A DNA stretch of 32,275 bases from IMG/VR virus record IMGVR_UViG_3300028364_000096, positions 1 through 32,275 of that record; one strand, given 5' to 3'. The translations under genes and the position numbers were made by a program. The DNA is from a virus. The stretch's first letter is position 1. Each line of letters begins with the position of its first letter. The notes beneath the pieces are model-generated. The model saw nothing but the letters and a program-made list of their open reading frames with translations, was not told the DNA's origin and ran no database searches. This document shows positions 1-32,275 of the stretch, piece by piece.

Positions 1-1306
1 TTGGTAGCGCAAGCACATATCCAACTCGGCGCACAACTCGCACCGCAGTCATATCCTGCTCAAACAAGTGAATGTCAGCAGAATCGGCCACGTTTCGGAT
101 TGTTGCCTCATCAGATACTTTGATGCGCATACCACCCTTATCACCGTACACAGCCGCCTTTGATAGATCACCAAAGAATAGGATCGCATCATCAGCAGTG
201 GCACTTGAGCCATCAGGCAGTGAATCAGAAAGCACAACCTCTTTCCCCATCAAACGTGTTGATGTCCCGTTTTGCAGGGCAGGGTAAATGTAGTTGCCTG
301 AGCCATCTTTCATCTCAGCGATAACGTCAAACGCACCAGTGTTCATGAACCACTTACCATTTCGGCGTGATGCATTTGGTGTCGCTGTGAGTACAGCACG
401 CAGCTTGGCTGGCGTGATGTCAGTGGCAAATGTGTCAGTTGCAGCAAGTGCAACTGAGTTGATGTTGCCGTTTTGCAACACACCAGTCCACACAGTACCG
501 TCACCATTGAAGAATTGATCATCCTCCTCTTTGGCAATAGCCTCAGCAAACAATTCAGCAACGTAGTTGGTGAGGTTGATTGCAGAATCCTCAATCAGCT
601 CATCAGTTAGTGGCACAATCGCCGCTAGTTTTTTGAGTTCTTGAGTAACACGTGACAGTGTCGCTTGAGTTGATGTTTTTTCACCAGCCTCATCAGTCCA
701 GAAAACTGAAAGCGCACCACCAACTGTGATCAGTCGCTTGTTACCAGCACCATTCATTGGCATATAACGCATTTCTCGGCGTGCAATACCATATTGATCC
801 TGTACAAGTCGCATGATCTCAGTTTCTAGTACCTCAGGCACGGTATAACCAGCCTTTGCGGTATCAGAATCTGATGTAGTCATTGCCTTGAGCGCAACGT
901 GGTCACGTGTGATCAATGCTTTCACAAAATCACGTGTTTCCTTGTCCGCTTTCACTTGCGTGTTGGTTTTCTTACCACCAGCAACAATGTGTGACTTGGC
1001 ACGATTTTCAACCGTTTCCTTGTCACCATCATCCTCATCAGCATCCTTGGTCTTTGACAGATCAGTGACAGCCTTTGAGACAGCTTTGCCAATTTCACGC
1101 TTGATAACAGCGTGCAGGCCTTTTTCATCCACTGTTTCATCATCCTCAGCATCATCTGATTCCTCAGATTCAACCTCAGCTGTTTCAACAGATTCATTTT
1201 GCTCATCAGTTAGTACATCTTTGTTTGCTTTCACAAACGCCAATTCCTCAGCTGATACTGCAACACCCTTTGCGATTTTCGCAAGGATAGTTTTGAGTAC
1301 AAACAT
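1..1306 (-). CDS. HK97-type major capsid protein (5' part; wraps to the window end)
   Basis: Forms the icosahedral shell. The ATG at 1306 opens a frame that runs off position 1 and, after joining the repeated ends, stops in the last 50 bases, giving 447 residues. Residues 1 to about 125 are charged, rich in Glu, Asp and Lys, and fit the delta (scaffold) domain that the protease encoded just upstream would remove; no separate scaffold gene is seen. The rest reads as an HK97-fold capsid, with a segment like YTVPEVLETEIM near residues 154-165 and the RLVQ and TDELIEDSA segments typical of the family. Order protease-capsid is canonical. The assignment rests on motif memory and position; cleavage near residue 125 is inferred. 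Confidence 0.93.
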   Translation of the reverse strand, partial: MFVLKTILAKIAKGVAVSAEELAFVKANKDVLTDEQNESVETAEVESEESDDAEDDETVDEKGLHAVIKREIGKAVSKAVTDLSKTKDADEDDGDKETVENRAKSHIVAGGKKTNTQVKADKETRDFVKALITRDHVALKAMTTSDSDTAKAGYTVPEVLETEIMRLVQDQYGIARREMRYMPMNGAGNKRLITVGGALSVFWTDEAGEKTSTQATLSRVTQELKKLAAIVPLTDELIEDSAINLTNYVAELFAEAIAKEEDDQFFNGDGTVWTGVLQNGNINSVALAATDTFATDITPAKLRAVLTATPNASRRNGKWFMNTGAFDVIAEMKDGSGNYIYPALQNGTSTRLMGKEVVLSDSLPDGSSATADDAILFFGDLSKAAVYGDKGGMRIKVSDEATIRNVADSADIHLFEQDMTAVRVVRRVGYVLALP

Positions 1307-1350
1307 AAATTATTGTTAGTTAGTCAGTGAGTAATACTGCAACCAAATGG

Positions 1351-2169
1351 CTACAGTTTGCCTTTCACGGTATTCAGCGTGCGGATTGCACGGTTGATTC
1401 TGTGAACGGCTTTGCCACGCAAAACTTTCTGTGCAGTCAGTTTCACTTTGGCGTTATCACTGCCCTTGCTCACAGGGGTTACAGTTGTACTGTTTTGATC
1501 TTGAGCATTTTCATCAGTGGCTTTTTCACTTGCTATTGTACCATCAAGGCGCTTGAGAATATCAAGCACATCAGTCAAAGCCTTGGCGTGTGTCTCAGTG
1601 AACACAACAGCTTTGGTTTCAGCATTCTTGGCATCATCAGCTTTGATTTTCTCAAGGCCTTTCTTGTACGCTTTGAGGTCAACACCATCAGCAGCAGCTT
1701 TCACCAATGCATCAGCGTTGGCTGGAATTGGTACACAACTCACCTCAAGCAACTCATTGCGTGTGAGGTATACGGTTGATTCATTTGTTTCCTCATCGTA
1801 CTCAATAGAATTATCAAGGTTTCGGAATCCAACTGAAAACGCTTTCATGTATCCACCTGCGTACAGGTTGAAAATGGTTTTGGCCATTTCGTATTCCTCA
1901 ACAGCAAACTTGATTGTGCCAGTGAGGTATTTCTTGCCATCAATGGTTTCAATCCCTAGTTTCACCATTTTACCAACAGGCAAATCCCAATGGTTGTGGC
2001 CAAATAGAATCACTGCATTTTTCATGTAGTTTTCTAAATCCCAACCATCCTGCACCACAATTTCACCGTGTCGATCCTCACCCTCAGTTGAGAATACACC
2101 TGTGATTGTGTAGGCATCACGGTCAATGCCTTTTGAGTCCAGTATCAATGTTGCCTGTTTTGGTTTCAT
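1351..2169 (-). CDS. Prohead (capsid maturation) protease, HK97 / U35 type
   Basis: Serine protease of 272 residues expected to cleave the capsid delta domain during prohead maturation. The family signature is visible: His58 in LFGHN and Ser112 in KAFSVGF, followed by a conserved LLEVSCVPIPAN segment at about 141-151. Residues 160-272 are a Lys/Ala/Asp-rich tail that may act as a scaffold-binding extension. It lies between the portal and the capsid genes, the usual order. A TATAAT lies 9 bases before the ATG, so it can be transcribed separately from the portal gene. No Shine-Dalgarno site is visible. Confidence 0.93.
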   Translation of the reverse strand: MKPKQATLILDSKGIDRDAYTITGVFSTEGEDRHGEIVVQDGWDLENYMKNAVILFGHNHWDLPVGKMVKLGIETIDGKKYLTGTIKFAVEEYEMAKTIFNLYAGGYMKAFSVGFRNLDNSIEYDEETNESTVYLTRNELLEVSCVPIPANADALVKAAADGVDLKAYKKGLEKIKADDAKNAETKAVVFTETHAKALTDVLDILKRLDGTIASEKATDENAQDQNSTTVTPVSKGSDNAKVKLTAQKVLRGKAVHRINRAIRTLNTVKGKL

Positions 2170-2178
2170 GTTGCGCTT

Positions 2179-2184
2179 ATTATA
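2179..2184 (-). promoter_or_regulatory. -10 box of the protease promoter (near-leaderless)
   Basis: Minus-strand TATAAT ends 9 bases before the protease ATG. With a normal -10 to start-site distance the mRNA would begin within about 3 bases of the start codon. No convincing -35 box is seen. Confidence 0.55.
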
Positions 2185-2211
2185 TCACGTTTACTTTTTG
2201 CTAAATTCGTT

Positions 2212-4365
2212 TTATTCCTTGATGAGCGCAGGCGCAATCACGCAGCGGCAATTTGGCTCTTGCGGATACTCAAGGCCGTTACTGAATGAATCGTATACGC
2301 CAACAATTTCACCATCCACTTTGAGGTGAGCATCACGCACACGTGAATCAAGTGTGGCCACCCACTCTTTGCCATTCACCACCTTGCTCACAGCGTATGA
2401 CTCTTGAAAGCCTGCATTGCTGGCAAAGGTTGATTCAGTACGTGCAATCAGCTCAGCACGTGATTGCTTAATGTCACCGTATACGCTGGATACTCGGCCA
2501 CGTAGCTTATCAACGCCCTCACCAGCTTTCACACCCTCAATGATGTTGGCAGTGAGCGCTTTGAATGTGGTTGAGTTCACACTGTCAGCAAAGAAAGCCA
2601 CACGATCAAGCAGCAGCGCTTTGAGTACCTGAGTGATTACAAAGTCCACCTCAGCCTTTTTTGCGCCCTCAATCAGCCGCACACCCTGCTCACCAGCACT
2701 CACAGCGATATCCTCATACACAGGCTGCATGAATGATTTGAAAATCTGATTTTCATCATCAATCTTGAGTACATCAAAAATCAGTTCCTCAGTTACTGCA
2801 TCAGCGGCGGCAATCTCATCCAGCTTTTCAGCCACACGCTTTTCTTGATTATCAAATATCTCACTGAGTTTTTGGCCAAAGCCTGAGGCACGGCGGTCAA
2901 TTCCTTTGTTGATATTCAACTCATAGGCCTCACGTGATTCAGTTGTTTTGAAAAAGCTCACGGTTTGAGGCTCTTTATATTCCTCAACATCGGCAACATC
3001 CTTTGCTTTCTTGCTCTTTTTGTAGTTTTCCACAGCCTTTTCCACAGCATCCTCAATGCTCTTTGTCAAATCCTCTTTGGTTTTGAGGTTTTTGTATAGT
3101 GACTTGCGCCCAATGAATATCTTTTGGCCGCCATACGTCTTTGCAAATGGATTGCCGCCAAGCGTAGTCAGTGGCACTTTGCTGAATTCAGCAGTGAGTA
3201 CATCACCACCCTCAACAGGCTCAAGGCCAAGGCGCAACCGTGATTCATTACGTGTATATACAAGGTCAGTCAGCTCTTTGATTTCAAGCGCTAGTGCCTC
3301 ACGCTTTTCAGGAATAGGTGACACGTACTCAATAAAGTATTCCTCACCAAAATCCTTTCTGATCAGCTGCTCATTGATTGCCTCAAAGATTTGCTTGGCC
3401 TCAGGATCAATTGTGTTGGTCATGAATGACTGCATTGCCATTTCACCATTGGCCAAATTCACATCATCTGAAATAATCAAGCCCTTTGGTACACCAAAAG
3501 CAACGAGAATATCATCACGTGTGAATTTCATTGACTCAATAAAATCCATTTCCTTTTGTGTGGTACTCACTTGCTGGTACTGTGTGCCGCCTTCTAAAAA
3601 GGCAATCTTGCTGTTGTTGCCACGCCCTTGAAATTTCTGATTCCAATCCAAACGCATTTCAGCTTTTTGCTCATCACTCCACGTTTCAGGATTTGAAAGC
3701 AGGGCATCAGGCCGTGCGTTATTCAAAAAGAAATTGCGCTGATACTCATTGGCATATTCCTCAACCTGCACACGATCCTTGGCGGCTTGCAGCGCTGCCA
3801 CACCAGTGCGGTTATCAATTGGATTTGTATCAAATAGGTGAACAATATCAGCCACCTCAAAGCGTGTGATGTTGCCCTGTGCTGTGAATTCATAGTGGCT
3901 GATGTATTCAGTGCTGTGCGCAATAGGCCGCATCAAATCAGGCCGTATATTCCACAGCTCAACCACTTGCCCTGCGTTGTTGCGCACTTTGTGCCAATAC
4001 GCCTCACCAGTCAGTGATTTGTTTGTGCTGGTGATCTTGATGAATTGTGTCCACGTTTGAAAAGGATTTGGCCTGTACATCAGGTCAAGAATTGGATGCA
4101 TCTGCACCTCTTGCACATCACCTTTGGTGTTGGTGATCCTGTGCAAGTTGTATTCAATTGAGCCAATCGTGTCAGCAATGACTTTCACTGATCTGAACAC
4201 ATACACGCTAGTGCTGTACTGCTGAATCAAATCAGCCTCATTCCAAGGTGAGCCACCCTGCTTTGAGTTTGTGAGGTCAAACCAACCACGCTCATCTGAT
4301 ACACCAGCGCTCTTGCCTTGAATTGCAGCGCCAATGCGCTTGAATACATTTTGTTGCTTTGCCAT
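2212..4365 (-). CDS. Portal protein fused to a Mu gpF-like (MuF) C-terminal domain
   Basis: 717 residues, well beyond the 400-450 usual for an HK97-type portal. Residues 1 to about 420 read as the portal ring subunit through which DNA is packaged (STSVYVFRSVKVIADTIG, a DILVAFGVPKGLI segment and a PIPEKREALALEIKELTD segment are typical). The C-terminal portion is helical and ends in a MuF head-morphogenesis domain: ELIARTEST, then WVATLDSRVRDAHLKVDG, and a CRC motif at about 706-708. Portal-MuF fusions are known in other phages, including cases with toxin cargo, but none is appended here. The gene follows TerL after 22 bases and has its own TGCTATAAT 10 bases before the ATG. Confidence 0.92.
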   Translation of the reverse strand: MAKQQNVFKRIGAAIQGKSAGVSDERGWFDLTNSKQGGSPWNEADLIQQYSTSVYVFRSVKVIADTIGSIEYNLHRITNTKGDVQEVQMHPILDLMYRPNPFQTWTQFIKITSTNKSLTGEAYWHKVRNNAGQVVELWNIRPDLMRPIAHSTEYISHYEFTAQGNITRFEVADIVHLFDTNPIDNRTGVAALQAAKDRVQVEEYANEYQRNFFLNNARPDALLSNPETWSDEQKAEMRLDWNQKFQGRGNNSKIAFLEGGTQYQQVSTTQKEMDFIESMKFTRDDILVAFGVPKGLIISDDVNLANGEMAMQSFMTNTIDPEAKQIFEAINEQLIRKDFGEEYFIEYVSPIPEKREALALEIKELTDLVYTRNESRLRLGLEPVEGGDVLTAEFSKVPLTTLGGNPFAKTYGGQKIFIGRKSLYKNLKTKEDLTKSIEDAVEKAVENYKKSKKAKDVADVEEYKEPQTVSFFKTTESREAYELNINKGIDRRASGFGQKLSEIFDNQEKRVAEKLDEIAAADAVTEELIFDVLKIDDENQIFKSFMQPVYEDIAVSAGEQGVRLIEGAKKAEVDFVITQVLKALLLDRVAFFADSVNSTTFKALTANIIEGVKAGEGVDKLRGRVSSVYGDIKQSRAELIARTESTFASNAGFQESYAVSKVVNGKEWVATLDSRVRDAHLKVDGEIVGVYDSFSNGLEYPQEPNCRCVIAPALIKE

Positions 4366-4375
4366 AGTTGATGAA

Positions 4376-4384
4376 ATTATAGCA
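4376..4384 (-). promoter_or_regulatory. Extended -10 box (TGCTATAAT) before the portal gene
   Basis: Minus-strand TGCTATAAT ends 10 bases before the portal ATG, between the TerL stop and the portal start. The TGn extension could compensate for the missing -35 box. The transcript would have almost no leader. Confidence 0.55.
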
Positions 4385-4387
4385 TGG

Positions 4388-5905
4388 CTATGTGGTGAAT
4401 CGTGCCACTGGCATCACCTCAAAGATCATGCGCATGGTAAGTGTGTCCATAAAGTCAGGTGAGCGCCCCAATACCAGCTTGATTTGATCCTTTGGCACGG
4501 TAGTCAGCGGCACATCTTTGTCAGCATCTTTGGTTTTCATTTGCTCAAGCTCTTGCGTGATCAGTTCCTGAATAGTCTCATTTTCAGTAGTGATGCCAAT
4601 AGCGTGCGCCTCAACCAACTCAGCCAATTTATACTGGCACTGCGCTTTGAGTGATTTGTAGTTTTCTGTTTTTGGAATCGTGCTGGCATTGGCATTGAAT
4701 TTCTTGCAGCCCTTGAGGCCATCTGATACACCACCACCCACACCATCATCATCAATCACAATGCGTGAGCGTGGTGTTTTGTATTTATTCTCAATGCGGC
4801 GCACCTCTTTGATCACCGTTGGAATACTGGTGATTTCATACACCCACATGCCTACCACCTGCAAGCCATACCAAAGCATGATCACAGTGCGATCCTGTCC
4901 ATAGCGTGCAACGTCACAGCTGATAGCCAGCTCACTGCGCTGTATCTTTGTAAAATCAAGTGTGCCATCAGCACGCCATACCAGCTTGGCCTCAGTCGTA
5001 CCATCAGCCAATACCGCCATGTTGGTGTACAGGTCAGTGATGGAATCAAAGCTCATCATTGCTGCTGGATCATCATCATATTCCCAATTGCCAAGCAACA
5101 AACGCTCAATGGTTATCTTTGAGCCTTTTTTCAATGTCGCAATGTATGTTGGCTCAATGAAAGGATTGTCTTTGGCCAGCGCAATCACCACGCCCCTGTG
5201 AGCTGGCAGCGTACCTGATTTGAAAGGCTTGTAAAAATCCTTGTATAAAAAATTCTTGGCAGGGTTACAGGTCAGCAGCATCTTTGGAATCAAACCATTG
5301 ATGTGCAGGCGGTATCGTATACGTGTTTTGAGTACGTCTTTGGCTTTGGCCATTACCTGCTGTGATTCATCAATGAAAACGCCTGTGTACTCAAATGAGC
5401 CAAAGCGGTCAAACTCAGGATCACGTGGCATCCATTTCAATTCCTTGAGGTACACCACACTCTTGGTTTGAGTGAAAGTGATGGTGTGCTTGATGATGTT
5501 GTATTTGTAGTCACGCCCCTCACGCAATCCCAGCAAACGGCAACAATCCCAAAAGGTGAGCAAGGTTGACTGCTCAAGCTCAAGCAGCACATTTCGGCCA
5601 ATCATCCACCGTGTGCGCTCATACTGCAAAGCACTGGTGATGATCCACATACAGCCAAGGAATGTCTTTGCACCGCCAGCACCACCGCCAAACATGATTT
5701 CCTCAGTGTGCTTATCCTCAAGCAGCTGCCACGCCTCATCCTGTTTGATGGTGGCAGTCCACTCAGCACCACGCACAGGCGCTTTCTCACCAGTCTCTTG
5801 AGGCGTGAGGCTTGATTCAATAGCATCCTCAGTCTCAACATAATTGCCAAGCGTGAGAAAATCAGTGATTGTCCAGCCTGTGGTGTCTATATCTTTGACA
5901 CTCAT
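4388..5905 (-). CDS. terL: Terminase large subunit (ATPase-nuclease)
   Basis: DNA packaging motor of 505 residues. The N-terminal ATPase has a Walker A loop GGGAGGAKT (residues 73-81) and Walker B GVFIDE (175-180). The C-terminal RNase H-like nuclease has Asp331 in ISCDVARYGQDRT, a VIDDDGVGGGVSD segment at 383-395 and a late Asp in FMDTLTM. All key elements are present, so it is probably active. Its ATG overlaps the TerS stop as ATGA, indicating coupled translation. No HNH gene was seen nearby, so packaging type (headful or cos) is undecided, although the circular map favours a permuted genome. Confidence 0.96.
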   Translation of the reverse strand: MSVKDIDTTGWTITDFLTLGNYVETEDAIESSLTPQETGEKAPVRGAEWTATIKQDEAWQLLEDKHTEEIMFGGGAGGAKTFLGCMWIITSALQYERTRWMIGRNVLLELEQSTLLTFWDCCRLLGLREGRDYKYNIIKHTITFTQTKSVVYLKELKWMPRDPEFDRFGSFEYTGVFIDESQQVMAKAKDVLKTRIRYRLHINGLIPKMLLTCNPAKNFLYKDFYKPFKSGTLPAHRGVVIALAKDNPFIEPTYIATLKKGSKITIERLLLGNWEYDDDPAAMMSFDSITDLYTNMAVLADGTTEAKLVWRADGTLDFTKIQRSELAISCDVARYGQDRTVIMLWYGLQVVGMWVYEITSIPTVIKEVRRIENKYKTPRSRIVIDDDGVGGGVSDGLKGCKKFNANASTIPKTENYKSLKAQCQYKLAELVEAHAIGITTENETIQELITQELEQMKTKDADKDVPLTTVPKDQIKLVLGRSPDFMDTLTMRMIFEVMPVARFTT

Positions 5906-6435
5906 TTGTTTCCATTCATTACCTGATCCACAATTTCATGTGTGGCCTCAGCTGAAAGCACGTTGCGTGTGACTTGGCCAACAGGCTGTGATTGAGTGCT
6001 ATCAACCTCACTGCGCTCACTGAATTCTTTGTTGCGTTTCAGTTTCAAATAGCTCAGTGCAATCTTTGGATCAAGCACCACGCCTTTGGCTACTGTTGAG
6101 CGTGCCGCCATTGGCACTGCCATCTTGAGCTGAGCGCACTCCAAAGAAAATTCAGGATTGCGGCTGAATATCTTTTGCAGTGTTTGAGCGTGTACGCCAG
6201 CATATATGCAAGTTTCCTGCACATTGCAATCAATGCTCAGTGCGTGCCTGATGCGCTCAAGCACCTCAGGTTGCTGCACCTCAATTGGTACACCCCCCTC
6301 ATTGGTCAAGCGTGCGCCACCACGCATCACACGTGCGGTTTTAGCATTGAGTATCAAACCATTCTCATACAACCAAGCACGCTGCCCTTTGTACATCACA
6401 ATTTTTCTTGGTTTATAGTGTTTTGACCGTGCCAT
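5902..6435 (-). CDS. terS: Terminase small subunit
   Basis: 177 residues. It precedes TerL with an ATGA overlap and should recognise the packaging site. The central part (LERIRHALSIDCNVQETCIYAGVH, written here only as landmarks LERIRHAL and CIYAGVH) followed by LQKIFSRNPEF reads as a helix-turn-helix of the kind found in small terminases. The sequence KIALSYLKLKRNKEFSER matches the C-terminal part common in this family. I chose the ATG at 6435 rather than an upstream TTG at 6456 because a TATAAT lies 9 bases before it. Function rests on position and the helix-turn-helix pattern. Confidence 0.8.
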   Translation of the reverse strand: MARSKHYKPRKIVMYKGQRAWLYENGLILNAKTARVMRGGARLTNEGGVPIEVQQPEVLERIRHALSIDCNVQETCIYAGVHAQTLQKIFSRNPEFSLECAQLKMAVPMAARSTVAKGVVLDPKIALSYLKLKRNKEFSERSEVDSTQSQPVGQVTRNVLSAEATHEIVDQVMNGNK

Positions 6436-6444
6436 TATACTTTG

Positions 6445-6513
6445 ATTATACAACACTTGCTGAAATATGGCCTTGAATTTACTCAGTAAAATGTGAATTC
6501 AGCAAGTGTTGCT
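6445..6513 (-). promoter_or_regulatory. Late promoter with two AGCAA-N3-TTGCT palindromes (site A)
   Basis: The -10 box TATAAT is at 6445-6450. One palindromic site (minus strand AGCAAGTGTTGTA, 6449-6461) overlaps its upstream edge and a second perfect site (6501-6513) lies with its centre 52 bp further upstream. Together they form a 14-bp inverted repeat, CAACACTTGCTGAA at 6451-6464 and its complement at 6498-6511. The expected -35 position reads GGCCAT, a poor match, so an activator or a phage factor may be needed. Gives the start of the terminase-head operon. Confidence 0.6.
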
Positions 6514-6544
6514 TTATCCACATATCCACATGATGTCCACAGTA

Positions 6545-6889
6545 TCAAGAAAACTCACTATTGATGAATGAATAACCATCAATGAGCATTGTATCCTCAC
6601 GCTTGCCATATTGCTTTCTACAATACTCAGCGTGATTGCGACACACAGGATCGTTTTGCCTGATTTCAATCATTTGCCAAAAATCATCATGATTCATTTT
6701 TTCACCATACTCATTGAATATATCTTTGTCACTCAACCAAGCCTGCATTTCAATAACACTTTTATAAAACTCACCGCTATTGTATTGAAATGTGAATTGC
6801 CAGCCAGCTGATCTTTTACCAAGATGCAATCGCCTAAATCGGTTGCAGTGTCCACATTCCTCAAGTTCTGTATAGTAGTTTGTACTCAT
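6545..6889 (-). CDS. Conserved phage protein with Cys pairs, function unknown
   Basis: 114 residues. The start MSTNYYTELEECGHCNRFRR followed by LHLGKRSAGWQFTF recalls a small protein found in many phage early regions, but I know of no function for it. C12-x2-C15 with C83, H86 and C90 could form a zinc site. It is the last gene of the early operon before the terminase promoter, and its ATG overlaps the stop of the upstream 62-residue gene. Soluble, no signal peptide or membrane segment. Confidence 0.75.
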   Translation of the reverse strand: MSTNYYTELEECGHCNRFRRLHLGKRSAGWQFTFQYNSGEFYKSVIEMQAWLSDKDIFNEYGEKMNHDDFWQMIEIRQNDPVCRNHAEYCRKQYGKREDTMLIDGYSFINSEFS

Positions 6890-7074
6890 GATCTCGTACC
6901 CTTATAAGCCCCACCAATAACATCACGCATCAACTCAATGGCCTCAGCACGATTCTCAGCACGCTTTGCCAATCCACTAGCACTGGCACTTGTACTGTCA
7001 TTATCCTCAAGCAACCAAAGCACTCGCCTCAGCTTTCGTATGTTGGTCAGCATTTTTCTATATGATCCAGCCAT
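6886..7074 (-). CDS. Small basic helical protein, unknown
   Basis: 62 residues, mostly predicted helix. The N-terminus is basic (KMLTNIRKLRRVLWLL) and the middle is rich in Ser and Ala. ATGA-type overlap with the next gene and a two-base gap to the previous one support real translation within the operon. No recognised domain; a role cannot be assigned. Confidence 0.65.
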   Translation of the reverse strand: MAGSYRKMLTNIRKLRRVLWLLEDNDSTSASASGLAKRAENRAEAIELMRDVIGGAYKGTRS

Positions 7075-7076
7075 AA

Positions 7077-7283
7077 CTATTCCTGATTACTCTCATACTC
7101 CAAACCATTGGCAAACATATACGCAGCAGTTTGCGCCTGTACCGCACGTGTTTGAGCATCAATGCTGGTGGATACTGATTGCAGTGCCATCCAAATGAAA
7201 AGCAGCCACACTGTTGCAAAAAAGAATGTGCCACCAATGTCACTGGCGTTTGTCACCTCAACCTTTGTGATTTCTTTGCTCAT
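7077..7283 (-). CDS. Small single-pass membrane protein
   Basis: 68 residues from the ATG at 7283, which overlaps the preceding stop as ATGA; an in-frame start 21 bases earlier lies inside the upstream gene. One hydrophobic segment, about residues 20-40 (FFFATVWLLFIWMALQS), is followed by a polar helix. It is inside the early operon with helicase and zinc-ribbon genes, so a host-membrane role early in infection is possible, but nothing in the sequence defines it. Confidence 0.65.
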   Translation of the reverse strand: MSKEITKVEVTNASDIGGTFFFATVWLLFIWMALQSVSTSIDAQTRAVQAQTAAYMFANGLEYESNQE

Positions 7284-7570
7284 GAGTCTTTTTTCATAAA
7301 CCAATAAACATCCTTGTATTTCTTTGAAAGTCTATCCTCACCACACTCACCACAAAGCTGATCATCACCCACCCACCAACTGTGACAATCCAAGCACATT
7401 GCCATTTCAACCAGACGTGCATCTTTTGGTTTGAATTCACCAGCGCACTCAGGGTACTCAACCTCTAAAAATAGCAGTGCTGATGTCTCACCAGTTGCAC
7501 CCTCAACAAAGTACGATCCTTTGTTTTCATAGTCTTGAAATGCGCACATTCCTTTTGATTTGAGCCTCAT
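7280..7570 (-). CDS. Small zinc-ribbon protein
   Basis: 96 residues. Two Cys pairs, C59-x2-C62 and C73-x2-C76, ten residues apart, form a typical zinc ribbon; it is followed by a lysine-rich end. The first half has a beta-rich segment (ALLFLEVEYPE). The start overlaps the previous stop by the ATGA arrangement. Such modules usually bind nucleic acid or partner proteins; which applies here is unknown. Confidence 0.7.
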   Translation of the reverse strand: MRLKSKGMCAFQDYENKGSYFVEGATGETSALLFLEVEYPECAGEFKPKDARLVEMAMCLDCHSWWVGDDQLCGECGEDRLSKKYKDVYWFMKKDS

Positions 7571-7902
7571 GCTGATTTTTTCTTATCGTGAATAATAAAT
7601 CTAGTGCCATACTCATACGTGCAACGCTCAAACTCACCAAGGAAAAAGCACACGCCATTATGCTCAAAATCACCCCTGAGTGATTTGTAATTCCGCACAT
7701 CATGAAACTCAAATGAATAGCAATCATAGTCACCACCCCTTTTCCAATCGCCATTTGGCAGCTGCACAAATACAGCGTTCAATGAATAGCCACTCATCTT
7801 GCGCCTCACTGGAATGAAAACAGCTTTTGTCACCTTACAACCATATTCAGCTGATGGCACAATTTCCAACTTTTGCTTTTTGTTCATTTCCTCAAATTTC
7901 AT
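7567..7902 (-). CDS. Unknown early protein
   Basis: 111 residues from the ATG at 7902, one base after the helicase stop; a longer in-frame reading would run back into the helicase gene and is not preferred. The sequence is beta-rich with several aromatic residues (GDYDCYSFEFHDVRNY) and ends in a basic tail HDKKKSA. No motif recognised. Tight linkage suggests co-translation with the helicase. Confidence 0.7.
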   Translation of the reverse strand: MKFEEMNKKQKLEIVPSAEYGCKVTKAVFIPVRRKMSGYSLNAVFVQLPNGDWKRGGDYDCYSFEFHDVRNYKSLRGDFEHNGVCFFLGEFERCTYEYGTRFIIHDKKKSA

Positions 7903-7903
7903 A

Positions 7904-9142
7904 CTAAAATAATTTATTACCAGCTGGCACTGCTGCCCTGAATAATGCGTCTTGCTCAATCACCTTTGGATGCATCTTGAATACACCATCATTGAGGCCA
8001 ATCAAATGCAGCCCTGCCAATGAGCGCACACGTGAAATTGCCACATAGCCTTGGCCATACTCAAACACGCTGCTCAAATCAATGCTGGCAGTATCCAAGC
8101 TCATCCCCTGTGATTTGTGTACTGTCACCGCCCACGCCAGCCGCAATGGAAATTGCTTGATCCATGCCTTGGTGTGGCCGTGTTCCTCAATCATCCACTC
8201 AGCCTTTTCAGGTGAAATGAGCTGGCCATTCTTGAGCTTGATGCGTGGCCTACCGTTCACAAAGTCATGCACGTGGCCAATCGTGCCATTCACGTATCCA
8301 TCTTTGAAATTGTTGCGTGTAAACATCACCACTGCGCCCTCTTTGAGTTGTAGCTTTTCAGGTGAAAGGCAACCACGCTTGAGTGTGTCAATCATGAATG
8401 GAATACCACCAGTTTGCATTTCAAATGTGTATTCCTTTTTGTTGATAGCATCCAGCTTTTGCTGATTCAAACGCTCAACATCCACATTGTGTGTGAATAG
8501 TAGCGTTTCAGGTTGATCACTGCCTTGGCAGTTGCTCAGTATCTCTTTGTGGCGTTCACTCACATTGCTGTTGCGCATAGCGGTCAACACCTCAAGGAAT
8601 TCAGGATCATTTTGCCTGTGTTGCTCAGTGAGGTAGCACACTGCTGGTTGAGCCATTTGCCATGCAAAAGATTCAAAGGCAAACATCATTTCCTCAGCCC
8701 CTTTCACCACTGGTGGCAGCTGGAAAAAGTCACCCACAAATACCACCTGCAAACCACCAAATGGCTCATTGGCGCTGAGTATCGCACGCAGTACCGCATC
8801 AACATCATTGAGCATCACTGCATCCAGCATACTCACCTCATCAATGATCAGCACCTGTGTCTCTTTTACCTTTTGGCTCACCCACTGATTATTCTTGATG
8901 AAATTCACTTGCGCTTTTGTCAGGTTGCGCTTGATTCCCATACCAGTCCAACTGTGGATGGTCACGCCATTGATGTGACTGGCAGCAATACCAGTTGAGG
9001 CAGTGATGGCATAGCCAACTTTTTCTTTTTTCAGGTACTCAACAAACTGTGTCACTGTGTATGTTTTACCTGCACCAGCCTCACCAGTCAGGAATACATT
9101 GTCACCGCTTTTCAGGATTTCTAGTGCTTGTGATTGTTTCAT
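7904..9142 (-). CDS. Pif1/RecD-type SF1B DNA helicase
   Basis: 412 residues. Helicase motifs appear in order: Walker A GEAGAGKT (20-27), the TASTGIAA segment (48-54), Walker B DEVSM (101-105), motif III GDFFQLPP (137-144), EQHRQ, and near the C-terminus TVHKSQGMSLD, which is characteristic of Pif1/RecD2-like enzymes. It should unwind DNA 5' to 3' and most likely serves as a replicative or recombination helicase, since no DnaB-type helicase is seen in the genome. Its length is minimal for the family, without large accessory domains. The ATG at 9142 overlaps the upstream stop (ATGA), which decides the start. Confidence 0.93.
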   Translation of the reverse strand: MKQSQALEILKSGDNVFLTGEAGAGKTYTVTQFVEYLKKEKVGYAITASTGIAASHINGVTIHSWTGMGIKRNLTKAQVNFIKNNQWVSQKVKETQVLIIDEVSMLDAVMLNDVDAVLRAILSANEPFGGLQVVFVGDFFQLPPVVKGAEEMMFAFESFAWQMAQPAVCYLTEQHRQNDPEFLEVLTAMRNSNVSERHKEILSNCQGSDQPETLLFTHNVDVERLNQQKLDAINKKEYTFEMQTGGIPFMIDTLKRGCLSPEKLQLKEGAVVMFTRNNFKDGYVNGTIGHVHDFVNGRPRIKLKNGQLISPEKAEWMIEEHGHTKAWIKQFPLRLAWAVTVHKSQGMSLDTASIDLSSVFEYGQGYVAISRVRSLAGLHLIGLNDGVFKMHPKVIEQDALFRAAVPAGNKLF

Positions 9143-9504
9143 ATAGCTTGGCAATTATGGTTTTCTGGTAGTGCGTACAATCCAGCACGCCGCTTTGCAT
9201 CAGCCACTGTGGCCTCACCAGCTGTTGGTGATAATTTGATGCGGAATTCTCGCTTGCACTTTGCGCAGTTCACTGCCACAAACTCAAGTGGTGGCGCTGG
9301 CGTATGTGCTTTGATCAGGTCAAGCGTATCTGCAACACACTGCTCATCCTTGCTGCATGTGAAACATAGCTCAGGTTTCAGGTGTGGCATACCGCAAATT
9401 GATTGCTGCCAATGATTCTTTTTGTCGTATATGAATTTGATACTGAGGCAGCAAGGGCATTGTGCCAATAGCTCTTGCGCCTTTTGTAATTTGTTTACTG
9501 GCAT
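9139..9504 (-). CDS. Multi-cysteine (zinc-binding) protein, unknown
   Basis: 121 residues with three CxxC pairs, C16/C19, C47/C50 and C80/C83, plus C37 and C56. This could hold two or more zinc ions. It overlaps the upstream gene by ten bases and couples to the helicase start. A DNA-binding partner of the helicase is a reasonable guess from position alone. No homologous family is recognised. Confidence 0.75.
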   Translation of the reverse strand: MPVNKLQKAQELLAQCPCCLSIKFIYDKKNHWQQSICGMPHLKPELCFTCSKDEQCVADTLDLIKAHTPAPPLEFVAVNCAKCKREFRIKLSPTAGEATVADAKRRAGLYALPENHNCQAI

Positions 9505-9701
9505 GGCGTTGGCATTAGTTCCTCAATAAAATCAAGCGGCATCACTCGCATCCTGCCGCAATCAATCAATTCCTCATACGCAGCATAATAAATGCTCATT
9601 GCCTCACTAAATGCTGCCTTTCTATTTTCAGCAGTCACCACATACACATCCATTGGTGTGTTTTCAACTTGTTGACTCAAATGTACCCTGTATTTTTTCA
9701 T
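9495..9701 (-). CDS. Small early protein, unknown
   Basis: 68 residues from the ATG at 9701, the first gene after promoter B. It starts MKKYRVHLSQ and continues with a beta-alpha pattern (VYVVTAENRKAAFSEAM) as in many small phage proteins of unknown role. An in-frame GTG at 9725, only 5 bases after the -10 box, would add eight residues and make the transcript leaderless; the ATG is preferred because the residues after it look like a normal N-terminus. The conserved leader box discussed separately lies directly in front. Confidence 0.7.
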   Translation of the reverse strand: MKKYRVHLSQQVENTPMDVYVVTAENRKAAFSEAMSIYYAAYEELIDCGRMRVMPLDFIEELMPTPCQ

Positions 9702-9703
9702 AA

Positions 9704-9718
9704 TTTTCTCAATGATTA
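9704..9718 (-). repeat. Leader box TAATCATTGAGAAAA (copy B)
   Basis: Fifteen bases identical to a box before the 16186 gene. It sits two bases before the ATG at 9701 and downstream of promoter B. The sequence GAGAAAA may serve as a weak ribosome site or as a shared regulatory element. Confidence 0.5.
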
Positions 9719-9730
9719 TGTTCACTTTCT

Positions 9731-9770
9731 ATTATAGCAACACTTGCTGAAAATACAAGCAAGTGTTGTT
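9731..9770 (-). promoter_or_regulatory. Early promoter with paired palindromic operators (site B)
   Basis: Minus strand: -35 TTGTAT (9753-9758), 16-base spacer, -10 TATAAT (9731-9736) with TGC extension. Palindrome 1 (9736-9748, AGCAACACTTGCT) fills the spacer; palindrome 2 (9758-9770, AGCAAGTGTTGTT) lies at the upstream edge of the -35 box. Centres are 22 bp apart. This drives the helicase operon. Confidence 0.7.
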
Positions 9771-9792
9771 GTAAAAACTGTGTATAAAGATG

Positions 9793-10071
9793 CTACTTTT
9801 TGCCCTGTGCTGGATGGTCTTTTTGTAGGTCACTAATCAAAACACCTTTATTTTGCTCAACCCACCATTCACCTGATTTGTATGAATCAGGCAATTGCAG
9901 CTTTGGTTGCACTTTTCTTGGTTTTGGCTTTGGTGTGTATTGTTTTGGATCAGCAGTTTCAGGCTGGCGTGGTGGCATCCTGCGATCACCAACTGGCTTT
10001 GAGCAATCATTGCATGTGCGCCATGCAGGCAATATGCCAGCGCCACAAATCTGGCAGCTATTGAGTTTCAT
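9793..10071 (-). CDS. Zinc-ribbon protein with basic, proline-rich tail
   Basis: 92 residues from the ATG at 10071, which overlaps the upstream stop. The N-terminal ribbon has C6-x2-C9 and C20-x2-C23. The middle is rich in Pro and Lys (KPKPRKVQPKLQLP), and the end is polar. The combination suggests nucleic-acid or protein binding. It is the last gene of the RusA-headed operon, before promoter B. An alternative start 21 bases upstream adds seven residues. Confidence 0.7.
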   Translation of the reverse strand: MKLNSCQICGAGILPAWRTCNDCSKPVGDRRMPPRQPETADPKQYTPKPKPRKVQPKLQLPDSYKSGEWWVEQNKGVLISDLQKDHPAQGKK

Positions 10072-10303
10072 CAATCGGTTTTGGATGGTCACGCAAATGA
10101 GTTTTGCGTTGTGACTCAGCCCAAACCATCAACGCAAAATCTGTATTGAATAAATGCACAATCAACCACCGCCATCCTTTCATTGGCATCCACTTTGGTT
10201 TTGGTTTCACCGCCAATTTCAGCGTGTCAATCTGATCATTGGTGATGCTGGCAATCTTGCGGCGTGCATACTGCCTCACTTTCTTGGCTTTTTGTTGGCT
10301 CAT
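10058..10303 (-). CDS. Small basic protein, unknown
   Basis: 81 residues with a strongly basic N-terminus (QQKAKKVRQYARRK) and a central aromatic stretch (WMPMKGWRWLIVHLF). It overlaps the next gene by 14 bases. A nucleic-acid-binding role is possible from charge only. No family recognised. Confidence 0.65.
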   Translation of the reverse strand: MSQQKAKKVRQYARRKIASITNDQIDTLKLAVKPKPKWMPMKGWRWLIVHLFNTDFALMVWAESQRKTHLRDHPKPIDETQ

Positions 10304-10314
10304 ATCTCAATGTG

Positions 10315-10575
10315 TTATTCCTCATCAATAATTTCCTCAAGGTCAGGTTGCAGTTTCTTGGCTGGTATTCCACTGAATAGTATTTTGATTTGCTCAGCCA
10401 ATTCCTTTTCATCCTTGGCCACCCACACAGCGCCACCCTTAAGATCAGGATCAATGGTGTATCCATTGACTGCCTTGCTGATGTATATGTGGTCAGGCCG
10501 CACCAGTGCATACCCCTCTTTTTTCACAGCTGGTGTGGCAACTGTTTTGGCCACTGCTTTTTTCTTGGCAGCCAT
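10315..10575 (-). CDS. Small protein with Lys/Ala-rich start, unknown
   Basis: 86 residues. It begins MAAKKKAVAKTVATPAVKK, a flexible basic arm, followed by a compact alpha/beta core and an acidic end (LEEIIDEE). Its ATG follows the previous stop by three bases. Similar Lys/Ala arms occur in two other proteins of this genome (the 169- and 87-residue products, at their C-termini). Function unknown. Confidence 0.7.
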   Translation of the reverse strand: MAAKKKAVAKTVATPAVKKEGYALVRPDHIYISKAVNGYTIDPDLKGGAVWVAKDEKELAEQIKILFSGIPAKKLQPDLEEIIDEE

Positions 10576-10578
10576 ATA

Positions 10579-11088
10579 CTATTTTTTTGATTTCTTACCT
10601 TTGGCCTTTTTCTTTGGTGTCGCAACTGGCGGCTTTGGCTCATCATCAAGCCCCTCAATCTCAGCTGGCTCAGCAAACACCTCATCCTCATCATCACTAG
10701 CCTCATCAAGTGTGGCGTGATCAGGTGTGTTGCCTTTTGGCTTGGCTGGCTCAGGATCACTGGACAGCATCGCACCACGTTCCTGCACGGCTGATTGCTT
10801 TGAATCAGGCGCAACATCCTCAACCACACCAATCAACATCTTGAGGCCTTTCTTTTGAGCAATGTTGCCAGCACTGGTATTTGGTTTGACAATAAAAAAA
10901 TCAAGCAACCACTCAACTGCATCCTCAGCGCTCAAGCCCTCACTGATTTTCTCATCCACAAACAGCGCCGCTTTGGTTGAATCAATCACCAAACGCAGGC
11001 GGCCATTGTCCAGCTGCTCAATGCGGTACGTTTTGAAAAAATCATCAAAGCGCTCAATAATATCTTTGGTTGCAGTTTTAGTTGCCAT
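10579..11088 (-). CDS. Early protein with acidic linker and basic tail, unknown
   Basis: 169 residues. An N-terminal globular part (about 1-95) is followed by an acidic, disordered linker (EASDDEDEVFAEPAEIE region) and a strongly basic tail (PKKKAKGKKSKK). The layout suggests a folded head with a nucleic-acid-binding tail. It overlaps the upstream gene by 11 bases. No domain recognised. Confidence 0.7.
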   Translation of the reverse strand: MATKTATKDIIERFDDFFKTYRIEQLDNGRLRLVIDSTKAALFVDEKISEGLSAEDAVEWLLDFFIVKPNTSAGNIAQKKGLKMLIGVVEDVAPDSKQSAVQERGAMLSSDPEPAKPKGNTPDHATLDEASDDEDEVFAEPAEIEGLDDEPKPPVATPKKKAKGKKSKK

Positions 11089-11524
11089 GTTTTTTGTATT
11101 TTATTTCTAATTTTTCAAACCCTTTTTGGTCAGCCATTTGCTTGATCAGTTTACCAAACTCAACTGAAACAGCGTGCTTTTGCTCATCAGTCAATGGCAG
11201 TGCGCCATCAGCCTCTTTGAAATGCACGATCACCTCAGCCTCATTTGGCTCATGAGAAAAGTTGGCAATGCTGCCAATCTTGCTCAGTTTGTCACGCATG
11301 AATTCAGGTACATCCGCAGCCACAGGATTGAATGATTTGCGGCGTGCCACATCCTGTTCACGCAAAGCCTGTGCAACTGTTTTTGCAACAATGTCACTCA
11401 GGTTTTCAGTCACAACTTTGGTGATTTTCTTTTCAAACTTGGTTTGACTGTCACGCACCTCAGTGGCCATTGTGCAGGCTTTCTGAATCAGTTGTTGGTC
11501 TGCTTTTGTGAATTCAATTGGCAT
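11078..11524 (-). CDS. Early protein, unknown
   Basis: 148 residues, helical in the first 70 (coiled-coil-like heptads around KFEKKITKVVTENLSDIVAKTV, cited only as location 28-50), then an alpha/beta C-terminal part ending in a basic KYKKHGN. Lies between a membrane protein gene and the 169-residue gene in the RusA operon. Oligomerisation through the N-terminal helices is plausible; no function is recognised. Confidence 0.7.
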   Translation of the reverse strand: MPIEFTKADQQLIQKACTMATEVRDSQTKFEKKITKVVTENLSDIVAKTVAQALREQDVARRKSFNPVAADVPEFMRDKLSKIGSIANFSHEPNEAEVIVHFKEADGALPLTDEQKHAVSVEFGKLIKQMADQKGFEKLEIKYKKHGN

Positions 11525-11528
11525 ACGT

Positions 11529-11768
11529 TTATTTTATCCTACCCTCAAAGGTGTACCCAATCAATGCTTGGCATTGATCAACCTGCCATTGCTGCCAGTA
11601 GTACCCACCGCTTTTGTTATTCTCAGCCTGCACAATCCATGCAATGCACTCACGCTCACCGCTGGCATCAACTGCTGCAATGAGCAGTGTGGCCAGTATC
11701 ACTATGCCAACAATCGCAATTGTGGCTTTGGCTATTATTTCAATCATTTTCTCAATGGTTATACTCAT
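11529..11768 (-). CDS. Small membrane protein with C-terminal soluble part
   Basis: 79 residues. One membrane segment at about 12-33 (AKATIAIVGIVILATLLIAA) is followed by a short polar domain with two Cys. An AGGTGA sequence lies 10 bases before the ATG and is one of the few Shine-Dalgarno-like sites here. The first residues (MSITIEKM) contain the same ATTGAGAAAA string as the leader boxes. Role unknown. Confidence 0.65.
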   Translation of the reverse strand: MSITIEKMIEIIAKATIAIVGIVILATLLIAAVDASGERECIAWIVQAENNKSGGYYWQQWQVDQCQALIGYTFEGRIK

Positions 11769-11771
11769 AAA

Positions 11772-11999
11772 TTATTCACCTGAAATGAATTTTTTGGCAT
11801 CCTTGTCCAGCTTGAAAAACGGCAAAAAATACTCTTGCTTTTTTCCATGCTTTTGGCGATACACATCAAATCCTTTGCGGCTCACCTTTTTGACAGTGAT
11901 GCGGCCAATACCCTCAAGATCAGCTGCACCACCATCCTTGAGTGCATCAAGCAACTCAATTTCATTTTCTCTTGAAAGTCTTATTTTTCTGATTTGCAT
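11772..11999 (-). CDS. Small basic protein, possibly HU-like
   Basis: 75 residues. The order GIGRITVKKVSRKGFDVYRQ then FFKLDKDAKKFISGE loosely recalls the beta-arm and C-terminal helix of HU/IHF DNA-bending proteins, but the N-terminal helical part is short and the match is weak. High Lys/Arg content supports nucleic-acid binding. It overlaps the RusA gene end by 19 bases. Treat the HU suggestion as a hypothesis only. Confidence 0.6.
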   Translation of the reverse strand: MQIRKIRLSRENEIELLDALKDGGAADLEGIGRITVKKVSRKGFDVYRQKHGKKQEYFLPFFKLDKDAKKFISGE

Positions 12000-12358
12000 A
12001 ATTTTATTACTACCTCAACCCTGCTATTTTCTGCACCGCACCCAATGTTCTTTTCACTATGCTCAATGAACACCTGTGAATCATCAACCCAGCAAATACC
12101 GCTGAGTGAGTCTTTGACAATCTTTTTGAAATTGTCATTGTCACGTTTGTGTTTGGTGTCAAAATAGAATTTCACCCACAACTCAAGATTTCCCTCAAGC
12201 GGCTCACCTCGGTATTGAGTGCGTGCCTGCATTTGGTATATCTGTTTGATTTGCTTGCCATCCTCACTCATGTACACAGTCGGTTGCCTGAAACGGCAAT
12301 GCGCTTTGTATATGTGATTTGTTGTTGGCGGCTGTGGTGTCAATGTCAATTCAATCAC
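11981..12358 (-). CDS. rusA: RusA-like Holliday junction resolvase
   Basis: 125 residues. The family signature is clear: KRDNDNFKKIVKDSLSG (residues 71-87) followed by WVDDSQV (90-96). These supply the acidic residues (Asp73, Asp75, Asp83, Asp92/93 region) that bind magnesium and cleave four-way junctions during recombination and before packaging. The frame opens with GTG only six bases after the -10 TATACT of promoter D, so the mRNA is expected to be leaderless. First gene of its unit. Confidence 0.92.
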   Translation of the reverse strand: MIELTLTPQPPTTNHIYKAHCRFRQPTVYMSEDGKQIKQIYQMQARTQYRGEPLEGNLELWVKFYFDTKHKRDNDNFKKIVKDSLSGICWVDDSQVFIEHSEKNIGCGAENSRVEVVIKLCKSEK

Positions 12359-12364
12359 TCATTC

Positions 12365-12404
12365 AGTATAGCAACTGTTGCAGAAAATAACAGCAACAGT
12401 TGTG
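12365..12404 (-). promoter_or_regulatory. Early promoter with paired palindromic operators (site D)
   Basis: Minus strand -10 TATACT (12365-12370) with TGC extension; -35 position reads TGTTAT (12387-12392), spacer 16. Palindrome 1 at 12370-12382 (AGCAACTGTTGCA), palindrome 2 at 12392-12404 (AGCAACAGTTGTG), centres 22 bp apart as in sites B and C. Drives the rusA unit. Confidence 0.68.
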
Positions 12405-12408
12405 TATA

Positions 12409-12711
12409 TTATTGCTCAGCTGTGAGCCGCAACGCCTCTTTTTTCAATTTCTCAGTGTAGGCAAATAGTGAATCATACGCATCAGGATGCTCATCAGTAT
12501 CAGTAATGATCCCCTCAACTACTTTTGCAATGTCACGATACACAGCAGCAGTTTCAGTGCGCTTGGTGTATGCCACAGCAGCACGCTTTTCATCCATAAA
12601 TCTTTGTTTCCACGTGCGCTCACATAATACCCAGCCAATTGTGAGTGCCAACCACATCAAGCCTGTGAAAATAACTGCCACCACTAAATATCCAATCAAA
12701 GTCCAAAACAT
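12409..12711 (-). CDS. N-terminally anchored membrane protein, unknown
   Basis: 100 residues. A hydrophobic segment at about 2-30 (WTLIGYLVVAVIFTGLMWLA core) anchors it; the rest is a charged helical domain that probably lies in the cytoplasm. It is the last gene of the unit starting at promoter C. Function unknown. Confidence 0.7.
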   Translation of the reverse strand: MFWTLIGYLVVAVIFTGLMWLALTIGWVLCERTWKQRFMDEKRAAVAYTKRTETAAVYRDIAKVVEGIITDTDEHPDAYDSLFAYTEKLKKEALRLTAEQ

Positions 12712-12713
12712 AT

Positions 12714-13037
12714 TTATTTATTTATTGCGTTGTATAATTTCATCAGTTTCTCATCCTTGATCAATTCCCTGCTCACATTGGCGGCAAAGCGGTATGCAAA
12801 ATACTTTGATCCACTCTTGCCTTTGATCTGTACCCTTTCAAGCAGGCCAATGTTTTCCTGAAAAATATCAGTCAGGCGTGTCGGGCATTTGTAACTCATC
12901 AACCCCCACAGATTGAGTTCAGCCACAAATATCTCACCGCCAAATTCCCACGTTGGTACATAACGGCCACGATCCTCTTTTCTAGCCTGATACAGCTTAT
13001 AAAATGCCAATTGCTTTTGTGTGATTTTACCATCCAT
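12714..13037 (-). CDS. Early protein, possible winged helix
   Basis: 107 residues from the ATG at 13037, which overlaps the NinB-like gene stop; a longer reading would extend far into that gene. The pattern (KITQKQLAFYKLYQARK, then FVAELNLWGLMSYKCPTRLTDI) resembles a winged helix with a basic recognition region and ends in helices. It could be DNA-binding; it is one of the few candidates for a phage transcription factor here. No family recognised with confidence. Confidence 0.65.
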   Translation of the reverse strand: MDGKITQKQLAFYKLYQARKEDRGRYVPTWEFGGEIFVAELNLWGLMSYKCPTRLTDIFQENIGLLERVQIKGKSGSKYFAYRFAANVSRELIKDEKLMKLYNAINK

Positions 13038-13398
13038 GTTGTTGTTGATTCTCAATGAAATTCCAATAATCTTTTTCCTGCATTGCCTGCCAGCTTGGCC
13101 ACTCAGCCTCAAGGCCAGTTTTTCTGAGTATAGGAATCATGTGCTGCCACACTTTCTCACACTCATCAGTGGTCAAATCAGCTGTGCTTTCTTTGCCAGT
13201 CTCAATCAGTTGCACGGCACGCCACACCTCTTTGATGTTTTTACCACTCACCTCAAGCTCAACATTTTCCAGCAAAGGCCTCATGCCAATACCCTGTGCA
13301 GTCATTTCATTGGCAATGTTTCCAAATAGTTTGTGCATTGCCCTATTTTGCGCCAATGAGCGCGGTTTCTTTGGTTTTGGTGTGTTGGTGTCAGTCAT
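13027..13398 (-). CDS. NinB-like / 'SLAQN' family recombination-associated protein
   Basis: 123 residues. The start RSLAQNRAMHKLFGNIANEM, the middle GKNIKEVWRAVQ and GKESTADLTTDECEKVWQ follow the pattern of a phage family related to NinB (Orf), usually encoded in recombination modules and thought to help load recombinase on SSB-coated DNA. Location between RusA and the Sak4/nuclease genes agrees. The WPSW end also fits relatives. Exact activity is inferred. Confidence 0.75.
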   Translation of the reverse strand: MTDTNTPKPKKPRSLAQNRAMHKLFGNIANEMTAQGIGMRPLLENVELEVSGKNIKEVWRAVQLIETGKESTADLTTDECEKVWQHMIPILRKTGLEAEWPSWQAMQEKDYWNFIENQQQHGW

Positions 13399-13401
13399 GC
13401 T

Positions 13402-13614
13402 TTATTTTTGCGCTGTGAGGCGTTTCAGGTGGTACACAAAGCCAACTGTGCTGCCACCATAGGATTTGATTGATGTGCCGCCAATTGGATTCACGCTGAT
13501 CAATTCCCATCCTGCACTGCCAAGAATGTTCAGCGTTTTTTGATCCTCATCTGCAGGCTGGTTTTTGAAAATTCCTGTTTTCGCTTTGGTGGTGATTATT
13601 TTATATTCGTACAT
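13402..13614 (-). CDS. DUF4177-like small protein
   Basis: 70 residues. The start MYEYKIIT, the LNILGSAGWELISVNP turn and the final VGFVYHLKR beta strand match the DUF4177 pattern (YKY...GWEL...YYFKR). Function of the family is unknown. Gap of three bases to the neighbouring gene. Confidence 0.75.
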   Translation of the reverse strand: MYEYKIITTKAKTGIFKNQPADEDQKTLNILGSAGWELISVNPIGGTSIKSYGGSTVGFVYHLKRLTAQK

Positions 13615-13617
13615 AAT

Positions 13618-13851
13618 TTATGCCACATATTTTTCAAGCATATTCACTTGATGCTGATAATTTGGATGATTCTCACTTGGCAAAAGCACCACTGCTGCGC
13701 ACGCACTTGCAATTGGTATTCTCTTGCCTGAGTTATCACAGAAAAAATCATCCATTGCCAATCCTGTTTTCACAAAACAAGACTCATTGTATTTGGCGGC
13801 CAAGCGCTCAGTGTGGCGTGCCTCATCCAGTGTCAGTATTTTTATTGCCAT
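13618..13851 (-). CDS. Small early protein, unknown
   Basis: 77 residues. It starts MAIKILTLDEARHTERLA and has three Cys without a clear metal pattern. A TATAAT lies 8 bases before the ATG in a 74-base intergenic gap, so it may have its own leaderless transcript. No family recognised. Confidence 0.7.
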   Translation of the reverse strand: MAIKILTLDEARHTERLAAKYNESCFVKTGLAMDDFFCDNSGKRIPIASACAAVVLLPSENHPNYQHQVNMLEKYVA

Positions 13852-13859
13852 GTTGATTG

Positions 13860-13865
13860 ATTATA
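13860..13865 (-). promoter_or_regulatory. -10 box before the 77-residue gene
   Basis: Minus-strand TATAAT, 8 bases before the ATG at 13851. The intergenic gap also holds a GTGGCC-ACATT-GGCCAC hairpin around 13881-13897 just upstream. Confidence 0.45.
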
Positions 13866-13925
13866 TTTGCGCCCTCAGTTGCAGTGGCCAATGTGGCCAC
13901 CGCTGTGAAAGCACAAATGTGATTA

Positions 13926-14279
13926 CTAAAATGGAATATCCTCAGGATTGATTTCTTCTTCAGGGTACTCAGGCATCTGGTGATGCTGCTGATTCTGAGG
14001 CGCTTGCTGGTGTTGAGGCGCAGCTTGATGATGCTGTTGCTGATTGTTTTGCTGATAGCCACCACCATTGTTTTGCTGCTGATCCTTTGGTTGCTGCAAA
14101 AATACTTGGTATTGCACATTGCTGTCATTCATTTCAATGATGCGGTTGATTGAACCATCATCTTTTACAAACTCAGTCATTGTGCCAACGCTTGCCCAAT
14201 AGGTTTTTTTGCGGCCAGTTTGTGCATCAGGCTCACCGTATTCCTTTGGATTTGTGATGTTGTATTTATTTACTTGCAT
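13926..14279 (-). CDS. SSB-tailed protein (candidate ssDNA-binding protein without a clear OB fold)
   Basis: 117 residues. The C-terminus, EYPEEEINPEDIPF, copies the acidic IPF tail by which bacterial SSB recruits partner proteins. Before it is a Gln/His/Asn-rich linker (about 65-103). The N-terminal part (1-64) is too short for a standard SSB OB fold and has no recognised SSB motifs. It lies between the nuclease and recombination genes, where an SSB would be expected. Either a divergent small SSB or an SSB mimic. Its ATG overlaps the nuclease stop by 14 bases. Confidence 0.75.
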   Translation of the reverse strand: MQVNKYNITNPKEYGEPDAQTGRKKTYWASVGTMTEFVKDDGSINRIIEMNDSNVQYQVFLQQPKDQQQNNGGGYQQNNQQQHHQAAPQHQQAPQNQQHHQMPEYPEEEINPEDIPF

Positions 14280-15090
14280 ACGCTTTGAGTGTTTTATTTA
14301 CTTGCTTATCAATTGAATGGATTGTGGCCAAGGCCTTGAATCCAACATAGCCTTTCACTAAATCTGAGCGGCTGAGTGTCACAACGCCCACCGCACCTGT
14401 TTCTTTTGAAACGTGGATGATCATTGCCCCTGCCAACTTTTCGCCGTGTTCTTCTTCATAGGCCTTGAGGTATGCGCTGGCCTGATAGAAATGGCTGCTG
14501 TATACGCCCTTGCTGGTTTTATAATCCAACAGGTACTTTGCGCCATCAATCTCAACCAACTCATCACTTGTACCAACAAACATCTGCTTGAGTGAAAACA
14601 CACTGAATTCACTTTTGAGGAATTTTGGCTCAACTTGATCCACCCACTGGTGAAACGCCTCAATTCCCTTATCAGCCAATGCTTGCTCAGCCTCATCCAG
14701 CTCAGCGTAACTGTCAGGCATTTCCACTGATGCTGTGGCGCTGTATTCCTCAGCGTACTCATGCACCACTGATCCAACACTGGCAGCTGATTCCTTTTTG
14801 ATAGTGTGAGCAGTTTTGCCCTCAGCCACCATACTCAGCACATCATCTTTGGTGAATTGCACACCGTCACGCATCAGCTCAACAATCTTTTCCTCAAAAC
14901 AGTTGACTGCCCAATGCACCAGCTGTGGTGATTTGTCTAGCTTGCCAATGATTGAGGATGGTGATGGTATCCAGTCTTTGCGTTCCTCACCATCCAGCTC
15001 AACCAATTTGTACCTGTGGCTGTTTGGATAAAAATCAACCTGCACTTTTCCGCCGTAGAATTCCAAGCGGTTTTTTTCTGTTGCTGCCAT
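14266..15090 (-). CDS. PD-(D/E)XK exonuclease, RecB/Cas4-like
   Basis: 274 residues from the ATG at 15090, one base after the ATPase stop. Signature: VGSVVHEYAEEY with His110, Glu161 in SEFSVF, Asp176 in GTSDELVE, LDYKTSKG with Asp189 and Lys191, and Gln203 in YQASAY. This is the RecB-family core that degrades or processes DNA ends. Paired with the Sak4-like ATPase, it probably produces the single strands used in recombination. No Fe-S Cys cluster is visible, so it is not a classical Cas4. Confidence 0.88.
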   Translation of the reverse strand: MAATEKNRLEFYGGKVQVDFYPNSHRYKLVELDGEERKDWIPSPSSIIGKLDKSPQLVHWAVNCFEEKIVELMRDGVQFTKDDVLSMVAEGKTAHTIKKESAASVGSVVHEYAEEYSATASVEMPDSYAELDEAEQALADKGIEAFHQWVDQVEPKFLKSEFSVFSLKQMFVGTSDELVEIDGAKYLLDYKTSKGVYSSHFYQASAYLKAYEEEHGEKLAGAMIIHVSKETGAVGVVTLSRSDLVKGYVGFKALATIHSIDKQVNKTLKAYASK

Positions 15091-15091
15091 A

Positions 15092-15991
15092 CTATTTGGA
15101 ATTGTCAGCATCATACTGCTCAATAATATCCTCAAGTTGTGCCATGGTCATTTGCTCAATGTCATGCTCAGCATCCAGCTCACGCTCTTGAGCCTCAGCA
15201 ATCAGCTGTTGCTTTTTGGTCAGCTTTGGCACTGGCTTATCCTCAACCTTTTCCTCAGTATCAGCCTCAGGCGCTGGCTCAGGTTGTGCATCAGCTACTG
15301 GCGCAGCGGTTGCAGTGTTGAGCATTTTCTTGATGTATGCGTACTCAGGTTTTGCATATTTTCCAAATTTTCCAGTTCGATCCTTTGAAATGTATTTTGC
15401 ATCAGCTGCATCCATTGCAATCACTCGCTTTTCCTCACCACCGTGTTGAATAATTTGCATATAGCCAACCACATCAACCATGTTCACCAGTTCCTGTGAT
15501 AGCTTGGTGGCAATCATTGGCCGCCGCACAATCTGCTCATCATCTGTGCGCTCATCAACGTGTGCTACCAGCACCACATTCTTGCCAGTGTCTCGCAAGA
15601 ATTTGATGAAATTGCGCATTTCCTTTTTGACTGATCCCCAACCTGCCATTGTCAGATCGCCATTGGCTTGGCGGTTTTTGTTGCCGCTGATGGTATCTGA
15701 TTCCATGAGCTTATCCATCGCCTCACCAATTGGATCAACAATGATAGTCTCATAATTTTTGACAGAATCACGCAGCTGCCGCTTTTCATCTAGCGTTGGC
15801 CATGTTTTGAAAACTGCCACATCAACCTCAATACCTCTCTCACCAAAATACTTTGCACCGTTCTCAAAGTCCAGCAAAAGCGGCTTTGGAAATGATGCGG
15901 CAAAGGTTGTTTTTCCAACCCCACCTTGGCCATACACCATCATCATGAGTGTTGGCACTTTTGGATAATTTTTTGTGTTCTGAATTTCCAT
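15092..15991 (-). CDS. Sak4-like RecA-fold ATPase (recombinase)
   Basis: 299 residues. Walker A GQGGVGKT (21-28), then DFENGAKYF, a Walker B-like strand ETIIVDPIG (about 80-88) and VVLVAHVDERTDD form the phage nucleotide-binding protein pattern called Sak4 (AAA_24). The C-terminal third is acidic, disordered and helical and may mediate partner contacts. Sak4 proteins support single-strand annealing and often need a phage SSB; an SSB-tailed protein is encoded two genes downstream, after the nuclease. Confidence 0.88.
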   Translation of the reverse strand: MEIQNTKNYPKVPTLMMMVYGQGGVGKTTFAASFPKPLLLDFENGAKYFGERGIEVDVAVFKTWPTLDEKRQLRDSVKNYETIIVDPIGEAMDKLMESDTISGNKNRQANGDLTMAGWGSVKKEMRNFIKFLRDTGKNVVLVAHVDERTDDEQIVRRPMIATKLSQELVNMVDVVGYMQIIQHGGEEKRVIAMDAADAKYISKDRTGKFGKYAKPEYAYIKKMLNTATAAPVADAQPEPAPEADTEEKVEDKPVPKLTKKQQLIAEAQERELDAEHDIEQMTMAQLEDIIEQYDADNSK

Positions 15992-16003
15992 ATAACTAAT
16001 GGT

Positions 16004-16186
16004 TTATTTTACTAATTCGTTATCACGCATTTCATCAAAATCCATGTTTTCGTCAATGTACTTTGTGCAGCTGCAACGCACGCTTTGAATATCATCATGC
16101 TGGCCTGTGGTGTATTCACCTGCGCCATCACAGAATTCACAATTTGGATTTGGTTGCTTGCGCCGCACGTTTCCTTGATTTGTCAT
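16004..16186 (-). CDS. Small protein with DnaJ-like Cys motifs
   Basis: 60 residues from the ATG at 16186 (a TTG nine bases earlier is less likely). C16-x2-C19-x-G-x-G, then C38-x-C40, resembles one half of a DnaJ-type zinc finger (CEFCDGAGEY). First gene after promoter C, directly behind the conserved leader box. Might bind zinc and act as an adaptor; function unknown. Confidence 0.65.
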   Translation of the reverse strand: MTNQGNVRRKQPNPNCEFCDGAGEYTTGQHDDIQSVRCSCTKYIDENMDFDEMRDNELVK

Positions 16187-16201
16187 TTTTCTCAATGATT
16201 A
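16187..16201 (-). repeat. Leader box TAATCATTGAGAAAA (copy C)
   Basis: Identical to the 15-base box before the 9701 gene and directly abutting the ATG at 16186. Both lie in 29-30-base stretches between a palindrome-bearing promoter and the first gene. Confidence 0.5.
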
Positions 16202-16216
16202 TTTGGTAACTCATTT

Positions 16217-16256
16217 AGTATAGCAAGTGTTGCTGAATATGCAAGCAACTGTTGCT
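16217..16256 (-). promoter_or_regulatory. Early promoter with paired palindromic operators (site C)
   Basis: Minus strand -35 TTGCAT (16239-16244), spacer 16, -10 TATACT (16217-16222) with TGC extension. Perfect palindromes AGCAAGTGTTGCT (16222-16234) and AGCAACTGTTGCT (16244-16256), centres 22 bp apart. Drives the recombination unit. Confidence 0.72.
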
Positions 16257-16264
16257 GTGGATAA

Positions 16265-16684
16265 TTATTTGCTCATCTTTGCAGTGAGTGCTTTCACACC
16301 AGCGGAAATAGTTGGATTGCTTTTGACAGCACGCAATTCTGCAATCACCTCACTGTATTTTCGCTCAAGCAACTGAGGATTGTTGGCAGCAAGTGACTCA
16401 CGCACATATCCAGTGATGGCAGCCTGATGGTTTTTGTATTTTGATTTGAGTGGTGTCACCTCTTGCCAATCGTAGGCATCAAACCTGTGGCCATAATTCA
16501 CACCAATGGCGGCGTGCCAGTCAGGCACAACTGCGCTGATTTGCGTACCACTCACTGAGCCTGATCTGAAAGCCGCTTTGCCGCCAGTCATGTGGCACGC
16601 AATTGCTTTGATCAACTCATCCTCATCAATCGGAATGAAATTGTTTTGATCGTACCCTAGCTGAATTTTATATTTGTATTGCAT
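16265..16684 (-). CDS. Early protein, unknown
   Basis: 139 residues. The middle has PDWHAAIGVNYGHRFDAYDW and is rich in aromatic residues; the C-terminal third is helical. It follows the replication initiator by three bases and ends eight bases before the outer palindrome of promoter C, so it shares a transcript with the initiator. A replication accessory role is guessed from position only. Confidence 0.7.
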   Translation of the reverse strand: MQYKYKIQLGYDQNNFIPIDEDELIKAIACHMTGGKAAFRSGSVSGTQISAVVPDWHAAIGVNYGHRFDAYDWQEVTPLKSKYKNHQAAITGYVRESLAANNPQLLERKYSEVIAELRAVKSNPTISAGVKALTAKMSK

Positions 16685-16687
16685 AGG

Positions 16688-17419
16688 CTACATGAATACA
16701 GGCACTTTTTTTGCAGCAGCGCCATTATGCTTTGAAACAACCTGATCACGCCAAGTGGCATATTGAGTCCACAACTGATTTGGTGTGGTGATCTTGGTGA
16801 TGTACTCAGTTTTGTTTGTTTTCGGCAAAATGGTTTTCACGATATTCAACACGGCCTCAAAGCCATATTGCTCAATCAAATCATCACAGGCTTGGCGCTG
16901 CACTTTGTGGCCGTACATGCGTTTGCACGCAGGATTGATTTCAACAAATGCCTCAATGATCTCAGCGCCAAGTGGATTGTGTTTTGGTGTGGTTTCCTCA
17001 GCAGCTGTGCTGCTGGTAATATCTGTTGTACTCTCTTGTGTACTCTCTGTTATAGAAACGTCAGTTTCTAGCGTTTCAGAAAAGCGAGTTTCTAGCGTTT
17101 GGAAAAGTAAGTTTCTTACCTTTGGAAAAGCAACCCTATAGTGCAGCGTTGGTTTGCCATTTGCTTTCAGCACTTTGGTTTCCAATACACCCATTTTTTT
17201 GAGTTTTCCCCTTGCGTTGTCTTGCTGGTATCGTGACAGGCAGGTTTCATTTTCAATTTCATTTTTCGTTTTATAAATGAATCCATCTTTGCGGCTACCT
17301 TTGTCACTCCAATACATCAGTTGCTGCAAATAAATTGCCTCATTGATGCCACCTAGTACCTTTGCCAGTGCTGGATAAAAAGCCACAGGCCGCTTGAGAA
17401 AATCTTGCAAGTTATTCAT
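16688..17419 (-). CDS. Replication initiator / helicase-loader-like protein
   Basis: 243 residues. The N-terminus (FYPALAKVLGGINEAIYLQQLMYWS pattern; landmark residues 14-40) reads as the winged helix of phage replication proteins that resemble O/DnaD types, followed by CLSRYQQDNARGKL, a likely recognition helix. The centre (100-150) is a Ser/Thr/Glu-rich linker encoded by tandem DNA repeats, and the C-terminus has a DnaD-like helical part (YGFEAVLNIVKTILPKTNK). The ATG at 17419 overlaps the upstream stop. Origin binding is inferred from the repeats within the gene, as in lambda O. Confidence 0.75.
   Translation of the reverse strand: MNNLQDFLKRPVAFYPALAKVLGGINEAIYLQQLMYWSDKGSRKDGFIYKTKNEIENETCLSRYQQDNARGKLKKMGVLETKVLKANGKPTLHYRVAFPKVRNLLFQTLETRFSETLETDVSITESTQESTTDITSSTAAEETTPKHNPLGAEIIEAFVEINPACKRMYGHKVQRQACDDLIEQYGFEAVLNIVKTILPKTNKTEYITKITTPNQLWTQYATWRDQVVSKHNGAAAKKVPVFM
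17028..17051. repeat. Two tandem 12-bp repeats next to the iterons
   Basis: GTACTCTCTTGT is followed at once by GTACTCTCTGTT inside the initiator gene, 12 bases before the three longer repeats. May be part of the origin, or only the trace of a Thr-Gln-Glu-Ser repeat in the linker. Confidence 0.45.
17064..17133. repeat. Three iteron-like direct repeats (candidate replication origin)
   Basis: Three tandem units: 17064-17087 (24 bp), 17088-17110 (23 bp) and 17111-17133 (23 bp), each of the form GTTTCTAGCGTTT-(1-2)-GAAAAG-NNA, the third with four bases changed or fewer in the first half. The 23-bp unit is not a multiple of three, so the third copy is read in another frame than the first two. Conservation is therefore of DNA, as expected for initiator binding sites. 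Confidence 0.6.
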
Positions 17420-17900
17420 GATCAATATATTTATTTTTTATAATTTCCAAATCACCATCATTCAACAAAAACCACTCACCCCTGTGGCGTTTGTGTTCAA
17501 AAAACTGATGCAAATCACTTTCAATCTGAATATAATCATCAACAGGAAATTCAAATACTACCTGAAAGCCGTTTGGATTTTCAGTGACATATTTTTTCTG
17601 CCTGCTTGCAATGTTTTTTGTGCGGCCAATTTTATAGTATATGCCCTGCCTGTACACATAGACAAAACCAGCAACTGGCTCTTTTTCAATTTTGAATTCT
17701 GAATCAACTAAATTTGATTCAACCTCATAATTTATTTGCGTGATCTCACTAGCTGGAATTTCCAATAATGATTCAAGCGCTTTGATGCATCTTTTTATTT
17801 TTTCCTCAGATGGAAACTGAGCGCCATTGAGTGAAATTTCCACATCGCCCTTTTCATCAAAGTGAAAAAATGGCGCTGATGGCAGCATTGAATATGACAT
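17412..17900 (-). CDS. GIY-YIG superfamily protein (T5orf172 / MUG113 type)
   Basis: 162 residues from the ATG at 17900; a TTG at 17924 would add eight. The C-terminal half matches the T5orf172 type: GFVYVYRQ (78-85), YYKIGRTK (88-95), Arg100, Glu127, His131 and GEWF (141-144). These residues belong to the GIY-YIG nuclease core, though activity of this branch is rarely shown. The N-terminal half is unfamiliar. It leads the replication transcript downstream of a structured intergenic region, so it may be a regulator or a DNA-processing enzyme. Confidence 0.8.
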   Translation of the reverse strand: MSYSMLPSAPFFHFDEKGDVEISLNGAQFPSEEKIKRCIKALESLLEIPASEITQINYEVESNLVDSEFKIEKEPVAGFVYVYRQGIYYKIGRTKNIASRQKKYVTENPNGFQVVFEFPVDDYIQIESDLHQFFEHKRHRGEWFLLNDGDLEIIKNKYIDHE

Positions 17901-17935
17901 TTCATTGTATTTAGTTACTAACAATCAAGCCTATA

Positions 17936-17971
17936 GACTGATTGTGTGCAATTAGTTACAATGAATCAGTC
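17936..17971. promoter_or_regulatory. Inverted repeat GACTGATT / AATCAGTC
   Basis: Eight-bp arms at 17936-17943 and 17964-17971 with a 20-base spacer, just before the GIY-YIG/initiator unit. It could be an operator for the replication transcript. A related TTAGTTAC string occurs twice in the same stretch (about 17921 and 17952). Confidence 0.45.
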
Positions 17972-17996
17972 TTGCGGGCAGCTTGATAAATCAATC

Positions 17997-18027
17997 ATAC
18001 CAGTTTCATTTGAAACTGGTATTTTTG
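17997..18027 (+). terminator. Intrinsic terminator oriented to the plus strand
   Basis: ATACCAGTTTCA at 17997-18008 pairs perfectly with 18011-18022, two-base loop, followed on the plus strand by a T run. On the minus strand no T run follows, so it does not serve the annotated genes. Confidence 0.6.
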
Positions 18028-18053
18028 TTATGTTGATAACGTGTGCAAAACTC

Positions 18054-18084
18054 AAAAAAATACCAGCGCAGGGGAGTGCGCTGG
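18054..18084 (-). terminator. Strong intrinsic terminator after the 55-residue gene
   Basis: CCAGCGCA (18063-18070) pairs with TGCGCTGG (18077-18084), six-base loop, followed on the minus strand by TATTTTTTT. It isolates the accessory genes from the replication unit downstream. Confidence 0.85.
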
Positions 18085-18092
18085 CTTTTATT

Positions 18093-18260
18093 TCACAGCA
18101 AATCTGATGCTGCTGGCGGTAGCGGCAAATCAAGCTGCTGCCATGTGAGGCTCTTGAGCCAAATACGCACCTGCATTTTCGCAGGTTTGTTTTGGTGGCG
18201 GCGCTTTTTGCGCTTGGCCAATTGGCCTTTGGTCAATGAGTGCTTTGGTTTGTGTGCCAT
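18093..18260 (-). CDS. Very basic 55-residue protein with Shine-Dalgarno-like site
   Basis: 55 residues starting MAHKPKHSLTKGQLAKRKKR, strongly basic in the first half and hydrophobic/Pro-rich at the end. A GAAAGGATG string (purine core AAAGGA) lies about nine bases before the ATG, a rarity in this genome where leaderless starts dominate. It lies between two hairpins/terminators and has a possible -10 TAGAAT about 40 bases upstream, so it looks like an independently expressed accessory gene. The frame continues further upstream through a terminator, which I reject. Nucleic-acid binding is possible from charge. Confidence 0.55.
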   Translation of the reverse strand: MAHKPKHSLTKGQLAKRKKRRHQNKPAKMQVRIWLKSLTWQQLDLPLPPAASDLL

Positions 18261-18303
18261 TGGATCACATCCTTTCTGTTGGTGAACGTCTACTTTTATT
18301 CTA

Positions 18304-18340
18304 CCAAACAAAATCACACCAGTTCGCAGTGGTGTGATTT
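18304..18340 (-). terminator. Hairpin before the 55-residue gene (attenuator or terminator)
   Basis: AAATCACACCA (18311-18321) pairs perfectly with TGGTGTGATTT (18330-18340). On the minus strand TGTTTGG follows, a weak T run. It sits 45 bases after a stronger terminator, directly before the promoter of the basic-protein gene. Confidence 0.5.
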
Positions 18341-18384
18341 CGCCCAATCGCTCAAAATCCTGAGCATAGCAACGTCTTGCCTGT

Positions 18385-18438
18385 AAAAAAGATTGTGAGT
18401 GGTGACAGTGATTGCGTAGCAGGGCAATCTCACTCACA
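18385..18438 (-). terminator. Branched intrinsic terminator after the 3D-domain gene
   Basis: Outer arms TGTGAGTG/CACTCACA (18431-18438 with 18394-18401) enclose an inner stem GATTGC/GCAATC, and six T follow on the minus strand (18385-18390). Confidence 0.7.
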
Positions 18439-18451
18439 GATCAATTATACA

Positions 18452-19000
18452 TCACCAGTGAATCAAAACGGTTGCTGATTCTCTATGCACCTCAAAAGGG
18501 CAATCCATATCTTTGTCACAGCTGATGTCAAAGCGATTATCAAAGCGTGGGTGAGTTCGATCCATGCACTCATAACTTTTGCCGCCAATTGTCACCCACG
18601 TGTGCAGCGGAATTCTGCGTGGGCATGAGGTTGCATCAGTGCGGCCACAAATGTTTCCACCAGCTGCAATGCAAGGTGTTGAATCAGTCTGAGCCTCCAA
18701 GCTATTGAACCCTGTTATTTTTGCAATCACTGTTTCAACAAAATCTGAAATTGGCACAGGGGACTGAGGCGGCTCAAATTGAGCTGTGCTGGTAGCAATC
18801 GGCTCAGGCTCATCAATTATCACATCAGGCTCAAACGCCTCAGGCTGCTCATCCTGTGTTGCCACAGGTGATGTGAGTGAGGTGGCTATGTGTGGAATCA
18901 TCAGTGCTGCGATAATGGCAGCAACTGTTGCTAGTTTGTATTTCATAATTGCAATTATTGCAGGTGGTGTTGGCAGTGCCAGCACCTCAATCATTCTCAT
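18452..19000 (-). CDS. Secreted 3D-domain (RlpA-like double-psi beta-barrel) protein
   Basis: 182 residues if read from the ATG at 19000, 164 from the ATG at 18946 (MKYKLATVAAIIAALMIPHIAT), which gives a cleaner signal peptide. A TATAAT 14 bases before 19000 favours the longer form. After a Pro/Glu-rich linker (about 50-85), the C-terminal part has SCPRRIPLHTWVTIGGKSYE and DRTHPRFDNRFDIS, the pattern of 3D domains seen in cell-wall-acting proteins such as lytic transglycosylases and Rpf-like factors. Five or more Cys suggest disulphides. It has its own promoter and terminator, like a moron gene. It probably acts outside the host membrane on peptidoglycan. Confidence 0.78.
   Translation of the reverse strand: MRMIEVLALPTPPAIIAIMKYKLATVAAIIAALMIPHIATSLTSPVATQDEQPEAFEPDVIIDEPEPIATSTAQFEPPQSPVPISDFVETVIAKITGFNSLEAQTDSTPCIAAGGNICGRTDATSCPRRIPLHTWVTIGGKSYECMDRTHPRFDNRFDISCDKDMDCPFEVHRESATVLIHW
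18920..18932. promoter_or_regulatory. Perfect AGCAACTGTTGCT palindrome at the start of the 3D gene
   Basis: Identical to the outer site of promoter C. It lies inside codons for ATVA, 14 bases after the ATG at 18946. It may be an additional binding site or a coincidence of codon use. Confidence 0.3.
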
Positions 19001-19014
19001 TTTGTTGCCTCATC

Positions 19015-19045
19015 ATTATACCCTAGCGCTACCCCCTACCCCACC
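19015..19045 (-). promoter_or_regulatory. Promoter of the 3D gene with G-rich upstream tract
   Basis: Minus strand: GGTGGGGTAGGGGGTAG then CGCTAGGG directly before TATAAT (19015-19020). Four G runs within 25 bases could form a two-layer quadruplex where a -35 box would be. No -35 box is seen. Confidence 0.45.
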
Positions 19046-19197
19046 GCTGTGTGTATCAAATTTTGCATTTTAGATCTGATTCTCAGTACCTCGGCAGGGC
19101 AGGGGAGTGCAAAAAGCGTTGTATAAAGCCATATATTCAACCAGCGTAAACAAGCGCAAATCAGCGCAAAAAATATCAGGGGAGTGGTTGTGTGCAT
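19036..19197 (-). CDS. Possible 53-residue hydrophobic protein
   Basis: An open frame MHTTTPLIFFALICACLRWL... of 53 residues with a hydrophobic N-terminal half. It lies in the 310-base stretch between the holin-side genes and the 3D gene. It has no clear ribosome site or close -10 box and overlaps the short repeats, so it may be chance. Otherwise this stretch (19001-19310) holds two hairpins, the short repeats and the 3D promoter. Confidence 0.25.
   Translation of the reverse strand: MHTTTPLIFFALICACLRWLNIWLYTTLFALPCPAEVLRIRSKMQNLIHTAVG
19141..19170. repeat. Three 10-bp direct repeats (NNAGCGYAAA)
   Basis: CCAGCGTAAA, CAAGCGCAAA and TCAGCGCAAA follow each other with a period of one helical turn in non-coding DNA. 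Such spacing suits cooperative protein binding. A related CAGGGGAGTG string occurs at 19177-19186, 19100-19109 and 18069-18078. Confidence 0.45.
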
Positions 19198-19221
19198 AAA
19201 ATCTCGGATAGACTAGACAGC

Positions 19222-19251
19222 AAAACAGCGCTCACATTGCTGTGTGCGCTG
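19222..19251 (-). terminator. Strong intrinsic terminator ending the late/lysis transcript
   Basis: On the minus strand CAGCGCACACA pairs with TGTGAGCGCTG around a GCAA tetraloop (one A-A mismatch), followed by TTTTGCTGT. Confidence 0.85.
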
Positions 19252-19275
19252 CCCTGCTGATTGAGTAAACAACCA

Positions 19276-19301
19276 TTGAGAAGCCAATTGCTTGGCCTCA
19301 A
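19276..19301 (-). terminator. Weak hairpin terminator directly after the 87-residue gene
   Basis: TTGAGGCCAA pairs with TTGGC-TT-CTCAA around a GCAA loop with a two-base bulge. The T run (TGGTTGTTT) is poor. It stands in series with the stronger terminator 25 bases downstream. Confidence 0.45.
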
Positions 19302-19310
19302 CAGTATACC

Positions 19311-19574
19311 CTATTTTGCTGCTTTCTTTGCAGTCTTTTTTGCCACAACTTTCTTTGGCTCATCAGCCTCATCAGCTGTTGTTTCAGTTTCCTCAACTGG
19401 CTCAGCAACACCTTTGTTGCCCTCAGCAATCTTGATTCCACCAACTGTGTTTTTGTCCATGCCAGTGAGTTTCTTGTACTCAGTAGCAGTGACTGTTTTC
19501 CCTACCATCGCTGCATCAACGCCATAGGTTGTTACATCCTCAGCGCTGATAGTTGTATAATTTTCTGTTGCCAT
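19311..19574 (-). CDS. Small protein with Lys/Ala-rich tail, unknown
   Basis: 87 residues. The N-terminal half is Thr/Val-rich (ENYTTISAEDVTTYG and VTATEYKKLTGMD), a middle acidic stretch follows, and the end is basic (KKVVAKKTAKKAAK). Last gene of the late transcript, behind the holin-like gene. Perhaps a virion or DNA-associated protein; no family recognised. Confidence 0.7.
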   Translation of the reverse strand: MATENYTTISAEDVTTYGVDAAMVGKTVTATEYKKLTGMDKNTVGGIKIAEGNKGVAEPVEETETTADEADEPKKVVAKKTAKKAAK

Positions 19575-19583
19575 AAAATTTAT

Positions 19584-19931
19584 TTAGCCATTGATTTGTA
19601 AATCCTCACGTATGACTGGCTGAGCCACAAATGATTCTGATTTCTTTGGATTGTTGCGGCTGGCAAAATTGCCAAAAAAGTCATTGACATAATTTGAGCC
19701 ACGGCCAATCACCAGCCCTGTGATCACTACCCCTGCAAACGGTACAGGTGAGGTGATCCCAAATACTACATTCAACCCGTCAAGATTGAATACCGCTGCC
19801 ACAATAATACCAGCAGCAAGTGCTATGTATTTGAGGTACGGTTGTGATTTTGCATTGCCATTGTCAAAGATGTATTCAATCAACCCCTCAACAAAGACAG
19901 CAAACATGAATATAATTGCAATTATTTCCAT
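19584..19931 (-). CDS. Holin-like membrane protein
   Basis: 115 residues with three hydrophobic segments at about 3-18, 31-48 and 56-77, and a polar C-terminal tail. Size, membrane layout and location three bases after the amidase stop fit a class I holin that releases or activates the lysin. No holin family motif is recognised, so the call is by context. Confidence 0.65.
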   Translation of the reverse strand: MEIIAIIFMFAVFVEGLIEYIFDNGNAKSQPYLKYIALAAGIIVAAVFNLDGLNVVFGITSPVPFAGVVITGLVIGRGSNYVNDFFGNFASRNNPKKSESFVAQPVIREDLQING

Positions 19932-19934
19932 AGT

Positions 19935-21281
19935 CTAATTTTTATCTAGTAATGCACGCCGCTGCAACTCAGCAATGATGCCAAGCACCAGTTGCATCAG
20001 CACAGCGGTATCAAATGCCTCAAACGTATTTGCAGGCAACTGAGGCGCTGGCTGTGGCGCATGAATTGGCACAGCAGGCGGCAACTCAGGTGATGGCTCA
20101 CGATCACCTGCAAGGCCATCAAGCACTTGCAGGCGGTAATTCAACACCTCTTTTGGTTTCACAGTGTAAGTCTCACAGTGGGCAAATACATTGGCAGCTG
20201 TATACATCACGCCTGTGTGCTGGCCAATGTATTTCAGCAGGCCAATTCCAGCAGCTGCCTGCGCTGGTGTGAGGCTTTGGTGGCCATTTCTAGCAAACGC
20301 AATACCAATACTTTGTTTGTTTGGATTGATTGCACCAAAGAATTCAACGGCTCTTTGAGTCATGAGACTATTCCCAGCACCATCCTTGGTTACACCAGCG
20401 TGCCATGAGGATTTTCCAAATGGTACAAGCTGGTATATTTTGCCATCAGCGGCCACAATGAAATGGTATGAAAGCTCAATCTGATCCAACCAAGCCCACG
20501 ATCCCAATCCTGAATCATCACCAAGCGTAGTGTGTAAGATGATTGATTTTGGTGTATTGCCCTCCCACCATTGCGGCACACCATCAGTGTATTTATCATC
20601 AAGCAACTTTTGCTCAATGTTGAGGCCATAATCACGCACAGGAATTGGCTCACGTGTATCAATCTCAGGCAATCGCCCCCACGGCATACTGCGCCAGCCA
20701 AGCACTGGTGTTGGTGTGCGCTGCCATCGCTTTGGTTTGTCTTTGCGCTCTTGCGCTTTGGTCAGCAATTTTGCGTATCCATAAAAGTGGTAATGAGTCC
20801 ACGCAAAAGCTGATGTGCCTTTGCCACCCATATCAAACAAATCAGCAAAGCCGTGAGTCCCCTCATGCCATGTGCCAATGGTTGCCTCAGCCATTTCACT
20901 CACAGGTGATTCATAGCGCTGGCTGTTTTGGTATCGTGAGCGCTCACCCCAGCGGCCATAGGATATAACTTGGCCACCAACCAACCGTGACTGGCCATAC
21001 AGTGTTGGCCTGATGCCAGCCTTTTTCCATTCAAAGTCATTGAGGTCAAGGTGTACCCAATGATAATTCAGTTTGTTGATGTATTCCTTGAGCCATTTTT
21101 CATCAATATCAGCATCACTCTCAAGCACTAGCTCATCAAGAATATCCTCAAATTGCGCAAACTCAGTTTCCACACGCAACTGATTTGGAATTGCACACGC
21201 CTCAGATACTGCCATTTGCTCATCAAGCAAAGTTTGGTTGATCTCATGTGGTGTGATAACTAGCCGCTTGAGTGTTTTCAT
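19935..21281 (-). CDS. Endolysin: N-terminal HExxH domain plus N-acetylmuramoyl-L-alanine amidase (Amidase_2)
   Basis: 448 residues. The Amidase_2 domain spans about 230-395: IILHTTLG with His250, YHFIVAADGKIYQLV, WHAG, SIGIAF, and AHCETYTVKPKE with His368. Glu378 stands where other members have a zinc-binding Asp or Cys. The first 200 residues are separate and contain HEGTH (139-143), an HExxH zincin signature, followed by THYHFYGYA, which could give a further ligand. A Pro-rich linker (395-418) and a hydrophobic helix (426-439) close the protein. So it may hold two metal enzymes. The TGCTATAAT six bases before the ATG indicates a leaderless mRNA. Confidence 0.87.
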   Translation of the reverse strand: MKTLKRLVITPHEINQTLLDEQMAVSEACAIPNQLRVETEFAQFEDILDELVLESDADIDEKWLKEYINKLNYHWVHLDLNDFEWKKAGIRPTLYGQSRLVGGQVISYGRWGERSRYQNSQRYESPVSEMAEATIGTWHEGTHGFADLFDMGGKGTSAFAWTHYHFYGYAKLLTKAQERKDKPKRWQRTPTPVLGWRSMPWGRLPEIDTREPIPVRDYGLNIEQKLLDDKYTDGVPQWWEGNTPKSIILHTTLGDDSGLGSWAWLDQIELSYHFIVAADGKIYQLVPFGKSSWHAGVTKDGAGNSLMTQRAVEFFGAINPNKQSIGIAFARNGHQSLTPAQAAAGIGLLKYIGQHTGVMYTAANVFAHCETYTVKPKEVLNYRLQVLDGLAGDREPSPELPPAVPIHAPQPAPQLPANTFEAFDTAVLMQLVLGIIAELQRRALLDKN

Positions 21282-21287
21282 ATTTTT

Positions 21288-21305
21288 ATTATAGCATCAG
21301 TTGCT
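21288..21305 (-). promoter_or_regulatory. Leaderless promoter of the lysin gene with single operator-like site
   Basis: TATAAT at 21288-21293 with TGC extension, six bases before the ATG. AGCATCAGTTGCT (21293-21305) overlaps its edge in the same register as in sites A-D, with one mismatch to the palindrome; no second site or -35 box is visible. Confidence 0.55.
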
Positions 21306-21308
21306 GAT

Positions 21309-21908
21309 CTACCACTGCGCATCTCTGTTGGAAACAATAAATCCACCACTCTTTATTTCCTGAATCTTGCAACTTGCACCCTCAACATCAGCCAATGCTG
21401 GCGGGCAAATTTGCTGCTCACTCAAAATAAAACATGCCGCACTTGATACACGTGGCAACCGCACCGTTGGCTCAGTGAAATACCAGTCACTCACATTTTC
21501 AGTTACCTCAGGCACGTTCACATATCGTGATGATTCTGATTCATAAATATACGCAAATGTGCCATCAGCGTTGGCATCGCAAAACAAAATATCATTCCAA
21601 TGCACAAACGCTGATTCCTTTCTCACTGTGTATGATGTGAGCGCAATATCCTCAAAAGAATCAAAGATTGCTTTTTGCGGCATGATGGCAGTGTATTCGA
21701 TATAGTCACTGGCAGGCTTTGCGATCTCAGCCAAAATCAACTCTTGCTCAACCAACTCAGCCATTGCCATTTCATTTGCCTCAACACGATCCTCCCAATA
21801 ATCAACGGTATACACAACGCCAAACACCAAAAAGTACATGAATAAAGTGCCAAGCGCTCTATCCACAGTGATCCAATTCAGTATTTTTTTATTCAGTATT
21901 TTTTTCAT
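21309..21908 (-). CDS. Membrane-anchored protein, unknown
   Basis: 199 residues. A basic start (KKILNKKILNW) precedes one membrane segment at about 17-36 (ALGTLFMYFLVFGVVYTV); the rest lies outside the cytoplasm by the positive-inside rule. Four Cys in the C-terminal part could form disulphides. It lies directly upstream of the lysin and so may be a spanin-like or anti-holin-type partner, or a cell-surface protein. No domain recognised. The start contains a perfect 15-bp duplication. Confidence 0.7.
   Translation of the reverse strand: MKKILNKKILNWITVDRALGTLFMYFLVFGVVYTVDYWEDRVEANEMAMAELVEQELILAEIAKPASDYIEYTAIMPQKAIFDSFEDIALTSYTVRKESAFVHWNDILFCDANADGTFAYIYESESSRYVNVPEVTENVSDWYFTEPTVRLPRVSSAACFILSEQQICPPALADVEGASCKIQEIKSGGFIVSNRDAQW
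21876..21905. repeat. Perfect tandem 15-bp duplication
   Basis: ATTCAGTATTTTTTT occurs twice in a row. It encodes the repeat KILNK at the start of the membrane protein, doubling the basic N-terminal patch. Confidence 0.85.
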
Positions 21909-21910
21909 AA

Positions 21911-22099
21911 TTATTTTTTACCATTGTTGCGCCACACCTCAATAATGGCTGAAAGGTCAAAACCCATCACAACCACAGGTATACCAACAATCCAAATTGG
22001 AAATTCACCAACCAAGGTGTACACCAATACTAAAAAAATCACCAGAATGAATCCCAGTATAAACCTCAAACTAATTGGCTCTTCGTTACTGCTTGACAT
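21911..22099 (-). CDS. Small membrane protein, holin candidate
   Basis: 62 residues with two hydrophobic segments at about 12-30 (FILGFILVIFLVLVYTLVG) and 34-48 (IWIVGIPVVVMGFDL). A charged tail WRNNGKK follows. Lies in a block of three membrane-protein genes before the lysin. Could be the holin or anti-holin. It overlaps the previous gene by 14 bases. Confidence 0.65.
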   Translation of the reverse strand: MSSSNEEPISLRFILGFILVIFLVLVYTLVGEFPIWIVGIPVVVMGFDLSAIIEVWRNNGKK

Positions 22100-22253
22100 A
22101 GGTGTGAATTTTTATTGCAACAATGGTTGTTATCACACCCAAAGCATAAGAAAATAATATAATGAATCCAAGCTCAGGTGAAAATGGAATCAGTGAAAGG
22201 CCAGTGCTGGTTGCTATGGCGGTTTTTTTAGTCAGAACAATAGTTGGAAGCAT
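22086..22253 (-). CDS. Small membrane protein (one or two segments)
   Basis: 55 residues from the ATG at 22253. A TATAAT ends exactly six bases before this ATG, which decides the start over an upstream in-frame ATG. Hydrophobic residues about 30-48 (FIILFSYALGVITTIVAI) form a membrane helix and an earlier one (about 13-25) is weaker. Probably part of the lysis cassette. Confidence 0.6.
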   Translation of the reverse strand: MLPTIVLTKKTAIATSTGLSLIPFSPELGFIILFSYALGVITTIVAIKIHTYVKQ

Positions 22254-22259
22254 ATCTTT

Positions 22260-22265
22260 ATTATA
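22260..22265 (-). promoter_or_regulatory. Leaderless -10 box before the lysis cassette
   Basis: Minus-strand TATAAT six bases before the ATG at 22253, in the gap after the tail-fibre-like genes. Confidence 0.55.
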
Positions 22266-22278
22266 CATGATGGATTAT

Positions 22279-22869
22279 TTACATATCCAATAAAATGTAT
22301 TTAGGGCTTGCGTAAGTGGTATCACCGCCAATGCTTACTGTGTCACCAGCTTTCACAAATAATGAATAACCAACAGCAACATAGTTTCCACCTGTACCAT
22401 AAATAGTATTACCATTTATTGTGACTGAGGCACGTTGCCTTGAGCCTGCAAAAGCGATTGCAGCAACGGCTGTTGTTGGTGAGTAAGAAAGCCAATCACC
22501 ACAAGGCGCACCATTCTTTGGCCTGTATATTTCAGTTGCGCTCATTGCCCTGCCAACAATACGCTTGATTGTGCCTGCACTGCTTGAAAACTCACCATTA
22601 GTATCAGAAAGGTACATGGTTGTATTTTTAGTCATTCCACTCCAGTCAATAATGTGGTTTGTATCAACATAAATATCACCATCTAGCACACCAGCACTCA
22701 CAGCAATACCAATAAAATTTATCCTTTTATCAAGCGCAGCGCCTGATGCTTTGAAAATTTTGCTTGTTGAATAATCAAAAGCAACTGCATCACCAGCCGC
22801 AATTGTTTCACCACAGGTATAAAGTGGTGTGAAATTTGCTGCTTTGATTCTGTTGCCTGTCTTGATCAT
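22279..22869 (-). CDS. Tail appendage / receptor-binding-type protein
   Basis: 196 residues, almost entirely beta-rich. The stretch ETIAAGDAVAFDYSTSKIF and GMTKNTTMYLSDTNGEF resembles beta-structured domains found in phage fibre and decoration proteins. The C-terminal part (SRQRASVTINGNTIY to the end) looks like another small beta domain. It follows the 165-residue gene by ATGA overlap, at the distal end of the tail module, where receptor-binding proteins are usually found. Specificity cannot be read. Confidence 0.65.
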   Translation of the reverse strand: MIKTGNRIKAANFTPLYTCGETIAAGDAVAFDYSTSKIFKASGAALDKRINFIGIAVSAGVLDGDIYVDTNHIIDWSGMTKNTTMYLSDTNGEFSSSAGTIKRIVGRAMSATEIYRPKNGAPCGDWLSYSPTTAVAAIAFAGSRQRASVTINGNTIYGTGGNYVAVGYSLFVKAGDTVSIGGDTTYASPKYILLDM

Positions 22870-23363
22870 GATGGCGTGATGGTTATTGTGTATTTAATTA
22901 TAACATCCTCATTGGTTGATTTTTCAAAGCCATCAGGCGCATTTATCAACACACGTGTGAAAATGTTTGTTTCCTGAGTGAATACACCAAATTCATGGTA
23001 TGTGCCATCAGGCAGCTCAGCATCACTGGCAAAAAATTCAAGCACAATATCTGTGACTCCAACTGTTGAATTGATGCGGCTTATTGTAGCCACAGGCGTG
23101 GCAAGGTCAGTCTCAGCGCCTGTAACAGCCGCTGTGCCAGTACCAAACTTTGCTTTTGACAAATCAATACTGAGCGCCGTATTGCCGCCAAATTGGCGCA
23201 TCACTAAATTCACACCAAAGCCATTGGCTGCCACAATTTTATTCTTTTGCTCATGCACTCTTTTCAGGCGGCCAGTCTCTGAATCACGCACCTCAAATCG
23301 CACGCTGCCACTAATAAAAGCATTGTCAGGATGATCTTGAATTGTCATGTGTTGAGTGATCAT
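22866..23363 (-). CDS. Distal tail / baseplate-type protein
   Basis: 165 residues. It has the pattern of a small phage fibre-base module: SGSVRFEVRDSETGRLKRV, then AKFGTGTAAVTGAETDLATPV, and FGVFTQETNIFTRVL. Such proteins sit at the tail tip and support fibres. ATGA overlaps on both sides make a tight cassette. The assignment is by resemblance and position. Confidence 0.65.
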   Translation of the reverse strand: MITQHMTIQDHPDNAFISGSVRFEVRDSETGRLKRVHEQKNKIVAANGFGVNLVMRQFGGNTALSIDLSKAKFGTGTAAVTGAETDLATPVATISRINSTVGVTDIVLEFFASDAELPDGTYHEFGVFTQETNIFTRVLINAPDGFEKSTNEDVIIKYTITITPS

Positions 23364-23668
23364 GATTTGATTTTCTTATCCTCTTTGAATTTTGGCAGCT
23401 CTTTTTTGGCCACATCGTATTGAGTCAGCAAGGTTTCAAGCTGCTCATTTCGATTCTGCAATTTGAGTATATTTTTGTTGTTTTTCTCAATTTCCTCAGC
23501 AAACACTTTTGGATCAATCTTGCGGCGCTGCATTTTTTCAGCAGTCTCAACCACAATCAAATCACCGTTGGCAGGATCAATCTGAGTATCCCACTTTTCC
23601 AGTGATGAGCTTTTCTCAATCTTTGTTTTATTGCTGATTCTTTTCATATTGTTGATTCCATTATACAT
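23360..23668 (-). CDS. Small coiled-coil tail protein, unknown
   Basis: 102 residues from the ATG at 23668, which overlaps the tail hub stop, or 95 from an ATG at 23647. The second half is a coiled coil (EIEKNNKNILKLQNRNEQLE and following). Between hub and distal tail genes, so it may link or spacer tail components. No family recognised. Confidence 0.65.
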   Translation of the reverse strand: MYNGINNMKRISNKTKIEKSSSLEKWDTQIDPANGDLIVVETAEKMQRRKIDPKVFAEEIEKNNKNILKLQNRNEQLETLLTQYDVAKKELPKFKEDKKIKS

Positions 23669-25089
23669 CAGCCAAATGTGGCAGCGCCGTATGTTGCTGT
23701 GTTACCAACCAAATCGCCATCAGGATTATCATATACATACAGGTTTGATTGCGCAGTGATGCTGGTGATCTCATCACTAATGGTGGCACTGTCTGAGTAC
23801 TGCAAATATGTGAGCAAGGTTGTTTGCTCACCCTCACTCAATTCCTCATCAAGCAGCAAGCGTTGCAGCAGGTCAACAATGCCCACTGTTTTGAGTGTGG
23901 CCAAATCAACTTGCCAAATATAATTATCAGGTGAGCGCATAACAAATTGAACCTTTTGAATCAAAAAGCCCTCAGCCAAATCACGCAGCACGCTATTGAT
24001 GTTGATGATTTGCCCTGAGCGCAATCCTGATGTTGTGGTGTCAAAATTGGCCTCATTGATTGTGGCGCTGTATGCATCCAACTCAGCCAAAGCACGATCC
24101 ACCGCCTCATCACGTGATTTGATTGTTTTGTCTACAATCTCAAACTCAAATTTTCCATACTCACCAATTGAGACTGGTGATGGCACGTTCACCAAAATAG
24201 GAAACAGGGGAATTCCTGTGATGTTGATTTCCTCACCACCAGTCATTTCATTTCCAGCAGTGAATTTGATGTATTTTTCATTGAAATTCCACAATACCTC
24301 ATAGCTGGCAGGGTCACTCAAATAGTCAGTACCAGCTGTTTGCAGATCATCATCAACCTCAATATCAGGCAAATTTGCAAATTTGTTTGCCAAAGGGAAT
24401 TCAGATTGCCCTGCATCAGCAACATATGTTTCAGTGCGTTCCTCACCCTCAGCCTCACCACCTTGCACAAAAATACTGTTGCGGATTTGTGAAATGTCTC
24501 TATTCACCTCAAGTGATTCAAAAACATAGTTGGCGCTGGTATCACTCAAGTTGAATGGCGCTGCTTTGGCATTTTTATTGAAAAAATGAATGTCTTTGTT
24601 GTAGTCAACATACCATGAGTAATTGAGCAGCTTGGCTATTTTTTGCAATGCTTGACTCATGGTGATGCGGTTGAAAGCCACTGATGCCAGCACCTTTGGC
24701 GCACTCACGCCGCTCACAGTAAAGCCTGAGGCGTATGTGGTCACTAAATCAGCAATCACATCCTCAGCAGCAGTATCCTCATAACGCTCAACAATGAGCA
24801 TCCTGTCCAGCTCATGCACGTAGTCAGCGCAGCGCACATCATATTGCACTGTTGTGTGTCCAATCACCTTTTCTTGAATAGCAATGATTGTGCCACCAAA
24901 AATTCGATCACCATCCAATGTGGCAATCACCTCTTGATTCACTAACGGCTTGAGGCCACCAACAGCAGTGCGCTCAATAGTAAACTGGCAAATGTCAGTG
25001 CGGTTGTTGATTTGGTCAGTGATGCGCAGTGAGCCTTTTTTGATTTCATCCTTGGCCTCAACTGCATTGATGGTGATGGAAAATGCCAT
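23668..25089 (-). CDS. Tail hub / tail-associated protein (gp27/gpD-like)
   Basis: 473 residues. The segment KGSLRITDQINNRTDICQF, then GGTIIAIQEKVIG, YDVRCADYVHELDRM and a KIAKLLNYSWYVDYNK pattern are typical for siphophage tail-hub proteins related to gp27 of T4 and gp44 of Mu. Middle and C-terminal parts are beta-rich. It lies directly after the tape measure, the canonical place. It should close the tail tube and organise the baseplate. Confidence 0.82.
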   Translation of the reverse strand: MAFSITINAVEAKDEIKKGSLRITDQINNRTDICQFTIERTAVGGLKPLVNQEVIATLDGDRIFGGTIIAIQEKVIGHTTVQYDVRCADYVHELDRMLIVERYEDTAAEDVIADLVTTYASGFTVSGVSAPKVLASVAFNRITMSQALQKIAKLLNYSWYVDYNKDIHFFNKNAKAAPFNLSDTSANYVFESLEVNRDISQIRNSIFVQGGEAEGEERTETYVADAGQSEFPLANKFANLPDIEVDDDLQTAGTDYLSDPASYEVLWNFNEKYIKFTAGNEMTGGEEINITGIPLFPILVNVPSPVSIGEYGKFEFEIVDKTIKSRDEAVDRALAELDAYSATINEANFDTTTSGLRSGQIININSVLRDLAEGFLIQKVQFVMRSPDNYIWQVDLATLKTVGIVDLLQRLLLDEELSEGEQTTLLTYLQYSDSATISDEITSITAQSNLYVYDNPDGDLVGNTATYGAATFG

Positions 25090-25091
25090 GA

Positions 25092-26921
25092 TTATATTCT
25101 GATATTATCCTGCACTAGTCTCACGATTCGATCACCAACACGCTCAGCCATATCATCCTCATCAGCAAACATATTGCCATTGATGTTGACGATCACGCTT
25201 GAGCCACCAAAGCCAGCAAGGCGGCTATTTGGCACAATGCGGCCAGCTGTGCTTGGCATAAACATTTCAGCGCCATTCTCACCAACCATATACGGCTGGC
25301 CACTGGATACAGCGCCCCCTGAGGCACGCCCACCAATCACATCCTTGCCTTTGTCTACAACTTTATTGAAAGCGTCTTTGATGGCTGAGGCAGCCTTTTT
25401 GGCCGCATCAGTGATCTTTGTGAGCATATCAAGCATTGGCTGCACTTTCTCTTGAATAAAATCAACAGCGCCAGCAATACCCTCTTTGGCTGAATCAAAT
25501 GCTTGGCGCACATGATCCCACGCACCAGCAGCAATGTTTGCCACCCCTTGAAATACCTCACTAGCTTTGCTCAGAAACGCCTGCAAATATCCTTTCATGG
25601 TATCAAGGATGCCACCAATTGATTCTTTGATGCCATTCCAAATTTCCACAAATGCATCACGCATCATGCCCAATTTGGTTTGCCACTCAGGAAAAAATGC
25701 ATCAAGTATCAGCGCAATCAATCCCACAATAAAATACATGGCAGTTTCAATCACTGTTTTGATGGTTTCAAAAATGCCAGTGATGTATGAAACATACCAA
25801 TCAAAAGCCGCACCAATAGCTGTGCCAATTGATTCAAGTACACCGCCAATTGTTTCTTTGATAGCGCCCCACACCTCAGCGGCTTTTTCTTTTATAAAAT
25901 CCCAATTTTTTATGACTATGTATACAGCAGCTGCAAGGGCAGTGAGCGCCACCACAATCAAAGTAATAGGTGAAAACAGCACAGCAAAGCCTGTGATGAT
26001 TGCAGGCAGTGCAAGGCCTAGCAGCCCCACCACAGTCACCACAGCAGCCAAGGCAGCCGCTACACCCATCAAGGTGGCAAACAGCTGTGGATTTTCACTG
26101 GCAAACTCACTGATCTTTTCAATAATTGGTGTGAGTGCTTGTACCAATGCCTCAAGTGCTGGCAGTAGCGCCTCACCAATGGTTGAGCGCATATCTGCAA
26201 ATTGAGCGCCAAGCGCCTGCAACTTTTCAGCTGAGGTGGTAGTTACTCCACCCATTTTCTCAATCTCAGCCTGCCCTTGCTCAATCACGATATTGAAAAG
26301 TGCTTGCTTTTGCTCAGCCTCAGTCAACTCATCAACAGCTTTTCCAATCTGTGCCGCATACTGCTCTTGAGCTTTGGCAGCTGTGGTGGTGATTCCAAGG
26401 TTATCCAAAATCATCACTGAGCCACGCCCAATACCTGTTGAAAGGTCATTGAACGCTTGCTCAACAGAAAGCCCCATGATCTGTGCCTTATTCCTTGCCA
26501 CCTCCATGAGCGCAGTAAAATCCTCAGTGTTGTTGGCAACACCAAGCGCCATAGCTTTGTTGGCTGTGAGCATCAAATCAGTTTCAGAAATAGTACCGCC
26601 TGATGCACGCTTGAGTGCCTCAACAATTTCATCAGCATCAGCACCAATGCTCTCAGTCATTCTTTGGAATCCTAGTGCAACAGCCTGAGACTGCGCACCC
26701 TCTTGGCCAAACTTTATGAAAGCAGTACCAATAGCACCAAGCGCAACCGCACCAGTTGCGGCCATGCGCCTGAATGTAGGCTCAAAATTCTCAAGGCTTT
26801 TCTTGAGGTTTTTTTCCTGTTTGTTGATTGTCTCAAACTGAGTACCAAGCTGCTTGAAAGCAGCGCTGGCTTTGTTTTGAGCATCAATGATGATTTTGAG
26901 TGTTTGTGTTGCTGCTGCCAT
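25092..26921 (-). CDS. Tape measure protein
   Basis: 609 residues. N-terminal helical region (KIIIDAQNKASAAFKQL), a TP901-like core (about 75-240) and a strongly hydrophobic block at about 282-337, then repeated amphipathic Trp-containing helices to about 510 and a Gly-rich C-terminal segment (MVGENGAEMFMPSTAG) that is common at the end of tape measures. With about 1.5 A per residue, a tail near 90 nm would be expected. Preceded by tail chaperone genes with a frameshift. Confidence 0.93.
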   Translation of the reverse strand: MAAATQTLKIIIDAQNKASAAFKQLGTQFETINKQEKNLKKSLENFEPTFRRMAATGAVALGAIGTAFIKFGQEGAQSQAVALGFQRMTESIGADADEIVEALKRASGGTISETDLMLTANKAMALGVANNTEDFTALMEVARNKAQIMGLSVEQAFNDLSTGIGRGSVMILDNLGITTTAAKAQEQYAAQIGKAVDELTEAEQKQALFNIVIEQGQAEIEKMGGVTTTSAEKLQALGAQFADMRSTIGEALLPALEALVQALTPIIEKISEFASENPQLFATLMGVAAALAAVVTVVGLLGLALPAIITGFAVLFSPITLIVVALTALAAAVYIVIKNWDFIKEKAAEVWGAIKETIGGVLESIGTAIGAAFDWYVSYITGIFETIKTVIETAMYFIVGLIALILDAFFPEWQTKLGMMRDAFVEIWNGIKESIGGILDTMKGYLQAFLSKASEVFQGVANIAAGAWDHVRQAFDSAKEGIAGAVDFIQEKVQPMLDMLTKITDAAKKAASAIKDAFNKVVDKGKDVIGGRASGGAVSSGQPYMVGENGAEMFMPSTAGRIVPNSRLAGFGGSSVIVNINGNMFADEDDMAERVGDRIVRLVQDNIRI

Positions 26922-26930
26922 AAATACTTT

Positions 26931-27424
26931 TTATTTGCCTCTTGAGGCGGTTTTGGCACGCTTGGCACGGTCATTCAATTCATCAACTAATGCTTTGATA
27001 AACCATGCAGGTTGTGCCATGTAGGTGTGGAAACTCCACTGCATTTCCAAGCACAAATCAACTATGATTTGGTAGTCTCGGAATTTTTTTTTGCATCAAT
27101 GCCATTGATGGCTTGCGTGATTTCAGCAAAATCTGAGTCAGGCAATTCCATCATGGTTTCCATCAGGTTTTCGGTTGAGCCGTTGATACTCACAACATAT
27201 ACCTCAGCTTGCTTGTTTTGCATTTCTACAGCAGCAGCTGGATCAATGTTGCTCATACCAGTATTTGCACCCTCACGCTGCGCAGATTGTGAAAGGTCAA
27301 ATTTCATCTTGCTGAATACAACCGCTTGCACCTGTTGTTGCTCACGTGCTGTGATCCAGTCTTTGATCACCACTTTGGCTTTCACCAGTGATGTTTCAAT
27401 TTCTCTTGTTGGTGTTTCAATCAT
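26931..27424 (-). CDS. Tail assembly chaperone, frameshifted long form (GT type)
   Basis: Programmed -1 frameshift at a heptamer A-AAA-AAA (27086-27092) within nine A joins residues 1-113 of the short chaperone to 51 residues of the overlapping frame, for 164 in total. The extension reads DLCLEMQWSFHTYMAQPAWF, typical for the T domain that contacts the tape measure, and ends in a basic helix before a TAA at 26931, ten bases before the tape measure ATG. No start codon is needed for the second part. Confidence 0.85.
27062..27424 (-). CDS. Tail assembly chaperone, short form (G type)
   Basis: 120 residues. It lies between tube and tape measure genes, as lambda G does. It coats the tape measure during assembly and is not expected in the virion. 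Acidic, helical C-terminal portion. The zero-frame reading ends in TAG at 27062, shortly after the slippery run. Confidence 0.83.
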   Translation of the reverse strand: MIETPTREIETSLVKAKVVIKDWITAREQQQVQAVVFSKMKFDLSQSAQREGANTGMSNIDPAAAVEMQNKQAEVYVVSINGSTENLMETMMELPDSDFAEITQAINGIDAKKNSETTKS

Positions 27425-27437
27425 ATATTCTCAATAG

Positions 27438-28427
27438 TTAGTATGCTGATTCCTCATTTGTCACAACCACATCAATCTGCTTACCAGCAGCATCATCGTA
27501 GTGTGCAACAAATTCTAGTGACTCACTTGCAATATCATCAATTGGCCGTGATTCATCGTAGCCCTCAAGTGTCACCTTTGGCAAAGTGATCACAATCTTT
27601 GGTGTTGATGATGCACCAATTGTTTCAGCAGTGTTTTCAATAGTGATTTCCATTGCTTTGGCACTGCCAGCTTTGAACCAATCGTAGTATTCTTTTGCAC
27701 TGTATTCCAGCTGCAATGATCCATTCACATCAACCATCAGTGCAATGATGTCATTTGGTGTGAGTGATCCAAGGCACTGCTTGACACGTGCGCCGTTGGC
27801 AATGTTGAGGCTCAATTCAGTAAGACAAATTGCCTCAGCTGCACCAAGGCCAGCCACATTGGCAGCAATTTTCACACTCACACCTTGGCGTGGAAATACG
27901 TGATCATCACTAGCAAATGCTGGTGTATAGTCAGCCACCTCATTTTCTTGTTTTCCTAGCAGTCCAGCGGTTGCAAAAACTAATTCACTTGGTTGTGCTG
28001 TGAGTTGCAAGCTAGTCGCAACCAATAGCGGAATTTGATAGTGCTGCTCAGCGCCTCTTGCGATTGCAGCAGTTAGTGCAGGCGCACGTGGCTCATCCAC
28101 ATCAATGGTGAATGTGTGATCGTACACGCCTGAGTCACCACCTTTCTCAGCTGATGCAACTGAGCCAAGCAATGAAAGCAAGAAATATCCAATTGTGCCG
28201 TTTCGCACATTGAATTCAAAATCACCCTCAACACGTTGTGCAGTGATGATTGAATCTTGAGAATTGGCACGTGTGCCTTTTGTTTCTTTGATCAACTGCT
28301 TTTCAAGCATTGTTTTCAAAGATGTTGGCACTCGCCCTCGCAGCCAGTGTGTAGGCGCAACAGCTGTGCCTCTTGTTGTTTCTTTTCCAACTCCAAGCTG
28401 GATGTTTTCACCTAAAAGTACAGGCAT
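27438..28427 (-). CDS. Major tail tube protein
   Basis: 329 residues. The start (LLGENIQLGVGKETTRGTAV), the beta-rich centre and the C-terminal IVVTNEESAY end match the siphophage tail tube family. A segment VEGDFEFNVRNGTIGYFLLS and the GLLGKQENE strand are typical. It is next to the chaperone genes. Tube subunits stack around the tape measure. Gap of 13 bases to the chaperone. Confidence 0.88.
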   Translation of the reverse strand: MPVLLGENIQLGVGKETTRGTAVAPTHWLRGRVPTSLKTMLEKQLIKETKGTRANSQDSIITAQRVEGDFEFNVRNGTIGYFLLSLLGSVASAEKGGDSGVYDHTFTIDVDEPRAPALTAAIARGAEQHYQIPLLVATSLQLTAQPSELVFATAGLLGKQENEVADYTPAFASDDHVFPRQGVSVKIAANVAGLGAAEAICLTELSLNIANGARVKQCLGSLTPNDIIALMVDVNGSLQLEYSAKEYYDWFKAGSAKAMEITIENTAETIGASSTPKIVITLPKVTLEGYDESRPIDDIASESLEFVAHYDDAAGKQIDVVVTNEESAY

Positions 28428-28432
28428 AATAA

Positions 28433-28627
28433 TTATTTTTTATTGCTAAGTTTTTTGGTGGCCTGCTCAAGCGTTTCAGCCTCAACAGTTACACCTTGGC
28501 CAGTAAAATGCCATTTGCGCAGCGTTTTTGTTGGCTCAACTGTTTTCCCAGCCGCACGCTTTGATGAGCGTGATTTGGTACTCACACCTGATTGCTTGAT
28601 TTGTTTGTTTTCGTATCCATCAATCAT
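28433..28627 (-). CDS. Small basic protein between tail terminator and tube
   Basis: 64 residues from the ATG at 28627, chosen because TATAAT lies seven bases before it; an ATG six bases upstream is only one base after the box. Very basic, with Ser/Lys-rich stretches (KSRSSKRAAGKTVEPTK) and a short alpha/beta C-terminus. Small proteins at this place are sometimes tail-associated; function unknown. Confidence 0.65.
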   Translation of the reverse strand: MIDGYENKQIKQSGVSTKSRSSKRAAGKTVEPTKTLRKWHFTGQGVTVEAETLEQATKKLSNKK

Positions 28628-28634
28628 TGTCATA

Positions 28635-28640
28635 ATTATA
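28635..28640 (-). promoter_or_regulatory. Leaderless -10 box before the tail-tube cluster
   Basis: Minus-strand TATAAT seven bases before the ATG at 28627. Confidence 0.5.
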
Positions 28641-28653
28641 TCACACGGTTAGT

Positions 28654-29079
28654 CTAGCAATTTTCATGCACCATACATTGCACAGTCACCTCACCAACAA
28701 TGTATACCCCCTCATCACCTGCCTCAATAGTCACCAAAGATGATGGCACAGGCATTGTGATAAGCGCTGCTGGCTGCAATACACTGCGCACATTGAATAG
28801 CGCAATGAGCTGATCCATCACATCCTCAGTGGCTTTCACAGCCGCCTCATACTCATCATTATTCTTGAAAAGATTGTATGTGAAAATGCTGAAACTGTAT
28901 GTGCGTTTGTTACTGTCAGTGCTTTGGTAGTCGTTACTGTTCACACTATTTGCCACTGCAATTGCAGGAAATGAATCAAACTTGGTGTGAGCATAATTGA
29001 TTTGGCTCACTAAATCAGTGATTGCTGTGGTGGCCGCTAGTTTGTCCACAATGGCCTGATGAATAGTGCGATAACTCAT
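28654..29079 (-). CDS. Tail terminator protein
   Basis: 141 residues. Pattern of the tail-completion family (MSYRTIHQAIVDKLAATT, then FPAIAVANS and a C-terminal VYIVGEVTVQC beta strand). It caps the tube and forms the head-tail joint. Genes before and after fit the standard head-tail order. Confidence 0.78.
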   Translation of the reverse strand: MSYRTIHQAIVDKLAATTAITDLVSQINYAHTKFDSFPAIAVANSVNSNDYQSTDSNKRTYSFSIFTYNLFKNNDEYEAAVKATEDVMDQLIALFNVRSVLQPAALITMPVPSSLVTIEAGDEGVYIVGEVTVQCMVHENC

Positions 29080-29081
29080 GC

Positions 29082-29516
29082 CTAAATCATACCACGCTCA
29101 CGCATCAATTTGGTTTTCAACTCTTGCCTCACAGCCTGCTGGATTGCATTGAAAGCTGGATCAGTGGCACGGCGCAGCGCACGATCCATGAATGGATTGC
29201 CTTTGACATACGGCTTTTTGAGACTCTTGCCAAGCGCAGGCACATAGCGGCCAACGGTTTGTGCGTGTCCCTCATGCACCCAAAATCCATATTCTGAGCC
29301 AACATACACCTCACCACGTGTTTTGCTGAGCGTGCGGTATTTGATTGACTGCTGCAATTTTCCTTTGTCAACAGGCGCTTCCGCCATTGCGTAGCTTTGC
29401 ACAATGCGCAGCGCTGATTCAATACCACCTTTGATTCCATTCTCTATGATGTCAGGCGCACTGGCGTACCGCACAGCGATTTTGTCACCATCCACCACCT
29501 GCACTTTTATATCCAT
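29082..29516 (-). CDS. HK97 gp10-like head-tail / tail component
   Basis: 144 residues. A gp10 signature: MAEAPVDKGKLQQSIKYRT and VYVGSEYGFWVHEGHA, then a conserved FMDRALRRA. It acts at the head-tail joint or in tail completion. Adjacent to closure and terminator genes. Confidence 0.85.
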   Translation of the reverse strand: MDIKVQVVDGDKIAVRYASAPDIIENGIKGGIESALRIVQSYAMAEAPVDKGKLQQSIKYRTLSKTRGEVYVGSEYGFWVHEGHAQTVGRYVPALGKSLKKPYVKGNPFMDRALRRATDPAFNAIQQAVRQELKTKLMRERGMI

Positions 29517-29519
29517 ATA

Positions 29520-29843
29520 TTATGTTTGATCAAAAATTCGGATAATTGCCTCAACGTGATCTTGGCTGGCTGAAAATCCAAGGCTGTATTTTTCCACTCC
29601 AATCACTTTGTATTCATCAGAATCAACTAAAATCCTGTCACCCTCTTGCAAGTCAGTGATGCCACAAAACATCTGATAATCTTTGCCAAGAATATACTCA
29701 GTATTTTCAACAAAAGATGCATCCAGTGGCTGGATGTGTACTGGTACATCAGTAGCAATATCACTCAGGCCTTTCTTTGCGCCTGTGGTAGTAGCAAACC
29801 GCTTGATGGTCACTGTTTTGTTGTAAAAATCTGCAATAGCCAT
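29520..29843 (-). CDS. Head closure protein (gp16/gpFII-like)
   Basis: 107 residues, beta-rich (VTIKRFATTTGA and GDRILVDSDEYKVIGV) with the usual pattern of siphophage head-closure adaptors. Lies between the connector and gp10-like genes in canonical order. It plugs the portal after packaging. Confidence 0.8.
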   Translation of the reverse strand: MAIADFYNKTVTIKRFATTTGAKKGLSDIATDVPVHIQPLDASFVENTEYILGKDYQMFCGITDLQEGDRILVDSDEYKVIGVEKYSLGFSASQDHVEAIIRIFDQT

Positions 29844-29845
29844 AT

Positions 29846-30421
29846 TTAGAATGAAAAGCGCCTGTGGCTGCGTATGATGTGCATTGCACGCTCATAATCA
29901 TTCCACCCCTTTTCAGTAGCGTATGACACAGAATAGCGGCCAATGGTTTCAGATTGCACCTTGCGGCCTTTGGCTTGGCCATGATTCACAACACCAGCTG
30001 TGAGGATTGTGGCAGCCAACGTGAGGTCAGCAGGCAACGCACCATCAGCATACTGGCCAAATTTTCCAGTGATCACCACATTTTGGCGGCCACGTAAAAA
30101 GTTTTTATTTTCCAAAACAATGCGTGACTTTGGCGCAGTGTTTGCAGGGTACAAATAATAATCATCAGAATCAATAGTGATGCCATCAACCACAACACTG
30201 GTGATGCTTTGGATGTCGGCCACGCTCAACTGAGTGCCACCAATACCATCAAATTTGTACGCAACATCATCAGCGCCTGCCATCAGTGTGCGATTTGCAA
30301 GTGAATCCATGTACAAACTAATTGCCTCAATCCATTGCTCAACCTCAGGCTCAAAAGCATCATCAATTTCAATGAGCAAATAGCTTTCTATATTTTCAAC
30401 TGTTGTGTATTGCTTGGCCAT
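29846..30421 (-). CDS. Head-tail connector (gp6/gp15-like adaptor)
   Basis: 191 residues. The helical start (TTVENIESYLLIEIDDAFEP), the QWIEAISLYMDSLANR helix and the beta-rich middle are typical of the adaptor that binds the portal ring. First gene of the joint cassette after the fibre. A TGCTATAAT lies 11 bases before the ATG, so the joint-tail genes have their own promoter. Confidence 0.83.
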   Translation of the reverse strand: MAKQYTTVENIESYLLIEIDDAFEPEVEQWIEAISLYMDSLANRTLMAGADDVAYKFDGIGGTQLSVADIQSITSVVVDGITIDSDDYYLYPANTAPKSRIVLENKNFLRGRQNVVITGKFGQYADGALPADLTLAATILTAGVVNHGQAKGRKVQSETIGRYSVSYATEKGWNDYERAMHIIRSHRRFSF

Positions 30422-30432
30422 ATATCGTTTTT

Positions 30433-30441
30433 ATTATAGCA
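30433..30441 (-). promoter_or_regulatory. Extended -10 box before the connector gene
   Basis: TGCTATAAT 11 bases before the ATG, right after the fibre gene stop. Confidence 0.55.
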
Positions 30442-30445
30442 TCAC

Positions 30446-31948
30446 TCAGGATAACTTTGTCATTATGAATTGCAGCCGTGCTGGAATTGAGTTTGATGTG
30501 TATGTACCATCAGTATCACCAATTTTATTCACAATTTCAATATAATCACCATCAACCAAATCAATCTCAGTATCAAAATTATTTGAGGCATCACCGTATG
30601 CTGAACCACGTGAATAATTGATTGAAATGCCTTTGAAAACATCAGATCCATTTTTGCGCAAAAACACTTGGTATGAGGTACGTGCTGAGCCGCCTTGAGT
30701 ACGTGAAAGTGTTGCCTGCACTCTATAGCGGCCATCAGCGTTCACTGTGATCCTTTCGTTATTTACAGTTGTGCTGTGGCTGAAATTACCTGTACCAGCA
30801 TCTGAAACAGCAGCATCCCAAGCCGCCACTGTTTCAGTAAGATTTGAACCACCAAAGTTTTGTGGTGTTGCTTGAGCAACCTCAATATAATCATATACAC
30901 CACCGCCTCCACCAGCCAAAGCTGCAATGGCTTGCTTGATGCGTTGTGCAGTCCAGCGGCGCACTGTGGTTGCATCACCTGCCTCAGCCTCAGCTTGGCT
31001 CACCACGCTCACCCTTGAATTGTACGCAGTCTCAATCTCAGTGGCTGTTTGATCAGCAGTGGCATCAGCCTCAACATCATCCAGTTTTGATTTGTCAGCA
31101 GCGCTCATGAATCCAGCCGCACCTGTGGATGCATTTGAGTGTGAGTGAGCAGCCGCTGCCTTGGCATCAAGCGCCGCTTGCAGGCCTGAGGTATCGCCAA
31201 TGGCGTGTGAGTGTACTGAGTCAGCCTTGCCATCCAAAGCTGCCTGCAATCCTGAAATTGAGCCAATGCTGAGCGCATCCAGTGTACTTTTATTCAGCTC
31301 TATAAAATCAACAATTTCCTGCAATGTATCCAAATTGGTTTCATCACTACTGAGCAGCGTGTTGATGTTATCAATCAGCCCTTTCAATACTTTTCCTTGG
31401 TTTGCTGAAAGCGGTTTTGTGGTACTGGCACTGGTGAGTGTGTTTTCTATATCAGCGGCAACCAGCTGCAATGTATTGATTACGTTGCTCAAGCCCACCT
31501 CAGCGGCTGTGTGCGTGTGCGTGGCGGCTGCTTTGGCATTGAGTGCATCTTGTAGGCCTGTGATGGCTGCAATGGCGTGTGTGTGGCTCAGGGCAGCTTT
31601 GGCGGCCAACAGCGCATCAGTAGCGGTTTTGGTGTAATACGCTGAATCATGGTTGTGTACCGCAGCGGCTTTGCCATCAAGTGCCGCCTGCAATCCTGCA
31701 ATGTTGCCCACGCTCAAACTGTCCAAATCATCTTTGTTGGCTTTTATAAAGTCCACAATTTCTTGCAGCTCATCAAGGCTCACATCATCTGAATTCAAAA
31801 GGGTAGTGATGGCCACAACTGAGACGGTCAACTCTTTGAGCAAATTGGCTTTGGTCACTTGGCTAGTAACGCCAGCCTCAACCACTGGCAGTAATGCTGC
31901 ATCAGCGGCGGTTGTGATTTCAGGTAGTTGTGTGATTTTTTTACTCAT
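30446..31948 (-). CDS. Fibre protein with HxH motifs and C1q-like tip (candidate head fibre)
   Basis: 500 residues. N-terminus of the KITQLPEITTAADAALLPVV type common in phage fibres, then two copies of a module (about 50-93 and 198-240, LQEIVDFI...GLQAALDGKA). Five HxH motifs at 98-100, 122-124, 144-146, 246-248 and 268-270 probably bind metal in a trimeric shaft. A Gly run near 346-350 leads to a C-terminal beta-rich domain resembling C1q/TNF-like tips (YRVQATLSRTQGG, VFLRKNGSDVFKG, GDYIEIVNK). Its place between capsid and connector genes, away from the tail tip genes, suggests a capsid-attached fibre. Confidence 0.82.
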   Translation of the reverse strand: MSKKITQLPEITTAADAALLPVVEAGVTSQVTKANLLKELTVSVVAITTLLNSDDVSLDELQEIVDFIKANKDDLDSLSVGNIAGLQAALDGKAAAVHNHDSAYYTKTATDALLAAKAALSHTHAIAAITGLQDALNAKAAATHTHTAAEVGLSNVINTLQLVAADIENTLTSASTTKPLSANQGKVLKGLIDNINTLLSSDETNLDTLQEIVDFIELNKSTLDALSIGSISGLQAALDGKADSVHSHAIGDTSGLQAALDAKAAAAHSHSNASTGAAGFMSAADKSKLDDVEADATADQTATEIETAYNSRVSVVSQAEAEAGDATTVRRWTAQRIKQAIAALAGGGGGVYDYIEVAQATPQNFGGSNLTETVAAWDAAVSDAGTGNFSHSTTVNNERITVNADGRYRVQATLSRTQGGSARTSYQVFLRKNGSDVFKGISINYSRGSAYGDASNNFDTEIDLVDGDYIEIVNKIGDTDGTYTSNSIPARLQFIMTKLS

Positions 31949-32153
31949 ATACTAAAAATTCGCCATTTTCCAACAGGATACTCTCACTATTTTCAGCCAA
32001 AAGATTTTTCCCTTTCAGCACATAGGTTGCGTATGGTGATGGTGTTTTGCCAATTATACCATTCTGTGGCGTGTATGGATCAACTTTGCGTGTGGCAACT
32101 GCTTGCCTTGAGCCATACGCACCAGTTTTGATTGTATAAATTGGCAAGGGCAT
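31941..32153 (-). CDS. Small virion-associated protein with LLxENG-type end
   Basis: 70 residues from the ATG at 32153; the longer frame upstream starts in the terminator. Ends with NLLAENSESILLENGEFLVYE-like beta repeats (landmarks LLAENSESILLENG), a motif seen at the ends of some phage appendage proteins. TATAAT lies seven bases before the ATG. It overlaps the fibre start by eight bases and may help anchor the fibre to the capsid. Confidence 0.7.
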   Translation of the reverse strand: MPLPIYTIKTGAYGSRQAVATRKVDPYTPQNGIIGKTPSPYATYVLKGKNLLAENSESILLENGEFLVYE

Positions 32154-32160
32154 TGCACTT

Positions 32161-32166
32161 ATTATA
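32161..32166 (-). promoter_or_regulatory. Leaderless -10 box after the capsid terminator
   Basis: Minus-strand TATAAT with seven bases to the ATG at 32153. It restarts transcription just after the capsid terminator. Confidence 0.6.
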
Positions 32167-32170
32167 CACC

Positions 32171-32206
32171 AAAGAGAAAAGCCACCCTGCACAGGTGGCC
32201 TTTTTC
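32171..32206 (-). terminator. Intrinsic terminator after the capsid gene
   Basis: GCCACC (minus strand, 32194-32199) pairs with GGTGGC (32181-32186) around a seven-base loop, followed by TTTTCTCTTT. A T run on the plus side makes it bidirectional. It separates capsid expression from the fibre and tail genes. Confidence 0.85.
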
Positions 32207-32226
32207 TAATCTCGGTCAGCTAGTGA

Positions 32227-32275
32227 CTAGCTTGCTGCGCCGTTTGTGAGTGATGTGATCGCAGTTGGTAGCGCA
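32227..32275 (-). CDS. Major capsid protein (3' end, continuing from position 1)
   Basis: After removing the 11-base overlap, the capsid reading frame continues here with the residues TAITSLTNGAAS and a TAG stop at 32227-32229. The in-frame join gives a natural C-terminus and is direct evidence that the molecule is circular or circularly permuted. A strong terminator follows within about 25 bases. Confidence 0.9.
   Translation of the reverse strand, partial: ALPTAITSLTNGAAS

Follow-up and report, generated by a model that had tools for sequence, protein, structure and literature searches.

Palindromic sites in fixed register with the −10 box, candidate operators at five promoters of a phage and their counterparts in a sister phage

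The stretch of DNA analysed (hereafter the window) is a virus record of IMG/VR, 32,275 bases in length, in which all called genes are located on the minus strand. One contig of a sister phage (L006) spans both ends of the window, matching positions 1–937 and 31206–31414; the window is thus a circularly permuted phage genome, complete but for a few hundred bases at most. The first part of the gene set comprises terS, terL, portal/head and tail genes and the endolysin gene, followed by genes for a GIY-YIG-like protein, a replication initiator, Sak4, an exonuclease, a NinB-like protein, RusA and a Dda-like helicase. No integrase, partition gene or known repressor was annotated in the window, from which a few hundred bases may be absent, and a temperate life style is not indicated by genes of the first two types.

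The 13-bp palindrome AGCAA-N3-TTGCT (AGCAANNNTTGCT) is present as an exact match at six sites (6501, 9736, 16222, 16244, 18920 and 20602), against 0.17 ± 0.40 expected and a maximum of 2 in 100 shuffles. Imperfect copies start at 6449 and 12392 (2 mismatches each), and at 9758, 12370 and 21293 (1 mismatch each). The same sites are found in the near-identical contigs L005 and L085. Five of the seven places which carry sites are promoters, called A to E; their elements are as follows.

6445–6450, minus strand: promoter A, −10 box TATAAT, 9 nt ahead of the terS ATG, −35 box absent
6449–6461, minus strand: A, inner site AGCAAGTGTTGTA, 2 mismatches
6501–6513, minus strand: A, outer site AGCAACACTTGCT, exact, its centre lying 52 bp upstream of that of the inner site
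9731–9736, minus strand: promoter B, −10 box TATAAT
9736–9748, minus strand: B, inner site AGCAAGTGTTGCT, exact, final base opens the −10 box
9753–9758, minus strand: B, −35-like hexamer TTGTAT, 16 bp before the −10 box, read directly
9758–9770, minus strand: B, outer site AACAACACTTGCT, 1 mismatch, final base opens the −35 hexamer
12365–12370, minus strand: promoter C, −10 box TATACT, before RusA
12370–12382, minus strand: C, inner site TGCAACAGTTGCT, 1 mismatch
12387–12392, minus strand: C, −35-like hexamer TGTTAT, read directly
12392–12404, minus strand: C, outer site CACAACTGTTGCT, 2 mismatches
16217–16222, minus strand: promoter D, −10 box TATACT, upstream of the Sak4/exonuclease unit
16222–16234, minus strand: D, inner site AGCAACACTTGCT, exact
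16239–16244, minus strand: D, −35-like hexamer TTGCAT, identical in the sister phage
16244–16256, minus strand: D, outer site AGCAACAGTTGCT, exact
21288–21293, minus strand: promoter E, −10 box TATAAT, 6 nt before the endolysin ATG
21293–21305, minus strand: E, site AGCAACTGATGCT, 1 mismatch, register of the inner sites, followed by ATAAT, no outer copy

The exact matches at 18920 and 20602 are intragenic, have no adjacent −10 box, and are probably incidental. The former lies in the coding sequence of a signal-peptide-like stretch.

At B, C and D each palindrome shares its final T with a promoter hexamer: the T of the outer one opens the −35 hexamer and that of the inner one opens the −10 box, so that the 22 bp separating the two centres correspond to the −35 hexamer (6 bp) plus a spacer of 16 bp. 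With this one-base overlap, the right arm of the inner site (TTGC) provides the TG of an extended −10 element (TGCTATAAT). At A the centres are 52 bp apart, and the inner site is degenerate precisely at the −10 junction (TTGTA instead of TTGCT). The three pairs at 22 bp are matched in 0 of 400 dinucleotide shuffles, which at any spacing from 13 to 60 bp gave at most 1 pair; sites with no more than one mismatch abut a −10 box in four cases, against at most 1 in any of 400 such shuffles. Site counts, shuffles and direct reading of the four promoters confirm what the preliminary description reported, namely a palindrome shared by A to D in fixed register, centres exactly 22 bp apart at B, C and D, and at A an inner site (now seen to carry two mismatches), a distant outer site and no −35 box. 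Promoter E, which features the same register, had been overlooked.

The sister phage is represented by contigs L088, L086, L087 and L006/L007, is ~70% identical to the window phage at the nucleotide level, and is colinear with it in the early region. L006 and L088 overlap by 5,994 bases at 100% identity, and the end of L086 matches the start of L006 (65 bases at 100%). AGCAA-N3-TTGCT is absent from the sister phage. Its RusA promoter (L088 13458) carries AGCATGTGATGCT (AGCAT-GTG-ATGCT) followed by ATAAT, in the register of the inner site of C, and its endolysin promoter (L088 3884) carries AGCATCTGATGCT (AGCAT-CTG-ATGCT), also followed by ATAAT, in the register of the E site. These are the only two perfect AGCAT-N3-ATGCT sequences in L088, and both abut TATAAT. 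At terS (L006:257) a degenerate TGCATCACATGAT (TGCAT-CAC-ATGAT) precedes ATACT in the same register, and at L088 18001 AGCAAGTCATGCT precedes ACAAT ahead of a small early gene. The spacers of the D and B promoters contain GTACACAAGTGATGTGTAC and its reverse complement, and feature a longer dyad, GTACAC-N7-GTGTAC, in which the core CAA-GTG-ATG is retained (CACAA-GTG-ATGTG), the dyad being extended and shifted by one base. Each of the five window promoters has therefore a sister counterpart bearing, at the −10 box, a dyad or what is left of one. The B′ site is identical in two sister strains compared, and the DNA directly 3′ of it differs.

Comparison of the two phages points to one dyad as the conserved element, with core CAW-N3-WTG, and AGCAW-N3-WTGCT in most sites. 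On the coding strand the core stands by 4 of 78 −10-like boxes in the window and 4 of 40 in L088; on the opposite strand the figures are 1 of 87 and 0 of 43, and ~0.4 and ~0.2, respectively, are expected from the density of the core. The sister phage has neither outer copies nor the 22-bp pair, and no upstream site could be recognised at its terS promoter. Since its RusA, endolysin and terS promoters carry related dyads in the same register, the single inner site is the conserved unit, and the outer copy, like the 22-bp pair, is peculiar to the window phage. The pair had been proposed to act as a unit, an idea to be dropped if close relatives lacked it. The outer copy is indeed lacking, the inner site is retained alone, and the pair as functional unit is not borne out.

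The arms changed together (AGCAA/TTGCT to AGCAT/ATGCT) with symmetry and register kept, the pattern predicted for a protein-binding site, and the sites shared by the promoters are very probably operators. On the sequence data we favour, with some reserve, the reading that the 13-bp dyads serve, at promoters of this phage genus, as operators of a sequence-specific regulator, probably dimeric, presumably encoded by the phage, and most likely a repressor. It may be argued that the palindromes are a by-product of extended −10 elements (TGCTATAAT), AT-rich spacers and chance, or hairpins of read-through RNA. TGnTATAAT recurs as promoter element in the window phage, and in Patescibacteria genomes TGCTATAMT is accompanied by an AGCAW left arm above the reversed control (17 vs 3). 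The promoter consensus accounts in part for the right arm (TTGCT or ATGCT), which overlaps the extended −10 element; a regulator is required only to explain the outer copies and a left arm that matches the right. However, exact left arms, outer copies at 22 bp (0/400 shuffles) and the co-varying arms of the sister phage (AAxxxTT to ATxxxAT) are left unexplained by such an origin, single sites would, as RNA, make stems of 5 bp only, and we regard it as very improbable.

The conserved dyad is located between the −35 and −10 elements, and includes the TG of the extended −10 element. A dimer bound there would mask the spacer, together with the upstream border of the −10 box, and hide a surface contacted by RNA polymerase; repression by occlusion would then be the simplest, default action at the endolysin promoter E and at the three early units (B, C and D). 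At these early promoters the second copy, at the −35 edge and exactly two helical turns further upstream, could favour cooperative binding and a tighter shut-off. In lambda OR and OL, adjacent 17-bp operators spaced by ~24 bp overlap the −35 and −10 elements, and are bound by CI and Cro in a divergent switch. The sites at B, C and D are similarly adjacent, about two turns apart, and overlap promoter elements, as would suit cooperative dimers. In contrast to lambda, they measure 13 bp, are spaced by 22 bp and reside at several promoters, and neither a CI/Cro-like HTH protein nor a divergent switch was found in the window.

Repression at promoter A would be weak, or transcription possibly aided by the upstream dimer, since the inner site is degraded at the −10 box and the exact outer site precedes the likely start by ~70 bp. 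The same features, along with a good −10 box and no −35 box, would also suit a dual-action switch protein, which represses B, C and D and activates the terS promoter from the upstream site, by analogy with p4 of phi29. The p4 protein represses A2b and A2c and activates A3, which has a poor −35 box, from sites (CTTTTT-N15-AAAATG) placed upstream of or at the −35 position (PMC3100819). Both phages have inverted-repeat sites at early promoters, and also upstream of a late promoter whose −35 box is poor (phi29) or absent (promoter A). The window site differs in sequence from that of p4, no match to the p4-like protein family was found in the window, the site upstream of A has no recognisable equivalent in the sister phage, and other late promoters have extended −10 boxes, seemingly in no need of an activator. 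A dual-action switch appears unlikely.

TATAAT or extended −10 boxes free of dyads lie just upstream of late-gene start codons at 2169, 4365, 28633 and 30421. Such late-gene boxes are found 4–14 nt before the start codon, and several are extended (TGnTATAAT). Exact TATAAT occurs upstream of the 49 starts 7 times, against 0.56 expected and a maximum of 4 in 2,000 random draws. From the short distance many transcripts may be leaderless, and the further boxes indicate that promoter A is not the sole late promoter. A single regulator had been supposed to time the infection. One operator-like site is common to several promoters, and its register is kept in the sister phage; this part of the proposal stands. 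The dyad-free late boxes, and the presence of a site at the endolysin promoter, do not fit a single clock, and since the sister phage has a different dyad at D and B, one regulator need not govern all its sites.

The putative winged-helix protein encoded at 12714–13037 had been put forward as a candidate regulator, a proposal which found no backing, as the protein has no meaningful family match and, in the collections searched, no relative outside the window phage. The sister protein encoded at the same place shows no BLAST similarity to it, and the AF2 structure model of the window protein is too poor for use (pLDDT 45.7). The replication initiator (16688–17425) is also an unlikely regulator, because its gene contains tandem repeats of other sequence (17049–17119) and no exact AGCAA-N3-TTGCT site. 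No recognisable repressor family is represented among the annotated genes of the window; the regulator may belong to a new one.

Operators repeated at many early promoters are known in the temperate phages phiC31 (CIR) and P1 (C1), each with one identified repressor. The window phage likewise carries the same inverted repeat within several early promoters, and differs in having neither a recognisable repressor nor genes for a temperate life style. Its sites could be immunity operators of the CI, P1 C1 or phiC31 c type, under a repressor too diverged for recognition. They are dispersed within early promoters, and their sequences differ between sister phages that share gene order, a situation also described for heteroimmune Cluster A phages, where operator turnover between related phages is known (PMC6550527). 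Cluster A stoperators (L5/Bxb1) are asymmetric and transcription-oriented, number ~30 per genome, reside mostly outside promoters and have a known repressor (PMC6550527, PMC9283540), whereas the window sites are palindromic and fall mainly at promoters. As the window shows neither integrase and partition genes nor a repressor that could be recognised, and all called genes are on one strand, leaving no divergent switch region, immunity operators are a distinctly doubtful explanation.

A search of genome contigs for Sak4 found no match that would place the phage as a prophage in a host. The best cellular matches of TerL (33–46% identity) are mainly from Patescibacteria and Bacteroidota, and the promoters, being of the TATAAT type and not of the TAnnTTTG type of Bacteroidota, favour a Patescibacteria host. 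LexA is found in 91 of 116 sampled Patescibacteria genomes, and a host regulator such as LexA might bind the sites, tying early phage genes to the SOS state of the cell. The sister dyad GTACAC-N7-GTGTAC is one mismatch away from GTATAC-N7-GTGTAC, located upstream of lexA in a single genome (L372). However, exact AGCAWN3WTGCT was found in 0 of 65 regions upstream of lexA in this putative host phylum (4 have one mismatch), which feature TTCG-N6-ATTCG or GTATAC boxes instead. The paired site is found in 0 of 380 genomes, and AGCAWN3WTGCTATAMT is scattered, 1–3 per genome, and outlines no regulon. A host-encoded regulator of the window sites is accordingly considered quite unlikely. A broader scheme, unlikely as a whole, is that a regulator of an unrecognised family acts at operators set in the extended −10 elements of early and lysis promoters, in phages of uncultured small-genome bacteria (possibly Patescibacteria), and that the operator sequence is exchanged among sister phages, even for a dyad similar to the host SOS box, with register and gene order kept; the same operons would then come under a phage regulator in one phage and under host LexA in another. 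If the second sister dyad is a host SOS box, the two phages would exemplify a change of operator at matching promoters.

How phages of uncultured lineages control their promoters is, to our knowledge, almost unknown. A short operator-like site that can be read from sequence, has a fixed register and is kept in a sister phage provides a means of locating early and lysis units, and could serve as bait in the search for the regulator. The closest description is that of the 17-bp repeats of Cluster O mycobacteriophages (Corndog), TGTTCGG-N3-CCGAACA, of which 34 copies are spread genome-wide, often within genes, in phages with no integrase, and which have no known function (PMC4351075). Both are repeated palindromes with a 3-bp centre, in phages devoid of integrase, and leaderless promoters (putative in the window) are found nearby. 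Unlike the Cluster O repeats, the window sites are confined to about five promoters in fixed −35/−10 register. Dispersed palindromic operators are already known, and the strict register with both hexamers is specific to the window phage.

Scanning of IMG/VR for the pair retrieved the window phage and four single, chance-like matches only. The sister dyad has 86 matches in IMG/VR, about the number expected by chance, and is present in more than one copy only in the sister phage, apart from one locus (L283) with two nearby copies. In a survey of 255 loci, palindromes in promoter spacers were found in 25, against 24 in reversed sequence, denoting no general excess; the window phage, the sister phage and one further phage (L133) are the only ones to stand out. 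In L133, related through the helicase only, ACCCTAGCTAGGGT fills the spacer and abuts the −10 box at three promoters, and the architecture thus recurs with different sequences.

The sister phage carries a further dyad, GTACAC-N7-GTGTAC, at the promoters D, upstream of the Sak4/exonuclease unit, and B, another early promoter (contig L088). A third exact copy in L088 lies within the replication initiator gene, adjoining TGTATACAAACTGTATACA.

L088:8525-8560, 15400-15435, 7590-7608, 7672-7690, GTACAC-N7-GTGTAC copies and TGTATACAAACTGTATACA

The dyad is similar to the box GTATAC-N7-GTGTAC found upstream of one Patescibacteria lexA gene (L372), and its copies are possible origin sites, or possible sites of SOS control by the host. 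Candidate LexA boxes of at least two classes occur among 65 Patescibacteria lexA upstream regions (L372-L440): a direct repeat, TTCG-N6-ATTCG, at 19 loci, and the GTATAC type at 14.

The initiator gene of the window (16688-17425) includes three tandem repeats of 23–24 nt, of the GAAAcGtcAGTTTC type (17049-17119), which fall between the two domains of the protein and are probable origin iterons. Initiators of the window and the sister phage (L088:7321-8076) have the C-terminal domain in common (38% identity) and unrelated N-terminal DNA-binding domains, a case of domain swapping at a shared locus. Upstream of the window initiator operon resides a perfect 26-bp palindrome, ATACCAGTTTCAAATGAAACTGGTAT (17997-18022), which may be an iteron-related site, or a terminator.

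At six window positions a TATAAT box ends 6–14 nt upstream of a start codon, and in several cases the box is extended (TGnTATAAT).

2169, 4365, 13851, 19000, 21281, 30421, minus strand, TATAAT boxes

No obvious Shine-Dalgarno sequence was found at the starts downstream of these boxes, and the corresponding transcripts are probably leaderless. In both phages, the leader ATAATCATTGAGA recurs directly 5' of the ATG of genes that open a unit.

Window 9701-9712, 16186-16195; L088:8580-8592, 8735-8745, leader ATAATCATTGAGA

Repeated promoter dyads, each with its own sequence, mark also other phages: L133, related to the window phage only via the helicase, L033, and L136 and its relatives. They are located in the promoter spacer (L133), before a -7 element of Bacteroidota type (L033), or upstream of the -35 (L136 and relatives).

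L133:7817, 13100, 15326, 18829, dyad ACCCTAGCTAGGGT
L033:243, 1895, 5585, 10212, dyad TTTGCAA-N5-TTGCAAA
L136:7137, 13776, dyad GTTGTA-N5-TACAAC
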